From Verrucomicrobiota bacterium (lineage in GTDB: Bacteria > Verrucomicrobiota > Verrucomicrobiia > Limisphaerales > Fontisphaeraceae), in contig JBAXGN010000015.1 in the NCBI GenBank assembly GCA_037139415.1, positions 1 to 60,614 of the forward strand: a stretch of 60,614 nucleotides of DNA, written 5' to 3'. Numbering within the stretch: position 1 is the stretch's first letter; every line of letters starts with the position of its first letter. Shown here piece after piece: positions 1 through 60,614 of the stretch. Made by a program: the position numbers and the translations under genes. The notes under the pieces are model-generated. The model was not told where the DNA came from and searched no databases. It worked only from the letters and a program-made list of their open reading frames with translations.

Positions 1-1
1 G

Positions 2-2296
2 GCCAATCCGTATTTCGGCACCGTCGTTTCGGAGAGCGGCGGCGCCTACACTTGGGTCGAGAACAGCCACGAGTTTCGGCTGACGCCTTGGAACAACGAC
101 CCGGTTACGGACGCCACCGGGGAGGCCTTTTACATCCGGGACGAGCAGACGGGACAGTTCTGGTCGCCCACCCCGCTGCCCGCGCGCGGCGCGACGCCCT
201 ACGTCATCCGCCACGGTTTTGGCTATTCCGTGTTCGAGCACACCGAGAACGGCATTGCCTCCGAATTGACCGTGTATGTGGCCCTGGATGCGCCGGTGAA
301 GTTTGCGGTTTTGAAACTGCGCAATCTCTCCCGTCAGCCCCGCCAGCTTTCCGTCACCGGCTATTGGGAATGGGTGTTGGGAGATCTGCGCTCCAAAAGC
401 CTGTTGCACCTGCAAACCGAAATGGACCCCAAAACCGGGGCGCTCCTGGCGCGTAATCCTTACAACTCTGAGTTTGCCGAACGAATTGCGTTCATTGATG
501 TCAACGACGCCAACCGCACCTTCACGGGAGACCGCAAGGAGTTTCTCGGCCGCAACGGCAGCCTGTCCCATCCGGCGGCGCTCAAGCGCGTGCGGCTTTC
601 CGGAAAAATCGGGGCCGGGTTGGATTCCTGCGGCGCGGTGCAGGTCACTTGCGAAGTGCCGGACGGGCAGGAGCGCGAGATTATCTTCCGCCTCGGCGTC
701 GGGCGGAGCGCTGCGGAAGTGCAAACCTTAATTCGTCGTTTTCGCGGTGCTGACGCCAGCCATCTGGCGCTCGAAGGCGTCTGGCAGTATTGGAAGCAGA
801 CCCTCGGCGCGGTGCAGGTTGAAACTCCCGATCCGGCGGTGAATGTGTTGGCCAATGGCTGGCTCTTGTATCAGACTTTGAGTTGCCGGTTGTGGGGGCG
901 GACCGGGTTTTATCAATCTGGCGGGGCATACGGGTTTCGCGATCAATTGCAGGACGTGATGGCGCTGGTGCATGCCGCGCCGGCCCTTACACGTGAGCAT
1001 CTGGTGCGCGCGGCCGCCCATCAATTCCGCGAGGGGGATGTCCAGCATTGGTGGCATCCGCCAACGGGGCGCGGTGTGCGCACCCATTTCTCGGACGACT
1101 ATTTGTGGCTGCCTTACGCCACCTGCCGTTACGTCGGGTGCGTGGCGGACACCGGCGTGCTTGACGAGGCGATTCCCTTTCTCGAAGCCCGGACGGTCAA
1201 GCCGGAGGAGGACGCCTACTATGATTTGCCGAACCGCTCGGAGGATTCGGCGACGCTTTACCAGCATTGCGTGCGCGCGATTGAGCGCGGGTTGAGCTTC
1301 GGTGCGCACGGCTTGCCACTGATCGGCTGCGGGGATTGGAATGATGGCATGAACATGGTGGGTAAGGATGGACGCGGCGAAAGTGTCTGGCTGGCTTTCT
1401 TCCTCTACGATGTGCTGACGCAGTTTGAGGTGCTGGCGCGTGGCCACCACGATCCGGTCTTCGCCGAACGCTGTCTTGTGCAAGCCAGCCAACTGCGGCA
1501 AAACATCGAACAACATGCCTGGGACGGCCAGTGGTATCTGCGGGCCTGGTTCGATAACGGCGAACCGCTCGGTTCGCGGACCAATTCGGAGTGCCAGATT
1601 GATTCCGTGCCGCAAACGTGGTCGGTCCTCAGCGGAGCCGGGGATCCGCAGCGCTCACGGCAGGGCATGCAGTCGGTGCAGGAGCGACTCATTCATCGCG
1701 AGGCTGGCCTGATTCAAGTGCTGGATCCGCCGTTCGATCATTCCCACCTTAACCCGGGTTATATCAAAGGCTACATTCCGGGTGTTCGCGAGAATGGCGG
1801 CCAATACACCCATGCCGCGATCTGGACGGCCATGGCCTTCGCACAATTGGGAGAAAATGAAAAGGCCTGGGAGCTATTCGCGCTGCTGAATCCCATCCAC
1901 CATGGCACCACGCCGGCGCAAATCGCCACCTACAAGGTGGAGCCGTACGTCGTCGCGGCGGACGTTTACGCCGTCGAGCCGCATCAAGGCCGCGGTGGCT
2001 GGACCTGGTACACCGGGTCCGCCGGTTGGATGTATCGGCTGCTCCTGGAAACGCTGTTGGGCTTGAACCTGGAGGGAGAGCAATTGCGGTTGACCCCGCG
2101 TCTGCCGAAGGCTTGGCCCGCCTTCAAGATTCACTACCGCTATCGGCAAACGTCGTACCATATTACCGTCACCCGGCAACTCGGGGATCAGCCCACTACC
2201 GATCAACTTTCCCTCGACGGACAGGTGCTAACGGGGAATACGATTCCTTTGCGGGACGACCGCAGCGAACATCTGGTTGTGTTCAAAGTCCAATGA
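2..2296 (+). CDS. GH94-family glycoside phosphorylase / cyclic beta-glucan synthase-like C-terminal module (5' partial)
   Basis: The reading frame is open from base 2, so the start lies upstream of the window; 764 residues remain. The N-terminal part (NPYFGTVVSE, LTPWNNDP) is the beta-sandwich of family GH94, and the rest is its (alpha/alpha)6 barrel. QSGGAYGFRDQLQD and GDWNDGMN are visible; the Asp in the latter is the general acid of this family. PGVRENGGQYTHAA is also typical. GH94 enzymes phosphorolyse beta-glucosidic bonds (cellobiose, chitobiose), and the same module forms the C-terminus of cyclic beta-1,2-glucan synthases (NdvB/Chv type). The sequence resembles the NdvB tail more than short cellobiose phosphorylases, but the missing upstream part would decide this. 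A link to periplasmic glucan and osmotic adaptation would fit the neighbourhood, but is inference. Confidence 0.85.
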   Translation, partial: ANPYFGTVVSESGGAYTWVENSHEFRLTPWNNDPVTDATGEAFYIRDEQTGQFWSPTPLPARGATPYVIRHGFGYSVFEHTENGIASELTVYVALDAPVKFAVLKLRNLSRQPRQLSVTGYWEWVLGDLRSKSLLHLQTEMDPKTGALLARNPYNSEFAERIAFIDVNDANRTFTGDRKEFLGRNGSLSHPAALKRVRLSGKIGAGLDSCGAVQVTCEVPDGQEREIIFRLGVGRSAAEVQTLIRRFRGADASHLALEGVWQYWKQTLGAVQVETPDPAVNVLANGWLLYQTLSCRLWGRTGFYQSGGAYGFRDQLQDVMALVHAAPALTREHLVRAAAHQFREGDVQHWWHPPTGRGVRTHFSDDYLWLPYATCRYVGCVADTGVLDEAIPFLEARTVKPEEDAYYDLPNRSEDSATLYQHCVRAIERGLSFGAHGLPLIGCGDWNDGMNMVGKDGRGESVWLAFFLYDVLTQFEVLARGHHDPVFAERCLVQASQLRQNIEQHAWDGQWYLRAWFDNGEPLGSRTNSECQIDSVPQTWSVLSGAGDPQRSRQGMQSVQERLIHREAGLIQVLDPPFDHSHLNPGYIKGYIPGVRENGGQYTHAAIWTAMAFAQLGENEKAWELFALLNPIHHGTTPAQIATYKVEPYVVAADVYAVEPHQGRGGWTWYTGSAGWMYRLLLETLLGLNLEGEQLRLTPRLPKAWPAFKIHYRYRQTSYHITVTRQLGDQPTTDQLSLDGQVLTGNTIPLRDDRSEHLVVFKVQ

Positions 2297-2360
2297 CCAT
2301 CGCTGATGCTGGCAGCAGACTTCGGCAGGGCCCCGCACTCATCTCTCTGGCCAAACTCAA

Positions 2361-2405
2361 GTAGGGTTACACCCCATAGCAAAGACCTGCCGGAAGGCCT
2401 ATTGT
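2361..2405 (+). promoter_or_regulatory. Palindromic stress-regulon promoter P1
   Basis: GTAGGGTTACACCCCATAGC (2361-2380) has inverted arms TAGGGT/ACCCCA around TAC. It is followed after exactly 19 nt by TATTGT (2400-2405), read as the -10. The inferred transcript starts near 2412, about 80 nt before the lipoprotein gene at 2493. One of twelve copies with the same geometry. Confidence 0.75.
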
Positions 2406-2492
2406 AAAAGGTTCAAACGTATGAAATCGAACAAACACTTTCAGGGTTAGAATGCGTTGAAGGACGCGCTCTGAAGTGGGGAAGATAATTTT

Positions 2493-2906
2493 ATGAATCG
2501 AACAAAGTACTCAAAAATCGGATTGGTATCAGGCGTTGTGCTCTTGGGAACCCTGACCGGATGCATCGGCTACGTGGATGGAACACGCGCCAGGCGTGTG
2601 TATGTACAGCCCCCATCGGTTCAGGTGGAGACCGGGGTCATGGTGCAGGATGACTATGTGTATTATCCTGGTTACGAGGTGTATTACAGCAGCAACCGGC
2701 GTCAATACGTATATTTGGAAGGTAATGCGTGGGTATGGCGACCCGCGCCACCGCGGGTCTCGGTGGACGTGCTGTTTGCCTCGCCGTCGATCCGGCTTGG
2801 CTTCCACGACTCCCCGGCACTTCATCACACAACGGTGGTCCGGCAGTACCCGAGGCATTGGGCACCACCGGGATCGGGCCGTGGTCACAAGGGTGGCCGC
2901 GATTAA
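2493..2906 (+). CDS. Small predicted lipoprotein
   Basis: This 137-residue protein has a type II signal peptide: MNRTKYSK, a hydrophobic stretch, then the lipobox LTGC with Cys23 as the predicted lipidation site. The mature part is rich in Tyr, Val and Pro (VYYPGYEVYYSS, YVYLEGNAWVWRP), like small outer-membrane lipoproteins of the stress islands of soil bacteria. It ends in a basic Gly/Arg/His tail (GRGHKGGRD). No catalytic motif is visible and the function is unknown. It is the only gene between promoters P1 and P2, so it is probably monocistronic and under the shared palindromic element. Identification as a lipoprotein is secure; a role in envelope stress is inferred from context. Confidence 0.8.
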   Translation: MNRTKYSKIGLVSGVVLLGTLTGCIGYVDGTRARRVYVQPPSVQVETGVMVQDDYVYYPGYEVYYSSNRRQYVYLEGNAWVWRPAPPRVSVDVLFASPSIRLGFHDSPALHHTTVVRQYPRHWAPPGSGRGHKGGRD

Positions 2907-2926
2907 AACCACGTTCAAAATCGAAG

Positions 2927-2971
2927 GTAGGGTTACACCCTATTGTGCGGCGACTGCCCAGGGCGTAGTGT
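2927..2971 (+). promoter_or_regulatory. Palindromic stress-regulon promoter P2 (perfectly symmetric variant)
   Basis: GTAGGGTTACACCC at 2927-2940 continues as TATTGT instead of CATAGC. The palindrome becomes TAGGGT-TAC-ACCCTA, perfectly symmetric because the right-arm C is T, matching the left-arm A. After 19 nt comes TAGTGT (2966-2971). The gene at 3013 follows. Confidence 0.7.
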
Positions 2972-3012
2972 GGATATATTAGGTAATACAAAATTTTTAA
3001 TTTTCTAAAAAC

Positions 3013-4224
3013 ATGAAGAATAATGTAAAAAGCAGTAAACTGGCTAAAACTTTAAAGGAAATGGGATGGCTGATCGCCTGCGGCGCCTTGGGGTTTAATG
3101 CACTCGCCGCAGAACCACCTTCCCATGAACAATTTCGCGCAAAGCAACGATCGGTATTCATCATTGACATGCCGGTCAAGGATTCGCAAAACCAAAAACT
3201 GGGGCGGATCACGGATCTCGCCCTGGACTTGGAACAGGGACGCTTGGTGGAGGTGCTCGTCACCTCAGGCGGCTTTCTGGGTTTTGGCCAAAGGACTGTC
3301 GCCGTGCCACCCGGAGCATTTACGCGCGACGCAGCAGGTAATGGATTCCACCTGAACGTGGACCGGGAGATGTACCAGGCCGCGCCAGATTTCAAAATAT
3401 CAAAGTGGGCCGAGGAATGCCAGAGTTTGCCCGTGGCGAAAAATTATCGTTTCTTCGGTCAGGAACCATATTTCGCCGCCGACGGCGCGAATACCAAGTC
3501 TGGCAACACGGACACCGAGCCGTTAGGCTATGTCCAAAGCGCCAGCAAACTACTGCACTTCCCCGTCAGAAACCTGCAAAACGAGCCGCTTGGGGTCATC
3601 GACACCTTCCAGTGCGACCTGACGAGTGGCCGGGTCTTCCACCTGATCGTCCTATCGGCCGGATTTCCCCAAACCAGGAGCGTCATTCCGGCGAGTGCGC
3701 TACGCTTCAATGCCGCTCACGACGCGCTGCAACTGGATATGACTCTGCAGGCGTTCAAAAACGAGCCGCGGTTCAAGTGGACCGATCGTGACAGTGGGGA
3801 CTTCCGGCAGGAAACTTACTCCAATGCGAAAGTGGCGGCTAATGATGGGGTTAATACGCGACAAAATGTTCATGAAGGGACCGTTAACAGCTATATTCCG
3901 CTCGGGCAGGGTGCCAGTTTTGCCGATGTGGACATCACCTACCGGATTTATGCGGCTATGCGGGCCGACGTCAGCCTGTCACAAAACGCCCAGAACGTGG
4001 AGGTCGGCACCCTCAACCGCCGAATTACCCTGCGCGGACATGTCAACACAGCCGCGGGGAAACGGGTCATCGGCGAAATCGCAGGCAAGATTGGGCGACC
4101 GGAGAACGTGAGTAACCTGCTGGAAGTGAGGCTGGATCCAGGCACGATTAACTTGGCTGACCAAGAGGCCAGTCAGAATCGAGATGCTTCATTCTTAAAG
4201 AAGAAATACATCGGCGACAAATAA
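3013..4224 (+). CDS. Exported protein with two PRC-barrel regions and a C-terminal BON-like domain
   Basis: This 403-residue protein starts with a Sec signal peptide (hydrophobic LIACGALGFNALA, predicted cleavage near ALAA-EPPS). Residues about 48-100 (FIIDMPVKDSQNQKLGRI) and 175-235 (FPVRNLQNEPLGVID) look like PRC-barrel beta-barrels, small surface-binding modules. Residues about 315-380 (ITYRIYAAMRADVS, ITLRGHVNTAAGKRVIGEIA) resemble a BON domain, which associates with membranes and phospholipid and is common in osmotic-stress proteins. The domain calls come from motif resemblance. Its own promoter P2 lies 86 nt upstream. It probably acts in the periplasm or on the envelope; the ligand is unknown. 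Confidence 0.75.
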   Translation: MKNNVKSSKLAKTLKEMGWLIACGALGFNALAAEPPSHEQFRAKQRSVFIIDMPVKDSQNQKLGRITDLALDLEQGRLVEVLVTSGGFLGFGQRTVAVPPGAFTRDAAGNGFHLNVDREMYQAAPDFKISKWAEECQSLPVAKNYRFFGQEPYFAADGANTKSGNTDTEPLGYVQSASKLLHFPVRNLQNEPLGVIDTFQCDLTSGRVFHLIVLSAGFPQTRSVIPASALRFNAAHDALQLDMTLQAFKNEPRFKWTDRDSGDFRQETYSNAKVAANDGVNTRQNVHEGTVNSYIPLGQGASFADVDITYRIYAAMRADVSLSQNAQNVEVGTLNRRITLRGHVNTAAGKRVIGEIAGKIGRPENVSNLLEVRLDPGTINLADQEASQNRDASFLKKKYIGDK

Positions 4225-4319
4225 CACCCTCACAGAGAAGAGTGAACGCGAGCGTGCAAGGTGCGCCTGTTTAATAATTTTATCGGAATAACCAAAACGA
4301 AACAACCAACCAAAAATAT

Positions 4320-6272
4320 ATGGCAAAAGTACTCGGCATTGATTTAGGAACAACCAACTCCTGCATGGCGGTCATTGAAGGCGGCGAGCCGGCGGTGATC
4401 GAAAACTCGGAAGGCAAACGCACGACGCCTTCGGTGGTGGCATTCACCAAAACCGGTGATCGGCTCGTGGGAGAGGCCGCCAAACGGCAGGCCGTGACCA
4501 ACTCCCGCAACACGATCTATTCGATCAAGCGGTTTATGGGGCGCAAATTCGACGAAGTGCAGGAAGAAATCAAACGTGTCCCCTATAAAGTCGTCCGAGC
4601 CGCCAACGGTGACGCCGCCGTGGAAGTGGAAGTGGACGGCAAGCCCAAGCAATTCACCCCGCCGGAAATTTCGGCCATGATTCTCGCAAAACTCAAAACA
4701 GATGCCGAAACGCGGCTGGGGGAAAAGATCACCCAAGCGGTGATCACCACCCCGGCCTATTTCAATGACGCGCAACGGCAAGCCACGAAGGATGCCGGAC
4801 GGATTGCGGGGCTCGAAGTGCTCCGCATTATCAACGAGCCCACCGCCGCCTCCCTGGCTTATGGTCTGGAAAAAAAGAAAGATGAAAAAATCGCCGTTTA
4901 CGACCTCGGCGGCGGCACCTTCGATATTTCGGTGCTGGAACTTGGCGACGGCGTGTTCCAAGTCAAAGCGACGAACGGTGATACGCACCTTGGCGGGGAC
5001 GACTGGGATAATCGCCTCATGGATTGGATGCTAGACGAGTTCAAACGGGATCAAGGGATGGATTTGCGCAAGCATCCGGATGCCTTGCAACGCATCAAGG
5101 AAGAGGCGGAAAAAGCCAAGATCGCCCTCTCCAGCGCGCTGCAATACGATATTAACCTGCCGTTCATCACCGCCGACGCCAGTGGTCCCAAGCATCTCAG
5201 CCTGAAACTCACGCGCGCCAAGATGGAGCAGCTCTGTGAGGCGTTGTTTGAGCGCACGATCGCGCCAGTGAAAGCGTGTTTAAAGGACGCTGACATCGCG
5301 GCCGCGAAAATTGATGAATTAGTGTTGGTCGGGGGCATGACCCGGATGCCACGGGTGGTCGAAACGGCGCATACGCTGGTCAATAAGCCGCCGCATCAGG
5401 GCGTCAACCCGGATGAGGTTGTGGCGGTGGGCGCCGCGATCCAGGCGGGCGTGCTCAAAGGCGAGGTCAAGGACGTGGTGTTACTCGATGTGACGCCGCT
5501 GTCGCTTGGCATTGAAACACTGGGCGGGATATTCACCAAGCTGATTGAGCGCAATACTACCATCCCGTGCCGCAAGTCCCAAACCTTCTCCACCGCCGCG
5601 GACAACCAGTCCGGTGTGGAAATTCATGTTTTGCAGGGTGAACGCCAGTTTGCGCGCGACAGCAAGACCATTGGCAAATTCAAACTCGAGGACATTCCGC
5701 CCGCCCCGCGAGGCGTACCGCAAATCGAAGTCGGGTTTGACATTGATGCCAATGGCATTCTGCATGTCGGCGCCAAAGACTTGGGAACCGGCAAGGAGCA
5801 GAAGATCACCATTACGGCCAGCAGCGGTCTCTCCAAGGCGGAGATCGAAAAGATGCGCCAGGATGGGGAACTCCATGCTGAAGAAGACCGGAAGCGGAAG
5901 GAAGAACTTGAAGCGCGCAATGAGGCTGAAAACGCCGTGTATCGCACGGAAAAACTGTTGAAGGATAATCAGGCTAAAATTTCCGATGCCAACCGGAACA
6001 AAATCGAAGCCGCCCTGAACGAGGTGAAGGAAGCCCTCAAGGGCAGCGACGCTGCCGCCCTCAAGACGGTCAGTGAAAAGCTGAACGAAACCTGGCAGGC
6101 GGTTTCGACGGAGCTGTATCAGGCCGCTTCAGAAAAGGCCCACGCGAGCCAGGGCCCGACCGGCAGCCAACCTGGACCGCAGCCGGAAACGAGCGGCGCA
6201 CCGGAAGGTGGCAAGAAAGCGGATGGCCCGATCATTGATGCGGAAGTGGTGGATGACAAGAAAGCGGCGTAA
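4320..6272 (+). CDS. dnaK: Chaperone DnaK (Hsp70)
   Basis: This 650-residue protein has the usual full length. The nucleotide-binding domain begins with [10 protein letters not shown] and carries [15 protein letters not shown], the phosphate loop DLGGGTFD and VGGMTRMP. The substrate-binding domain contains [16 protein letters not shown], and the C-terminal tail ends IIDAEVVDD. DnaK is an ATP-driven chaperone that works with DnaJ and GrpE, whose genes lie 30 kb downstream (36506 and 37044) rather than alongside. The leader is A/C-rich without a Shine-Dalgarno sequence (AACCAACCAAAAATAT before ATG). Neither the palindromic stress element nor a CIRCE inverted repeat was found in the 95 nt upstream, so its regulation may differ from its neighbours. 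It may be one of several dnaK copies in the genome. Confidence 0.97.
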
Positions 6273-6310
6273 GGGGATGGGATTACCTACCGCATAACCG
6301 GCGGATATTT

Positions 6311-6336
6311 CCGGCGCGCACAATCATGCGCGCCGG
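6311..6336 (+). terminator. Strong hairpin after dnaK
   Basis: CCGGCGCGCA (6311-6320) and TGCGCGCCGG (6327-6336) are perfect 10-bp inverted arms around a 6-nt loop, 38 nt after the dnaK stop. No clear U-run follows, so it may be a U-less terminator or an mRNA 3'-stabilising stem. It sits just before the start of the next lipoprotein gene. Confidence 0.55.
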
Positions 6337-6357
6337 ATTCAATAGACTTGTTTGACA

Positions 6358-6870
6358 ATGAAAAATAATCGACATGCGGGTTCAGAGGCGCGGCTGGTTG
6401 CTCCAGAGCACGATTGGGCTCGCATTCAAAAGCACCTGGCGCTTGTCGCGCTCCTGGCAGTCGCTGCGCTGGCCAGCGGTTGTGCCGCAGTGGCTGCGTT
6501 GCCCGTGGCGTCGCTGATCGGGTCACCCAATGCGTCGTCCCTGGAGATTCACACTCAGACCGACATCCGGTTGCAAGCGGCGAATTTCGTGGTGACCAAA
6601 ACCAACGTAATCGGAGAAAGCAAAGGGTTTTCGCTGCTTGGTATTCTGACGATTGTCCCTGCAAAATTTACTACCGCGATGAACCGGCTTTACACGCAGG
6701 CCGAAATGCAACCGGGGAGGGCGCAGACGCTGGCGAACCTGATCTTGGAAAAAAACAGTGCGTATTACATTCTATTTTCCTTTCCGCGAACCGTGGTCCG
6801 TGCCGACGTTATCGAGTTTATTCCGGCAAACACCACGAATCCCCCTTCACAGCCGCAGTTGACTGAGTAG
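6358..6870 (+). CDS. Predicted lipoprotein (DUF6567-like)
   Basis: This 170-residue protein has a long N-terminal extension (about 25 residues), then a hydrophobic segment ending in a lipobox-like ALASGC, with Cys near residue 43. The conserved part (KGFSLLGILTIVPA, MNRLYTQAEMQPGRAQTLANLILEK, then a beta-rich end with VVRADVIEF) resembles small lipoproteins of the DUF6567 type, whose function is unknown; this assignment is from memory of the pattern. ATG 6358 is preferred over the in-frame TTG two codons upstream. No palindromic promoter precedes it. It may be co-transcribed with dnaK by readthrough of the 6311-6336 hairpin. Confidence 0.75.
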   Translation: MKNNRHAGSEARLVAPEHDWARIQKHLALVALLAVAALASGCAAVAALPVASLIGSPNASSLEIHTQTDIRLQAANFVVTKTNVIGESKGFSLLGILTIVPAKFTTAMNRLYTQAEMQPGRAQTLANLILEKNSAYYILFSFPRTVVRADVIEFIPANTTNPPSQPQLTE

Positions 6871-7026
6871 TCAAAGGGTAAATTGAGAGGAATCATGCTT
6901 CCGGGTTGTGGGTGTGACGGAGAAAAACTTTAGTCGGAAGATCCGGCGAAACGTAGCGGTAGTGCCGTCGTCTTTGTCAAAACTCCAGGTTACATCTTTG
7001 CGTGTGCCTATCCGCTGCACGTCAAA

Positions 7027-7072
7027 TGGGGTCAACACCCCATAGCGATCAGATGGCCTCGGCGCGTATTAT
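7027..7072 (+). promoter_or_regulatory. Palindromic stress-regulon promoter P3
   Basis: TGGGGTCAACACCCCATAGC (7027-7046) is the 16-nt palindrome variant (TGGGGT.AA.ACCCCA). TATTAT (7067-7072) follows after 20 nt. The inferred start near 7079 lies downstream of the longest possible ORF start (7073), which supports the later ATG at 7190. The 155 nt between the upstream lipoprotein stop and this site hold nothing recognisable. Confidence 0.7.
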
Positions 7073-7078
7073 ATGGGT

Positions 7079-7112
7079 ATTGGGATCAGAAGACTTTTTC
7101 CCAGAGGGGAAA
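7079..7112 (+). promoter_or_regulatory. Conserved 5' leader element with hairpin (copy 1)
   Basis: ATTGGGATCAGAAG (7079-7092) is followed by a stem of TTTTCCC-type and GGGGAAA arms (7096-7112, 3-nt loop). The same 14-mer and an analogous stem occur at 15613-15647 downstream of P4, and the weaker similarity continues to both start codons. It begins at the inferred transcript start, so it is probably a transcribed leader element. Confidence 0.5.
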
Positions 7113-7189
7113 CTCGGGGACACATGGAATCAGAGGTGTCGTTGTCTGGTTTCGATGGCAGCTCGCGCAATAAACAAAAGGAATTAATT

Positions 7190-7900
7190 ATGTTACAAAG
7201 TATCAAGCAGTTATACGGTGTCAAACTCGGTGCGACCGATGGTGAAATTGGCCACATCAAGGATTGCTATTTTGACGATCAAACCTGGGCGGTTCGGTAT
7301 GTGGTCGCGGACACGGGTTCCTGGTTATTAGGGCGACAAGTGCTTCTCTCGCCCTATGCCTTCGGCAAGTTTTATCAGGCGGGGAAACTTCTGTTGGCGA
7401 ACCTGACCCGGAAACAGATTGAGAATAGCCCTTCCATTGAGTCGCATAAACCGGTGTCGCGACAGTACGAAGAAGAATATTATCGGTATTACAGTTGGCC
7501 CTATTACTGGGAAGGTACCGGGCTGTGGGGCACAAGCGGATATCCGATGTTGGAGGTGGCACCTCCGCTAGCGGCCGCACCGGATGGCGAAACCAGCCCG
7601 CAACCCGAACGCGCCGATGCGCATTTACGCAGCACGCAAGCGGTGAACGGCTACCGCCTGGAAGCAACAGATGGGCCAGTCGGTCATGTGTGTGACTTTA
7701 TGATGGACGACCAGAACTGGGCGATACGTCAACTCGTCATCAAAACCGGGCACCGACTTTCTGGAAAAGAGGTGCTGATCACGACCAAAAACGTGACCCG
7801 GATCAGCTATGAAGAATCCACCGTGTTTGTAAGTTCAACTGCGGCGGAGGTTGAGCAAAGTCCTGAACACCATTTAGTTCCAGTCGGTGTGACCAGTTGA
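7190..7900 (+). CDS. Two-PRC-barrel protein (cytoplasmic)
   Basis: This 236-residue protein has two PRC-barrel domains: residues 4-80 (LYGVKLGATDGEIGHIKDCYFDD, ending GRQVLLSPYA) and about 147-215 (VNGYRLEATDGPVGHVCDFMMDD, ending GKEVLITTKNV). The linker is rich in Tyr and Trp. No signal peptide is seen. PRC-barrels bind partner proteins or RNA; in this family, common in soil bacteria, the role is unknown. ATG 7190 is chosen because AAAGGA lies just upstream and the inferred transcript begins after the alternative upstream start. It is a close paralogue of the gene at 17565. It is first in the P3 unit, with the kinase genes starting 97 nt downstream, so it may be co-expressed with them. Confidence 0.85.
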   Translation: MLQSIKQLYGVKLGATDGEIGHIKDCYFDDQTWAVRYVVADTGSWLLGRQVLLSPYAFGKFYQAGKLLLANLTRKQIENSPSIESHKPVSRQYEEEYYRYYSWPYYWEGTGLWGTSGYPMLEVAPPLAAAPDGETSPQPERADAHLRSTQAVNGYRLEATDGPVGHVCDFMMDDQNWAIRQLVIKTGHRLSGKEVLITTKNVTRISYEESTVFVSSTAAEVEQSPEHHLVPVGVTS

Positions 7901-7997
7901 CGTCGTCGGAAAAAATCCACCACAAATACACATAAACAAATTCGCAGTACGCTGCAGATTCACCACGATCTCTCGTTCCACCAGGGGGGCATGATGA

Positions 7998-10900
7998 ATG
8001 CGATGCAAGTCAAATACAGAATACGGCGGAATAGATATGAAACAAAAAGCCATTCTTGATGGGGCTCCCGGTGCCGTGGGGAACGTTACCGAAGTCCGGC
8101 GCGAAGAGGTACTGCTCGAGGCAGGGGCCCTACAGAGCGCCATCTTCAACAGCGCCAATTTTTCGAGTATTGCCACGGACGCCAAGGGTGTCATCCAGAT
8201 CTTCAACGTCGGCGCGGAACGCATGCTTGGCTACGCCGCCGCTGACGTGATGAACCAGATCACCCCGGCCGACATTTCCGACACGCAGGAAGTGATCGCA
8301 CGCGCCAAAGCCCTAAGTGTCGAACTGGGAACCTCGATTACGCCGGGCTTCGAGGCCTTGGTGTTCAAGGCCTCTCGCGGCATCGAGGACATCTACGAAC
8401 TGACCTACATCCGCAAAGATGGCAGCCGCTTCCCGGCCGTGGTCTCGGTCACCGCGTTGCGCGACGCTCAAGGTGGAATCATCGGCTACCTGCTGATCGG
8501 CACCGACAACACCGCTCGCAAGCAGGCGGAAGCAGCGCTGCTCAAGGCTGGAGCCCTGCAGAGTGCAATTTTCAACAGCGCCAATTTCTCAAGTATCGCC
8601 ACGGACGCCAAGGGTGTCATCCAGATTTTCAATGTCGGCGCGGAACGCATGCTTGGCTACGCGGCCGCTGACGTGATGAACAAGATCACCCCGGCCGACA
8701 TTTCCGATCCGCAGGAAGTGATTGCGCGCGCCAAAGCGCTAAGCGTCGAACTGGGAACCCCGATTACGCCGGGCTTCGAGGCCTTGGTGTTCAAAGCTTC
8801 TCGCGGCATCGAGGACATCTACGAGCTGACCTACATCCGTAAAGATGGGAGCCGCTTCCCGGCCGTGGTCTCGGTTACCGCGCTGCGCGATGCTGAAAAC
8901 GCGATCATTGGCTATCTCCTGATCGGCACCGACAACACTGCGCGCAAGCAGGCGGAAGCAGCGCTACTCAAGGCTGGAGCCCTGCAGAGCGCGATCTTCA
9001 ACAGCGCCAATTTTTCGAGTATTGCCACGGACGCCAAGGGTGTCATCCAGATCTTCAACGTCGGCGCGGAACGCATGCTTGGCTACGCCGCCGCTGACGT
9101 GATGAACCAGATCACCCCGGCCGACATTTCCGACACGCAGGAAGTGATCGCACGCGCCAAAGCCCTAAGTGTCGAACTGGGAACCTCGATTACGCCGGGC
9201 TTCGAGGCCTTGGTGTTCAAGGCCTCTCGCGGCATCGAGGACATCTACGAACTGACCTACATCCGCAAAGATGGCAGCCGCTTCCCGGCCGTGGTCTCGG
9301 TCACCGCGTTGCGCGACGCTCAAGGTGGAATCATCGGCTACCTGCTGATCGGCACCGACAACACCGCTCGCAAGCAGGCGGAAGCAGCGCTGCTCAAGGC
9401 TGGAGCCCTGCAGAGTGCAATTTTCAACAGCGCCAATTTCTCAAGTATCGCCACGGACGCCAAGGGTGTCATCCAGATTTTCAATGTCGGCGCGGAACGC
9501 ATGCTTGGCTACGCGGCCGCTGACGTGATGAACAAGATCACCCCGGCCGACATTTCCGATCCGCAGGAAGTGATTGCGCGCGCCAAAGCGCTAAGCGTCG
9601 AACTGGGAACCCCGATTACGCCGGGCTTCGAGGCCTTGGTGTTCAAAGCTTCTCGCGGCATCGAGGACATCTACGAGCTGACCTACATCCGTAAAGATGG
9701 GAGCCGCTTCCCGGCCGTGGTCTCGGTTACCGCGCTGCGCGATGCTGAAAACGCGATCATTGGCTATCTCCTGATCGGCACCGACAACACTGCGCGCAAG
9801 CAGATCGAGGCCGATCAAAAGCAGCTCGCTCAGCGCCTGCGCGACCATCAATTTTACACACGCTCCCTGTTTGAATCAAACATTGACGCATTAATGACCA
9901 CTGATCCGTCCGGGATCATCACCGACGTCAATAAGCAGATGGAGGCACTCACCGGCTGCACCCGCGATGAACTGATCGGCGCGCCGTTCAAAAACTACTT
10001 CACTGATCCGGAGCGGGCGGAGACGAGCATCAAATTGGTTCTGAGTGACAAAAAGGTTACCGACTACGAACTCACCGCGCGTGCCCGGGATGGTAAGGAA
10101 ACCGTGGTATCCTTCAACGCAACCACCTTCTACGATCGTGACCGGAGGCTGCAGGGTGTGTTCGCCGCTGCGCGCGATGTTACGGAGCGCAAACGCCTGG
10201 ACCATGTGCTCCAGGAAAAGAACGTCGAACTGGAGAACTCCAAATTTACGGCGGAGAAAGCCAATCTTGCAAAATCGGATTTCCTTTCCAGCATGAGCCA
10301 TGAACTGCGCAGCCCGCTCAATGCGATTCTCGGCTTCGCCCAACTGATGGAGTCGGCCTCCCCGTTGCCGACGGCTGCCCAGGCGGAAAACATTGCCCAA
10401 ATTCTCAAAGCGGGCTGGCATTTGCTAAAGTTGATCAACGAAGTGCTCGATCTCGCGGTCGTCGAATCCGGAAAAGTGTCGCTTTCTACGGAGCCGGTGT
10501 CGTTGGGCGAGGTCATCTCCGAATGCCAGGCCATGATGGAGCCACAGGCGCAACAGCGTGGCATCTGCACGAACTTTCCCAGATTCGACACCCCCATCTT
10601 CGTCAAGGCCGATCGGACTCGCTTGAAGCAGATTCTCATCAACTTGCTTTCCAACGCGATCAAATATAACAAGGAGCAAGGAACCGTGGTCGTAAACTGC
10701 ACGCTGAGCACCGCAGAACGCATTCGCATCAGCGTCGCAGACACTGGCGAGGGTTTGGCACCGGAAAAATTGGCACAACTATTCCAGCCGTTTAATCGCC
10801 TCGGCCAGGAAGCCAGCAGTGTGGCCGGCACTGGCATTGGTCTGGTGGTGTCAAAACGATTGGCGGAACTGATGGAGGGTGTTCTCGGCGTGGAAAGCAG

Positions 10901-11429
10901 CGTCGGGGTGGGCAGTGTTTTCTGGATCGAACTGCCATTGACTTCAGTACCAAAACTTGAGGTTGCAAGCGCTGATTTCATGATCGTTGACCAGGTGCCA
11001 TCGCCAATCGGCACACGGCAGCGTTCCTTGCTCTATGTCGAGGATAATCCGGCAAACATGAAGCTGATCGAACAACTCATCGCGCGATATCCGAACATTC
11101 GGCTGCTAGCCGCGGCAAATGCAACGCTCGGCATCGAGATGGCACGTGCCTCTCAGCCGCAGGTAATCCTGATGGACATCAACCTGCCGGGCATAAGCGG
11201 GGTCGAAGCGCTCAAAATTCTGCGCAAAGACCCGCTGACGGCGCACATCCCTATCATTGCCCTCAGTGCCAATGCGATGCCCCGCGACATCGAAAGGGGG
11301 CTAAAGTTAGGCTTTTTCCGCTACCTCACCAAACCCATCAAGGTTAACGAGTTTATGGGGACGCTGAATGAGGCGATGGAGTTCTCGGAAAAACACCGAA
11401 AAACCCATAATGGAGGATCCCTGCCATGA
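7998..11429 (+). CDS. Hybrid histidine kinase with five PAS domains and a receiver
   Basis: This protein of 1143 residues is a soluble multi-sensor kinase. Four near-identical PAS/PAC units of 142 residues (about residues 43-610) are followed by a divergent fifth PAS (about 620-740), a HisKA region with the phospho-acceptor His in MSHELRSPLNAIL, an HATPase domain (NLLSNAIKYN, DTGEGLAP, GTGIGLVV), and a receiver with LYVEDNPAN and the acceptor Asp in LMDINLPG. The PAS units are arranged A-B-A-B because of an exact 852-bp duplication. No membrane segment is seen, so the signal is probably cytoplasmic (redox, light or small ligand). ATG 7998 is used because AGGGGGG lies 8 nt upstream; an in-frame ATG at 8037 is possible. 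Its stop overlaps the next start (ATGA). Confidence 0.92.
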   Translation: MRCKSNTEYGGIDMKQKAILDGAPGAVGNVTEVRREEVLLEAGALQSAIFNSANFSSIATDAKGVIQIFNVGAERMLGYAAADVMNQITPADISDTQEVIARAKALSVELGTSITPGFEALVFKASRGIEDIYELTYIRKDGSRFPAVVSVTALRDAQGGIIGYLLIGTDNTARKQAEAALLKAGALQSAIFNSANFSSIATDAKGVIQIFNVGAERMLGYAAADVMNKITPADISDPQEVIARAKALSVELGTPITPGFEALVFKASRGIEDIYELTYIRKDGSRFPAVVSVTALRDAENAIIGYLLIGTDNTARKQAEAALLKAGALQSAIFNSANFSSIATDAKGVIQIFNVGAERMLGYAAADVMNQITPADISDTQEVIARAKALSVELGTSITPGFEALVFKASRGIEDIYELTYIRKDGSRFPAVVSVTALRDAQGGIIGYLLIGTDNTARKQAEAALLKAGALQSAIFNSANFSSIATDAKGVIQIFNVGAERMLGYAAADVMNKITPADISDPQEVIARAKALSVELGTPITPGFEALVFKASRGIEDIYELTYIRKDGSRFPAVVSVTALRDAENAIIGYLLIGTDNTARKQIEADQKQLAQRLRDHQFYTRSLFESNIDALMTTDPSGIITDVNKQMEALTGCTRDELIGAPFKNYFTDPERAETSIKLVLSDKKVTDYELTARARDGKETVVSFNATTFYDRDRRLQGVFAAARDVTERKRLDHVLQEKNVELENSKFTAEKANLAKSDFLSSMSHELRSPLNAILGFAQLMESASPLPTAAQAENIAQILKAGWHLLKLINEVLDLAVVESGKVSLSTEPVSLGEVISECQAMMEPQAQQRGICTNFPRFDTPIFVKADRTRLKQILINLLSNAIKYNKEQGTVVVNCTLSTAERIRISVADTGEGLAPEKLAQLFQPFNRLGQEASSVAGTGIGLVVSKRLAELMEGVLGVESSVGVGSVFWIELPLTSVPKLEVASADFMIVDQVPSPIGTRQRSLLYVEDNPANMKLIEQLIARYPNIRLLAAANATLGIEMARASQPQVILMDINLPGISGVEALKILRKDPLTAHIPIIALSANAMPRDIERGLKLGFFRYLTKPIKVNEFMGTLNEAMEFSEKHRKTHNGGSLP
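8125..9803 (+). repeat. 852-bp tandem duplication (PAS A-B unit, two copies)
   Basis: A 426-bp PAS unit is present four times, at 8125, 8551, 8977 and 9403. Copies 1 and 3 appear identical apart from their first bases, as do copies 2 and 4, whereas copies 1 and 2 differ at many synonymous sites. This shows an old 426-bp duplication followed by a very recent 852-bp duplication (8125-8976 and 8977-9803). The frame is kept throughout. Confidence 0.93.
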
Positions 11430-13027
11430 TCAGTTCATCCGACATCCTGCAAGCCAGTATTCTGATTGTTGATGATCAGGATGCCAATGTGGTACTGTTG
11501 GAGCGAATACTGCGAGGCGCTGGCTACGTTTCCATTGAGACAACCAGTGATCCTCACGCGGTCTGCATCCTGCATCGCAAGAACCGCTACGCGCTGATCC
11601 TGCTCGATCTGCAGATGCCCGGCATGGATGGCTTTCAAGTCATGGAGGGACTGACCGCCATCGAAGCCAACGGCTATCTGCCAGTGCTGGTGATCACTGC
11701 GCAGCCGGATCACAAACTGCGTGCGCTCAAAGCCGGGGCAAAGGATTTCATCAGTAAACCGTTTGATCTCGCAGAGGTATTGCTGCGCGTGCGCAACCTG
11801 ATCGAAGTTCGCCTGTTGCATCGGGAAGCGGAGGCACGGACGGAACAGGCGGAGCGGCAGTTTATCCAAGCACAAAAGATGGAAGTGATTGGCCACCTGG
11901 CCGCCGGCGTGGCTCACGATTTTAACAACATCCTGATGGTCATCCTGGGGCAAAATGAGATGATCACCGCGATGCTGGGTGCGGACCATCCGCTACTTAA
12001 AAAAACCGAGCAAATCCGACATGCGGCAGAACGCGCTGTTGGGTTGACCCGGCAACTGCTCATCTTCAGCCGCAAAGAAACGGTGCAACCGGTGGTGCTC
12101 GAACTCAATCTGGTGTTGAAAGATTTGGCGGAGATGTTGCGTCGGCTGATTGGCGAAAATATCGAATTGGTAATTATTCCAGGAAAACAAATTCACCGCG
12201 TCAAAGCCGATTCTGGCCATGTGGGGCAGGTGCTCATGAACCTGGCTGTCAATGCTCGTGATGCCATGCCTAACGGTGGCAAGCTCACGATCGCCACCGA
12301 AAATGCGACGCTGGATGAAAACTACACACGTATGCATCCGGGTGCAATTCCCGGCGATTACGTGATACTTAGTGTCAGCGACACTGGAACCGGCATGACC
12401 GAAGAAGTCAAAGCACGCCTGTTTGAAGCATTTTTTACCACGAAACCCAAGGGCACAGGTACTGGTTTGGGCCTGGCGATCTGCCAGACCATCGTTCAAC
12501 AATCCGGTGGCCACATCAGTGTTCATAGTGAATGGGGCAAAGGCACAACCTTCAAGGTATATTTTCCGCACGGCAAGCAGACGCGGGAGGTCGCAACCAG
12601 AGCGAGCCTGACCGGGCCGCCGCCACGCGGAATGGAAACCTTGCTGTTTGTGGAAGATGATCCGTTCGTGAGGCATCTGGCCTGTGAGGTGTTGGAAGCA
12701 CAAGGCTATTCCGTGTTACGCGCTGGTAACGGCCAGGAAGGATTGCATATGGTTCACGGCCACAAGGGATCACCGATCCGTTTGGTGGTCACCGACGTCA
12801 TCATGCCACTGATGGGCGGAAAAGTGATGGTGGAGTGGCTGAAAACAATTTATCCCGGTCTGAAAATCCTCTTCACATCGGGATACACCGATCATGCAAT
12901 TGCGCAACTGGATACACAGGAGCCGGGAGTTGCATTTCTGCCGAAACCTTACACTCCAGCCGACCTCGCCCGCAAAGTGCGCGCGATGCTGGATAATTCT
13001 CAAGCGCCCATCACGTCGTCCACATAG
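11426..13027 (+). CDS. Receiver-histidine kinase-receiver hybrid protein
   Basis: This 533-residue soluble protein has an N-terminal receiver (residues 11-125; ILIVDDQDAN, acceptor Asp in LLDLQMPGMDG), a short coiled linker, a HisKA domain of the NtrB-like type (GVAHDFNNILMVILGQ), an HATPase (NLAVNARDAMPNGG, DTGTGMTEEV, GTGLGLAIC), and a second receiver (about 410-525; LFVEDDPFV, acceptor Asp in VVTDVIMP). Both receivers keep their acidic pair and acceptor Asp. The 4-bp ATGA overlap with the upstream kinase gene indicates translational coupling, so the N-terminal receiver may accept phosphate from that kinase. There is no DNA-binding output domain. Confidence 0.93.
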   Translation: MISSSDILQASILIVDDQDANVVLLERILRGAGYVSIETTSDPHAVCILHRKNRYALILLDLQMPGMDGFQVMEGLTAIEANGYLPVLVITAQPDHKLRALKAGAKDFISKPFDLAEVLLRVRNLIEVRLLHREAEARTEQAERQFIQAQKMEVIGHLAAGVAHDFNNILMVILGQNEMITAMLGADHPLLKKTEQIRHAAERAVGLTRQLLIFSRKETVQPVVLELNLVLKDLAEMLRRLIGENIELVIIPGKQIHRVKADSGHVGQVLMNLAVNARDAMPNGGKLTIATENATLDENYTRMHPGAIPGDYVILSVSDTGTGMTEEVKARLFEAFFTTKPKGTGTGLGLAICQTIVQQSGGHISVHSEWGKGTTFKVYFPHGKQTREVATRASLTGPPPRGMETLLFVEDDPFVRHLACEVLEAQGYSVLRAGNGQEGLHMVHGHKGSPIRLVVTDVIMPLMGGKVMVEWLKTIYPGLKILFTSGYTDHAIAQLDTQEPGVAFLPKPYTPADLARKVRAMLDNSQAPITSST

Positions 13028-13083
13028 CCAACTCACGTCGCCATGGAAATCTCCGACGAGATAACGACACCCAAACTCTAACC

Positions 13084-15570
13084 ATGGGAAAAGCGTTCAC
13101 GCATCAGAAACTGACGACCTTCACGCGCGTGGTGGAATTCATGGCGTTATACTTCGTCGGGGGATTGATCGGCAAAGAGACCACGTTTCTTTCTGGGAGC
13201 ATGGCCTTGGTCTGGCCGCCGGCGGGCATTGCGCTTGCCGCCATCCTACTGTTCGGATACCGGTTTTGGCCAGGCGTGGTTTTTGGTGCGGTGCTTTTGT
13301 CGTTCATGAACGGGCTACCGCTGGGAGTTTTCACGCTCGGAACGGTCATTGGCAATACGATCGGGGCAATCGCTTGTGCTTACCTGCTTAAGAAGTTCAT
13401 CACCTTCGACAATGCCATGGAGCGCACTCAGGATGTGGTCGGTTACGTTGCCTTGGCATGTTTCCTGGGTTCGACGGTCAATGCGGTGTTCAATGTGGTG
13501 AGCCTGGCGTACAGCGGTGCGGTGGCGTGGGACGATTTATTTGGAAACACCCTGGAGTGGTGGGTGCCGAATGTGCTGGGCAGTTTGGTTGTGGCGCCAT
13601 TGATCATCACGTGGGCAACGCCATCCACCACGCGCTGGAATGCCCGGCTGATAACCGAAGCCATCTTCTGCGGTGCTGGGTTGGTGGGCGGCACGTTGAT
13701 CTCTTTCAATTCCTGGTATGTGTACGGGATTCAAAATTACCCGATGGCCTATCTGCCTTTTCCTTTTCTTGTCTGGAGCGCATTGCGGTTTGGTCAGCGT
13801 GGCGCAACCACGGGAACCTTGCTCGTGGCGGTGCTCGCCATCTATTCCTTGCTCCATGGGACCGGACCATTCGTTACGAATTCCGTTAAGGACAGCTTGA
13901 TGCTCATGGGCAGCTACATAGGCATTCTGGCAATCACCAACATGCTGCTAGCCGCCGCTGCCGCGGCCCGACGCACCGCGGAGCGGGCGGTTTCGGAAAG
14001 CGAAAAACGCTTTCGTGCCGTGGTGGAAAACCAGACTGATTTGATTTGCCGCTTTAATCCCGATGGATGCCTCACGTTTGTCAATGACGTATTCTGCCAG
14101 TCCCATGGTAAAAACAGTGCTGAATTACTCGGCACAAATTTTTTTCAAACTCTTTCCGATCCGCATGCTGCCTTGGCGTTAAACTACATCAATTCATTGC
14201 CAGCGGATGAATCGGCCGTATCGTTCGACCTCAGCTCGCAGGTGATGGCTGGTCAGGTAGTATGGCAGCAATACCGGGTTAGGCGGCTGTTTCAAGAGCA
14301 AGGCGACACGCGCGAGTATCAAGCAGTGATTCAAGACATCACCAAGCGCAAACAACTTGAAAGCCAGTTGTTACAATCTCAGAAATTGGAAACGGTCGGC
14401 AGACTCGCGGGCGGGGTGGCGCACGAATTCAACAGTATCATGACAGCCATCATCGGCCAGAGTGAATTGCTCCTCAAGGATCTTCCTGCGGGAAGTCTCT
14501 GGTGCAACAACGCAACCGAAATCCGCAAGGCCGCTGAGCGCGCGGCGATTTTGACACGGCAGCTTCTGGCGTACGGACGCAAACAAATGCTGCAGCCTGA
14601 AATTCTCGACCTGAATACCGTCCTCGCCGGCATGGAAAGCACCCTGCGCCACTTAATGGGCCGCGGCACGGAAGTGAGCCTGGCACCCGCCGTTGGGCTT
14701 AAAGCAGTAAAGGCGGACGCTGGGCAGATTGAACAGGTGATCATTAACTTGGCCATCAACGCTGCCGATGCCATGCCCAAGGGTGGCGCACTCACTCTTG
14801 AAACTGCCAACGTCACGCTGAATGAGGAATATGTCAGCCACATTCCAGAATTGAAGGCGGGAGAATATGTGATGCTCGCCATCACTGATACCGGCACCGG
14901 CATGAGCGAGGACGTCAAAGCGCGTGTCTTCGAACCCTTTTTTACGACTAAGGGCGTTGGTCAGGGAGCGGGATTGGGATTGCCCACCTGTTACGGCATC
15001 ATCAAGCAAAGTGGCGGCCATATCAGCATTCATAGCGAGCTTGGGCGGGGTACGACAGTCAAAATTTATATACCGCCTGTGGAACTACAAACGTCGCGTT
15101 CCGGTCAGCGTCTTGCGGTGCCTGATTTAACGCGTGGGACGGAAACCATTCTGCTGGTCTTGGATGATCTTGCCTTGCGTGAAATGGCGGCGGCAATGTT
15201 AAGCAGGCTGGGTTACACGGTTTTCGTGGCTGCCAATGGCACGGAAGCCTTAAGCTTAGAACGACTGGCTGACCTCGAGCGCATAGATTTATTGTTCACC
15301 GAGGTCCAGATGCCGCAAATGAGTGGCAAAGAATTGACTGAACGTGTGCTGGCGTTGCATCCACAGACCCGGATTCTTTTCACTTCCGGTGACACCGAAA
15401 ATGCCCGTATCCAGCCAGGCTCACATATTAAAGGCGCGGGATTTCTACAAAAACCGTTCACGCCCTCCGCGCTGGCCCTCAAATTGCGGGAAATGCTGGG
15501 TGAATCGGATATGCTGAAATCGGATCCTGTGGTTACAACCTCCGGTAGCCATGGAGACTCGTTGGGGTGA
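13084..15570 (+). CDS. MASE1-PAS hybrid histidine kinase with Asp-to-Glu receiver
   Basis: This 828-residue membrane kinase begins with a MASE1-type region of about eight membrane segments (residues 15-300; LVWPPAGIALA). It then has a PAS domain (FRAVVENQTDLICRF), a HisKA domain (GGVAHEFNSIMTAIIGQ), an HATPase (NLAINAADAMPKGG, DTGTGMSED, GAGLGLPTC) and a C-terminal receiver. The receiver is unusual. The phospho-acceptor position reads LLFTEVQMPQMSG, with Glu where the other receivers here have Asp, and the acidic pair reads LVLDD. It may therefore mimic the phosphorylated state. The gene follows the previous kinase after 56 nt. Its stop codon lies inside promoter P4. Confidence 0.92.
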   Translation: MGKAFTHQKLTTFTRVVEFMALYFVGGLIGKETTFLSGSMALVWPPAGIALAAILLFGYRFWPGVVFGAVLLSFMNGLPLGVFTLGTVIGNTIGAIACAYLLKKFITFDNAMERTQDVVGYVALACFLGSTVNAVFNVVSLAYSGAVAWDDLFGNTLEWWVPNVLGSLVVAPLIITWATPSTTRWNARLITEAIFCGAGLVGGTLISFNSWYVYGIQNYPMAYLPFPFLVWSALRFGQRGATTGTLLVAVLAIYSLLHGTGPFVTNSVKDSLMLMGSYIGILAITNMLLAAAAAARRTAERAVSESEKRFRAVVENQTDLICRFNPDGCLTFVNDVFCQSHGKNSAELLGTNFFQTLSDPHAALALNYINSLPADESAVSFDLSSQVMAGQVVWQQYRVRRLFQEQGDTREYQAVIQDITKRKQLESQLLQSQKLETVGRLAGGVAHEFNSIMTAIIGQSELLLKDLPAGSLWCNNATEIRKAAERAAILTRQLLAYGRKQMLQPEILDLNTVLAGMESTLRHLMGRGTEVSLAPAVGLKAVKADAGQIEQVIINLAINAADAMPKGGALTLETANVTLNEEYVSHIPELKAGEYVMLAITDTGTGMSEDVKARVFEPFFTTKGVGQGAGLGLPTCYGIIKQSGGHISIHSELGRGTTVKIYIPPVELQTSRSGQRLAVPDLTRGTETILLVLDDLALREMAAAMLSRLGYTVFVAANGTEALSLERLADLERIDLLFTEVQMPQMSGKELTERVLALHPQTRILFTSGDTENARIQPGSHIKGAGFLQKPFTPSALALKLREMLGESDMLKSDPVVTTSGSHGDSLG

Positions 15571-15608
15571 ACACCCCATAGCGGCTTGATAGCTTCAACG
15601 CCTATTAT
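15563..15608 (+). promoter_or_regulatory. Palindromic stress-regulon promoter P4 (overlaps a stop codon)
   Basis: TGGGGTGAACACCCCATAGC (15563-15582) has perfect 7-bp arms TGGGGTG/CACCCCA around AA. The TGA stop of the upstream kinase (15568-15570) lies inside the left arm. TATTAT (15603-15608) follows after 20 nt. Confidence 0.72.
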
Positions 15609-15612
15609 AGCC

Positions 15613-15647
15613 ATTGGGATCAGAAGCCCGTTTTCCAATTGGAAAAC
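15613..15647 (+). promoter_or_regulatory. Conserved 5' leader element with hairpin (copy 2)
   Basis: ATTGGGATCAGAAG (15613-15626) is identical to 7079-7092 and is followed by the perfect inverted repeat GTTTTCC-AATT-GGAAAAC (15630-15647). The stem is kept although its bases and loop differ from copy 1, which suggests selection on structure. Confidence 0.5.
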
Positions 15648-15726
15648 TCAGCGATAACGAAATTCAAGGGCATGGTGGTTTGGTCGTGGTGGCGGCTCAC
15701 GCCGTGAACAAGTTAAGCGGTTTGAT

Positions 15727-16005
15727 ATGACAAAGAATTCTATTATTATGAACAAAAGCGAAGACTCGAAGGAACAATACCAAAAATCGGTCAGTGCATC
15801 ACCGCAAACTGCGGTTATGGACTTGAAACCAAGCGAAACATATTTTGTGCCATCGTCAGATGAAGTGGCCCGCAGGGCATATTTCTGCTATGTGAACGAT
15901 GGCGCGCAGCCCGGGCACGATGTGCAGCATTGGTTGGCGGCCGAGTCGGAACTGATCGCAGAGCGCAACCGCACCCGGATTCACGGTTTTCACAACCGGA
16001 CGTAA
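15727..16005 (+). CDS. DUF2934 family small protein
   Basis: This protein of 92 residues carries the DUF2934 signature: DEVARRAYFCYVNDGAQPG followed by HDVQHWLAAESELIAERNR. The family consists of short, soluble, probably helical proteins of unknown function that recur in stress gene clusters of soil bacteria. The N-terminus is polar and probably disordered. ATG 15727 is used; an internal ATG at 15748 has a leader (TTATT) more like its neighbours. It is first in the P4 unit. A paralogue with the same core and the same ending (HGFHN) is at 23492, directly before dps. Confidence 0.8.
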   Translation: MTKNSIIMNKSEDSKEQYQKSVSASPQTAVMDLKPSETYFVPSSDEVARRAYFCYVNDGAQPGHDVQHWLAAESELIAERNRTRIHGFHNRT

Positions 16006-16044
16006 ATGACATTCACACGCAGCCTAAACAGAAAGAATTTAAGT

Positions 16045-16263
16045 ATGAAAACATCCATCGCTAGCAAAACGGAAACCTCACCAACTCCCGCGTTCCGCAC
16101 CGGCATCCAAAAGCAGGCTGAGAACCTCAAGGCAGCCATCCCGAAGTCGAAATCACCAAAGCGGGATAACAATTTCTCGCAATCCCGTGACACGCGGGAA
16201 GATCGGGGCGCGCGCCAGATGAAGACAACGCACAACGCTCAAACGTTGCCACACCCGCACTGA
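16045..16263 (+). CDS. Small basic hypothetical protein
   Basis: This 72-residue protein is rich in Lys, Arg, Thr and Gln, with no hydrophobic segment and probably disordered (KQAENLKAAIPKSKSPKRDNN). I do not recognise a family. The upstream in-frame ATG at 16006 starts immediately after the previous stop; 16045 is preferred for its AAGT-ATG leader without structure, but the choice is uncertain. It lies between the DUF2934 gene and the gene at 16274 in the P4 unit. Confidence 0.5.
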   Translation: MKTSIASKTETSPTPAFRTGIQKQAENLKAAIPKSKSPKRDNNFSQSRDTREDRGARQMKTTHNAQTLPHPH

Positions 16264-16273
16264 ATTTTGTTGC

Positions 16274-16720
16274 ATGAAAACCAATCCATTAAAAGAAGGC
16301 ATATTGACTGAAAATGCCATCGGCATCGGTACCGTGACCCGAAAGATGGTTCGGGAGCGGGCGGTTGAACTGGCAGTCATCAACGGTCGTTCCACGTTGG
16401 ACGTGTCGAAATCCGATTGGGAACAGGCCAAAATGGAATTAACGGGTGATCCTGATACGGACTCGAACGAGACCGTCATTGAGTCGTTGCCCGAATCCGA
16501 GCGTTGGGACCCAGTACATGGTTCGACTGGCCGCAAAGTGCCAGCGGCATCCAGCGACGATGAGGATGATGAAGGCCGGAGCGATAATGAACGGCTAATC
16601 GAAAAAGGCATCGCTGGAGCGGAACATGACCAAATGCTCCAAGCCAACCGAAAAGGCATTGCCGAGGCGTCGCAAGATGTGGCGTTACACCCACCCAAGC
16701 GAATCTCCAACCGCCCATGA
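16274..16720 (+). CDS. Acidic hypothetical protein
   Basis: This 148-residue soluble protein has a conserved-looking N-terminal part (VTRKMVRERAVELAVINGR and SKSDWEQAKMELTG), of a kind seen next to stress genes in other soil bacteria but with no function I can name. The middle is an acidic low-complexity stretch (SSDDEDDEG), and the C-terminus is charged. No signal peptide or membrane segment is present. It starts 10 nt after the previous stop and ends 55 nt before the iron permease-like gene, so all four genes of the P4 unit are probably co-transcribed. Confidence 0.65.
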   Translation: MKTNPLKEGILTENAIGIGTVTRKMVRERAVELAVINGRSTLDVSKSDWEQAKMELTGDPDTDSNETVIESLPESERWDPVHGSTGRKVPAASSDDEDDEGRSDNERLIEKGIAGAEHDQMLQANRKGIAEASQDVALHPPKRISNRP

Positions 16721-16775
16721 TTTTGTCTCCGGCTTGGAACCGACTAAAGCCACCAATGGTTCAGGAGGGGGAGGT

Positions 16776-17333
16776 ATGGACGAATTGAAACCGAGCGACA
16801 TGCCAAATTTAAAACCGATGATGGGTGTGCGGCTACTGGGCGGATTTCAAAAATTCGCCCGGACAGTTACGCATTCCAGCGGTCATCCCATGGCGTTTAC
16901 CGTCGCGGTCGCCACGATTTTGATTTGGGCGATGACTGAACCGTTGTTTGGCGATGGCAACACTTGGCTGCTCGCCATCAACACGGTCGCCACCATCGTC
17001 ACCTTTTTGATGATCTTCCTGATTCGCAACGCTCAAAATCGGGAGAGTGAAGCGGTGCAATTAAAACTTGATGAATTGATTCGGGCCACGAAGTCGGCGC
17101 AAAACTCACTGCTGGACATTGAGGAGTTGTCGGTGGAAGAGCTGGACCGAATCAAGGCACGATTCGAGCGGCTTGCCCGAAAGGCGCGCGCAGAGTCCAG
17201 TCCTGGCGAGACCGATATTATTCTCCGGGAAGAGCGCCAGACCGCACGCGAAAACATCTCGCTCAAGCTGGGTGGGCGGTCTGGTGAGGGGGCAACGCAA
17301 CGGAGCACGGTCGGCGCAGATTCAAAGGACTAA
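16776..17333 (+). CDS. Low-affinity iron permease family membrane protein
   Basis: This 185-residue protein matches the low-affinity iron permease family (PF04120 type): FQKFARTVTHSSGHPMAF, then TILIWAMTEPLFG, WLLAINTVATIVTFLMIFLI and RNAQNRESEAVQLKLDELIRA. It has two membrane helices (about residues 46-65 and 75-98) and a charged cytoplasmic C-terminus. The family is named after yeast Fet4; in bacteria the iron role is not well shown and many such small proteins are stress-associated. ATG 16776 is chosen because of a very strong Shine-Dalgarno (AGGAGGGGGAGG), exceptional in this block where most leaders lack one. Confidence 0.8.
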   Translation: MDELKPSDMPNLKPMMGVRLLGGFQKFARTVTHSSGHPMAFTVAVATILIWAMTEPLFGDGNTWLLAINTVATIVTFLMIFLIRNAQNRESEAVQLKLDELIRATKSAQNSLLDIEELSVEELDRIKARFERLARKARAESSPGETDIILREERQTARENISLKLGGRSGEGATQRSTVGADSKD

Positions 17334-17412
17334 CCCACCCGTAGCGGCAACAAGGTGACCCAACTCAAACTTGTGCCTTACGATCAAGAACTTGAGTCCC
17401 ACCGTATTCACG

Positions 17413-17457
17413 GTAGGGTTACACCCCATAGCGAAGCCGGGCCCGCTAATGCATTGT
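17413..17457 (+). promoter_or_regulatory. Palindromic stress-regulon promoter P5
   Basis: GTAGGGTTACACCCCATAGC (17413-17432), then 19 nt, then CATTGT (17452-17457), one base off the TANNGT consensus. It lies 132 nt upstream of the PRC-barrel gene at 17565. Confidence 0.68.
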
Positions 17458-17564
17458 GGAGTATCGGTTCCAGGGTTGTTCGCGGCGAAACCGGAATTTT
17501 ACAAATGCGGTCCGCCGTCCGCCAACCGGAATATTGACTAAATCAAAAAACACAAACATCTATT

Positions 17565-18344
17565 ATGCTAAGCACGGCGAAAATGCTAAAGGATTATAAA
17601 TTGAACAGCCTCGATGGGGAGATCGGGAAGGTTGAAGAATTCTATTTTGATGACCGGCACTGGACCATTCGTTATCTGGTGGCCGATACCGGGAACTGGC
17701 TTACGGGCAGGCAGGTGTTGATATCTCCGTATGCGCTGGGCACCGTGAATCGCGAAGCGCAACACATCGCCATTGATTTAACGCAAAAGCAGATTGAAGA
17801 GGGTCCCTGCTTGAACAGCGACAAGCCCGTCTCGCGCCAATTTGAGGAGGCCTACCATGGGCATTACCGGTGGCCGATGTATTGGGGCGGGCCGTACGTG
17901 TGGGGGGCGAATCCCCACCTTGTGCGTGACCGGAAAAAATGGCGGAAAACAACCCCGGATGAGAAACCATGGGATCCCTATTTGCGCAGCACTGACGATG
18001 TGAATGGTCATCTCATCGAAGCCACCGATGGGGAGATCGGCCACGTGGAGGATTTTATCATTGATGACGAAACGTGGGCGATTCGGTATCTAATCATCAA
18101 TACCCGCAACTGGTGGCCGGGAAAAAAGGTATTACTTTCACCGCAATGGATTGAGCATGTTAGTTGGAGCCAGTCCAAAGTCTTTGTCAATCTTTGCCGA
18201 GCGACCATCAAGCAGTCACCGGAATTCGTGGCCGAGACGTTGCTGACTCGGGATTATGAGGTCGGATTGCATCACCATTACAACCGCCAAGGATACTGGA
18301 TTGATGAACGACCTGGTATGGCCAAAACCGTTTCCACCTCGTGA
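17565..18344 (+). CDS. Two-PRC-barrel protein (paralogue of 7190)
   Basis: This 259-residue soluble protein has PRC-barrels at about residues 8-82 (LNSLDGEIGKVEEFYFDD, GRQVLISPYALG) and 145-220 (VNGHLIEATDGEIGHVEDFIIDD, GKKVLLSPQW). The linker is rich in aromatic residues (YHGHYRWPMYWGGPYVWG). The layout and many residues match the gene at 7190, so they are duplicates. The start follows an A/C-rich leader (ACAAACATCTATT-ATG) without a Shine-Dalgarno sequence. It is probably monocistronic from P5. The molecular role is unknown; PRC-barrels often anchor partner proteins. Confidence 0.85.
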   Translation: MLSTAKMLKDYKLNSLDGEIGKVEEFYFDDRHWTIRYLVADTGNWLTGRQVLISPYALGTVNREAQHIAIDLTQKQIEEGPCLNSDKPVSRQFEEAYHGHYRWPMYWGGPYVWGANPHLVRDRKKWRKTTPDEKPWDPYLRSTDDVNGHLIEATDGEIGHVEDFIIDDETWAIRYLIINTRNWWPGKKVLLSPQWIEHVSWSQSKVFVNLCRATIKQSPEFVAETLLTRDYEVGLHHHYNRQGYWIDERPGMAKTVSTS

Positions 18345-18428
18345 CTGCACCCTTGAGCGGCTGCCGCAGATTGGGGACAAGGCGATTGAACACAAGCATT
18401 ACTCTGCCTCAATTGAGGGGCTATCGAG

Positions 18429-18473
18429 TGGGGTGAACACCCCATAGTCAAGGGGTAGTCCATGGCTTAGGGT
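18429..18473 (+). promoter_or_regulatory. Palindromic stress-regulon promoter P6
   Basis: TGGGGTGAACACCCCATAGT (18429-18448) has perfect 7-bp arms. TAGGGT (18468-18473) follows after 19 nt. The inferred start is about 40 nt before the gene at 18521. Confidence 0.72.
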
Positions 18474-18520
18474 GTCATCTGCGGTAAAACCAAAAACGCA
18501 ACGATGAAAGAAAAACTATT

Positions 18521-18964
18521 ATGGCCAAGCACAATGCAGTCGAGGCGATTTACCAATCCCACGCTGAAGCCGAAGCTGCGGTCAAGGAATTGCAGCGCTC
18601 TGGTTTTGACATGAAGAAACTGTCGATTGTCGGACGCGACCAGCACACGGAAGAACACGTGGTCGGCTTCTACAATGCTGGGGATCGTATGAAATACTGG
18701 GGAAAACTGGGAGCCTTCGGCGGCGGGATGTGGGGGATGATGTTCGGGTCCGCCACCTTTTTGATTCCAGGTCTCGGTCCGTTGCTGGTGACGGGGCCAC
18801 TCGCCGGCTGGATCACCATGGACCGTCTGCCCGAGACCGGCGACCAGGGCTTCTACCTGAAGCAGCAGCTCAATAACAAGCTCATCGAGTACAAGCAATA
18901 CATCGACAAAAACGGCAAAGACCTGCCAGAAGTTCGCAGCTGGAAATGGAGCAACTCCAAATGA
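18521..18964 (+). CDS. Chimera: YflT-like general stress protein N-terminus fused to phosphoketolase C-terminal tail
   Basis: Residues 1 to about 100 form a general stress protein: a YflT-like ferredoxin-fold part (AIYQSHAEAEAAVKELQ, KLSIVGRD), then Gly-rich hydrophobic helices (GKLGAFGGGMWGMMFG, IPGLGPLLVTGPLAGWI). The usual continuation of that family is missing. From about residue 102 (MDRLPETG, YLKQQLNNKLIEYKQYI, DLPEVRSWKW) the sequence instead resembles the extreme C-terminus of xylulose-5-phosphate phosphoketolase. The simplest reading is an in-frame deletion that removed the end of the stress gene and nearly all of a phosphoketolase gene. The product may still insert in the membrane. 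Its stop overlaps the aldolase start (ATGA), as expected if phosphoketolase and aldolase were once neighbours. Confidence 0.8.
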   Translation: MAKHNAVEAIYQSHAEAEAAVKELQRSGFDMKKLSIVGRDQHTEEHVVGFYNAGDRMKYWGKLGAFGGGMWGMMFGSATFLIPGLGPLLVTGPLAGWITMDRLPETGDQGFYLKQQLNNKLIEYKQYIDKNGKDLPEVRSWKWSNSK

Positions 18965-20043
18965 ACACGCAACACCTCATCGACACCGCGAGGGCGCTGG
19001 TCGCCGGTGACAAGGGCCTGCTGGCGATGGATGAAAGTACTCCAACCTGTAATAAACGATTTGCCAAATTGAGGATTCCTCAGACCGAGGAAGCCCGGTG
19101 CGCCTATCGGGAGATGATTGTCACCACGCCCGGTCTCGGTGAGAGTATCAGTGGTGCGATCCTGTGCGATGAGACGATCCGCCAGCGGAGGAAGGATGGC
19201 ACTTCTTTCGTCAAAATCCTCGCTGATGCAGGAATCATTCCCGGCATCAAGGTTGATACCGGCGCGAAGGCCATGGCCGGTCATCCCGGAGAGAAAATTA
19301 CCGAAGGTTTGGCCGGATTGCGCGAACGCCTGAATGAATACTCGCAACTGGGCGCGTGCTTCGCCAAGTGGCGTGCGGTGCTTGCCGTGAGCGATGAAAA
19401 TCCCAGCCGGAGTTGCATCGAGGCCAACGCGCAGGCGTTGGCTCGCTACGCTGCGTTGTGTCAGGAAGCCGGGCTGGTGCCAATTGTCGAACCCGAGGTG
19501 CTCATGGACGGTGGACATTCGCTGGAACGTTGTCGCAAAGTAACCGAGGAAGTCCTGCGAAACGTGTTCATTCAGCTTAATTGCCAGCGCGTGCTGCTGG
19601 AAGGCATGATCCTCAAGCCCAACATGGTGCTCGCAGGCTTAACCTGCCCCCAGCAGGCAGCGCTGGACGTGGTGGCCGATGCCTCGGTGAGGTGCCTGCT
19701 GCGAACCGTCCCGGCTGCCGTTCCGGGGATAGCGTTTTTGTCAGGAGGGCAATCCGCTGAACTGGCCTCGGCCCGTTTGAACGCCATGAATGTTCGATTC
19801 AAGTCGCGACTGCCGTGGGCGTTGGCGTTTTCGTTTGCCCGCGCCATCCAACAGCCGGCTTTGGAGATTTGGCAAGGCGAGAAGGCCCACGAGGCAGCGG
19901 CGCAGCAAGTGCTGGCTCATCGAGCCAGATGCAATCGGGCAGCGCGCCGTGGTGAATACTCTGCCGCCATGGAGGGGACATACGTTGGGGTGAGTTCGTC
20001 AATCATTTCACCTATGGATTTGTCAGCGATGGCGACTTCATGA
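18961..20043 (+). CDS. Class I fructose-bisphosphate aldolase with altered C-terminus
   Basis: This 360-residue Schiff-base aldolase cleaves fructose-1,6-bisphosphate into dihydroxyacetone phosphate and glyceraldehyde 3-phosphate. GLLAMDEST and ETIRQ are typical, as is [13 protein letters not shown] with the Schiff-base Lys. The family part ends near [19 protein letters not shown]. The last residues up to the stop at 20043 are not aldolase; they come from reading a transketolase remnant in another frame. Enzyme activity could be kept or changed, since the C-terminal tail of class I aldolases takes part in catalysis. ATG 18961 overlaps the upstream stop. Expression is probably from P6. Confidence 0.93.
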
Positions 20044-20311
20044 AGGGCGTAACGGCCGAAGCCGCTTCGTAGGCGGACCACCTAAAACTCGGCAAGCTCA
20101 GTTATCTTTACGATGAGAACCGTATCACACTCGCAGCCTCGACACAGCTCAGCTCCACTGAAGACCACGCCCAGCGTTTCGCGGCGTATGGCTGGCACCC
20201 ACGTCCATCGCGGAGGGCAATGACTTGGAGGCCATCAGTCGCGCCATCAGCATAGCCCGCCAGGAAACTGGATACCCCTCGCTGATCCTGGCACACACCC
20301 ACCTTGGTTAG
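19995..20311 (+). pseudogene. Transketolase fragment (decayed)
   Basis: In a frame different from the aldolase, this stretch reads [22 protein letters not shown], a TAG stop, DHLKLGKLSYLYDEN, ITLAAST, DHAQRFAAYGWH, then after a frameshift SIAEGNDLEAISRAI and YPSLILAHTHLG. These are the thiamine-diphosphate-binding region of transketolase (SDGDLMEG and the following helices). The N-terminal and C-terminal thirds are absent. It has at least one stop and one frameshift and is joined directly to the aldolase 3' end, so it is a deletion scar. It suggests an ancestral phosphoketolase-aldolase-transketolase cluster. Confidence 0.85.
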
Positions 20312-20352
20312 CAGGCACCGTTTTCGTCGAACGATGCCCTCAAAAATCCATG

Positions 20353-20397
20353 GTAGGGTTACACCCCATAGGCACAAACCGGTTGATGAACTAATGT
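20353..20397 (+). promoter_or_regulatory. Palindromic stress-regulon promoter P7
   Basis: GTAGGGTTACACCCCATAGG (20353-20372), then 19 nt, then TAATGT (20392-20397). It lies about 75 nt before the triple-BON gene and just after the transketolase scar. Confidence 0.72.
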
Positions 20398-20446
20398 GTC
20401 TCCTTGATGGCAATTGAATTGCCGTCAAAAACACAAAAAAATCAAA

Positions 20447-21103
20447 ATGAAAACTAATGCGGAATTACAACAAGACGTTCAGGATGCCATCAAATGGCAA
20501 CCGTTATTGAACGCAGCAGAAATTGGTGTGACTGCCAAAGATGGTATCGTTTCACTCACAGGTGTTGTTGACAACTACTCCAAAAAATCAGAAGCGGAAG
20601 ACGCCGCTAAGAACGTAGCAGGAGTCACTGCCGTGGTCGAGAAAATTGAGGTAAGGTTTCCGAACACGTGGAGTAAAACCAACACTGAAATCGCCACAGA
20701 AGTGTTGACTGCTTTGAAGACGCGTTGGGACGTTCCTAACGACAAAATCAAAGTCAAGGTCGAAGCAGGATGGATTACCCTGACGGGTGAATTGAATTGG
20801 AATTACCAAAAGGACGCTGCTGAAGACGCGATCAAGTATCTGATGGGCGTTAAAGGGGTAACGAACGACATCACCATCAAATCAGAAACAAATAACGCCG
20901 TTGAAAAAGCGGCGATTGAAAGTGCGTTAAAACGCAACTGGTCAATAAACGAGAAGGATATTCGTGTGCAGGTATCCGGTCATAACGCAACCCTGACTGG
21001 CAAGGTTGCTTCATGGTATCAAAAGGACGAGGCTGGAAATATTGCCTGGGGTGCCCCTGGTGTTTGGACCGTGAATAATGAATTGGTTGTTGCATGTGCG
21101 TAA
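20447..21103 (+). CDS. Triple BON-domain protein
   Basis: This 218-residue soluble protein has three BON domains: about residues 4-70 (LQQDVQDAIKWQPLLNAAEIGV, GIVSLTGVVDNY), 76-145 (VLTALKTRWDVPNDKIKVKVEAGWITLTG) and 150-215 (IESALKRNWSINEKDIRVQV, NATLTGKVASWYQKDEA). BON modules bind phospholipid or other hydrophobic ligands and are typical of osmotic-shock proteins such as OsmY, but no signal peptide is seen here. The start follows AAAACACAAAAAAATCAAA, with no Shine-Dalgarno. It is probably monocistronic from P7. Cytoplasmic triple-BON proteins are frequent in soil-bacterial stress clusters; the ligand is unknown. Confidence 0.9.
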   Translation: MKTNAELQQDVQDAIKWQPLLNAAEIGVTAKDGIVSLTGVVDNYSKKSEAEDAAKNVAGVTAVVEKIEVRFPNTWSKTNTEIATEVLTALKTRWDVPNDKIKVKVEAGWITLTGELNWNYQKDAAEDAIKYLMGVKGVTNDITIKSETNNAVEKAAIESALKRNWSINEKDIRVQVSGHNATLTGKVASWYQKDEAGNIAWGAPGVWTVNNELVVACA

Positions 21104-21378
21104 CTAAGACGCGAGAGGGCTTTCTTCACGCTACATTCGTCCCATTTTGAGACGGATGAATAGACCTTCTAGCAATTGGGATTAACCAATCGACCCGAAT
21201 GGGTTTCATGTGAGCGCCTAAACCAATCGTTCCCTTGAAGCCCATTCAATCTGTCGTTTCTGTGGTGGGTCATCGTTCTGACGGGAAGATGAAGATGCTT
21301 AGCGCATTTCGATTCCACAGTTGATGGTGTTCTTGAGAGATGACCACCTTCTAAACCGCCCGACAGAAAGCCATGAGC
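21104..21378. other. Non-coding stretch after the BON gene
   Basis: No credible gene was found. Near 21142-21166 there is a weak stem (ATTCGTC ... GACGGAT, with one G-T pair) that might act as a terminator for the BON gene, and AATTGGGATTAACCAAT at 21172-21188 can also fold. Neither has a U-run. The next feature is promoter P8. Confidence 0.4.
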
Positions 21379-21423
21379 TGGGGTGAACACCCCATAGCGT
21401 CCGCGAGATTGGCAGGTTACTTT
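21379..21423 (+). promoter_or_regulatory. Palindromic stress-regulon promoter P8
   Basis: TGGGGTGAACACCCCATAGC (21379-21398) has perfect 7-bp arms. TACTTT (21418-21423) follows after 19 nt. The leader to lemA would be about 180 nt, the longest of the set, and contains no convincing gene. Confidence 0.7.
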
Positions 21424-21613
21424 CTTGGCCACGGATAATACAATTTGGATTGTCGAAGTGGAGGTTACGGTTAGCCGTCGAAACCTCTGGCCGTTTCAAT
21501 CGGCAGCTTCATTTTTGATCGGCACAATTTTAGCGTTTTGCATATTAGTGGCATCAAAGGGATCACCAAAAGTGACTCTTGACGTTGAAAAAGACAACTA
21601 TGATCGTTAAATA

Positions 21614-22252
21614 ATGATGAAAAAGCCCGGCATTTTTCTTGGAGTCGTTGCGTTGATTGGCGTGTCTGTTTTGATCCTCATCGCTGTCGCGGGTGGAAGC
21701 TACAATCGCCTGGTTAAGCTTTCACAGGGGGTGGACACCCAATGGGCGCAGGTACAAAACGTGTATCAACGCCGCGCGGATTTGATTCCCAACCTCGTCG
21801 CTACCGTTTCCGGCGCAGCAAAGTTTGAAAAATCTACGCTGACGGAAATCACCCAGGCCCGAGCGTCCGTCGGTCAAGTGAAAATGGATTCCACTACCGC
21901 ACCGACCGATCCGGGAAAACTAGCAGCTTTTGATCAAGCGCAGGGACAACTTTCTTCTGCCTTGTCGCGTTTGTTAGTGGTTGTCGAACGTTATCCTAAT
22001 TTGAAGGCAACCGAGAATTTTCGAGAATTGCAGGCGCAACTTGAAGGCACAGAAAACCGCATCAGTGTTGAACGCCGGGACTTTAATGGCGCGGTTCAAA
22101 ACTACAACACGGCCATCAAATCATTTCCTGCAGTTATTTATGCGTCAGCCTTGGGCTTCCAATATAAACCGTATTTTGCCTCCGCGCCCGGCGCTGAAAT
22201 TGCGCCCAAGGTTCAATTCGACTTTGGCAATGTCGTAACTAACAAGCCCTGA
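21614..22252 (+). CDS. lemA: LemA family membrane protein
   Basis: This 212-residue protein has one N-terminal membrane helix (residues 8-28) and the LemA helical domain: YNRLVKLSQGVDTQWAQVQN, YQRRADLIPNLVATV, then RLLVVVERYPNLKATENF and ISVERRDFNGAVQNYN. These are diagnostic. LemA proteins are membrane-anchored four-helix proteins usually encoded next to TPM-domain genes, as here. Their function is not settled, but they are linked to envelope maintenance. ATG 21614 is preferred; a second Met follows directly. The three genes lemA-TPM-TPM are tightly spaced and form one unit from P8. Confidence 0.95.
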   Translation: MMKKPGIFLGVVALIGVSVLILIAVAGGSYNRLVKLSQGVDTQWAQVQNVYQRRADLIPNLVATVSGAAKFEKSTLTEITQARASVGQVKMDSTTAPTDPGKLAAFDQAQGQLSSALSRLLVVVERYPNLKATENFRELQAQLEGTENRISVERRDFNGAVQNYNTAIKSFPAVIYASALGFQYKPYFASAPGAEIAPKVQFDFGNVVTNKP

Positions 22253-22255
22253 TTG

Positions 22256-22993
22256 ATGAAACATTATTGGATCGCTCTGGTTGTGGTATGTTGCTTCCGC
22301 ACTTTTGCGGTTGAAGGGATTCCGCCGTCACCGACTCAATATTTTAACGACTATGCCAAGGTTGTGTCGGCAGCCACCACGGCGCACCTGAACCAAATAC
22401 TTGAAGAATTTGAGCGCCAAAGTTCGGATCAAATTGTGGTGGCAGTATTTCCAAAATTGCCGCCGGATTCCTCGCTTGAAGATTACACGCTCCGGGCATT
22501 TCGGTCGTGGGCGGTGGGTCAAAAAACAAAAAATAACGGGGCCGTACTTTTTGTCTTCGTACAGGATCACAAGCTATTTTTGCAGGTCGGCTACGGATTG
22601 GAAGGTGTTCTACCCGATGCGCTCTGCAAAAGGATTATTGACGACCAAATTTCTCCGCGCTTCAAGGTAGGTGATTTTGACAGTGGACTCACCGCTGGTG
22701 TTCAGGCAATCATCGCTGCGGCCAAAGGCGAATACAAAGGAACCGGTGCTACCGTGGCCGATAATCGAACCTCACACGGAACGGGAAGTTCCTTAATTGG
22801 CATTGGATTGATCGTGTTGATTATTGTTTTTGCTGTATTCAGCAGACGATCAGGAATGTTTTGGCCATGGTTATTACTTGCCAGCAGCGGTACAAGTTGT
22901 GGCAGGGGTGGGGTCGGGGGCAATTCCGGCGGCGGTGGATTCTCTGGTGGCGGTGGCAGCAGTGGCGGCGGTGGGGCGGGAGGTTCATGGTGA
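22256..22993 (+). CDS. TPM-domain (YgcG-type) membrane protein
   Basis: This 245-residue protein has a short signal peptide, a TPM domain at about residues 28-160 (YFNDYAKVVSA, HLNQILEEFERQSSDQIVVAV, NNGAVLFVFVQDHKLFLQVGYGLEG), one membrane helix (LIGIGLIVLIIVFAVF) and a Gly/Ser-rich tail ending GGAGGSW. The Gly-rich tail is typical of bacterial TPM proteins. The domain was described as a phosphatase in plant thylakoids, but the bacterial role is unclear. It starts at the ATG after the TTG at 22253 and follows lemA by 3 nt. LemA and TPM probably act together at the membrane. Confidence 0.9.
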   Translation: MKHYWIALVVVCCFRTFAVEGIPPSPTQYFNDYAKVVSAATTAHLNQILEEFERQSSDQIVVAVFPKLPPDSSLEDYTLRAFRSWAVGQKTKNNGAVLFVFVQDHKLFLQVGYGLEGVLPDALCKRIIDDQISPRFKVGDFDSGLTAGVQAIIAAAKGEYKGTGATVADNRTSHGTGSSLIGIGLIVLIIVFAVFSRRSGMFWPWLLLASSGTSCGRGGVGGNSGGGGFSGGGGSSGGGGAGGSW

Positions 22994-22995
22994 CT

Positions 22996-23388
22996 ATGCA
23001 CCCGAAGGCATTCATAAACCAATTGCTGCACGCCACGCTGGTAAGCGCGATTCGCGACGTGGAGAAACAAACTTCCGGCCAAATCCGCGTTTTGATCAGT
23101 CATAAATCCGTGGCGGATCCGGTGGGCTTCGCACAAAAGGAGTTTTCGCGGCTCGGCATGGCCAGTTTGACGGAACGAAATGGCGTGCTGATTTTTGTGA
23201 CTCCGCGCAGTCGCAAATTTGCGGTGATCGGTGGCGCTGCCGTTCACGCAAAATGCGGCGATGTTTTTTGGCAGGAACTGGCGCAAGCCATGACGGTCTA
23301 TTTCCGAAAATCCGAGTTCACTGAAGGCATTGCTTACGGCGTCAGAAAAGCTGGTGAACTGCTGGCCAAACATTTTCCACGCCGCTAA
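22996..23388 (+). CDS. Second TPM-domain protein, soluble
   Basis: This 130-residue protein consists of one TPM-like domain (residues 15-125: VSAIRDVEKQTSGQIRVLISH, ERNGVLIFVTPRSRKFAVIGG, FRKSEFTEGIAYGVRKAGELLAKHF). It has no signal peptide or membrane helix, unlike its neighbour. ATG 22996 is used because GGGAGG lies 12 nt upstream; an ATG at 22987 overlaps the previous gene and is too close to that site. The pair of a membrane-bound and a soluble TPM protein after LemA is a known arrangement. It probably belongs to the same complex, but its biochemistry is unknown. Confidence 0.85.
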   Translation: MHPKAFINQLLHATLVSAIRDVEKQTSGQIRVLISHKSVADPVGFAQKEFSRLGMASLTERNGVLIFVTPRSRKFAVIGGAAVHAKCGDVFWQELAQAMTVYFRKSEFTEGIAYGVRKAGELLAKHFPRR

Positions 23389-23432
23389 TGGTGCTGACTG
23401 AACAAGCTGAACGGTTTTGATGATTTAATCTT

Positions 23433-23495
23433 ATGAAGCCAATCCTTTCCGGTCTCGTCTCGGTGACAGTGAATGAAAACCCATTTCGCTTATGA
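23433..23495 (+). CDS. Possible 20-residue leader peptide
   Basis: A short frame (MKPILSGLVSVTV...) starts at ATG 23433 after TTAATCTT and stops with an ATGA overlap on the next gene's start at 23492. Such coupling could regulate the DUF2934 gene, but the frame is short and could arise by chance. No family is recognised. Confidence 0.25.
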   Translation: MKPILSGLVSVTVNENPFRL

Positions 23496-23743
23496 AAAAA
23501 CACAAATTATCCAAAACTCAACAAGCGGTCATTGCACCGGAGACAACGTCAACTGGAGGCAGGGCTCCAGATGAAATTAATTTTACGCCTGCGCCGGACG
23601 AAGTGGCCAGAAGAGCTTACTTCGCCTATGAAAATCACGGTTCGCAACCTGGGCACGAGGTGCAGCATTGGCTGGCGGCCGAGTCGGAATTGATCGCGAA
23701 ACGCAACCAGACGCGCGTCCACGGATTCCACAATAAAGCATAA
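23492..23743 (+). CDS. DUF2934 family small protein (paralogue)
   Basis: This 83-residue protein has the same core as the gene at 15727: PDEVARRAYFAYENHGSQPG, then HEVQHWLAAESELIAKRNQ, ending HGFHNKA. The N-terminal 30 residues are polar and unrelated to the paralogue's. No hydrophobic segment is present. It lies 103 nt after the TPM gene and 43 nt before dps, with no palindromic promoter of its own, so it is probably on the P8 transcript. Function unknown; the repeated occurrence in this block supports a stress role. Confidence 0.8.
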   Translation: MKKHKLSKTQQAVIAPETTSTGGRAPDEINFTPAPDEVARRAYFAYENHGSQPGHEVQHWLAAESELIAKRNQTRVHGFHNKA

Positions 23744-23786
23744 ATACTTTTCCAAACAACAACCATAAAACGAAAGCATAAACATT

Positions 23787-24308
23787 ATGAAAACCATGCA
23801 CAAAAACAACACGGAAGCGCCGAAAATGTACGAAACTGAAAATGACATTTCGCTCCAGCGTCGGACTCAATTGAATGCCCTAATGAACCAGCGATTGGCA
23901 TCTGCCGTGGATTTGCAGATGCAGATGAAGCAGGCGCATTGGAACGTGAAAGGTCCTAGCTTTATCGGTCTGCACGAATTGTTCGATAAGGTGGCCGAAG
24001 CGGTCGAAGGCTACGTGGATCAGATCGCCGAGCGCATTGTTCAACTCGGTGGCGTGGCTGAAGGCACTGTGCGCATGGCGGCGGCGCGCACTCGGCTTTG
24101 CGAATATTCACCAGAGATTTCTGATGGCATGGCACATGTCGAAGGCGTGGCACGCGCACTTTCGACTTTTGGCCAAGAAGTTCGCAATACGATCAATGAA
24201 GCGGACGAACTTGATGACGCCGACACGGCGGATTTGTTCACAGAGATTTCCCGCGGCATTGACAAGTGGCTGTGGTTTGTCGAAGCCCACTCCCAAGCCA
24301 CGAAATAG
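23787..24308 (+). CDS. dps: Dps-family DNA-protection ferritin
   Basis: This 173-residue protein is a Dps/mini-ferritin. The ferroxidase-site region reads MKQAHWNVKGPSFIGLHELFDK and AEAVEGYVDQIAERIVQLGG, with the His, Asp and Glu positions expected for the inter-subunit iron site. SRGIDKWLWFVEAH near the C-terminus is also typical. Dps dodecamers oxidise ferrous iron with hydrogen peroxide and can coat DNA under starvation or oxidative stress. The N-terminal 30 residues are polar and could contact DNA. The leader is A/C-rich without Shine-Dalgarno (AAAGCATAAACATT-ATG). It is followed by a scarred non-coding region. Confidence 0.93.
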   Translation: MKTMHKNNTEAPKMYETENDISLQRRTQLNALMNQRLASAVDLQMQMKQAHWNVKGPSFIGLHELFDKVAEAVEGYVDQIAERIVQLGGVAEGTVRMAAARTRLCEYSPEISDGMAHVEGVARALSTFGQEVRNTINEADELDDADTADLFTEISRGIDKWLWFVEAHSQATK

Positions 24309-24671
24309 TGAATCTGAAAATACCCATTACCGGGTTCGCAGCAACCGAGCTGATGCCGATTTTCCCAAAAACGTTGTGCTAATTTCGGGCTTCACCCGAG
24401 TCCACCGCGCGTCCAAAGCCATCGGAAATACGTTTATGTCTTTACGTTTGTTTTCTACGCACACTTTGTCCCTGCCTTGTCTGGTATGGGCTCGGCGTCG
24501 CTAACAAGTATCAGCGTCATCACGGTGATTGTCGGTCTGTCGGCGCAAAAGGCCAACAGCGAGCATACCCACCTGCCGCTGGGCGCGGTGCCGATGGTCT
24601 ATGTGCTGTAGACGCAGTGTTCTATGGTGGGGAGATACAGATGCAACGAAACGCTAACCTAACAATTCACC
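24309..24671. other. Scarred non-coding region between dps and the RNB gene
   Basis: The 363 nt hold no intact gene. They include a duplicated mechanosensitive-channel fragment (24431-24550) and, after it, a short open piece ending VPMVYVL-stop at about 24611 whose origin I cannot name. The juxtaposition of unrelated coding scraps indicates recombination. No palindromic promoter is present. Confidence 0.6.
24431..24550 (+). pseudogene. Fragment of an MscS-type channel gene
   Basis: About 120 bp match 26449-26570 inside the intact channel gene with roughly a dozen mismatches (for example TTTGTTTTCTACGCACACTT is identical in both). Neither flank of the fragment resembles the channel gene. It encodes the pore-lining region only and has no start. 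Sequence divergence shows it is not an assembly duplicate of the intact gene; it is more likely the remnant of a second channel gene. Confidence 0.85.
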
Positions 24672-26243
24672 ATGCTTCAAAGCGATAAAGGTAGTTACAC
24701 GGACCAACAGAAGCGTCAGGCGGACTCACGCAGCGCGACTGGTCACGCCCTCCCAAGCAAGAGGAACGACCGAGGCATCCTCGCCGCAATTGCGCACCGC
24801 GCGATGATCGAGCGTGGCCTTGAGCCGGATTTTCCGCCAAAGGAACTGCAAGAGTTGGCGGCCATCCAAAGGCCAGCCGATGCGGCCGCCGGAATGCGCG
24901 ACCTGCGTGATCGGCTCTGGGCATCCATTGACAATGACGACTCCTGCGACCTCGACCAGCTCACCGTCGCTGAGCCACTTGAGGCCGGGATCGTCAGGAT
25001 TCTTGTAGCCATCGCAGATGTGGACGCACTGGTCCATCGGGAGTCGGCGATTGACGATCATGCGGCGCACAATACGACCTCCGTTTATACGCCCGCCGTC
25101 ATCTTTCCAATGTTGCCGGTGGCGTTATCTGCCAATCTGACGTCTCTCAACGAGGGCCAGGATCGGATTGCCGTGGTGACCGATATGGTGTTCGCAGCCG
25201 ATGGAGGGCTCGCCACGTCCGATCACTACCGGGCGCTGGTCCGCAACCATGCGAAACTCACTTACCATAGCGTTGGGGCATGGCTGGCTGGCGAAGGCGT
25301 GACACCGCCACAAATTTCAAGGGTTCCGGGACTCGACGCAAACCTTCGTCTTCAGGACAGCCTCGCCCAGCGTCTCGCTGCCCGGCGTCAAGTGCACGGT
25401 GCGCTAAGTCTGGAGACGATTGAACCAAATGCAATCTTCGATAGGGACACCATTTCAAAGCTTGAGCCAAATTGGAAGAACCGGGCGACGCAATTGATCG
25501 AAGACTTTATGATTGCAGCGAATGGAGCGACCGCGACCTACCTGGCTACGAAGAATTTTCCGTCCATACGAAGGGTTTTGCGACCTCCGGAACGCTGGGA
25601 TCGCATCGTGATGCTCGCGGCTGAGTTGGGGGAGCAACTCCCTGACAAGCCGGATGCCGTGGCGCTTGAAGCCTTTCTCGCGCGGCGGCACCAGACCGCT
25701 CCGGAAAAGTTCACTGACCTGTCGCTAGCCGTGGTCAAGTTGATCGGTCGTGGAGAATACGCGCTGGACTTACCTGGTGACGAACCGCCCGGACATTTTG
25801 CGCTGGCAGTCCAGGACTATACCCACTCCACCGCACCGAACCGGCGCTTTCCCGATCTCATTACGCAACGCCTTCTGAAAGCAGCGGTAGCCGGGACACC
25901 TTTGCCTTACACAATCACTGAACTGGCTGAACTCGCGAAGCGTTGCACACAGCGGGAAGACGATGTCACGAAAGTTGAGCGTCGGATGCGAAAATCGGCA
26001 GCAGCGCTGCTTCTGTCTGGACGGATTGGCGAGACATTTGACGGCATCGTCACCGGAGCATCCGAGAAGGGCACTTGGGTGCGGCTCTTTCAGCCGCCCA
26101 CCGAGGGCCGACTAGCGCGTGGGTTTCAAGGTTGCGACGTGGGTGATCGCGTCCGCGTCAAACTGGTTCACACCGACATTGAGCGCGGTTTCATCGACTT
26201 TGTGCGCGAGACTGATAGCGGGTCAGCAGTAGCTAAATTATGA
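24672..26243 (+). CDS. RNB-domain exoribonuclease (RNase II/R family), with a borrowed N-terminus
   Basis: This 523-residue protein is an RNase II/R-type 3'-5' exoribonuclease. The catalytic Asp cluster is in SIDNDDSCDLDQLTVAE followed by VAIADVDALV. HSTAPNRRFPDLITQRLL is the conserved end of the RNB domain, and the last 70 residues form an S1-like beta-barrel (FDGIVTGASEKGTWVRL). It has no N-terminal cold-shock domains. The first 17 residues (MLQSDKGSYTDQQKRQA) are not RNB-like; they match the start of the small protein at 42136 (MPQGDKSSYTDKQKRQA), so the gene start was probably acquired by recombination. Its stop overlaps the mscS-like start by ATGA. Confidence 0.9.
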   Translation: MLQSDKGSYTDQQKRQADSRSATGHALPSKRNDRGILAAIAHRAMIERGLEPDFPPKELQELAAIQRPADAAAGMRDLRDRLWASIDNDDSCDLDQLTVAEPLEAGIVRILVAIADVDALVHRESAIDDHAAHNTTSVYTPAVIFPMLPVALSANLTSLNEGQDRIAVVTDMVFAADGGLATSDHYRALVRNHAKLTYHSVGAWLAGEGVTPPQISRVPGLDANLRLQDSLAQRLAARRQVHGALSLETIEPNAIFDRDTISKLEPNWKNRATQLIEDFMIAANGATATYLATKNFPSIRRVLRPPERWDRIVMLAAELGEQLPDKPDAVALEAFLARRHQTAPEKFTDLSLAVVKLIGRGEYALDLPGDEPPGHFALAVQDYTHSTAPNRRFPDLITQRLLKAAVAGTPLPYTITELAELAKRCTQREDDVTKVERRMRKSAAALLLSGRIGETFDGIVTGASEKGTWVRLFQPPTEGRLARGFQGCDVGDRVRVKLVHTDIERGFIDFVRETDSGSAVAKL

Positions 26244-27157
26244 ACATCTTTGATCAAATCAGACATGGAGGATTTACCGATCCATCCACCTTTCACGGTG
26301 CTCTAATTTACGCCATTATTTTTGCGTTCTTTGCTTGGCTCGTCGGTCACACATTGCGCCTGGCCGTCCAAAGAGTGCTGTTGCATGACAAAAATGATCG
26401 CATTGACCGGATGGCTGTTAAATTCCTGGCAAAATTGATTCGATACTGCGTTTATGTTTTCGCGTTTGTTTTCTACGCACACTTTGTCCCTGCCTTGTCT
26501 GGTATAGGCTCGGCGTCGCTAACAAGCATCAGCGTCATCACGGTGGTTGTCGGTCTCGCGGCGCAGAATACTCTCGGCAACCTTGTCGCTGGAATCTCCC
26601 TTTTGCTATATCGGCCTTTCAAGTTAGGTGACCGGTTGCAGGTGCTGGCACCAACTGGCATCGAAACCGGCATGGTTGAAAGCCTTACTCTTGGTTACAC
26701 TCTACTGAAAACGGATGACAATCGGCGGGTTGTAATTCCCAACAGCCTCATGGCCAGCCAGACAACCATCAACCTGACTACGAACGACCCCCGCGTGATT
26801 TGCTCAGTGCCGATCGGCATCAGCTATGACGCGGACATTGACAAAGCTCGCGGCATTCTGCTCGATCTGGCCGGCAAACATCCAAAAACCGAGAAGGTTT
26901 GCGGGTGCCCCCTGACGCAGTTGGGCATATCTGGCGTCGTCTTGACAGTTGAGGTGTGGTGTGCTGATGCTTTAATCGCCACAACGCTGAGATGCGATTT
27001 GCTTGAACAAGCAACGAAACGTTTTGCCTTGGAAGGCATCGGTATTCCACTTCCGCAGACGACGGTGATCTTGAGAGATGATCGAACTTTTAGCGCGAAG
27101 CAGGAAAAGGAACCCAGGATCCCTGGCAAAAATCCCCTAGGAAAAGCCGAATCATGA
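26240..27157 (+). CDS. MscS-family mechanosensitive ion channel
   Basis: This 305-residue protein has three membrane helices (about residues 17-38, 58-80 and 85-112) and the MscS signature VVVGLAAQNTLGNLVAGISLLLYRP, followed by FKLGDRL. The pore helix with alternating Ala/Gly is clear. The cytoplasmic beta and alpha/beta domains run to about residue 270, and the C-terminal 30 residues are basic. MscS channels release solutes on hypo-osmotic shock. It is coupled by ATGA overlaps to the RNB gene upstream and a small frame downstream. Confidence 0.93.
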   Translation: MNIFDQIRHGGFTDPSTFHGALIYAIIFAFFAWLVGHTLRLAVQRVLLHDKNDRIDRMAVKFLAKLIRYCVYVFAFVFYAHFVPALSGIGSASLTSISVITVVVGLAAQNTLGNLVAGISLLLYRPFKLGDRLQVLAPTGIETGMVESLTLGYTLLKTDDNRRVVIPNSLMASQTTINLTTNDPRVICSVPIGISYDADIDKARGILLDLAGKHPKTEKVCGCPLTQLGISGVVLTVEVWCADALIATTLRCDLLEQATKRFALEGIGIPLPQTTVILRDDRTFSAKQEKEPRIPGKNPLGKAES

Positions 27158-27300
27158 AAACCGCTATTGAAGCACTGCTTGAGAATGGAAAATCTTTGGA
27201 AAATGGTCAAATCGCTCACACCTCAGGAGGTGGCAAACAAGTCGGCAAACAACAATGGCTGATTGCAGCAGGAAGAACCTATGGCGCTTGCCCCCAATAA
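27154..27300 (+). CDS. Possible 48-residue protein overlapping mscS and pyk
   Basis: ATG 27154 overlaps the channel stop as ATGA, and the frame ends at TAA 27300, 20 nt inside the pyruvate kinase gene. The peptide begins MKTAIEALLENGKSLENG and contains GGGKQVGKQQW. No family is recognised. The double coupling fits a run of overlapping genes and would bring ribosomes to pyk, so it may be a translated linker rather than a functional protein. Confidence 0.45.
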   Translation: MKTAIEALLENGKSLENGQIAHTSGGGKQVGKQQWLIAAGRTYGACPQ

Positions 27301-28756
27301 AACTAAGCTTGTGTGTACGATCGGACCGGCGTCCGCGTCGCCCGAGGTCCTGCGGCAAATGCTGCTAGCCGGGATGAATATCGCCCGGCTCAACTTCTCG
27401 CACGGTGAATTTGCCTGGCATCAGACCGTAATCGCCAATCTGCGCCTGGCCGCTCGCGCGACCGGCAAACGCGTAACGATCATGGCCGACCTTCCGGGCC
27501 CGAAGATACGGATTGGGCAACTGGTCAACGAACCGATCGAGTTAAAACGGGGCGATACCTTCACGTTGACTGCGGATGAAATCCTGGGAGACACACACCG
27601 TGTCTCCGTGAGTTTTCCGCGCCTGTCCGCTGTGGTAAATCCGGGGGATGGCCTTTTTCTCAATGACGGTAATATTCAACTGAAGGTGGTCAGAGTCGCA
27701 GGCAACGACGTTGAGTGCCGGTTAATGGTCGGAGGTGAGCTACGCTCGCGCAAGGGGCTGAATCTTCCCGGAATCAACCTGGGCATCAGTGCGTTTACCG
27801 AACACGATCATGCATGCCTGAAGTTCGCGCTGGAACAAGGTGTGGATGCGGTCAGCCAGTCCTTCGTCGAGACGGCTGCCGATGTTGAAGCTGTGCGGCG
27901 GGCGGCCGCAGAATTGGGACATCATCCGTTCATCATTGCCAAGATCGAAAGGGCGGGCGCCCTGGCTCACGTGAACGAGATTCTGAAAGCCGCCGACGGC
28001 ATCATGATTGCGCGCGGCGATTTGGGGGTGGAAACCCCTATGGAGCGAATTGCCGTGGTCCAGAAGCAACTGATAAACCAGGCCAACTTGCTAGGGAAAC
28101 CGGTGATCACGGCCACGCAAATGCTGGAGTCAATGGTGGATCATTACCGCCCTACCCGGGCGGAAGCCACCGATGTGGCTAATGCCATTCTTGACGGCAC
28201 TGATTGTGTGATGCTTTCCGAAGAATCGGCGATGGGAAAATTCCCGGTCGAGGCAGTTAATATGCTGGCCAGGATCGCGACCGCGACCGAGCCGTATCGC
28301 ACCGATGCTCGCGCGCAAGCGGGCCTCGCGGACTACGATCGCGCTGGCGACGTTCATCTCGTGGACCTCCTTTCGCGCAACCTCCAGCATATCGTGGCGC
28401 AACTCGCCCCGACGGCGGTCATGGTCCCCACGACTGCGGGATACGCTGCGCGGATGGTCGCCCGCTTCAAGCTGCCCGTGTGGATCGCGGCGGTCAGCCC
28501 GCACGAAGCAGCCTGTCATGGGCTGCAGTTCTCATACGGAGTAGCTCCGATTCACGCGCCGGAACTGCCTGGAGATTGGAGCGCATTTGCCAGGCGATGG
28601 GTGCGAGACGAAGGGTTGGTCGAGGGACTGGTGGTGCTGACTGAAGGTCCCTCCCGAGATAATCCTGAGGCCAACCCACGTCTGGAAATATTTAATCTGA
28701 ACAGCAGGCAGCTCGCGCTGCCTCAGTCCACAATATACTCCGAGGAAAAACCATGA
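27281..28756 (+). CDS. pyk: Pyruvate kinase
   Basis: This 491-residue enzyme converts phosphoenolpyruvate and ADP to pyruvate and ATP. Family landmarks are TKLVCTIGPASASPE, GMNIARLNFSHG, ADLPGPKIRIG, FIIAKIERAGAL (catalytic Lys), MIARGDLGVETP and KPVITATQMLESM. The C-terminal domain is shorter and more divergent than in E. coli PykF, so allosteric control may differ. ATG 27281 is used, with AGGAAG 6-11 nt upstream. The next gene starts at its stop (ATGA). With the dehydrogenase and decarboxylase downstream it forms a phosphoenolpyruvate-to-ethanol pathway. Confidence 0.96.
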   Translation: MALAPNKTKLVCTIGPASASPEVLRQMLLAGMNIARLNFSHGEFAWHQTVIANLRLAARATGKRVTIMADLPGPKIRIGQLVNEPIELKRGDTFTLTADEILGDTHRVSVSFPRLSAVVNPGDGLFLNDGNIQLKVVRVAGNDVECRLMVGGELRSRKGLNLPGINLGISAFTEHDHACLKFALEQGVDAVSQSFVETAADVEAVRRAAAELGHHPFIIAKIERAGALAHVNEILKAADGIMIARGDLGVETPMERIAVVQKQLINQANLLGKPVITATQMLESMVDHYRPTRAEATDVANAILDGTDCVMLSEESAMGKFPVEAVNMLARIATATEPYRTDARAQAGLADYDRAGDVHLVDLLSRNLQHIVAQLAPTAVMVPTTAGYAARMVARFKLPVWIAAVSPHEAACHGLQFSYGVAPIHAPELPGDWSAFARRWVRDEGLVEGLVVLTEGPSRDNPEANPRLEIFNLNSRQLALPQSTIYSEEKP

Positions 28757-29850
28757 AAAAACCAGCAAACGCCTTAAACCGCAAAGCAACTATGAAGGCG
28801 CTCGTCTTCCATGGGCCTAACCGTCTGGCATTGGAGGATAGGCCCAAACCGACGATTATTGAGGCAACGGACGCGATCGTTCGGATCACGACGACCACCC
28901 TCTGCGGGACCGACCTGCACATTCTCAAGGGCGACGTGCCGAGCATCACCGACGGACGTATTCTCGGTCATGAAGGAGTGGGGATTATCGAAGAGGTGGG
29001 CATGAACGTATTGGGTTTTCACAAGGGGGATAAAGTACTCATCTCACTAATTACCTGCTGTGGCAGGTGCAGCTTTTGCAAGCAAGGGATGTTTTCCCAT
29101 TGTGTCGCTGGCGGCTGGCGGCTGGGCAACAGTATTGACGGCACGCAGGCTGAATATGTCAGAATCCCGTTTGCCGACACCGGCTTGTACCTGCTGCCAC
29201 CTGAGGTTGATGAGGAAGCAGCGGTCATGCTCAGTTGCGCTCTCCCTACCGGCTTGGAATGTGGAGTATTGAACGGACAGGTAAAGCCGGGGGACATCGT
29301 GGCCATCGTTGGCGCCGGGCCGGTGGGCCTCGCCACCCTGCTTGCGGCACAACTATATTCGCCCGCTGAGATTATCATGATTGATCTTGACCGCAACCGA
29401 TTGGCGGCCGCCCGGTCGTTCGGCGCGACAAAAATTGTGAATAGCGCGGACGGGAAAGCAGTGGAGCGGGTCATGGCGTTGACGCAAGGCGCTGGTGTTG
29501 ACGTGGCCATCGAGGTTGTCGGCCTTTCCGCGACCTTCGACATCTGCCAAGCGATTATCGCCCCTGGCGGGCACATTGCGAACGTGGGGGTCCACGGTAA
29601 ACCGGTCGCACTCCACCTCGAAAAGCTGTGGGGTTCCAATATCACGATCACGACGCGTTTGGTAGATGCGGCAACCACGCCCATGCTGCTTAGGATGGTT
29701 CAGTTGGGACGGTTGGAGGCAAAGAAGCTCGTGAGCCATCGGTTTGAGCTATCGGAAATCATGAAGGCATACGACATCTTCGGAAACGCTGCAAAAGAAC
29801 GGGCATTAAAGGTGGCAATAACAACCGGAGCCAGGGCACGGCAGTCTTGA
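28753..29850 (+). CDS. Zinc-dependent alcohol dehydrogenase
   Basis: This medium-chain dehydrogenase of 365 residues has the catalytic zinc ligands in TTLCGTDLHI and GHEGVG, four structural-zinc cysteines in CCGRCSFCKQG...HC, and a nucleotide-binding GAGPVGLATLLAAQ with acidic IDLDRNR after the second strand, favouring NAD. It probably reduces acetaldehyde to ethanol, given the pyruvate decarboxylase 44 nt downstream. Two starts are possible: 28753, which gives ATGA coupling to pyk, and ATG 28792 (MKALVFHG), the usual start of the family. Substrate assignment is from context. Confidence 0.92.
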   Translation: MKKPANALNRKATMKALVFHGPNRLALEDRPKPTIIEATDAIVRITTTTLCGTDLHILKGDVPSITDGRILGHEGVGIIEEVGMNVLGFHKGDKVLISLITCCGRCSFCKQGMFSHCVAGGWRLGNSIDGTQAEYVRIPFADTGLYLLPPEVDEEAAVMLSCALPTGLECGVLNGQVKPGDIVAIVGAGPVGLATLLAAQLYSPAEIIMIDLDRNRLAAARSFGATKIVNSADGKAVERVMALTQGAGVDVAIEVVGLSATFDICQAIIAPGGHIANVGVHGKPVALHLEKLWGSNITITTRLVDAATTPMLLRMVQLGRLEAKKLVSHRFELSEIMKAYDIFGNAAKERALKVAITTGARARQS

Positions 29851-29894
29851 AGGGAAACCCCTAAACAACAGAATACACATTTGTCCCGAATAAT

Positions 29895-31562
29895 ATGTTA
29901 ATTTCACAGATCACCGTTGCTGAATACCTACTACACCGACTGAAAGAGATCGGTGTAGATCACCTCTTTGGCGTGCCGGGAGATTTTGTCCTGGGTTTCC
30001 TCAATCAGGTACTGAAGAGTGACGTAAAGTACGTTGGCACCTGTAATGAACTCAATGCGGCCTATGCCGCCGACGGCTATGCACGTATCCGGGGCATCGG
30101 TGCATTTGCCACGACTTATGGCGTCGGAGAACTGAGTGCCATTAATGGCGTGGCAGGAGCCTTTGCTGAACGAGTGCCGGTGGTGGTGATCACTGGATCG
30201 CCAGCGACGATTAATTTTCGTACCCGCCCGCTGTTGCATCATACCTTGGGCGATTATCAGATTCCTTTGAGGATCTATGAGAAAATTACGGTTGCCTCAA
30301 CCCAACTCGTGTTTGCCGAAACGGCCCCGCAAGAGATTGACCGTGTCTTGGCAACGTGTCTCGCGCGTCAACAACCGGTGTACATCAGTCTCCCTGCGGA
30401 TGTGGTGATGATGAAATGTAATCCGCCAGGAGCTTTCCATTTTACAACGCCCGCCCATGGTGATCCGGATGCGCTCGGAGAAGCGCTCAAGGAGGCGCTT
30501 GGAATGCTGGATAAAGCGCAGCAGCCGGTGGTGATCGGGGATGTGGAGTTGATCCGCTTTAAGCTGCAGAAGGAATTCGCCGGTTTGCTTGCCAAAACAG
30601 GTTTCCCGTATGTCACCATGATGTTGGGCAAGACGGTCCTTTCCGAGCATCACCCGCAATTCATTGGCCTCTTTGAGGGAGATCGGAGTCGCGACTACGT
30701 ACGGACTCGGGTCGAGTCCGCTGATTGCATTCTTCAATTGGGGGCTTTGATGACTGATTTTAACACGGGCGGCTTTACCACGAATCTCGACGACTCCAGG
30801 ACGATCAGTGCCAACATCCGAACGGTAAAAATCAAACACCACTACTTTGAAAACGTGTACCTTCCTGATTTCCTCCTGGGGTTGACCGCAAAGCTTTCCC
30901 AGCGAAATTCCGCCACGCTGGAGATCCAATCTGCTGCGGATGGCTGCGTACATCGGCATACCGAGGCGTACCAACCGGAGGCGGCGAAAGCGCTTACGAT
31001 CAAGCGGTTTTTTGATCGCATGAGTCACTTTATAGGAAACGATTCCATCGTGGTTGCAGAAACCGGCGTAGCTCTCTTCAGCGCGGCGGAGATGCTCATG
31101 CCGGAGGGCGCGACGTTCATCGGGCAGACGTTTTACGGGTCGATCGGATATACGGTCGGGGCAACCCTGGGTGCGGCCATGGCCGCGCCGGCCCGACAGA
31201 CCATTCTATTTATCGGCGATGGTTCTTTTCAGGTGACTTGTCAAGACCTCTCGACCATGATTCGCAATCAGCTCAAGCCGGTCATCTTCCTTATCAATAA
31301 TGATGGCTATACGATTGAGCGGGTGATTACGGATCGCCCCTACAACGACATCCAACCCTGGCACTATCACAAGCTGGTGGACGTGTTCGGCGGCGGGCTG
31401 GGGCTGGATGTCCGCACGGAAGGGGAACTGGAAGACGCATTGGGCAAAGCTGCCACAGCGGATGGTCTCGTATTCATCGAAATTCACACCGGGCGGATGG
31501 ATTGTCCGGAGTCCCTTCGCAGTGCCGGGCGGGCGATGGCAAAAACCAATCAGCTCGACTGA
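29895..31562 (+). CDS. Thiamine-diphosphate-dependent pyruvate (2-oxo acid) decarboxylase
   Basis: This 555-residue protein belongs to the pyruvate/indolepyruvate decarboxylase family. It shows the cofactor-activating Glu in GTCNELNAAYAADGYAR, the paired active-site His in LLHHTLGDY, and the thiamine-diphosphate/Mg motif GDGSFQVTCQDLSTMIRN...INNDGYTIE. It would convert pyruvate to acetaldehyde, which the preceding dehydrogenase reduces to ethanol. Pyruvate decarboxylases are uncommon in bacteria, so a phenyl- or indolepyruvate substrate cannot be excluded; the pyruvate kinase in the same run argues for pyruvate. The leader is A-rich (CCCGAATAAT-ATG). Confidence 0.92.
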   Translation: MLISQITVAEYLLHRLKEIGVDHLFGVPGDFVLGFLNQVLKSDVKYVGTCNELNAAYAADGYARIRGIGAFATTYGVGELSAINGVAGAFAERVPVVVITGSPATINFRTRPLLHHTLGDYQIPLRIYEKITVASTQLVFAETAPQEIDRVLATCLARQQPVYISLPADVVMMKCNPPGAFHFTTPAHGDPDALGEALKEALGMLDKAQQPVVIGDVELIRFKLQKEFAGLLAKTGFPYVTMMLGKTVLSEHHPQFIGLFEGDRSRDYVRTRVESADCILQLGALMTDFNTGGFTTNLDDSRTISANIRTVKIKHHYFENVYLPDFLLGLTAKLSQRNSATLEIQSAADGCVHRHTEAYQPEAAKALTIKRFFDRMSHFIGNDSIVVAETGVALFSAAEMLMPEGATFIGQTFYGSIGYTVGATLGAAMAAPARQTILFIGDGSFQVTCQDLSTMIRNQLKPVIFLINNDGYTIERVITDRPYNDIQPWHYHKLVDVFGGGLGLDVRTEGELEDALGKAATADGLVFIEIHTGRMDCPESLRSAGRAMAKTNQLD

Positions 31563-31626
31563 GGCGGAGCTAGGCTCCGATGCGGCAATCGGCGGCGGCA
31601 GGGAGAAGGTAAAGCGAATACCTGCG

Positions 31627-31671
31627 GTAGGGTTACACCCCATAGCGAAGGACTTACCAATGTCGTAGAGT
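31627..31671 (+). promoter_or_regulatory. Palindromic stress-regulon promoter P9
   Basis: GTAGGGTTACACCCCATAGC (31627-31646), then 19 nt, then TAGAGT (31666-31671). The inferred start near 31678 is 37 nt before a 41-codon frame, followed by the lipoprotein cluster. Confidence 0.75.
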
Positions 31672-31714
31672 AACTAAAGCGAAAATAAAAAAGCGCGAAA
31701 TTGAAAGAAAATAC

Positions 31715-31840
31715 ATGATGACCCAGCACGCAGAGGTCGAGACGAATAGCAAGAGCTACACAAAAGCTACCGACAAGAAACTACTGGGTTGCCAAGTTCA
31801 GGCGGCACGCCAACAAGTGAAGGACCAATTTGCGCGTTAA
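31715..31840 (+). CDS. Small 41-residue hypothetical protein
   Basis: The frame begins MMTQHAEVETNSK and ends QQVKDQFAR. It is polar, probably helical, and has no recognised family. It begins 37 nt after the inferred start of P9 with an A-rich leader like those of its neighbours (GAAAGAAAATAC-ATG), which supports real translation. It is followed after 51 nt by the first BON lipoprotein. Confidence 0.5.
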   Translation: MMTQHAEVETNSKSYTKATDKKLLGCQVQAARQQVKDQFAR

Positions 31841-31891
31841 ACGCGCAGCGACGGAAAATCTAAAACAAACAACAGAATAACAAGAAACATT

Positions 31892-32239
31892 ATGGAAAAA
31901 ACAAACAACAACACGGGTTCTTCCCTGAAGGTATTGGCATTAATCCTCTGCATCAGCGCGATGCCGCTGGTTTGCGCAACGGGCTGTTTCACCAGCAGCC
32001 GTTACCAGCAAAGCACGGGCGAATACACGGACGACAGTGGGCTTTCAGCCAGTGTCAAGAAAGCTTTGAACGATGACCAGGTGTACAAGTACGACGGCGT
32101 TAACGTGGTTACGTTTAAAGGTGTGGTGCAATTAAGCGGTTTTGTGGTCTCGAGGGACCAGATGAACCGGGCTGGTGAACTCGCTAAAAAAGTCGGTGGC
32201 GTAAATGAACTCCAAAACAATATCACCGTAAAAGAATAG
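31892..32239 (+). CDS. BON-domain lipoprotein, copy 1
   Basis: This 115-residue protein has a signal peptide with a lipobox-like CATGC near residue 31 and then the head FTSSRYQQSTGEYTDD shared with the genes at 32786 and 34082. The rest is one BON domain (LSASVKKALNDDQ, VNVVTFKGVVQLSGFV, GVNELQNNITVKE). Such OsmY-like periplasmic lipoproteins respond to osmotic or envelope stress. The start has an A/C-rich leader (AATAACAAGAAACATT-ATG). The three copies keep the BON surface nearly unchanged, which suggests recent amplification, possibly for dosage. Confidence 0.85.
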   Translation: MEKTNNNTGSSLKVLALILCISAMPLVCATGCFTSSRYQQSTGEYTDDSGLSASVKKALNDDQVYKYDGVNVVTFKGVVQLSGFVVSRDQMNRAGELAKKVGGVNELQNNITVKE

Positions 32240-32297
32240 GCGCATTACACTAGTAGCAATGCAAAAAACCAAAACAAAACCTAAAAATAAATATAAT

Positions 32298-32744
32298 ATG
32301 AAACAAAAAACCATACTCATTACCTTTCTGGCCGCCGCTGCGTTCGTGGTGGGTTGCAATAAAGAAGAAACCACCGCGCAACAACTCGACAAAGTGAAAA
32401 AGGAAACCAAAGAAGCCGCGCAGGACATGCAGGATTACAAATTCGCACAAAAGGCGGCCTTCGTGGAAAAAATGCAGGGCCAGATGAACGAGATCAACAA
32501 AGATTTGGACCAACTTATGGTCCGCGTCGAAAAGTCCAGTGACGCGGCCAAAGCCGAAGCCAAACCCAAACTTCAAGCCTTGCGCAACCAGGCGGCGAAG
32601 TTGAACCAGCAGCTTGAAGAGGCCAAGAACGCCACGGAGTCCACCTGGGACGACGTCAAAAACGGTTTCAAGAAGGGCTATAGTGAGTTTAAGGACGGGG
32701 TGCAGACGGCGCGCCAATGGGTGAGCGATAAAATCGCTCCGTAA
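32298..32744 (+). CDS. Coiled-coil lipoprotein
   Basis: This 148-residue protein has a signal peptide with lipobox VVGC (Cys near residue 19), then a long, highly charged helix with heptad-like spacing (AQQLDKVKKETKEAAQDMQDY, KLQALRNQAAKLNQQLEEAKN) and an amphipathic end (FKKGYSEFKDGVQTARQWVSDKI). It resembles small apolipoprotein-like proteins that stabilise the envelope, but no family name is certain. ATG 32298 is preferred over 32259 because it places the signal peptide at the N-terminus. It sits between two BON lipoproteins. Confidence 0.8.
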   Translation: MKQKTILITFLAAAAFVVGCNKEETTAQQLDKVKKETKEAAQDMQDYKFAQKAAFVEKMQGQMNEINKDLDQLMVRVEKSSDAAKAEAKPKLQALRNQAAKLNQQLEEAKNATESTWDDVKNGFKKGYSEFKDGVQTARQWVSDKIAP

Positions 32745-32785
32745 ACGCGAAGTAAACAACAGAAACAAACCAGACAAAATACATT

Positions 32786-33136
32786 ATGAAAACAACAACA
32801 GATAAATCAAATCGTTCCTTAAAGGTAGTGGCGTTAATCCTCTGCGTCAGCGCGTTGCCGCTGGTCTGCGGTGTGACCGGTTGTACGACGGGTAGTCGCT
32901 ACCAGCAAAGCACCGGGGAATATATTGATGACCATGGGCTTTCTTCCAGTGTCAAAAAAGCCCTCGGCGACGATCATCAGTACAAATACAACGATGTCAA
33001 CGTTGTCACGTTTAAAGGTGTCGTCCAGTTAAACGGCTTTGCCAACAACAAGGAACAGAAGAGCCGGGCCGGAGACATAGCCAAGAAAGTCGCGGGCGTG
33101 ACCGAAGTGCAAAACAACATCACTGTTAAAGAGTGA
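32786..33136 (+). CDS. BON-domain lipoprotein, copy 2
   Basis: This 116-residue paralogue of 31892 has lipobox GVTGC, head TTGSRYQQSTGEYIDD, and a BON domain (LSSSVKKALGDDHQYKYN, VNVVTFKGVVQLNGF, GVTEVQNNITVKE). The leader (AAACAACAGAAACAAACC ... TACATT-ATG) is A/C-rich. The main differences from copy 1 are in the loop after the third strand (ANNKEQKS in place of VVSRDQMN). Confidence 0.85.
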   Translation: MKTTTDKSNRSLKVVALILCVSALPLVCGVTGCTTGSRYQQSTGEYIDDHGLSSSVKKALGDDHQYKYNDVNVVTFKGVVQLNGFANNKEQKSRAGDIAKKVAGVTEVQNNITVKE

Positions 33137-33232
33137 TCCAGCGTGTCTGCAGAACTTGATGAATCAGGCGCGATAGCGGGGAGATGAACCATCGTGCGTT
33201 AACGCCAAATGCCGAGCAGCAACATAACAATT

Positions 33233-34045
33233 ATGGAAATTCCAATTGTACGACAAGGACATCCCATGACGGGATTGGCGTTGATGCTCTGTGTCGTGAC
33301 CGGCTGCTTTAGCGATACTCGATACAAACAAGGCACGGGAGATAAGCCCAGTCAGGTGACCAGTATCAATAGTGGTCCGCTCATTGGTAGCCAAGGATTG
33401 GTTACTCGGATTGACACTCGTACTGTGCAATCCAAAGTGTTTGAGACTTCCGATTTGCCACAGGCGCTGGTTCTCTCGGTGCATGGAAAGTGCGAATTCT
33501 CCACCAACCACACTTCATTCGCCGTATTGAAAGCCGGTCAGGTCTTTTTGGAAGGGGCCGTCATCCGGACGGGCGAAGGAGCGCGCGCTGATCTATTTTT
33601 CAGGCGCATCGGAACCACCGTCCGTCTGCAAGCGGATACCGAAATCGGACTGGCGAAAATGACTCGAATTATGAACGGCAGCACCCCGGTGTTCGAGACT
33701 TTGTTGGACGTCCGCGCCGGCAGAATCTTCACCGTGGTGCGCTCGCTTGTCGCTGGCAGCACCTTGGAAATCAAGAACGCGGCCGGTCGGGCCGTGGTCG
33801 AGGGCGGCGGCGGCAAAGGCAGGTACATTATTACGGCCGACGGCACGCATGTGACGGATAAAAATTCGGCTGTACCGCTCAAGGTCATTGGGGAAACGGG
33901 CGTGACCATAATTACACCTGGACAGCGATTCAGTGCGAAGGACGGCAAAGTGTTTTCGCTTAACCCTTCGGACGCCGTGCAGGAACTGATCCACTTTGAC
34001 GAACTCGACGCTTTAACGGAGCAATTAATGCCGCCCGAAAAGTGA
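33233..34045 (+). CDS. FecR-like domain lipoprotein
   Basis: This 270-residue protein has a short signal peptide with lipobox VVTGC followed by FSDTRYKQGTGDK, the same head as the BON lipoproteins around it. The remainder is a FecR-like beta domain (FAVLKAGQVFLEGAVIRTGEGARADLFF, TVRLQADTEIGLAKM, LLDVRAGRIFTVV, STLEIKNAAGRAVVEG) ending in helix QELIHFDELDALTEQLM. FecR domains bind partners in the periplasm and often relay signals to sigma factors, but here no ECF sigma gene is adjacent. ATG 33233 (leader CATAACAATT) is preferred over 33209. Confidence 0.8.
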   Translation: MEIPIVRQGHPMTGLALMLCVVTGCFSDTRYKQGTGDKPSQVTSINSGPLIGSQGLVTRIDTRTVQSKVFETSDLPQALVLSVHGKCEFSTNHTSFAVLKAGQVFLEGAVIRTGEGARADLFFRRIGTTVRLQADTEIGLAKMTRIMNGSTPVFETLLDVRAGRIFTVVRSLVAGSTLEIKNAAGRAVVEGGGGKGRYIITADGTHVTDKNSAVPLKVIGETGVTIITPGQRFSAKDGKVFSLNPSDAVQELIHFDELDALTEQLMPPEK

Positions 34046-34081
34046 CGAATAAGTAGTAACCAAACAACAAACAAAAACAGT

Positions 34082-34432
34082 ATGAACCAAACAAAAACAA
34101 ATACGGGCCACTCCTTTAAGGTGTGTGCGTTAATCCTTTGCGTCGGTGCGTTGCCGCTGGTCTGCGGTTTGACCGGTTGTTTCACCGGCACACGCGACAA
34201 GCAAAGCACGGGCGAATACATTGATGACCACACGCTATCGTCCCATGTCAAGAAGGCGCTGGGCGAGGACCAGCTCTACAAGTACGGCGACGTTAATGTG
34301 GTCACGTTCAAGGGTGTGGTGCAGCTAAACGGCTTTGTCAGCACGAAGGACCAGTTGAACCGCGCGGGCGAACTTGCCAAGAAAGCCGAAGGTGTGAAAG
34401 AGGTGCAAAACAACATTACGGTCAAAGAGTGA
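34082..34432 (+). CDS. BON-domain lipoprotein, copy 3
   Basis: This 116-residue paralogue has lipobox GLTGC, head FTGTRDKQSTGEYIDD, and a BON domain (LSSHVKKALGEDQLYKYG, VNVVTFKGVVQLNGFVSTKDQLNRAGELAKKAEG split over the domain, ending VQNNITVKE). The leader is CCAAACAACAAACAAAAACAGT-ATG, with no Shine-Dalgarno. It closes the run of five lipoproteins begun at 31892. A small stem (GTCCAA-CTGA-TTGGAC at 34487-34502) follows the stop by about 55 nt. Confidence 0.85.
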   Translation: MNQTKTNTGHSFKVCALILCVGALPLVCGLTGCFTGTRDKQSTGEYIDDHTLSSHVKKALGEDQLYKYGDVNVVTFKGVVQLNGFVSTKDQLNRAGELAKKAEGVKEVQNNITVKE

Positions 34433-34551
34433 ACAATAAGTTTGGGCACCATCCATGGGGAATGGCATGTCAAGGGATCCCGTGACGTCCAACTGATTGG
34501 ACGACACGGATCTCGGCGTAGTTAAAAATTCCGTAAATAGAAAGAAATATT

Positions 34552-34698
34552 ATGTTGTGGACCATTGCCGTAATCCTCTTGGTACTGTGGTTACTGGGGC
34601 TGGTGAGCAGTTACACGATGGGCGGGTTTATCCATATTTTGTTGGTGATTGCCATTGTCGTAGTGCTCGTTAGGGTAATTCAGGGGCGCCGGTTATAG
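34552..34698 (+). CDS. Small two-helix membrane protein (lmo0937/DUF5670 type)
   Basis: This 48-residue protein reads MLWTIAVILLVLWLLGLV, a polar turn (SSYTMGG), FIHILLVIAIVVVLVRVI and QGRRL. It matches the lmo0937-type family of tiny membrane proteins that are widespread in stress gene clusters. Two membrane helices joined by a Gly turn leave a basic C-terminus, probably cytoplasmic. The leader is AATAGAAAGAAATATT-ATG. It probably belongs to the P9 unit or has its own unseen promoter in the 119 nt upstream. Confidence 0.85.
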   Translation: MLWTIAVILLVLWLLGLVSSYTMGGFIHILLVIAIVVVLVRVIQGRRL

Positions 34699-34730
34699 TA
34701 ACGGGCGGGAATTAAGAACGCGGACCAACC

Positions 34731-35087
34731 ATGATTCCCAATCATAAACAGTTTATCGAAGCCATCGGTGAGATGAAGAAGGTAAGTGTGCGCTTCTATT
34801 CCAAAGCCGACAGCGGCGTGCTGGACCGAGTCTGTGCGCCGATGGATTATGGCCCGGGCGGCGAAACTCAAGACGGATTGAATCGGTACTGGTTTTGGGA
34901 TTACTCCAGCAATATCGGCACTCATACTCTGGGCTTGGTGCCGCAGCAGATTGTGGACTTGCAGGTGCTGGGTGAGGTGTTTAACCCAGCCGAATTCGGC
35001 GTCAGGTCTTCGCCATGGTTTATTCCGCGGCTTTGGGGAACGCCGAGCCCTGCTCCAGCAATGAACCGATCAAAGGCACAGACATGA
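34731..35087 (+). CDS. Conserved hypothetical protein (WYL-like beta fold)
   Basis: This 118-residue soluble protein begins MIPNHKQFIEAIGEMKKVSVRF, then YSKADSGVLDRVCAPMDYGP, DGLNRYWFWDY, HTLGLVPQQIVDLQVLG and FNPAEFG. I have seen this pattern as a conserved hypothetical protein; its small beta-rich region resembles WYL domains but this is uncertain. The tail after FNPAEFG is Pro-rich. Its stop overlaps the DUF6600 gene start (ATGA). Confidence 0.7.
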   Translation: MIPNHKQFIEAIGEMKKVSVRFYSKADSGVLDRVCAPMDYGPGGETQDGLNRYWFWDYSSNIGTHTLGLVPQQIVDLQVLGEVFNPAEFGVRSSPWFIPRLWGTPSPAPAMNRSKAQT

Positions 35088-36439
35088 AAACAATCCATAC
35101 CCTCGCCATCGCGGTCAGCTTTGCACTCGGAGTTGGCGCACTGCCGATCCAAGCCGAGGACACCGTGGCTGTGAATGAAGTCCTTCGGCTTAAAAATGCA
35201 GGCGTCTCTGAGGAAACCATCGTCATCTTCGTTCGGAGCCAGAGTAAAAACTATGACCTAACCGCCGAGCGGGTAATCGTTCTGCGCGAGCAGGGTGTAT
35301 CGTCTGCCGTGATCCACGCCATGCTGGAGAGCGGAAAAAATACCGGCGCGCCGCCGCCTGCTCCTGAATCGCCAACGCAGCCGACGGTCTCGCCGACCGC
35401 CTCGGACCAGGATGTGGCGTACTTCCATCAGGAACTCAGCCCGTATGGGCGGTGGATTCTTAGCGAGGAGAATCAGTGGTACTGGCAGCCCACGGTGGCG
35501 GTAGATAACCCGAATTGGCGCCCATATTGGGACCAAGGGAGCTGGGTCTATACCGATCATGGCTGGTATTGGTCTTCCGATTACCCGTGGGGCTGGGCTG
35601 CGTTCCATTACGGGCGTTGGAACCTGCACCCGCATCACGGTTGGATCTGGTATCCAGACCGGGAATGGGCACCGGCTTGGGTTACTTGGAGGATGGGAAG
35701 CGATTATTGCGGTTGGGCTCCGCTTCCGCAATACAGTCACTATGATTATGCCGGTGGGGGCCTGAGTTATCACGGTAGCCACGTCGAGGCGAGTTTCGGC
35801 TTTGGCTTGGATTGGAACCAATTCAACTTCTCCTATCTGCGCGATATGGGTGAGCGTCCGCGTGCGCGTTTCCGCAAGGAAGCCGACGCTCGCAAAATGT
35901 ACAACCAGACAACCGTCATCAACAACTACAGTGTCAGTAAAACCATTGTTCACAACGAGACGCATCCCCGCCTGGTCAACCAAGGCATTAGTCTTGACCG
36001 GGTCACCATCGCAAAAGGTAAGCCGGTTGACACGGTTAGGATACAAGATCGGCGGATGCCCTCTCCCAGCCGGGTGCCCGAGCGCGTGGATACCCGGGCC
36101 AAAACGCTGGATGTCTATCGTCCGCGACTCACTGAACCCAAAAACCCGTTGCGTATTCCACCGGTTGCTGTTCCCCCGTCCAGGCCTAGCGTGCCACCTG
36201 CCCAAGCTGAACATGGAAAGGTGCTACCACCAAAAACACACTCTGCGCCCGAAGTGCCGGCAACGAGCCAGCGGATTGTCACCCCGCCCCCACGCCTTCC
36301 TCAAGAATCCCGGCCCAGCGCGCCGCCTCCGAAAACTGAACCCAGAAAGACACCGCCGGCGGCACCGCAAGCCCCGCCCACCAAACCAGCAGGCCCCCCA
36401 CGGAGCCTCCCGGGAAAGCCACAGGAGGACGCCAAGTGA
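35084..36439 (+). CDS. Exported DUF6600-type protein with Pro-rich tail
   Basis: This 451-residue protein has a Sec signal peptide (cleavage near IQA-ED) and a helical region of about residues 25-88 (VAVNEVLRLKNAGVSEETIVIF). A central domain of about residues 108-250 is very rich in Trp and Tyr (YGRWILSEENQWYWQP, WVYTDHGWYWSSDYPWGW, FHYGRWNLHPHHGWIWYP), the DUF6600 pattern. The C-terminal 130 residues are Pro/Arg-rich and probably disordered. Such proteins are frequent in Verrucomicrobiota and Acidobacteriota, with unknown function, probably at the outer membrane or cell surface. Confidence 0.85.
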   Translation: MKTIHTLAIAVSFALGVGALPIQAEDTVAVNEVLRLKNAGVSEETIVIFVRSQSKNYDLTAERVIVLREQGVSSAVIHAMLESGKNTGAPPPAPESPTQPTVSPTASDQDVAYFHQELSPYGRWILSEENQWYWQPTVAVDNPNWRPYWDQGSWVYTDHGWYWSSDYPWGWAAFHYGRWNLHPHHGWIWYPDREWAPAWVTWRMGSDYCGWAPLPQYSHYDYAGGGLSYHGSHVEASFGFGLDWNQFNFSYLRDMGERPRARFRKEADARKMYNQTTVINNYSVSKTIVHNETHPRLVNQGISLDRVTIAKGKPVDTVRIQDRRMPSPSRVPERVDTRAKTLDVYRPRLTEPKNPLRIPPVAVPPSRPSVPPAQAEHGKVLPPKTHSAPEVPATSQRIVTPPPRLPQESRPSAPPPKTEPRKTPPAAPQAPPTKPAGPPRSLPGKPQEDAK

Positions 36440-36505
36440 GAGACCGGGGCCGAGGGTGACCAAGAGCGTCGCCGCCCGACGAGATTAACAGAATAGCCAA
36501 AACTT

Positions 36506-37054
36506 ATGCCTCCTGAATTCAATGATCTGCCGCCGACTGAATCGAAGCCCACTGCCTTCAACGCTGATGTCGCTGCCGCAGAGTTAATCTCGCTCCACAA
36601 GGAACTCGTCGAACAGAAAGAACAAAATTTGCACTTAGCCGCCGATTTTGAGAATTTCAAACGGCGTACCCGCCAGGAAGCCGAGGCTCGGGCGGCGGCG
36701 CAAAAGGACTCGTTCATTCATGAGTTGTTGCCCGTAATTGACAACCTCGAACGTGCCTTGGACTCGGACGCTGCCTCTGGCTCCCCGCAGCTTCACCAAG
36801 GTGTGGAACTGACGTTGCAGCAATTGCGCCAGTTGCTGCGCCAGCACGGCATCGAAACCCAAGAGAGTATCGGTCAGCCGTTTGACCCGCACCAGCATGA
36901 AGCCGTTTCCCTTCACCACGACCCGTCCCAACCAGACCATGCCATCCTCGAGGTGTTTCAGCGCGGTTACCGGCGGGGTGAAAAGGTGTTTCGACCGGCC
37001 AAAGTGGTGGTTAATGATCTAAGAAAATTCAACCAAACCCATCATGCCCGTTGA
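36506..37054 (+). CDS. grpE: Nucleotide exchange factor GrpE
   Basis: This 182-residue protein has the long N-terminal helix (ELVEQKEQNLHLAADFENFKRR) and the conserved beta-domain signature (FDPHQHEAVS, ILEVFQRGYRRGEKVFRPAKVVV). GrpE dimerises and speeds ADP release from DnaK. The gene overlaps the dnaJ-like gene by 11 bp, so the two are translationally coupled, but dnaK lies 30 kb upstream. Upstream it follows the DUF6600 gene by 66 nt with an A-rich leader (AATAGCCAAAACTT-ATG). Confidence 0.94.
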   Translation: MPPEFNDLPPTESKPTAFNADVAAAELISLHKELVEQKEQNLHLAADFENFKRRTRQEAEARAAAQKDSFIHELLPVIDNLERALDSDAASGSPQLHQGVELTLQQLRQLLRQHGIETQESIGQPFDPHQHEAVSLHHDPSQPDHAILEVFQRGYRRGEKVFRPAKVVVNDLRKFNQTHHAR

Positions 37055-38054
37055 ATTTAAAGACTATTACCAGGTCCTCGGTGTCCCGCCCAAGGCGACG
37101 GACGAAGACATCAAGAAGGCCTTCCGCACGCTCGCGCGCAAGTATCATCCCGATGTCGCCAAGGACAAAAAAACAGCGGAGGAAAAATTCAAGGAACTCA
37201 ACGAGGCCAATGAGGTTTTAAGCGATCCGGAGAGTCGCAGGAAGTACGACCAGTTAGGTGCCGATTGGAAAACGGGAGCGCAATCGCGTCCAACGCCGGG
37301 CCGTGCAGGGGGCCAATCCACTGGACGGGAGGCGGGGGGCGAAGAATACGAATTCCAGTTTGAGGGTACGGGTTTCAGTGATTTCTTCGAACAGTTTTTT
37401 GGCGGACGCGCCAACCGATCGCGTGGCACTTCATCGTTTGACCCTCGCGGTGCCGCGGGTTGGACTGAAGCGCCAGAGGGGCAATCCGCCGCTGCCCTGC
37501 GCGGTCAGGATATCCAGGGCGATATTCTTATCACGCTCGATGAAGTGCTCAAGGGAGCCATGCGCGCCATCTCGGTGCGGCGAACCAACGCCCGCACGGG
37601 ACAGGAGGAGACGGAAACCCACCAGGTGCGAATTCCGGCCGGCGTGCAGGCTGGCCAGACGATTCGGGTTCCAGGAAAAGGTGGCGAAGGGTTGGGTGGC
37701 GGTAGCGCCGGCGATATCTATCTGCGGGTCCGCTATGCCCAGCACCCGGATTGGCAGGCACGCGGAACGGATCTGGTGGGCCATCTGGAGTTAGCGCCGT
37801 GGGAAGCGGTGTTGGGGGCGACGGTTCCAGTGCGAACGTTGGAAGGCTCTGTTTCAGTGAAAATTCCCGCTGGCACTCAGCCGGGGCAGCAATTGCGGAT
37901 CCGCAGCAAAGGGATGCCTGCTGGCGCGGGTAAGCGCGGCGATCTTTACGTCGGCATCTCAATTCAGGTCCCGTCCCGCATCAGCAAGGAGGAAGAGCGC
38001 TTATGGAAACAGTTGGCGGCCCAATCCACCTTTGATCCGCGAAAGACCTCCTGA
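37044..38054 (+). CDS. DnaJ-class co-chaperone (CbpA type, no zinc finger)
   Basis: This 336-residue protein has a J domain at residues 5-70 with the HPD motif (RKYHPDVAKD), a Gly/Phe-rich linker (FEQFFGG), and two C-terminal beta domains (RGQDIQGDILITLDEVLKGA, VRIPAGVQAGQTIRVPGKGGEG, GDLYVGISIQVPS). The cysteine-rich zinc-finger of true DnaJ is absent, as in CbpA. It stimulates DnaK ATPase and binds clients. It is coupled to grpE by an 11-bp overlap. With dnaK in the same block this could form a complete stress-dedicated Hsp70 set, though not in one operon. Confidence 0.94.
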   Translation: MPVEFKDYYQVLGVPPKATDEDIKKAFRTLARKYHPDVAKDKKTAEEKFKELNEANEVLSDPESRRKYDQLGADWKTGAQSRPTPGRAGGQSTGREAGGEEYEFQFEGTGFSDFFEQFFGGRANRSRGTSSFDPRGAAGWTEAPEGQSAAALRGQDIQGDILITLDEVLKGAMRAISVRRTNARTGQEETETHQVRIPAGVQAGQTIRVPGKGGEGLGGGSAGDIYLRVRYAQHPDWQARGTDLVGHLELAPWEAVLGATVPVRTLEGSVSVKIPAGTQPGQQLRIRSKGMPAGAGKRGDLYVGISIQVPSRISKEEERLWKQLAAQSTFDPRKTS

Positions 38055-38069
38055 ATTTGCCATTAGAAA

Positions 38070-39053
38070 ATGAAAAGACGATTGATTAGGGGGATTTTTC
38101 TTTTGATTATTGGATTCCCTCTCCAATCCCGGTCGGCAACCACAAACGATTTCAGCACCTCAACCAACGGCTGGTTGACGGATCGCTTTGCCTCGCACAC
38201 GTTTACCTATGCGCCGGTTTTTCAGGTGCGTACCCATGTGCTTCAGATCGGCATGGACCCGGCGGAAAGTTCGACTAATCGTCCCGCGCCTTATCAGGCT
38301 GATTTCTTCGATGTGCAAGGGTTTGCAATCCAGGCGTTGATAAGCAGTAATACTCACTGGGCTGTTTATGGCTCTTTGTGGGTTCCAGCGGAAGTTGCCG
38401 ATGGCTCGGCGGCTCCGTTCGGTTCTGATCTGTGGGCGAGAACCGGGCCACTGCTCGACCAAACCTCCGCTGATTATTTCATGATTGGGCTTTTCGCTGG
38501 GGATACCAATAATCCCACGAATCCGAACCCGGTTAATCCCACGGTGTCCTGGCGAGTTTGGAGTGATGACATCGTTGGTGCATGGACATACCTGCCAGTT
38601 CCTGTGAATGTTGGCTGGAACGATGTTCGCATTTCTTTTAACAATTTTGTCGTGGCTTACTACTTGAATAGCCAGCTTGTCCATACCCAGACCAGCGCAA
38701 ATATGGCTCATCCGGACCATACGACGCAACTGTCCACAGTCTTCCTGCAGGCATATAACTTTGGAAATGTGTACACCGCGTCGTGGAGCAATGTGGGAGA
38801 CACCGATGCCTCGGTGGAGGTTTTACCGCTGCCGCTGTGGTTGCACATCGTGCTTGGCGGGCAGCCTGAAAAAACCGTGGTCTTATCTTGGTCCACCAAC
38901 AGCGCGGGCTTCGTACTGGAGCAGAACGGTGACTTGGTCATCTCCAATGCCTGGGCAAACGTCTTGGAAGACCGCGTCACGAACAATGGCCAAATTTATG
39001 TAACGGTCCCAGTGACTCTGAGCAGCTCGTTTTATCGGTTGCGCAAGCCATAG
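38070..39053 (+). CDS. Secreted beta-rich protein with Verrucomicrobiota-type C-terminus
   Basis: This 327-residue protein has a signal peptide (LIRGIFLLIIGFPLQSRSA) and a beta-sandwich-like body of about residues 25-240 (VYGSLWVPAEVAD, DYFMIGLFAGDTN, WNDVRISFNNFVV), reminiscent of laminin-G or concanavalin-like folds but with no catalytic motif seen. The last 70 residues (LSWSTNSAGFVLEQNGDL, SSSFYRLRKP) resemble the C-terminal module of many secreted proteins of Pedosphaera-like bacteria. It lies 16 nt after the dnaJ-like gene, yet its content is unrelated to chaperones. Function unknown. Confidence 0.75.
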   Translation: MKRRLIRGIFLLIIGFPLQSRSATTNDFSTSTNGWLTDRFASHTFTYAPVFQVRTHVLQIGMDPAESSTNRPAPYQADFFDVQGFAIQALISSNTHWAVYGSLWVPAEVADGSAAPFGSDLWARTGPLLDQTSADYFMIGLFAGDTNNPTNPNPVNPTVSWRVWSDDIVGAWTYLPVPVNVGWNDVRISFNNFVVAYYLNSQLVHTQTSANMAHPDHTTQLSTVFLQAYNFGNVYTASWSNVGDTDASVEVLPLPLWLHIVLGGQPEKTVVLSWSTNSAGFVLEQNGDLVISNAWANVLEDRVTNNGQIYVTVPVTLSSSFYRLRKP

Positions 39054-39174
39054 GAAACAGTACCGATTAGCGACGCGCGCTCAAGGTTGCTGAGAACGGA
39101 CAAACCCGTTATCTCGCGATGTGGTAGGGCAAGCCGGGAACACGTGACCGTGTCAAACCGAATCATCATCCGAG

Positions 39175-39219
39175 GTAGGGTAATACCCCATAGCAAATCA
39201 CGCCCCGTGGGCGTACCGT
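39175..39219 (+). promoter_or_regulatory. Palindromic stress-regulon promoter P10
   Basis: GTAGGGTAATACCCCATAGC (39175-39194) has loop AAT instead of TAC with the arms kept. After 19 nt comes TACCGT (39214-39219). The inferred start is only about 22 nt before the DUF883 gene, the shortest leader of the set. Confidence 0.74.
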
Positions 39220-39247
39220 GAGCAGCAGTTAAATTATAAAGACAAAA

Positions 39248-39556
39248 ATGAACCCTATGAACAAAGAAACACAAGCAATCAGTAATGACTTGGGCCAATT
39301 GGCCGACGACGCACGCGCCTTAATGACCGCTACGGCGGATGTCGCCGGAGAAAAAGTCGGGGAAGCCCGCAAACGCCTGGCCGCCGCACTGGAACGTGGC
39401 AAGGAAATGTATGGCTGCGTTCGCGAAAAGGCGGTGGCCGGTGCAAAAGTGGCCGACGAGGCCGTGCATGAGCATCCCTATCCAGCCATCGCCATCGCGT
39501 TTGGGGTTGGTGCGCTCGCCGGTTATCTAATCGCTCGCCGGGGCAACCGTGACTGA
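39248..39556 (+). CDS. DUF883 family membrane-anchored protein (YqjD/ElaB-like)
   Basis: This 102-residue protein has a long amphipathic helix (LGQLADDARALMTATADVAGEK, ARKRLAAALERGKEMYG, AVAGAKVADEAVHEHPY) and one C-terminal membrane helix (PAIAIAFGVGALAGYLIARR). This is the YqjD/ElaB pattern; in E. coli these are stationary-phase inner-membrane proteins that bind ribosomes. The next two genes resemble YqjE and YqjK, so the order matches the E. coli yqjDEK operon. Either the first ATG or the one three codons later could start translation. Confidence 0.9.
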   Translation: MNPMNKETQAISNDLGQLADDARALMTATADVAGEKVGEARKRLAAALERGKEMYGCVREKAVAGAKVADEAVHEHPYPAIAIAFGVGALAGYLIARRGNRD

Positions 39557-39563
39557 TCCCGCC

Positions 39564-39953
39564 ATGGAACCAACCACCTTCAGCCTTGGACAACTCGGTG
39601 CGACCTCAAAACAGTTCGCCCGGAGGTTGTTGACGATCGGGGAAAACCGCCTCGAATTGTTGATGGTGGAAGTGCAGGAGGAGCGCGAACGCCTCCTGCA
39701 CGCCTTCCTGTTGGCCCTTGGCGTAGCGGTGTTTGGTCTGCTCGCGAGCGGGGCGCTTAGCGGCGTCATCGTGGTTTTGTTGTGGGACCTGTCGCGGGTT
39801 GCGGCGTTGCTGGTGCTGACCGGCCTCTATGGGGCAGCGGCGGTTTGCCTTTACCGACGGCTTGCCAAACTGTTGCGTGACTGGCAGATGCTTTCCGCCA
39901 CGCTCGATCAACTCCGAAAGGACCGTGTATGTTTGGAAACCACCCTCGCTTGA
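39564..39953 (+). CDS. YqjE-like phage-holin-superfamily membrane protein
   Basis: This 129-residue protein has an N-terminal amphipathic part (FARRLLTIGENRLELLMVEVQEERERLL) and two membrane helices (about residues 47-73 and 79-101), followed by a charged tail (LAKLLRDWQMLSATLDQLRKDR). It fits the phage_holin_3_6/YqjE family, which is not a true holin in this context. A GTG start at 39549 overlapping the previous stop is also possible. It overlaps the yqjK-like gene by 25 nt. Confidence 0.85.
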   Translation: MEPTTFSLGQLGATSKQFARRLLTIGENRLELLMVEVQEERERLLHAFLLALGVAVFGLLASGALSGVIVVLLWDLSRVAALLVLTGLYGAAAVCLYRRLAKLLRDWQMLSATLDQLRKDRVCLETTLA

Positions 39954-40243
39954 ACCCGCTGGCACCGCGGAAGCAACTGTTGCTCGCAGAGAGCGAACTT
40001 AACCGCGCCCAACTGGTCATTGATATGGCGGAGGTGACGATCAGCGTGCGCACACTCATCGCCCGCGCCAAAGGCATCGGCGTATTTACCTCCGTGACGG
40101 CGGCGTTGGTGGCCGGGGTGACGGCATTTCAGGGCGACAAGCCTGTGGAAGCTGAGGCGAAACCGTCCTGGATAAAAACCGCGATTAAAGGTGCGGGACT
40201 GATCTCTACTCTCTGGCTGGCGTTTCGCAGGAGGCCAAGATGA
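39929..40243 (+). CDS. YqjK-like protein
   Basis: This 104-residue protein begins MFGNHPRLNPLAPRKQLLLAESELNR, followed by a helix (VIDMAEVTISVRTLIARAKGI), a short hydrophobic segment (VTAALVAGVTAFQ) and a C-terminal hydrophobic helix ending in Arg (AGLISTLWLAFRRRPR). The position and layout match YqjK of the yqjDEK operon, although similarity is limited. Its function is unknown. Confidence 0.7.
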   Translation: MFGNHPRLNPLAPRKQLLLAESELNRAQLVIDMAEVTISVRTLIARAKGIGVFTSVTAALVAGVTAFQGDKPVEAEAKPSWIKTAIKGAGLISTLWLAFRRRPR

Positions 40244-40297
40244 AAGTAAAGAGTATAACCATCAACTCACTGAAGGCCGGCAACCCATGTCGCCAAA

Positions 40298-41401
40298 ATG
40301 AACCAACGCGAAATCAATCCAACTGCGGTTCCCGCCACGAACGACTGGGATTTACGCAGCCATATCCAGACGCTCGTGCTGATGGTGGTAACCGCTGGCG
40401 GAATCTATCTCTGCTACCGGCTGGCACTGCCGTTTTTGTCAGCGCTCGCTTGGGCTCTGGCGTTGGCAGTCTTGTTCAGTCCATTACAACGGTGGCTTGA
40501 GTTAAAACTCAAGCGACCCAATCTGGCCGCGGCAGTCTCCGTTTTGGTGGTCGGCCTGATTGTGGTCATCCCAGCGACCTTCGTGGGACAACGGCTCGTC
40601 CAAGAGGCAGCGAAAGGCGCGGAACTCATTAAGGCGAAGGCCGAGTCCGGCGAGTGGCGAATACCCCTCAAAGCCCAGCCGCGCCTGGCCTCTCTTGCCG
40701 ACCGAATCGAACGGCAAATTGACCTGCCGGGGACGGTTAAGACGGTTGCTGCATGGCTTACCGGCGCCGCTGGGGCGATCGTCAAGGGTTCCGTGGTTCA
40801 GGTGATTGGTTTTTGCATGACGTTCTACCTGCTTTTCTTTTTCCTCCGTGATCGTTGTTCAGCGCTCCAGTCACTTCAATCTCTGTCGCCACTCTCGGAA
40901 ATCGAAATGGACCGGCTGTTTGGGCGGGTTAATGACACCATTTACGCCACAATCTACGGAACTCTGGCCGTGTCCGCCGTGCAGGGCCTATTGGGCGGAT
41001 TGATGTTCTGGTGGTTGGGGTTGCCGGCGCCGTTGCTCTGGGGAATGGTGATGGCGTTGCTGGCGGTGGTACCGGTTTTGGGAGCCTTTGTCGTTTGGAT
41101 ACCGGCAGCCCTGTTTCTGGCGTTGGAAGGCAGTTGGGGACAAGCCCTGATGCTCACCTTGTGGGGCATGATTGTTGTCGGTGGCATTGATAATCTGCTT
41201 CGTCCCATTTTGGTGGGAAATCGGTTGAAACTCCACACCATCCCTGTCTTTATGTCGTTGGTCGGAGGCTTGATTCTGTTTGGCCCGTCTGGGCTCATTC
41301 TGGGCCCCGTGATCCTCACGGTTACCACGGTTCTATTGGAAATCTGGCGCAGTCGAACCGCGACTGACGCCGTGGTCTGTGCAAAGCCTGTGGAGCTGTA
41401 A
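40298..41401 (+). CDS. AI-2E (UPF0118) family transporter
   Basis: This 367-residue membrane protein has about eight helices and the family layout: two N-terminal helices (VLMVVTAGGIYLCYRLALPF, LAWALALAVLFSPLQRWLE), a third (VSVLVVGLIVVIPATFV), a central soluble part, and C-terminal helices with IDNLLRPILVGNRLKLHTIPVFMSLVGG, split here only for description. Members export autoinducer-2 (TqsA) or act as Na+/H+ antiporters in halophiles. Given the stress context the antiporter role is plausible but unproven. It follows the YqjK-like gene by 54 nt in the P10 unit. Confidence 0.9.
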   Translation: MNQREINPTAVPATNDWDLRSHIQTLVLMVVTAGGIYLCYRLALPFLSALAWALALAVLFSPLQRWLELKLKRPNLAAAVSVLVVGLIVVIPATFVGQRLVQEAAKGAELIKAKAESGEWRIPLKAQPRLASLADRIERQIDLPGTVKTVAAWLTGAAGAIVKGSVVQVIGFCMTFYLLFFFLRDRCSALQSLQSLSPLSEIEMDRLFGRVNDTIYATIYGTLAVSAVQGLLGGLMFWWLGLPAPLLWGMVMALLAVVPVLGAFVVWIPAALFLALEGSWGQALMLTLWGMIVVGGIDNLLRPILVGNRLKLHTIPVFMSLVGGLILFGPSGLILGPVILTVTTVLLEIWRSRTATDAVVCAKPVEL

Positions 41402-41499
41402 ACTGCGAAAACATCATTTGCCCCGGTGTTCCTCCGCGCTCTCTGTTTTCAACCCGAGCCCTACCTGCGCGTCAAGGATGGTTTTATGAAATTCACCGG

Positions 41500-41544
41500 G
41501 TAGGGTTATACCCCATAGCTTCAGGCCGGCTGATCGTGTACTGT
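41500..41544 (+). promoter_or_regulatory. Palindromic stress-regulon promoter P11
   Basis: GTAGGGTTATACCCCATAGC (41500-41519) has loop TAT with the arms kept. TACTGT (41539-41544) follows after 19 nt. It is about 50 nt upstream of the csbD-like gene's A/C-rich leader. Confidence 0.75.
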
Positions 41545-41601
41545 CTGCAATCAGTGATGGTGAACACTTTGCCATCCATAACGAAAACAAACCAAACTAT
41601 C

Positions 41602-41808
41602 ATGAACACACTCGAAATTAAGGGCGACTGGAACATCACCAAGGGTAAGCTCAAACAGAAGTGGGCCAAGCTCACGGATGACGATCTCCAATACATCGAA
41701 GGCAAGCACGATGAACTATTGGGCCGCATTCAGAAGCGCACTGGTGAAACCCGTGAAACGATCGAAAAGGTCATCAAAGAATCCTGCTCATCCTGCTGCT
41801 GTAAATGA
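41602..41808 (+). CDS. CsbD-like stress protein with a cysteine-rich tail
   Basis: This 68-residue protein has the CsbD signature: [21 protein letters not shown], then [21 protein letters not shown] and [10 protein letters not shown]. CsbD proteins are small, helical, and induced by general stress (sigma-B in Bacillus), with unknown molecular function. Unusually, the C-terminus ends CSSCCCK, four cysteines in seven residues, which could bind metal or form disulfides. The start has leader ACAAACCAAACTATC-ATG. It leads the P11 unit. Confidence 0.93.
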
Positions 41809-41845
41809 GCATGGAACGGATAAACGAATATCGAAAGAACCAAAC

Positions 41846-42055
41846 ATGAAAGACCACGTCTATAAACTCATCGAACTCACCGGCACCTCAACCACTTCCA
41901 TTGAGGACGCGGTTGAGAAGGCCATTAAACGTGCGCACAGCACCATCAAGAACCTGGCCTGGTTTCAGGTGGTCGAAACGCGCGGCAATATCACCAAGGG
42001 AAAAGTGGATCACTGGCAGGTGACCATCAAAGTCGGTTTCACCGTGGAAGACTGA
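41846..42055 (+). CDS. Dodecin (flavin-binding)
   Basis: This 69-residue protein reads [24 protein letters not shown], then [20 protein letters not shown] and [16 protein letters not shown], the dodecin fold. Dodecins form hollow dodecamers that bind FMN or FAD pairs between aromatic residues; the Trp in LAWFQV is the stacking residue. They buffer free flavin and limit photo-oxidative damage. It lies 37 nt after the CsbD gene, with leader AAAGAACCAAAC-ATG. Confidence 0.95.
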
Positions 42056-42135
42056 GCGCGCCAGCCGTTGGGTGCGGGTACACAACCGAGCGCAGCCGGA
42101 TGCAAAAACCGGCTGTCAGCTTAACATTTACTTGT

Positions 42136-42339
42136 ATGCCTCAAGGCGATAAATCCAGCTATACTGACAAGCAAAAGCGTCAAGCGGAGCACATTGAAGC
42201 CGGTTACGAGAAAAAGGGGGTCAGCACGAAAATCGCAGAAGCACGGGCTTGGGCCACCGTAAACAAACTCAGCGGCGGTGGAAAAAAAGCGGTTCTGGCA
42301 GGAAGCGATCCTGATTCTATTCTCCTGCGCCTCCGGTGA
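42136..42339 (+). CDS. Small KSSYTDKQKRQA-type protein (plasmid stabilisation-annotated family)
   Basis: This 67-residue basic protein begins MPQGDKSSYTDKQKRQAEHI, then GYEKKGVSTKIAEARAWATVN and KLSGGGKKA. The pattern is common in bacteria and is often annotated as a plasmid stabilisation protein, without good functional evidence. Its first 17 codons are homologous to the start of the RNB gene at 24672, so the two genes share an exchanged 5' end. An in-frame upstream ATG at 42100 is less likely. Confidence 0.8.
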   Translation: MPQGDKSSYTDKQKRQAEHIEAGYEKKGVSTKIAEARAWATVNKLSGGGKKAVLAGSDPDSILLRLR

Positions 42340-42359
42340 TCAAAGGAAAAAAGGAAAAT

Positions 42360-42752
42360 ATGAACCTCAAAATTGAACCATTGCTCACACTGTTCGCGAG
42401 AATTCTGCTGAGTCTGATCTTTATCCTCAGCGGATTCGGAAAAATCGGCGACTGGTCGGGCACCACCAAGTATATGGCTTCGAAAGGGATGGTCGCCATC
42501 CCGTTCTTTCTCGCGATGGCCATTCTTTGCGAACTTGGAGGGGGCTTGTCAGTTCTGTTTGGGTACAAAGCTCGCTTTGGCGCCTTGGTGCTGATTTGCT
42601 TTCTGGTTCCCGTCTCGCTTATATTTCACAACTTTTGGTCATTTTCCGGCATGGAGCAGCGCATGCAGATGATTCACTTCCTGAAAAACCTTGCGATTAT
42701 GGGTGGACTGCTATTGGTCGCGCGCCGGGGCACGGGTATGCCGAGTACATGA
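42360..42752 (+). CDS. DoxX family membrane protein
   Basis: This 130-residue protein has four membrane helices: ARILLSLIFILSGFGKIGDW, VAIPFFLAMAILCELGGGLSVLFG, ALVLICFLVPVSLIFHNFW and FLKNLAIMGGLLLVARRG. The conserved RILLSLIFILSG and ELGGGL are DoxX landmarks. Members are linked to thiosulfate:quinone oxidoreductase subunits and to redox stress, but most are uncharacterised. ATG 42360 has a purine-rich Shine-Dalgarno-like run (AAAGGAAAAAAGGAAAAT). Confidence 0.92.
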   Translation: MNLKIEPLLTLFARILLSLIFILSGFGKIGDWSGTTKYMASKGMVAIPFFLAMAILCELGGGLSVLFGYKARFGALVLICFLVPVSLIFHNFWSFSGMEQRMQMIHFLKNLAIMGGLLLVARRGTGMPST

Positions 42753-42822
42753 GCACACTAGAAATTATGGGGGCATACTGTTGCAAAAAACACAACCTGT
42801 CGTGTGAACGGACTAGGGGAAA

Positions 42823-43065
42823 ATGGAATCGGTAAATATCAACTCGGCTGCCCAATCCGCTTTGGAAGCCCATGTTAAACCTGCAACTCTTTTGAAGCGA
42901 CGCAGTCTCTGGTTGATTGTTGCACTTATCGTCGTCGGTGCCGGCGCGTTTGGATATCACTGGGCGTTTGGCAAAGCCAAGATCCTCTATGTCACCGCTA
43001 CGGTTGAGCGTGGTGATGTCGAAAGCACAGTCGTAGCGGCCGGTATCGCCAAATTCATTGCCTGA
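42823..43065 (+). pseudogene. Truncated MacA/HlyD-type efflux adaptor (N-terminal piece only)
   Basis: The 80-residue product has a cytoplasmic N-terminus, one membrane helix (LIVALIVVGAGAFGYHWAF), then YVTATVERGDVESTVVAAGI, the first beta strand region of MacA-like adaptors (the usual form is RGD(I/V)E..V.A.G). It stops five residues later, whereas the family runs to about 380 residues. The rest of the adaptor and any MacB genes are missing, and the ABC permease gene begins 7 nt after the stop. The simplest explanation is a deletion joining an efflux operon to a NitT-type operon. It has a Shine-Dalgarno (AGGGGAAA). Confidence 0.8.
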
Positions 43066-43071
43066 GCTGCC

Positions 43072-44787
43072 GTGGTTACTGACCATCAATCGGTCCGGAC
43101 ACCGCGGGCCTTCGGCTGGGTTGACCTGGCTGTCGTCGGCCTGCTGGCCGCGTTCATCTATGCGCTCGTCACGGTGGCCCGCGAGTGGAGCGGCCCGTTG
43201 CAACAAGTCCCGGAGATTCATTTGGAAGCGCGTTACCTGCCACTCTACGCATTGCTCAGCCTTTCGCGTGGTGTCATTGCCTACGGGGTTTCATTCTTGT
43301 TCACCGTGGTCTATGGCTATGCCATGGCGCGGGTGACCGGTGCGGAGCGGGTGATGTTGCCCTTGCTCGATATTCTACAAAGCATCCCGGTGCTGGGGTT
43401 CCTACCGGGATTCGTGCTCGGACTGGTGCACCTGTTTCCTCATCAAAACTTCGGTCTCGAAATTGCCTCGGTGCTGATGATATTCACAGGACAGGTGTGG
43501 AATATGACGTTCTCATTTTACTCGTCGTTGAAGTCCGTGCCGCCGGATTTGGTGGCGGTCGCCCGCTTGGCCCGAATGTCGTGGTGGGAACGGTTCTTTA
43601 AACTCGACCTCTCCTTCGCCGCAACCGGGCTGCTTTGGAACAGCATGATGTCCATGGCTGGCGGCTGGTTCTTCCTGATGGTGAGTGAAGCGTTCGTGCT
43701 GGGGGAACACGATTTCCGGCTGCCGGGACTTGGTTCATACATGAGTCTTGCCATCGAGCGAAGCGATGGACTAGCCCAACTGCTCGGCGTGCTGGCGATG
43801 CTCGGCATGATTGTATTCGTGGACCAGATGGTCTGGCGTCCATTGGTGGCATGGTCGCGCAAGTTCAACGATGAAGAAACGGTTGCCGCCTCTGGTTCGT
43901 GGCTTTGGGAACGCATTCGCCGTTCGCGGGTTTGGTATGCGGGATCGCACGCGCTGAGTTTCCTCCAGCGGCGGATCAGTTCCCCCGCAGCCGCGCCAGT
44001 GACGCGCGTCGAAGTGCCCGGCTTCCGGGCGATGAGCTTGCGGCGTTGGACAAAACGACTGCTGGTTGCCGCCATCGGCGCGGTCGTTGTGTTCGGTGTG
44101 GTGAAGTATTTTCAACTACTGCTGAACCTTGCGGGCAGTGAATGGCTTCATCTGCTTCGCAGCACCGCGGCGACTTTTCTGCGCGTCCTCCTTGCCGTGG
44201 TGTTGGCCTCGCTTTGGACGATTCCGGTGGGCGTCATGATTGGCCGTCATCCGCGTTGGTCGCGCGCCTTGCAACCCGTCATTCAGATGGCGGCGAGTTT
44301 CCCGGCACCGATGATTTTCCCGGTGGTCGTCGGTGGCATGCTGGCCTTCGGGGTGGGCTTGAAAGTCAGCTCCGTCGTATTGCTGCTGTTGGGCACGCAG
44401 TGGTACATCCTCTTCAATGTCATCGCCGGCAGCAGCGCGATTCCGCGTGAACTCTGGGAAGTGTCTCGCTTGGCGCGGTTCTCGTGGTGGCATCGTTGGC
44501 AGAAGCTCATTTTACCCGGCATCTTTCCGAGCTTGCTCACCGGCTGGATCACCGCGATGGGCGGCGCGTGGAACGCCAGTATTGTCGCCGAATACATGAA
44601 GTATCACGGCCAGATACTCAGCACGACCGGGTTGGGCGCGGCGATCAGCCAGGCGACGGAACACGGTGACTTTCACGTTCTTGCCGCCGCTGTGGGTATC
44701 ATGGCGGCGACAGTCGTGGGCTTCAACCGGCTCGTCTGGCGTCCGCTCAGTCACTGGGCGCAAACCCGCTTCACCTTGGAGACCTGA
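43072..44787 (+). CDS. Fused dual-domain ABC permease (NitT/TauT type)
   Basis: This 571-residue membrane protein contains two binding-protein-dependent permease domains in tandem: about residues 70-260 (coupling region PPDLVAVARLARMSWWERFFKLDL) and 340-560 (IPRELWEVSRLARFSWWHRWQKLILPG). The two coupling loops resemble each other, as expected from internal duplication. Such fused permeases pair with ATPases carrying a C-terminal AAA-associated domain, as here. The substrate is unknown. The start is GTG 43072, directly after the truncated adaptor; the native start may have been lost. Confidence 0.9.
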   Translation: MVTDHQSVRTPRAFGWVDLAVVGLLAAFIYALVTVAREWSGPLQQVPEIHLEARYLPLYALLSLSRGVIAYGVSFLFTVVYGYAMARVTGAERVMLPLLDILQSIPVLGFLPGFVLGLVHLFPHQNFGLEIASVLMIFTGQVWNMTFSFYSSLKSVPPDLVAVARLARMSWWERFFKLDLSFAATGLLWNSMMSMAGGWFFLMVSEAFVLGEHDFRLPGLGSYMSLAIERSDGLAQLLGVLAMLGMIVFVDQMVWRPLVAWSRKFNDEETVAASGSWLWERIRRSRVWYAGSHALSFLQRRISSPAAAPVTRVEVPGFRAMSLRRWTKRLLVAAIGAVVVFGVVKYFQLLLNLAGSEWLHLLRSTAATFLRVLLAVVLASLWTIPVGVMIGRHPRWSRALQPVIQMAASFPAPMIFPVVVGGMLAFGVGLKVSSVVLLLLGTQWYILFNVIAGSSAIPRELWEVSRLARFSWWHRWQKLILPGIFPSLLTGWITAMGGAWNASIVAEYMKYHGQILSTTGLGAAISQATEHGDFHVLAAAVGIMAATVVGFNRLVWRPLSHWAQTRFTLET

Positions 44788-44789
44788 TT

Positions 44790-46091
44790 ATGACTACGCC
44801 CCTTTTGGAAATTCGAAACGTGTTTCAATCCTTCCCCGGCGCGGGGGGAGGAAGTGTGGAGATTCTCCACGACATCAACCTTGAGATTCGCGAGCATGAA
44901 GTCGTCGCTATCCTGGGGCCGTCGGGCTGTGGCAAATCCACGCTTCTGCGCGCCATTATTGGTTTGGAACAGCCGACTGCGGGTCAAATCTTTTATCGTG
45001 GTCATGTGCAGTTGGGCTTGAATTCGTCGGTTGCCTTGGTATTTCAGAATTTTGCGCTGTTCCCATGGTTGACTGTGCAACAGAACATTGCGGTCGGATT
45101 ACCCCATTTGGCGTTGGCCGCCACCGAGTGTGAAAAGCGCGTGCGCCAGGTGATTGAGACGGTGGGCTTGGCGGGTTCGGAGGAAGCCTATCCAAAGGAG
45201 TTGTCCGGTGGCATGAAGCAGCGCGTTGGCCTGGCACGCGCGCTGGCCGTCGAACCAGAGATTCTCTGCATGGATGAACCGTTCAGTGCCCTCGACGTGC
45301 TCACCAGCGAGACGTTGCGCAACGAAGTCATAGACCTCTATACCCGCAAGGTTTCCACGGTAAACAGCATCCTCATGGTAACGCACAGCATTAGCGAAGC
45401 AGTTTTCATGGCGACGCGCCTGGTGGTGATGGGCGCTCATCCGGGTACCATTCGTGCCGTGCTCGACAACCCCTTGCCGTACCCGCGCGACGAGCATCAT
45501 CCGGATTTCCTGGCACTCAACCAGAAGCTCCACGCGCTTATTACCCAGACGGTGTTGCCGGCCGAACCAGCTCTTACCGCGGTCGCCGGCACCGGTCGGT
45601 TGCCCATCCAGTCCATTCCGCCCGTCTCGCTCAGTCGCGCCATCGGCTTGCTCGAGGTCCTTGAGAACGAAGGCAGTCTGGAGCTGTTCGTGCTGGCGCG
45701 CCATGTAAATATCGAATTAACCCAACTCCTCCTCGTGGTGAAAGCCGCCGAGTTGCTGGGCTGGGTCATCACTCCGGGCGGCAGCGTTGAAATGACTGCC
45801 GTTGGCCGCACGTTTCTCGCTGCCAACATTGGCGCGCGCAAGCAACTGCTTAACGCGACTCTGCGAAACATTTATATCTTCGATCTCCTTGTCCAAGCTC
45901 TGAAACACTCGGCGAACAACGAAGTGGATGAAACCGTGGTCTTGAGCCAACTTGCCCTGACCTTCCCGCACGAGCGGCCACTGCGTCTCCTGCGCACAGT
46001 CGTCGCCTGGGCACGCTACGCGGAACTGTTCAAATACAGCAGCATTCGCAGGGTGGTTCACGGACTCCAACTGCCTCCTTTGACACCTTAA
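44790..46091 (+). CDS. NitT/TauT-type ABC ATPase with AAA-associated C-terminal domain
   Basis: This 433-residue protein has a full ATPase domain: Walker A GPSGCGKST, Q-loop FQNFALFPW, signature LSGGMKQRVGLARAL, Walker B ILCMDEPFSALD and switch His in VTHSISEAV. The C-terminal 150 residues (LSRAIGLLEVLENEG, VVKAAELLGWVITPGG, VETAVG-like helices) form the AAA-associated regulatory domain found with fused permeases. It follows the permease by 2 nt. No periplasmic binding protein gene is present nearby, so the transporter is either incomplete or uses one from elsewhere. Confidence 0.92.
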   Translation: MTTPLLEIRNVFQSFPGAGGGSVEILHDINLEIREHEVVAILGPSGCGKSTLLRAIIGLEQPTAGQIFYRGHVQLGLNSSVALVFQNFALFPWLTVQQNIAVGLPHLALAATECEKRVRQVIETVGLAGSEEAYPKELSGGMKQRVGLARALAVEPEILCMDEPFSALDVLTSETLRNEVIDLYTRKVSTVNSILMVTHSISEAVFMATRLVVMGAHPGTIRAVLDNPLPYPRDEHHPDFLALNQKLHALITQTVLPAEPALTAVAGTGRLPIQSIPPVSLSRAIGLLEVLENEGSLELFVLARHVNIELTQLLLVVKAAELLGWVITPGGSVEMTAVGRTFLAANIGARKQLLNATLRNIYIFDLLVQALKHSANNEVDETVVLSQLALTFPHERPLRLLRTVVAWARYAELFKYSSIRRVVHGLQLPPLTP

Positions 46092-46135
46092 GCCCTCTTA
46101 CTCAGGGAGAATAGTCGGCCTCGGGAACATTGCCG

Positions 46136-46180
46136 GTAGGGTTACACCCCATAGCACCTGCACGGATTATGAGCGATGTT
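46136..46180 (+). promoter_or_regulatory. Palindromic stress-regulon promoter P12
   Basis: GTAGGGTTACACCCCATAGC (46136-46155), then 19 nt, then GATGTT (46175-46180), the weakest -10 match of the set. It precedes the DUF3309 gene by about 105 nt. Confidence 0.65.
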
Positions 46181-46286
46181 CCTCATGTCATGAATAACCG
46201 ACGACTCAACCGAAACGGAAAACCAGACCGCTAACCATCGTTGCTGGCGGAGCGTATGGATTCATTCAGACCATGAAAGAAATATT

Positions 46287-46442
46287 ATGTTAGGAACTAT
46301 ATTGATTGTGTTACTCGTTCTGATGTTGCTCGGCGCACTTCCCACTTGGCCGCACAGCCGGAGTTGGGGGTATTACCCGAGCGGCGGACTGGGATTGGTT
46401 CTGACCATTTTGATTGTCCTGCTGCTGCTGGGCAAGATATGA
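46287..46442 (+). CDS. DUF3309 small membrane protein
   Basis: This 51-residue protein reads MLGTILIVLLVLMLLGALPTWP, then HSRSWGYYPSGGLGL, then VLTILIVLLLLGKI. This is the DUF3309 pattern (LPTWPHSRSWGYYPSGG). It has two membrane helices with a conserved aromatic loop. Members are widespread in stress gene clusters of proteobacteria and others, with unknown function. The leader is ATGAAAGAAATATT-ATG, without Shine-Dalgarno. It is the first gene of the P12 unit. Confidence 0.93.
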   Translation: MLGTILIVLLVLMLLGALPTWPHSRSWGYYPSGGLGLVLTILIVLLLLGKI

Positions 46443-46578
46443 GCAGGAAGCGCGCGATCACGGACGCGCCGACTGTCATCGGTCCCCCCGCCGGGTGCCG
46501 ATGGCGGAATTTGGATGTGATTGGCACACTGAACGTCTGTGCTGGTCGAAGCAGTATTAATACACAAAGGATAAAACT

Positions 46579-46758
46579 ATGATTCAATTGGAACTTACCA
46601 ACGAAGAGGCACAACACCTCAAAGAAGAAGTGAAAAAGCGCCTTACCGATCTCGATCATGAGATCGCCCATACGGAAGCTTTGAATTTCAAAGCCATGCT
46701 AAAAGAGCGTCGGACGTCGGTCCAGAAATTCCTGGATAAGCTGCCGAATTCCGTATGA
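46579..46758 (+). CDS. Small helical protein (59 residues)
   Basis: MIQLELTNEEAQHLKEEVKKRL, then LDHEIAHTEALNFKAMLKERR and VQKFLDKL indicate two amphipathic helices. The pattern (Gln/Glu-rich, T-N-E-E at the N-terminus) is seen in short hypothetical proteins next to stress genes; no function is known. The leader is ACAAAGGATAAAACT-ATG, which includes AAAGGA. It lies 136 nt after DUF3309 and is probably part of the P12 unit. Confidence 0.7.
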   Translation: MIQLELTNEEAQHLKEEVKKRLTDLDHEIAHTEALNFKAMLKERRTSVQKFLDKLPNSV

Positions 46759-46859
46759 ATTGCCGCCTTCTCCTCCGGGCGGGACGGTTCTCGACGCCAT
46801 AAGCTTCTGGATTGTAACTGGGGGGGGAACTTGCGCAGGCTCTGGTCCATGCCGCACGG

Positions 46860-47261
46860 TCAAAATGAAGCCTTTTCACGGATGCTGATTGATAAGGCGT
46901 TGGAGTTCAGCGGGTGGAACCTGCTTACTGCCTGGAACATCTGCACCGCCCACCCACCGTCACCCGCAGCTTGCGGCTAAGCCGGTCCCGCTGGAACATC
47001 GAGCAATATTTTCAACGTGGGAAAGACGACTTGGGGCTGGACCACTTTGAAGGGCGCAGTTGGTTGGGCTTCCATCACCACTTGGTCATGGCGGTGCTGG
47101 CGTACCTGTTTGTGGTGGTGGTTTTCCTGGACGCAATAAAAACTTCCAGTGTGACGTGGGAGCAAGTGTTGACGAGGATGCGGCCGTGGCTGCTGAAGTC
47201 GGTCGGCTTATGTTTTTGCTGCGGTCGCAAGTTTGAGGATGTGAGCGTTGTTATAACTTAA
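46860..47261 (+). pseudogene. C-terminal remnant of a DDE transposase (IS701/IS4-like)
   Basis: The frame from about 46914 to 47261 has the end of a DDE transposase: SRWNIEQYFQRGKDDLGLDHFEGRSW, split by me only for description, and LGFHHHLVMAVLAYLF. The Glu of RWNIEQ is the third catalytic acid of the family. The N-terminal two thirds, including both Asp residues, are absent and no inverted terminal repeats were recognised. It marks the boundary between the stress block and the region to the right. Confidence 0.8.
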
Positions 47262-47566
47262 TATAGTAATACTAGATGGTGTTAGCCAGTCGGTTACCTG
47301 CGTTCGGTTGCATGACAGACTTAGGATCTGCTGCCGCGAGATTCACTTGCTGGTGATGCGAAAGCCTTCTTAGTTGCGCATGCGGCATTCCTGTTATGGA
47401 CTCGCAATCCGGCTTATAAGAGTGTTCAACGGATATTTTGGAGGTTGATGACGGAATGCAGCTTAAATGTATTTTTACTGAAAATAGCATTTCTTACTGT
47501 TCGGTAAAATATTCGCATTCCAGTAAAAATTCAAACTTTACTCCAAGTTGGGCCAAATGTGCTTCA
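47262..47566. other. Non-coding stretch right of the transposase remnant
   Basis: About 300 nt, visibly richer in A/T than the surroundings. No gene, palindromic promoter, or clear repeat was found. It may be decayed insertion-sequence or intergenic DNA. Confidence 0.4.
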
Positions 47567-48610
47567 TTAATCAGTCATTCCCGTCTTGGCCGTCGCAAAA
47601 GCCTCTTTTTTCCGTTTTACTTGCCACTTTTTATCGCTGCCCCGGACCACTTCCACGAGCCCGTAGTGCGATTCTGGATTATCCTTGCCGAAGTAGGGCT
47701 GATCCAGCAGTTCATAAAAAAACACGGCCTCAATGCCCGGTGTGGCGCGTAATTGGGTGGCCACCTTGCGGACGTATTCCGCCTGCTCCGCTTCCTTGCC
47801 GCCTTTGCTGCCATCTCGCCGGTTGATTTCCGTAATCCACAGCGGTTTGCCAAACCCTTTCAGCAGCTCCACCAGATTCAGTTTGCCTTGCACCTTGGTC
47901 AGGTCGCCCATTTCCGAATACCAATGCCACGCCAGAATATCGAACGGCACGCGATCCTCCCGCACCAGCCGCTCAATGAATCCAAAATGCAGCCACCCGG
48001 CCGTATCCACAATCGTGCGCGCATTCGGGTCCGCCGCCTTTACTCCCTCCTGTAATCCAAGGATCTCCGCCTTGGCCCGCTGATACCGGGTTTCCTCATA
48101 GTGATCCGGGCTGCTGCCGTCCGGATCGCCGTCCCATTTCCAAAGCTTCCCGCTGCGGGAGGTTTCCCCCTTGCGAATCATGGCATGGGCTTCGAGTTCG
48201 TTGCTCAATTCCCAATGCGTGATCTTGCCCTTGTAATGGGAAACCACCGCTTGGGCATAGGTGGTGGCTGCCGCGCGAATCTGCTCGGGAGTCGCCTGCT
48301 TGCTACGTCCTCCGGGCGACGCAAACAGCACCGGCAATAACTGGATCTGCCGTTGGCCGGCTTCCGCGACCAGTTCATCCATCCGGGCGGTGCTACCCTG
48401 GAACGTTTTCGCCCCCCAATCCATCCGGTACCAGCCCGCCCCGAGTTCGGATACCAGGTCCAACTGCGTTGTTATTGGCACATGGAAATACGCCTCCTGC
48501 GACACCGTGTGGCCGTTGATGCCCCATTGGAAGGGAGCAGCCACCAGGGACGTACCCGCAAGCAGACCCATCAAGCTGACCGCATAGAATGATTTCATAA
48601 ATTTTTGCAT
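47567..48610 (-). CDS. Secreted clan GH-A glycoside hydrolase-like protein
   Basis: This 347-residue protein has a signal peptide (MKSFYAVSLMGLLAGTSLVAA). The TIM-barrel body carries an acid/base candidate in THWELSNELEAH and a nucleophile candidate in KPLWITEINRRDG, the positions of the two catalytic Glu residues in clan GH-A (GH5, GH39 and relatives). WYRMDWGAKTFQG and DILAWHWYSEMGDL also fit. The substrate and exact family cannot be set by eye. It is the first - strand gene of the window. Translation may start at the second Met (48598). Confidence 0.85.
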   Translation of the reverse strand: MQKFMKSFYAVSLMGLLAGTSLVAAPFQWGINGHTVSQEAYFHVPITTQLDLVSELGAGWYRMDWGAKTFQGSTARMDELVAEAGQRQIQLLPVLFASPGGRSKQATPEQIRAAATTYAQAVVSHYKGKITHWELSNELEAHAMIRKGETSRSGKLWKWDGDPDGSSPDHYEETRYQRAKAEILGLQEGVKAADPNARTIVDTAGWLHFGFIERLVREDRVPFDILAWHWYSEMGDLTKVQGKLNLVELLKGFGKPLWITEINRRDGSKGGKEAEQAEYVRKVATQLRATPGIEAVFFYELLDQPYFGKDNPESHYGLVEVVRGSDKKWQVKRKKEAFATAKTGMTD

Positions 48611-48713
48611 ATCATAAGAGAGCCTCGATTCTCGGCAAGGTGCGTATTTTAATGACCGGTTGTTGGTTGGTAAAAGTTCATGTTCTGAGGGTATTTTAAA
48701 GGCGGTCCACCGC

Positions 48714-51700
48714 TCATGCTTTCTCGCTGCCTTCCACTAGCGCGATTTCCTCCGGCGTGAGGCCGTACAATTCATATACCAGCGCGTCAATCTGTTGATC
48801 CGTGGCGGTGACGGCATTCTGCAACGACGCCCGCTCCGCGTCCGTCCTGGCCGCGCGCAACTTCGGCGTCAACGCCAGCATCTTGTCCACCAAACCCACC
48901 AACTTGTCGTGATGGGCTTTGTCGGTGGGGGTGGCAAAGTCAATCTTTCGGAAAGGAAGTTGGGAAAGAAACTGCCGGTTGGCGCTCATCCATCCGCCAC
49001 GGAATGGCGCGCTGACGTTAGGAAAAAACCAGGCCAGAAGTTTGGAGTTGAGCAGGCCGGTGAGATAACGAAGATCGTGCCGTTCGTTCCCCGGCTTCCA
49101 GGTCACCCCCCCGACGTCAACATTATCGAGGTAGTTCCTACCCGTGGCATCGAAGGCAGCACAAAGACGGTCCACTAAACGAGGCACACAAACTTTTGTC
49201 CGCTCCTGAATGCCCAAGTTCTGGCTTCTTCCGAAGCGATACCACTCTGAGTCCGCGAATTTTCCTCGTTCTCTTCCTTCGAGCCGCTTGCGGTTGGCTT
49301 CAAGATATTTCGCTGTTTTCGGCGCTCGACGTCTGATTTCCGCGAATGGAACGAGGGTCGCATTCTCGTTGGAAACCGAATACGGAAATAGAATGAACTG
49401 CCGGCCATCAAAGCGATCGTATCCTTGGATATCCGTTCCACTCACCAGCGGATGAAGGAACTCCTGTTCAAGCTCGATTTCTACGCCCAGCGCCTTGGAT
49501 TTTAAAGCAAACAGATTGCCGCGCTTCGCCACAAACTCCAAGACGAGCACATCGTCCGCGCTGGTTTGGAGGCCGACAAAGATGTCCGCAATGTTTCCAA
49601 GTCGGGGGGAGTAGGCTTTGAGTCGGTCAACCAGTTTGGCGCTGCGGCCTACGCTAAACGACCATGATTGTGCCGTGACTTTTGCCATCTCAATAGCGGC
49701 ATCGGTTGCCGTATGCTTCTCAATCCATTCCTTCAGGTTATCCACCCGCACATAGTGGAAGGCATCCGGCCCTTTTCGCCGCAGGAACATCAGGCATGTG
49801 TAGGTGGTCGCGCCTTCAAAGACTTGTTGTGCACCGAAGTGAACAAGTTCCGTCAAATTTCTCCCGTTCGCAATGATATCGCGGAGTGGTTGGCCATACT
49901 CAGAGTTGGTAAACTTGTGTGGCAGGATGAATCCAAGCAGGCCGTTTTCATTTATTAAACCGAGACCCCGTTCAACAAAGCAGACGTAAATGTCGTAGTT
50001 TCCTTTTTTCGCTGCTGCATAAGCTTGATTTAAATAGGACACGGACTCTGCATCACTCTCTTGCATTGTCTGAATGCGGATATAAGGCGGATTCCCCACC
50101 ACCGCATCAAACCCGCCCGCTTTCATGATGGCGGGGAATTGGACGGGCCAGTCGAAGGCGCGCACGCGCACGAGGTCCTCGGGCATCATCGAGAAATCGG
50201 AGGCAATGAGGGAGTTGCCGCATTTGATGTTGTCTTGTAACGGTGGCAGGATGGCTTCCTCGCCCCCGAATAGATCCTGCTCGCGCTGGAGCGTGGCACT
50301 GGTCTCGCCTTCCAGCATTTTCAGGTAGAGGGAGAGTTGGGTCACTTCCACTGCCTGTGGGTCGAGGTCCACCCCGTAAATGGTCTCTCGCAGAATTCGC
50401 CGTTTGAGTCGGGCGGTCAGGTGGAGCGCGTTGGTCGCTTCTTCCACCCAACACCAATCCGGCTTGCGCTTGCCGGGATGGTCCATGAGCCATTGCTGCC
50501 AGTGTTCGCACACCCGCTCGAACACCCGCAGCAGGAAACTGCCGGAGCCGCACGCCGGGTCCAGAAAACGGAGTTGCAGTGTTTCCTCCGGCTTCTTGTC
50601 GGCGAGCAGTACACCCACGGTCTGCTCCACAATGTATTCCACAATGTAGCGCGGGGTGTAATAAACCCCGCCCGCCTTGCGCACCTCCGGCTTTTCCTCG
50701 ATGACCGCCCCGCGACCATGCGGGCGGACGATTTTGCCGAGGAACCGCTCGTAGATGGTGCCGAGGATTTCCACCGGGACATAGCCGAACTTGTACGCGG
50801 AGTAGGCGTTGCAAATTTGATCGAGAAAATCCGCGAGCCAACCATCGTCCACGACCAGTTCCTCGCTGAAATGGGGCTTGAACAGATTGCCGTTGAAAAA
50901 CGGCACGTGCGAGGGCGGCCGCCGGTCCAACCCGCGAATGTGCCGGACGACCGAATGCCAGAGTGTCCCTTTGGGAGTAGCCAATCCCGCACTACCCCAG
51001 TTGGCGGGCGGTTCCTCGCGAAGCCCGCTGGGAGCGTCCTGCTTTGCCTGGCGTCGTCGCCAGGTTTCCAACAACGATTCCAGCTTGGTGCCCATGTCAA
51101 TGCCGCGCGCCTCGGAGATGCGGATGAACAGGAGCCGGTCCAGGATACACTGGACGGCTTCATTGAGCCGCGTGCCTTCGAGCAGGTCGGCACGGTCATT
51201 ATGGCGGATGAGGTCGGAGGCCAGGGAACGGCGCATGCCGTCCAGAAAGTCGAGAAACTTTTTATCGAAATTCTGCGTTGGATCGGGACGAATGACGAAC
51301 TGGCCTTTGCCCAGTTTTAAGGGCTTCTTTGGCAGCGATTGAATCAGCCGTTCAATGCTGCCACTGGCCACCTGATCGCGCGCGAGCAAGTCCCAGAGTT
51401 CACCCGTCTTGGCAACGTAGTCCCGAAAGTGATACGTTTTCCAAAGGCCAATCAATGGTTCGTCCAGCTTGGGTTCACCGCCAACGATGTAAATGTTCAA
51501 CTCCTCGAAATCGCTCAACACCACGAGTGGCACGCCGATGGTCCACGCATAACCCTTGGCTTGGTGGGCGTGCGGGGGAAGCTCCTCGGCGGGACGTTTG
51601 GCCTCGCAAACAAAACGCGGTTGAGCCTTGATGCGGAAGAGGTAGTCGGCGCGACCGCTATCCGTGCGGCTCTCCACCTCGACTTCGCGGCGCTGGGGGA

Positions 51701-51881
51701 TCAGACCGGCATTATTCTCCATGTCCCAGCCGAGGGCGCGAAAGAAGGGGTTGAGGAATTCCTGCCGCAGGCTGGCTTCGTCGTAGCCTGAGCCTTTGTA
51801 CGCGACCAGGTTCCGTCCGAACGTGTCAACCAGACGGTTCAGCTCGCGTTGGAACGACTCAAACGTGGCGGTATCAGACAT
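48714..51881 (-). CDS. Type IIG restriction-modification enzyme (Eco57I-like)
   Basis: This 1055-residue single-chain enzyme has an N-terminal nuclease region with a PD-(D/E)xK-like pattern (GRADYLFRIK, FVCEAKRP). A helical connector and the start of the methyltransferase (GVYYTPRYIVEYIVEQTVG) precede the AdoMet-binding motif LDPACGSGSFLLRV and the catalytic NPPY motif (VVGNPPYIRIQ), showing N6-adenine methylation. The C-terminal 400 residues hold the target-recognition part and end in a helix (QIDALVYELYGLTPEEIALVEG). ATG 51881 (MSDTATFESFQREL) is chosen over 51983 because the upstream extension has no conserved features. It is divergent from the helicase gene at 51989. Confidence 0.92.
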   Translation of the reverse strand: MSDTATFESFQRELNRLVDTFGRNLVAYKGSGYDEASLRQEFLNPFFRALGWDMENNAGLIPQRREVEVESRTDSGRADYLFRIKAQPRFVCEAKRPAEELPPHAHQAKGYAWTIGVPLVVLSDFEELNIYIVGGEPKLDEPLIGLWKTYHFRDYVAKTGELWDLLARDQVASGSIERLIQSLPKKPLKLGKGQFVIRPDPTQNFDKKFLDFLDGMRRSLASDLIRHNDRADLLEGTRLNEAVQCILDRLLFIRISEARGIDMGTKLESLLETWRRRQAKQDAPSGLREEPPANWGSAGLATPKGTLWHSVVRHIRGLDRRPPSHVPFFNGNLFKPHFSEELVVDDGWLADFLDQICNAYSAYKFGYVPVEILGTIYERFLGKIVRPHGRGAVIEEKPEVRKAGGVYYTPRYIVEYIVEQTVGVLLADKKPEETLQLRFLDPACGSGSFLLRVFERVCEHWQQWLMDHPGKRKPDWCWVEEATNALHLTARLKRRILRETIYGVDLDPQAVEVTQLSLYLKMLEGETSATLQREQDLFGGEEAILPPLQDNIKCGNSLIASDFSMMPEDLVRVRAFDWPVQFPAIMKAGGFDAVVGNPPYIRIQTMQESDAESVSYLNQAYAAAKKGNYDIYVCFVERGLGLINENGLLGFILPHKFTNSEYGQPLRDIIANGRNLTELVHFGAQQVFEGATTYTCLMFLRRKGPDAFHYVRVDNLKEWIEKHTATDAAIEMAKVTAQSWSFSVGRSAKLVDRLKAYSPRLGNIADIFVGLQTSADDVLVLEFVAKRGNLFALKSKALGVEIELEQEFLHPLVSGTDIQGYDRFDGRQFILFPYSVSNENATLVPFAEIRRRAPKTAKYLEANRKRLEGRERGKFADSEWYRFGRSQNLGIQERTKVCVPRLVDRLCAAFDATGRNYLDNVDVGGVTWKPGNERHDLRYLTGLLNSKLLAWFFPNVSAPFRGGWMSANRQFLSQLPFRKIDFATPTDKAHHDKLVGLVDKMLALTPKLRAARTDAERASLQNAVTATDQQIDALVYELYGLTPEEIALVEGSEKA

Positions 51882-51988
51882 GGCGGGGAGCGTAAAGGAA
51901 ACCGGCAATCGGAAGAAAGCAAAAAACAAGGCATTGCATTCTCGCATTTCGCTCGACAGCCGGTCGGCGCTGCCGTAAGCCAATCGGC

Positions 51989-54742
51989 ATGAATGTGGAT
52001 GATCTTTTTGAGAGCGCCCCGCCAGTGAGGCCAGCCGAGTCGGCGGGTTTCAGCGATCTGGGGTTGTCCCCGCACGGACTGCTGTTGCTCACGCCGGTGC
52101 CAGTGAATTCTCCCTGGCAGGATGCTGCCGCCGCGCGACGCTTGGAAACCGCGCTGGGGAAGTCCCCGGCGCATGGGCTGCTGCATCTGGCCACTCAGGA
52201 ATTGAATACGGTGTTGCCGGTGGCGGCGACTTGGTGGCGGGAGTTTGGCCGGAATTATTTTACGCGTTTGTGTCACACGCCCGGATTGGAACAGGCGCGG
52301 GACATCGTTCCGCTGCCGCCGCCGTCGGACTCAGAGTTGCTGGCGTGGATGGATACCGCGCCGCTCATGACCGGTGGTGAATATTTGAATCCCGATGGGC
52401 TGGTTGCGTTTTGGACCGGGCTGGATGAATTGGCCCGGGGCGAAATGCTGCGGCACAAGGAGGGGGCCGCCGCCTGGTTACGGGAACAGCATCCGCTGTG
52501 GCGCATGGTGGGGCGGGTGACGTTTCATCTGGCGGAAAATAAAAATCACCCCACGCATCCCTTTGCGTTCATGGCCAGTTATGCGTCGCGCTTATCGAAC
52601 CAAGCGCGGGTGCAACACTTGCCGTTGGGGCGAGCCCTTCAAGAATATGCCGGGACACAAAACAAACCGGCGTTGTTAAATTTGCTCTCGCCCATTCAAA
52701 AAGCGTCCGAAAAAAGCGCCTTAGCCAAAGAATTAGTCGAGTCGGGCCGGATCTTCAAACCGTTGCCGTGGTCGCCCGCCGAGGCGTACCGGTTTTTGAA
52801 AGATGCGGCGTTGTTCGAGGCGTCCGGGGTGATTGTGCGGCTGCCGGATTGGTGGAAAGGCGGGCGTCCGGCGCGTCCCCAAGTGAGCGTGCGGGTGGGG
52901 GAATCCAAAGGGGCGGGCTTGGGCACGAAAACGTTGCTGGATTTTTCGGCCAGCCTGACGCTGGAGGGGGAACCACTCACGGAGAAAGAGTGGCAGGAGT
53001 TAATGAAAGCCAGTGAGGGGTTGGCCTTCGTGCGCGGCAAGTGGGTGGAAGTGAACCCCGAAAAACTCCAAGCGGCGCTGGCGCATTGGAAAAAGGTGGA
53101 AAGCATGGCTCGCAACGACGGCCTGACATTTTTTGAAGGCATGCGGCTGCTGGCTGGGTTTCGTCCCGGTGAGAATGCCACCGCAGCGGCTCAGAATACC
53201 GTTGCCGACACGGAGTGGACGGGCATTCAAGCGGGGCAATGGCTGGATACGGTGCTCAAGGAATTGCGCGATCCCACCCGGATTCCCGCCGCTGGAACCA
53301 TTCCGGGGCTGCACGCGGAGTTGCGCCCCTACCAGGCCACGGGGGTGAACTGGCTTTGGTTTATTTCACGGTTGGGTTTGGGCGGTTGTCTGGCGGATGA
53401 CATGGGCTTGGGAAAAACCATCCAGGTGCTGGCGCTGTTGCTCAAACGCAAGGCGGAGTTCGTGGAAGCGCGTCTGCCCAGTCTCTTGGTGGTGCCGGCT
53501 TCGCTGCTCGCCAACTGGCGTGCCGAAATTCTCCGGTTCGCTCCCTCGCTCAAGTTTTGCATTCTGCATCCCTCGGAAGACGCCTCGCTTTCCCTCGCGG
53601 CCAGCCGGCAATTTGAGCTGGTGATTACGACCTACGGAATGCTCAACCGGCAGGAGGACATGTTGAAAGAAAAATGGGATCTGGCCATTTTGGACGAGGC
53701 ACAGGCCATAAAAAATCCCGGCACCAAACAAACCCGGGCCGTCAAAGCCATCCAGGCCGTCAGCCGTTTCGCGCTCACGGGCACACCGGTGGAAAATCGG
53801 GCGGCGGATCTGTGGTCCATCTTTGATTTCTTAAATCCCGGCTTGCTCGGGAATGCCTCCGCCTTTACGCAATTTATCCGCACCCAGGAGAAGGCGGGGC
53901 GTCCCGATTACACCCCGGTGCGCACGGTGACGCATCCATACCTCTTGCGCCGGCTCAAGACTGATAAACGGGTGATTTCCGATCTGCCCGAGAAAACCGA
54001 GGTCCGAGCCTGGTGTTCACTCACCAAACCGCAGGCGGCCTTGTACGCGCAATCCGTACAGACGCTGGCGGAAGCAATCGAAAACACCGGTGGCATCCAG
54101 CGCAAGGGCTTGGTGCTCGCGGCGATCATGCGGTTTAAACAAATCTGCAATCATCCCTCGCAATGGCTGGGGGATGGCGGTTACTCGCCGGAAGCCAGCG
54201 GCAAGTTTGCGCGGGTGCGGGAACTGGCGGAGGAAATTGCCGCGCGGCAGGAAAAGGCGCTGATCTTCACCCAGTTTCGCGAGATCACCGATCCGCTGGC
54301 GGAGTTCCTGGCCGGGGTGTTCGGCCGGCCGGGATTGGTGTTGCACGGGGGCACAGCGGTGGCCCAGCGGCGCAAGTTGGTGGAAGCGTTTCAGCGGGAT
54401 GACGGGCCGCCGTTTTTTCTCCTGACCGTCAAGGCCGGAGGCGCGGGGTTAAACCTGACCCAGGCGGCGCACGTGATTCATTTTGACCGCTGGTGGAATC
54501 CGGCGGTGGAGAACCAGGCCACCGACCGCGCGTTTCGCATTGGCCAGAAACGGAATGTGCTGGTGCATAAATTTGTGTGTCGCGGCACCATCGAGGAGCG
54601 GATTGACCAGTTGATCGAGGATAAAAAATCGCTCTCGAACGAATTGCTGGAAGGCGGCGGCGAGCGGATGCTTACCGAGATGAACAATGACGAACTGATG
54701 CGCTTTGTTGCGCTTGACTTGCGCCGGGCAACTGAAGCATAA
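51989..54742 (+). CDS. SNF2-family DEAD/DEAH-box helicase
   Basis: This 917-residue protein has an N-terminal SNF2-associated region (residues 1-440; helical, ending FEGMRLLAGF), then SNF2_N (DDMGLGKTIQVLALLL, the Walker A; LAILDEAQAIKNP, the DEAQ box; FALTGTPVENRAADLWSI) and Helicase_C (LIFTQFREITDPLAEFL, GGAGLNLTQAAHVIHFDRWWNPA, QATDRAFRIGQ). It is an ATP-driven DNA translocase. With the SWIM protein and winged-helix gene downstream it forms a conserved bacterial arrangement of unknown purpose, perhaps DNA repair or defence. Start ATG 51989. Confidence 0.93.
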   Translation: MNVDDLFESAPPVRPAESAGFSDLGLSPHGLLLLTPVPVNSPWQDAAAARRLETALGKSPAHGLLHLATQELNTVLPVAATWWREFGRNYFTRLCHTPGLEQARDIVPLPPPSDSELLAWMDTAPLMTGGEYLNPDGLVAFWTGLDELARGEMLRHKEGAAAWLREQHPLWRMVGRVTFHLAENKNHPTHPFAFMASYASRLSNQARVQHLPLGRALQEYAGTQNKPALLNLLSPIQKASEKSALAKELVESGRIFKPLPWSPAEAYRFLKDAALFEASGVIVRLPDWWKGGRPARPQVSVRVGESKGAGLGTKTLLDFSASLTLEGEPLTEKEWQELMKASEGLAFVRGKWVEVNPEKLQAALAHWKKVESMARNDGLTFFEGMRLLAGFRPGENATAAAQNTVADTEWTGIQAGQWLDTVLKELRDPTRIPAAGTIPGLHAELRPYQATGVNWLWFISRLGLGGCLADDMGLGKTIQVLALLLKRKAEFVEARLPSLLVVPASLLANWRAEILRFAPSLKFCILHPSEDASLSLAASRQFELVITTYGMLNRQEDMLKEKWDLAILDEAQAIKNPGTKQTRAVKAIQAVSRFALTGTPVENRAADLWSIFDFLNPGLLGNASAFTQFIRTQEKAGRPDYTPVRTVTHPYLLRRLKTDKRVISDLPEKTEVRAWCSLTKPQAALYAQSVQTLAEAIENTGGIQRKGLVLAAIMRFKQICNHPSQWLGDGGYSPEASGKFARVRELAEEIAARQEKALIFTQFREITDPLAEFLAGVFGRPGLVLHGGTAVAQRRKLVEAFQRDDGPPFFLLTVKAGGAGLNLTQAAHVIHFDRWWNPAVENQATDRAFRIGQKRNVLVHKFVCRGTIEERIDQLIEDKKSLSNELLEGGGERMLTEMNNDELMRFVALDLRRATEA

Positions 54743-54752
54743 AGACAAAAGC

Positions 54753-55646
54753 ATGAGCTGGTACAGTTTCAGACCCTACGTATCCGTCGCCGCACGCCGC
54801 ATCAAAGCGCAGCGTGAAATGGCTAAACTCGCAAAAAAAGGCCAAACCATCCGCCCGGTCACCATCGGTGGTCGTACCATTGCCCATAGCTTTTGGGGCA
54901 AGTCTTGGTGTGATAACCTGGAATCGTACATGGATTACGAGAATCGGCTGCCGCGTGGCCGCACGTACGTCCGCAATGGTTCCGTGGTGCATCTGGATAT
55001 TTTCCCTGGCAAAATCGAAGCCATCGTCAGCGGGTCGGAGCTTTATCGCATTAACATCGATATCACTCCGGCGGCGCAAAAGAAGTGGCAAGCCCTGTGC
55101 CGGGAATGTGCCGGTGGCATCGGCTCGCTGGTGGAACTGCTGCAAGGCCGATTCTCGGACAGCGTGATGAACGTGATCACCCGCCGGGAGACCGGGCTTT
55201 TCCCCTCCCCTCAAGAGATCAAGTTAAAGTGTTCCTGCCCCGACTGGGCCAACATGTGCAAACATGTCGCCGCCGTGTTGTATGGCGTGGGCGCGCGTTT
55301 GGATGAAAATCCGGAATTATTGTTTGTGCTGCGCTCGGTAAATCACGCGGACCTGCTTACCCATGCGGCAACCGCCACCGACCTCGCCGCCAAGACCGCC
55401 ACGGCAGGCGCAGAATTGGCGGAAAGCGAAATTGGAGCCGTATTTGGCATCGAATTGGACACGGAAACCAACTCCGCTCCAGTTCCGACACCTACTGCGG
55501 AATCCGTGCCCGCCAAACCGGCCGTGCGCAAGAAGACCAAACCAGCATCCATTCTCCCGGCCAAACTCGGCGGAAAGGCGAAGAAAAAAGCCGCCAAAAC
55601 CAAACCGGTCAAAAGTAAAAAGACGTTAAAATCCAGGTTCCCATGA
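54753..55646 (+). CDS. SWIM zinc-finger protein
   Basis: This 297-residue protein has an N-terminal domain (YVSVAARRIKAQREMAKLAKKG, FWGKSWCDNLESYMDYENRL, PRGRTYVRNGSVVHLDIFPG) and a SWIM zinc-binding motif CSCPDWANMCKHVAAVLYGVG (C-x-C...C-x-H) at about residues 161-180. The C-terminal 60 residues are Lys/Ala/Pro-rich, a DNA-binding-like tail. SWIM proteins frequently pair with SNF2 helicases, as here. The gene starts 10 nt after the helicase stop and its stop overlaps the next gene (ATGA). Confidence 0.92.
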   Translation: MSWYSFRPYVSVAARRIKAQREMAKLAKKGQTIRPVTIGGRTIAHSFWGKSWCDNLESYMDYENRLPRGRTYVRNGSVVHLDIFPGKIEAIVSGSELYRINIDITPAAQKKWQALCRECAGGIGSLVELLQGRFSDSVMNVITRRETGLFPSPQEIKLKCSCPDWANMCKHVAAVLYGVGARLDENPELLFVLRSVNHADLLTHAATATDLAAKTATAGAELAESEIGAVFGIELDTETNSAPVPTPTAESVPAKPAVRKKTKPASILPAKLGGKAKKKAAKTKPVKSKKTLKSRFP

Positions 55647-56146
55647 ACGAGACCAAATGGAGCGTTGCGGTTCAGCCGCTAACGGGCGCCACCGATAATT
55701 CCGGGGTGTCGCTATGTTTGAGCAAAGCGCCGACGTTGTTCGAAGGAGAGCCCGCTCAGGAAATTCGCGTTAATCTGACGCGCGGACAAGCGTTTCACCT
55801 TGCAAATTTGTTGAAGAAAGCTTTGGCGGGAAGGGACGGCACAGAAGGCGACGACCAGCATCGGTGCAGCCTGCCAACGGTAGCAGTGCGACCTGAGCCC
55901 AGTGCAAACGCGACCCCATTTTTCACCAAAACGCAGGGAAACTACTTGAGATTCATCTACAAATACCAGCAACGATTTGGCGGCTCACCAGCGGAATCAG
56001 ATATTCAACGCCACTTCCTCGTCTCCGCTCCCTCGGTCAACAATATGATACAGCGGCTCGAAGCAAAACAATTAATTTCCCGGGTTCCCGGCCAGGCGCG
56101 TTCCATTCGTCTGCTGGTCACGCCCGAAATGCTTGGAGTGGAGTAA
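55643..56146 (+). CDS. Winged-helix (LexA-like) DNA-binding protein
   Basis: This 167-residue protein has a beta-rich N-terminal part (residues 5-60) and a C-terminal helix-turn-helix (about 95-165: YLRFIYKYQQRFGGSPAESDIQRHFLVSAPSVNNMIQRLEAKQLISRV, quoted in order as FIYKYQQRFG, SPAESDIQRHF, SAPSVNNMIQRLE) similar to LexA/MarR winged helices. No peptidase domain is present. ATG 55643 overlaps the SWIM stop. It is the only gene in this operon with a sequence-specific DNA-binding look, so it may be its regulator. Confidence 0.75.
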   Translation: MNETKWSVAVQPLTGATDNSGVSLCLSKAPTLFEGEPAQEIRVNLTRGQAFHLANLLKKALAGRDGTEGDDQHRCSLPTVAVRPEPSANATPFFTKTQGNYLRFIYKYQQRFGGSPAESDIQRHFLVSAPSVNNMIQRLEAKQLISRVPGQARSIRLLVTPEMLGVE

Positions 56147-56167
56147 GAGTGTAATCGAATCTAATTT

Positions 56168-56557
56168 TTACCGGATTTTCAGCGCATGGCGCACTTCCAT
56201 AAACATTTGGTGGACCGGCAATGTTTTGCTGACAAAACCCTTGGCCCCCAATGCCTTGGCTCTTTGCAGTAGGTCTTCCCGAAAGCCCAAGCCCGTCAAA
56301 ATGATTACCGGCAATTCGGGAAGTTGCTGGTGGATTTCCTCCAGAAAGTCCAGACCGTCGCCATCCGGGAATTGGACGTCCAACACCACCAGATCAAAGG
56401 ACTTGGTGCTCAACACTTGCTGTGCGGCTTGCACACTCTCCGCAGTTGTGGTGTCAAATCCTTTACTCCCGAGGAATTTCGCGAGAACCGTGCGGATGGA
56501 TTCCTCATCGTCAACGATCAATATGTGCTGCCGTTTTTTTGTTTCCATAAACTTCAC
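56168..56557 (-). CDS. Single-domain response regulator
   Basis: This 129-residue protein is a stand-alone receiver: acidic pair in ILIVDDEES, acceptor Asp in VVLDVQFPDGDG, the Thr in VIILTGLG and Lys in KGFVSKTLP. It has no output domain, so it may relay phosphate or act by protein contact. It converges with the SNF2 operon. An in-frame start at 56548 (METKKR) is also possible. Three orphan hybrid kinases occur in the same window, but their cognate partners are unknown. Confidence 0.9.
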   Translation of the reverse strand: MKFMETKKRQHILIVDDEESIRTVLAKFLGSKGFDTTTAESVQAAQQVLSTKSFDLVVLDVQFPDGDGLDFLEEIHQQLPELPVIILTGLGFREDLLQRAKALGAKGFVSKTLPVHQMFMEVRHALKIR

Positions 56558-56810
56558 CTCTAATTTTTCCCATCAGCCGGTCAAGGTCAAAGCAATTATT
56601 TGGTAATTTTTCAGTTTTACACGCCGTTGTATGCGGGTGTAACCGAAGCGTTTGATGCCGCCCCGTCATCAGCCCGGCACTAAAATTGTAACCTCTGCTT
56701 GTTGCGCAACGTCAACAATAGTATGCCATACAATGGTTGCAGGCAGGTTATTTTGGTGGTTTAAGCAAACCACGGCAAGACATGTGGCCATTAGTGGCGT
56801 AAGGCCAATT

Positions 56811-58220
56811 ATGAATATGGAACCAACTTTCGACGCGAAGCCGATGTTTGTGGATGTGAATCGGATGAGCCAATGTTTGCCGATGTCCCGGCGGGAGGCT
56901 GCCCGGCGAGGGCTGCTGGGCGCAGCGGGGTTGTTGCTGGCGGGTTCGCTTGGGCCGACGGCGCTGGCGGCTCCGGGGTTGGGCCGGGCCAGGCTGCAAG
57001 CGGCTGCCAATGGCAAGGCCAAGTCAGTTATCCAAATCTGGCTGTGGGGCGGCGCGTGTCACATTGATACGTTCGATCCAAAGCCGGCCGCTGGCAACGA
57101 TATTTGCGGGCAGTTCGACAAACCCATCGCCACCAATGTCAGCGGCATCCAGATCAATGAGCTGCTGCCGTTGTTGGCCAAGCAAGCGGACAAGTATTCC
57201 CTCATCCGCAGCATGACGCACGGGGTGAATGCGCATGAGACCGCCTCTTATACAACGCAAACCGGGCGAATGTCCGGGGATCGGTTGGTGTTTCCCAGCA
57301 TGGGGGCGGTGGTGTCGCTGTTCAAAGGGTATGAAGCCGGCTACAAGGGGCTTATCCCGCCATATGTGGTGTTGACCGAATTGCAGGGGCGTTTTTCCGA
57401 GGCCGGCTTTTTGGGCACGCGTTATAAACCGTTTGCCACCGGTGGCGACCCGGGCCAATCCCGGTTCGTGGTGGAGGGGGTGATCGCGCCCGGCATCAGT
57501 GATCGGCGGCAACAGGAGCGCCGGGATTTGCTGAGCAAGCTGAATTTCCTGGAGCACGGCAATCCTGGTGACGCGCAAATGGCCGCTTTGGAGCAATCCG
57601 AGAAGCAGGCGTACGATTTGATTTTGGGCGACGCCGGCAAGGTGTTTGATCCCTCACAGGAGAAAGACTCGCTACGCGATGATTATGGGCGCAACACCTT
57701 TGGGCAATCCTGCCTGATGGCGCGTCGGTTGGTTGAACGCGGGGTGCCCTATGTGACCATCAATTACAAAGGATGGGATACACACAAACAGCATTTTCAA
57801 GCCATGCGCCGGAAATTGCCGGAACTGGACAAAGGGCTGGCGACGCTGCTGAAAGATTTGTCGGATCGCGGGTTGCTCGATAGTACCATCGTTTGGTGCT
57901 GCGGCGAGTTTGGCCGAACTCCGAAGGTGCAGTGGGAGCCGCCTTGGAGCGGTGGACGCGGGCATTTTGGCTCGGCCTATTCCGCATTGGTGGCCGGCGG
58001 CGGTTTTAAGGGCGGACACGTCGTGGGTGCCACGGATGCGAGAGGCGAGGCGGTCAAGGATCGGCCAGTCTATCCGGCGGACCTGATTGGTAGCATGTAC
58101 CAGTTGCTCGGGATTGATACGAACGGGCAACTGCCGCATCCCATGGGTGAGGTGGTGCGGGTGCTGCCAACGCCCAAGGATGGCGTGAATTTGGGTGGCC
58201 TTTTGAAAGAAATCGTTTAA
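56811..58220 (+). CDS. DUF1501 family protein (sulfatase-like)
   Basis: This 469-residue protein has a twin-arginine-like signal (MSRREAARRGLLGAAGLLLAG). The body matches DUF1501: IQIWLWGGACHIDTFDPKP, INELLPLLAKQADKYSLIRSM, VTINYKGWDTHKQHF, and WCCGEFGRTPKV followed by GGRGHFGSAYSALVAGGGFKGG. This family belongs to the alkaline phosphatase superfamily and occurs in many copies in Planctomycetes and Verrucomicrobia. The ATG at 56811 is used because AAGG lies just before it and the upstream extension has no conserved sequence. It precedes the PPC-domain gene by 3 nt, forming a standard pair. Confidence 0.93.
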   Translation: MNMEPTFDAKPMFVDVNRMSQCLPMSRREAARRGLLGAAGLLLAGSLGPTALAAPGLGRARLQAAANGKAKSVIQIWLWGGACHIDTFDPKPAAGNDICGQFDKPIATNVSGIQINELLPLLAKQADKYSLIRSMTHGVNAHETASYTTQTGRMSGDRLVFPSMGAVVSLFKGYEAGYKGLIPPYVVLTELQGRFSEAGFLGTRYKPFATGGDPGQSRFVVEGVIAPGISDRRQQERRDLLSKLNFLEHGNPGDAQMAALEQSEKQAYDLILGDAGKVFDPSQEKDSLRDDYGRNTFGQSCLMARRLVERGVPYVTINYKGWDTHKQHFQAMRRKLPELDKGLATLLKDLSDRGLLDSTIVWCCGEFGRTPKVQWEPPWSGGRGHFGSAYSALVAGGGFKGGHVVGATDARGEAVKDRPVYPADLIGSMYQLLGIDTNGQLPHPMGEVVRVLPTPKDGVNLGGLLKEIV

Positions 58221-58223
58221 GTG

Positions 58224-60560
58224 ATGACTTTTGCTATGCGTTTAAACCAATGGCGGCAAGCCGGGGTGATGCTGGTGTTAATGCTGGGGCAGGGGATGGT
58301 GCTGCTGGCGCAACCGATCACGCCACGCATTGGCTATGTGTTTCCCGCCGGTGGTCGCCAGGGAACCACGTTCCAGGTCAAGGTCGGTGGCCAGTATCTC
58401 GAGGGCGTCACCAATGCGTTTATCTGCGGCGGCGGGGTGCAGGTCAAGGTGGTGGATTTCAATAAGCCGTTGAGCGTTGGTCAGTTCACCAAACTGCGCG
58501 ATGAAATCAAGGAGTTGCAGGATAAAAAGAGCGAGGCCACCAAAAGCTCGAAGCGCTCGGGAAAGACCACCGCCACCTGGACGGCCGCCGATGAGAAACA
58601 GATCGAGGAAATCCGGGCCAAAATGTTTAAAAACCCGCCCAAGCGGCCAGGAAATCCCGCGATTGACGAGGTTGCCACCGTGCAAGTCACCATCGCACCG
58701 GATGCGGAACCCGGTGAACGTGAGGTGCGGCTGGGCACGCCGTTTGGACTGTCGAATCCGTTGATTTTCTTTGTTAGCCAACTGACCGAGTACGCGGAGA
58801 AGAATGCAAAACCCACCGAGGAAAAGGGAAACTTTAAATCGTTCAAGAAAAAGACCACGGACCAGACCCGCTATATCGGCTCGGATACCCAGATCACTCT
58901 GCCCGCCACCGTGAACGGGCAGATTATGCCCGGGGCTGTGGACCACTACCGGTTTTATGCGCGCAAAGGGACGCGGCTGGTTGTTGTGGCGCGCGCGCGG
59001 CAACTGATTCCATATCTCCCCGATGCGGTGCCCGGCTGGTTTCAGGCCACGCTGGCGCTCTTTGATTCCAAAGGCAAGGAACTCGCCTATGACGATGATT
59101 TCCAATGCAACCCTGACCCGGTCCTCTATTTCGAGATACCGCGTGATGGCGAGTACATGGTCGAGGTGAAGGATGCCATCTATCGCGGACGCGAGGATTT
59201 CGTTTACCGTATTACTTTGGGGGAACTGCCGTTCGTGACGGGCATCTTCCCGCTGGGCGGTCCAGTTGGAAGTAAAACCAGCGTTGAACTGAAAGGCTGG
59301 AATTTGCCGGTGACCAATATTGTGCAGGATGCCTCGAACTTGGAGCCGGGCATTCATTCGCTGGCGTTGCGCAAAGAAGACCGGGTCATCAACCGTGTGC
59401 CGTTCATGGTGGATAACCTGCCGGAATGCCTGGAGCGGGAGCCGAACACCTCGGAATCCCCGCAGCGGATCACCCTGCCAGTCATTGTCAACGGGCGGAT
59501 TGGCGCGCCGGGCGATTGGGACGTGTTCTGCTTTGACGGCAAGGCTGGCAGCGAGATCGTCGCTGAAGTCTTTGCGCGCCGGCTCAATTCGCCGCTGGAT
59601 TCCATGCTCAAGCTGACGGATGCCGCCGGCAAGCAACTCGCCTTTAATGATGATCACGAGGATAAAGGATCGGGCTTGAACACGCATCACGCGGATTCCT
59701 TTCTGCGCGCCACCCTGCCGGCGAACGGCACCTACTACCTGTACCTTGGCGATGCCCAGCGCAAAGGCGGCCCCGAATTTGCCTATCGTCTGCGCGTCAG
59801 CGCACCGCAACCCGACTTTGCGTTGCGTGTGGTGCCCTCGAGCGTCAGTGTGCGCGGTGGGACTTCGGTGCCGATCACGGTGTATGCGTTGCGCAAGGAC
59901 GGGTTCAGCAATGAAATCGCGCTGGTGCTCAAAGATGCGCCGGCGGGGTTCACGCTGACTGGCGCCAAAGTGCCGGCTGGGCAGGATCAGGTGCGGCTCA
60001 CCCTCACCGCACCGGCAATCACTCAGGACTACCCGGTCAGCCTTCATCTGGTGGGCACCGCCACTCTTCAGGGGCGGACAGTGACTCGCCTTGGCGTGCC
60101 GGCGGATGATATGATGCAGGCGTTTGCCTATCGGCATCTGGTGCCCGCCCAGGAATTCAAAGTGGATGTGTTTGGCCGCTACATGGCCAAGCGCTCTGTG
60201 AGGATACTGAGTGCCACCCCGGTGAAAATCCCTGCTGGCGGCACTGCCCGCCTCGAGGTTGGCATCCCGCTGATCTCTGCGTTTGTTGGCAAGATAGACT
60301 TGGAATTAAGTGAGCCGCCGGAAGGCATCTCCATCAAAAACATCGCGCCGGCGGGCGAAGGCACGGAGATTGTTTTGCAGTGCGATGGTGCCAAAGCCAA
60401 ACCCGGTCTGAAAGGAAACCTGATTTTCACGGCCTTCGCGGGGAAATTTCCGAACGCGCCAGCCAAGACCAAGCCCGGGATGGGCAAGTTCCGGCCTTCG
60501 CTGGGCGCTTTGCCGGCGGTACCGTTTGAAATCGTGGAGCAGAAACTCTCCGCTAAATGA
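58224..60560 (+). CDS. Secreted PPC-domain protein
   Basis: This 778-residue protein has a signal peptide (VMLVLMLGQGMVLLA) and repeated beta-sandwich domains. Two PPC-like domains are visible at about 220-330 (NGQIMPGAVDHYRFYARKGTRL, LAYDDDFQCNPDP) and 400-525 (GRIGAPGDWDVFCFDGKAGSEI, QLAFNDDHEDKGSG). IPT/TIG-like strands precede them near 30-60. The Asp-rich turn DDDF may bind calcium. These proteins occur downstream of DUF1501 genes in Planctomycetes and Verrucomicrobia and probably assist with surface glycan or metal processing; the true function is unknown. Start ATG 58224 is favoured over the GTG at 58221. Confidence 0.88.
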   Translation: MTFAMRLNQWRQAGVMLVLMLGQGMVLLAQPITPRIGYVFPAGGRQGTTFQVKVGGQYLEGVTNAFICGGGVQVKVVDFNKPLSVGQFTKLRDEIKELQDKKSEATKSSKRSGKTTATWTAADEKQIEEIRAKMFKNPPKRPGNPAIDEVATVQVTIAPDAEPGEREVRLGTPFGLSNPLIFFVSQLTEYAEKNAKPTEEKGNFKSFKKKTTDQTRYIGSDTQITLPATVNGQIMPGAVDHYRFYARKGTRLVVVARARQLIPYLPDAVPGWFQATLALFDSKGKELAYDDDFQCNPDPVLYFEIPRDGEYMVEVKDAIYRGREDFVYRITLGELPFVTGIFPLGGPVGSKTSVELKGWNLPVTNIVQDASNLEPGIHSLALRKEDRVINRVPFMVDNLPECLEREPNTSESPQRITLPVIVNGRIGAPGDWDVFCFDGKAGSEIVAEVFARRLNSPLDSMLKLTDAAGKQLAFNDDHEDKGSGLNTHHADSFLRATLPANGTYYLYLGDAQRKGGPEFAYRLRVSAPQPDFALRVVPSSVSVRGGTSVPITVYALRKDGFSNEIALVLKDAPAGFTLTGAKVPAGQDQVRLTLTAPAITQDYPVSLHLVGTATLQGRTVTRLGVPADDMMQAFAYRHLVPAQEFKVDVFGRYMAKRSVRILSATPVKIPAGGTARLEVGIPLISAFVGKIDLELSEPPEGISIKNIAPAGEGTEIVLQCDGAKAKPGLKGNLIFTAFAGKFPNAPAKTKPGMGKFRPSLGALPAVPFEIVEQKLSAK

Positions 60561-60614
60561 GTTAACCTATCTTTCGACACTGGCGGCATTTTTTTTGAAG
60601 GAACGATGGATTCA

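Follow-up and report, generated by a model that had tools for sequence, protein, structure and literature searches.

A conserved inverted-repeat motif upstream of stress genes in Verrucomicrobiota as the probable operator of a NarL/FixJ-family response regulator

An island of stress genes with twelve related sites

We analysed a stretch of 60,614 nucleotides from a Verrucomicrobiota genome, the whole of which is henceforth referred to as the window. It contains an island of stress genes in which 12 related sites lie on the + strand. The site under study, P2, occupies positions 2928-2942 (TAGGGTTACACCCTA) and is a perfect 6+3+6 inverted repeat, TAGGGT-TAC-ACCCTA. The initial annotation had observed, correctly, that the right arm ACCCTA makes this copy perfectly symmetric with TAGGGT. 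P2 deviates from the consensus at two points: its right arm is unlike that of the remaining 15-nt copies, which ends ACCCCA, and it is followed by TTG whereas all other 11 window sites continue with TAG. We predict that P2 is a class A operator (defined below), acting on the + strand upstream of a gene that encodes a 403-aa protein with PRC-barrel and BON domains (3013-4224, + strand). Its predicted -10 element, TAGTGT, lies at 2966-2971 on the + strand, 20 nt after the 18-nt motif, and would place the transcription start near 2978.

The sites fall into two classes, and all of them are given in + strand coordinates. Class A, TAGGGT-N3-ACCCYA, has eight members. Besides P2 these are 2362-2376 (-10 TATTGT at 2400-2405; the next ORF, 2493-2906, had no Pfam match), 17414-17428 (before a PRC-barrel gene at 17565-18344; -10 CATTGT at 17452, in which only the A and the T are retained), 20354-20368 (before a triple-BON gene at 20414-21103; -10 TAATGT at 20392), 31628-31642 (before BON genes at 31892-34432; -10 TAGAGT at 31666), 39176-39190 (TAGGGTAATACCCCA, before DUF883 and Phage_holin_3_6 genes; -10 TACCGT at 39214), 41501-41515 (TAGGGTTATACCCCA; -10 TACTGT at 41539) and 46137-46151 (before small membrane ORFs recognised by eye; a weak -10, GATGTT, at 46175). 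Downstream of the site at 41501 are a small ORF at 41603, whose CsbD-like character was judged by eye only, and a dodecin gene at 41678-42055.

Class B, TGGGGT-N4-ACCCCA, has four members. Three of them read TGGGGTGAACACCCCA, with the left arm that had been reported for the 16-nt variants: 15563-15578 (-10 TATTAT at 15603-15608), 18429-18444 (before a YflT-domain gene at 18521-18964; -10 TAGGGT at 18468) and 21379-21394 (before LemA/TPM genes at 21614-22993; -10 TACTTT at 21418). The copy at 7027-7042 (TGGGGTCAACACCCCA; -10 TATTAT at 7067-7072) groups with these 16-nt sites and precedes genes for a PRC-barrel protein and for three histidine kinases. The operator at 15563-15578 overlaps the stop codon of a MASE1 kinase gene, with the TGA inside TGGGGTGA.

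The motif family exceeds what is expected by chance. Within the window, 17 matches with at most two mismatches were found versus 3.8 expected from dinucleotide shuffles. In the genome to which the window belongs, the pattern GGGTN{3,4}ACCCCATA matches 26 times and a reversed-pattern control once.

The island also encodes a hybrid protein that combines a histidine kinase with two receiver domains (11426-13027, + strand). In the window proteins that we scanned, we detected no DNA-binding domain and no DNA-binding regulator. Just past the last motif site, a DDE transposase remnant (46914-47258) lies at the apparent edge of the stress island. At 48714-54742, a Type IIG restriction-methyltransferase gene (PADLOC E 5e-211) is divergent from the gene of an SNF2 helicase that carries DUF3670 and has ZorD and DpdE as its nearest models. 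These two genes are likely a phage-defence pair at the end of the island. The five ORFs that follow them had no clear PADLOC family.

Distribution of the motif and promoter architecture

We scanned the exact 18-mer TAGGGTTACACCCCATAG against 84,980 species genomes and retrieved at least 111 stretches. Of these, 107 have names of the Verrucomicrobiota, Lentisphaerae, Kiritimatiellae, PVC or Planctomycetota type, 3 come from unnamed bacteria and 1 is from Peribacillus. About 7 chance matches to an 18-mer are expected in 257 billion bases. The stretch from Peribacillus cavernae (Bacillota; L143) holds a single exact 18-mer.

When 121 of the 18-mer sites were aligned, the flanks were nearly flat except for a GG before the motif, a C after it and a T-A---T hexamer that starts 20 nt after the motif (T in 85, A in 104 and T in 103 of the 121). 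TAnnnT occurs at an offset of exactly 20 in 77 of 122 homologous sites elsewhere, against a background of 0.6%. Among the window sites, TAnnnT lies 20-21 nt downstream in 10 of 12, and nAnnnT in all 12. Counting both strands of palindromic sites, the -10 is at 20 in 106 of 167 class A sites with a TNN spacer and, in class B, at 20 in 17 and at 21 in 9 of 57. The idea that class B has its -10 at 21 instead of 20 was dropped on this larger number of sites. The two spacer lengths, 3 and 4 nt, come with overlapping -10 distances (20 or 21). Behind the 121 sites with a -10 we collected the first ORFs; 19 sites gave none and 1 duplicate was dropped, leaving 101 mechanically called ORFs, some of them spurious. 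Their starts lie at a median of 46 nt beyond the predicted transcription start.

If the hexamer is a -10 element, the dyad would be centred near -43 and the right half-site would cover the -35 region. An operator over the -35 region with its dyad near -43 is the geometry of a class II activator. Relative to the predicted start, the motif overlaps the -35 region, keeps a fixed distance to the -10 and is accompanied by no -35 consensus. The motif is most likely an activator site in the -35 region.

This architecture bears on two other explanations. In the first, an alternative sigma factor would recognise the motif as its -35 element and TAnnnT as its -10. The fixed -10 distance and the strongly asymmetric conserved flanks would suit such an element, but a gap of 20 nt from the motif end to the -10 and a dyad centred near -43 are unlike a -35 hexamer. 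Moreover, the commonest ORF families near the sites include a GerE regulator (see below) but none that we recognised as a sigma factor. We consider this reading decidedly improbable.

The second explanation concerns RNA. The initial annotation had taken the symmetry, which it regarded as apparently selected, to point to a dimeric binding protein, and had considered an RNA hairpin less likely because the inferred start is downstream. The protein operator is supported, while selection for symmetry is not (see the next section). Because the motif lies upstream of a -10 at fixed distance, it falls outside the predicted transcript; a regulator gene whose family binds DNA as dimers is linked to the sites, and a search of the window for Rfam families returned no match. 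The reverse strand does score as a terminator-like stem at two sites, which would suit an RNA hairpin, a REP-like repeat or an intrinsic terminator belonging to the upstream gene. However, conservation extends to the GG, the C and the -10 and not to a T-run, the asymmetric mismatch is kept and the flanks are otherwise non-repeated. We rejected a hairpin or terminator, and this whole group of readings has barely any likelihood left.

No support for selection of arm symmetry

The initial annotation had proposed that pairing between the arms is kept in different ways in different copies, so that symmetry itself is selected. We examined the arms with both arm letters left free (TNGGGTNNNACCCNATAG) in 387 Verrucomicrobiota genomes. 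The arm-pair tables comprise the first sites listed per genome, which for the genome of the window are 10 of 11 class A and 10 of 12 class B sites. For self-complementary sites, one of the two rows was removed (G332 in class A, G078 in class B). P2 itself falls outside the table, its flank being ATTG.

The 103 listed class A sites comprise 79 with the asymmetric A...C pair, 10 with the A...T pair of P2, 4 with G...C, 5 with C...C and 5 others. Over all rows, 16 symmetric pairs were observed versus 13.2 expected under independent arms (P 0.047), a value helped by two C-G rows that resemble chance matches. The corresponding numbers were 12 versus 11.1 (P 0.46) when only genomes that have the candidate regulator were counted and 14 versus 13.4 (P 0.53) when the right arm was restricted to C or T. 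In class B, G-C pairs make up 20 of 31 rows and 19 of 23 in regulator genomes, where symmetric pairs number 20 versus 18.4 expected (P 0.13). When all class B rows are taken together, P is 0.006, a value that depends on two C...G rows and on a single word present five times in G154. G154 is a regulator-less genome, and its five words, TCGGGT-N4-ACCCTATAG, are probably a different repeat. As independent support, the A...C pair also prevails among the non-seed sites of the 111 related loci, and a T at the P2 position was found in none of the non-seed class A sites with at most three mismatches in these loci. The flanks of the two half-sites differ as well, with GG before the left arm and ATAGC after the right arm.

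Since the A...C pair dominates and symmetric pairs lie near independence, the symmetric form of P2 is a recurrent minor variant of about 10%, that is, ordinary variation, and class A conserves asymmetry rather than symmetry. It is very unlikely that compensated arm changes keep a perfect palindrome under selection. P2 is perfectly symmetric and class B is mostly symmetric, as such selection would predict, but class A is conserved in its asymmetric form and the number of symmetric pairs in regulator genomes is close to that given by independent arms. Changes that disrupt the symmetry are as frequent as those that preserve it, the outcome that the initial annotation had named as contradicting its proposal. 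We favour describing each arm as a degenerate half-site, ACCCYA, in which one letter is preferred per arm. The T in the right arm of P2 would then be one of two tolerated letters, which restores the dyad by coincidence and not by selection. We note that the near-palindromy of a conserved site need not imply selection for symmetry.

A NarL/FixJ-family regulator as the candidate reader

We drew candidates for the protein that reads the motif from the 12 GerE proteins of the genome of the window. The best-scoring of them (GerE 75.7 bits) is a NarL/FixJ-family protein encoded outside the window on the - strand (G000:C161:16283-16960). A class B site is found about 150 bp away from its gene, which follows a KaiB-like gene and a kinase gene. 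Relatives with 60-75% identity over 112-226 aa are present in 12 of the 111 loci picked by the motif, and one further relative, with 42% identity, is in L109. The other 11 GerE proteins were set aside as readers, having given only two weak matches, of one paralog, in L106 and L107. We also clustered the 876 ORFs of the motif-picked loci without the candidate in mind. The five commonest families were BON proteins (18 loci), HisKA_3 kinases with an RsbU_N-like N-terminus (18), ice-binding-like proteins (15), a small lipoprotein-like protein (13) and the candidate regulator (9). None of the other four families is evidently a DNA-binding regulator.

The motif and the regulator co-occur. With an ortholog threshold of E up to 1e-60, 22 of the 387 Verrucomicrobiota genomes have both, 15 have the motif only, 27 have the regulator only and 323 have neither (Fisher P 3.7e-13, which is optimistic because the genomes share ancestry). 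The regulator is thus found in 22 of 37 motif genomes versus 27 of 350 motif-less genomes, and it is present in 16 of 19 genomes with at least two listed sites and in 12 of 13 with at least three. An earlier set of 194 genomes gave the same picture and showed a gap in identity between orthologs (≥51%) and paralogs (≤48%). Several of the 15 motif genomes without a close ortholog resemble chance matches; one of the 15, G276, has four good sites and relatives that are only 42% identical. A strict class A motif is missing from 27 of the 49 regulator genomes.

The sites are also linked to the regulator gene. Twenty regulator-centred regions, which were not chosen blind (mostly the best-scoring orthologs and four from genomes with motif matches), contained 15 strict sites, whereas genome density predicts 0.28. 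Relaxed sites, one or more per region, were present in 15 of these 20 regions, one of them doubtful. Sites lie directly behind the regulator gene in, for example, L250, L252, L255, L257, L259 and L268, and before the kinase-regulator operon in L250, L251, L253 and L121. In a Phycisphaerales chromosome (Planctomycetota), an ortholog with 69% identity (3583088-3583720) has a site 1.3 kb away, at 3585058, with a kinase gene between the two. In the second Phycisphaerales chromosome, L093, we found a relative with no more than 44% identity. The regulator is kept across Verrucomicrobiota and some Planctomycetota.

Response_reg and GerE domains both score above cut-off in the ortholog of L106, and the phospho-acceptor D56 is invariant in 40 of 40 aligned orthologs. 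The HTH of all 40 reads TVEKHR, unlike that of four more distant relatives (TVETHR, TIDAHR or TIATHV), and TVEKHR is a plausible basis of G-rich recognition.

The candidate is very probably the reader of the motif. Alternatively, the motif could be read by a repressor or by another regulator linked to the stress island, with the response regulator merely a neighbour or a fellow member of the regulon. This would account for the motif genomes without a close ortholog, and a regulon member would likewise be linked to the sites. We nevertheless regard it as unlikely. We recognised no enrichment of another DNA-binding family near the sites. The regulator and the motif co-occur and are linked in Verrucomicrobiota, and they are linked in one Planctomycetota chromosome. 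As for a repressor, a site over the -35 region without a -35 hexamer fits activation better.

Kinases and KaiB-like neighbours

HisKA_3 kinases are usually encoded beside the regulator. In 20 of 33 regulator loci, the regulator gene has a kinase gene on its own strand no more than 600 nt away. The N-terminus of the kinase resembles RsbU_N below the Pfam cut-off (22.7 versus 25.5 bits). Tandem pairs of HisKA_3 kinases with this RsbU_N-like N-terminus were observed in L037, L038, L250, L253, L257 and L134, and in several loci tandem pairs directly precede the regulator gene.

The operon in the genome of the window differs from the usual kinase-regulator arrangement, as a KaiB-like gene, a PAS kinase gene and the NarL-type regulator gene are consecutive (L211:8284-10595, on C161). 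Adjacent KaiB-like, kinase and regulator genes are also found in L064 and L256, and KaiB-like genes are near the regulator in L262 and L269. The neighbour gene was rejected as a circadian KaiB equivalog (66.9 bits versus a cut-off of 110).

Regulon and proposed mechanism

The genes behind the window sites encode PRC-barrel (three), BON, YflT, LemA/TPM, DUF883 and dodecin proteins and kinases. For the 101 first ORFs behind sites elsewhere, we counted families from the best 25 of 63 matched: BON 15, OsmC 5, ice-binding 5, CsbD 2, HPr 2, and one each of superoxide dismutase, dodecin, CheB and SPFH. These predicted targets point to a stress and envelope regulon.

We consider it probable (roughly 80%) that a NarL/FixJ-family response regulator uses P2 and the related sites as its operators; it would bind as a dimer at -10-only promoters and activate, rather than repress, stress genes. 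A kinase would sense stress and phosphorylate the regulator at the conserved D56. The phosphorylated dimer would bind two inverted ACCCYA half-sites, centred near -43, over the -35 region. RNA polymerase may then be recruited at TAnnnT promoters without a sigma-70 -35, in a class II-type manner for which the observed spacing provides the geometry. Stress and envelope genes would be switched on, as would, in many cases, the kinase-regulator operon; sites are present at both kinds of target. The two spacings argue against a single dimer as reader, since it would be unusual for one dimer to accept both 3 and 4 nt.

A bolder reading can be offered only tentatively, and we think it more doubtful than the operator model itself. 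The system might be a master stress switch of Verrucomicrobiota and their relatives in which RsbU_N-like HisKA_3 kinases converge on one NarL-type regulator in the role of sigma-B or EcfG. The asymmetric 3-nt and symmetric 4-nt operators might then reflect distinct dimer states, such as a homodimer and a complex with a partner protein, and define two sub-regulons.

Comparison with known systems

The proposed mechanism is of a known kind. Like the NarL/FixJ regulators VraR, NarL, DevR/DosR and RcsB, the candidate has a receiver and a GerE HTH with an invariant Asp 56, and its cognate kinases are of the HisKA_3 type. Its best solved relative is VraR (5hev, E 1e-42). Inverted-repeat operators are usual in the NarL/FixJ family; GGTAGGGT-N3-ACCCCATAG matches no operator known to us. 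The best NCBIfam models for the regulator and for the C161 kinase are MctR (NF052445) and MctS (NF052443), respectively. Membership was rejected for both, the regulator scoring 200.7 bits versus a cut-off of 300 and the kinase 171.7 bits versus a cut-off of 700. The own-genome operon recalls two-component systems linked to KaiB/KaiC, but most regulator orthologs have no KaiB nearby and a clock function is not implied.

In the titles and abstract beginnings of the literature searched, we found no description of the motif or the regulator, and the operator, the regulator and the regulon seem undescribed there. To our knowledge, little is known about gene control in Verrucomicrobiota, Kiritimatiellae, Lentisphaerae and Planctomycetes. 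A triple of regulator, operator and regulon recognisable in two phyla from sequence data would make stress regulons predictable in uncultured genomes and provides a testable promoter of fixed architecture.

The targets of SigB/RsbU in Bacillus and of EcfG in alphaproteobacteria are similar, comprising CsbD, YflT, dodecin, Dps/ferritin, OsmC, BON and SOD proteins. Unlike in the SigB and EcfG systems, the output here is apparently a DNA-binding response regulator acting at -10-only promoters and not a released sigma factor.
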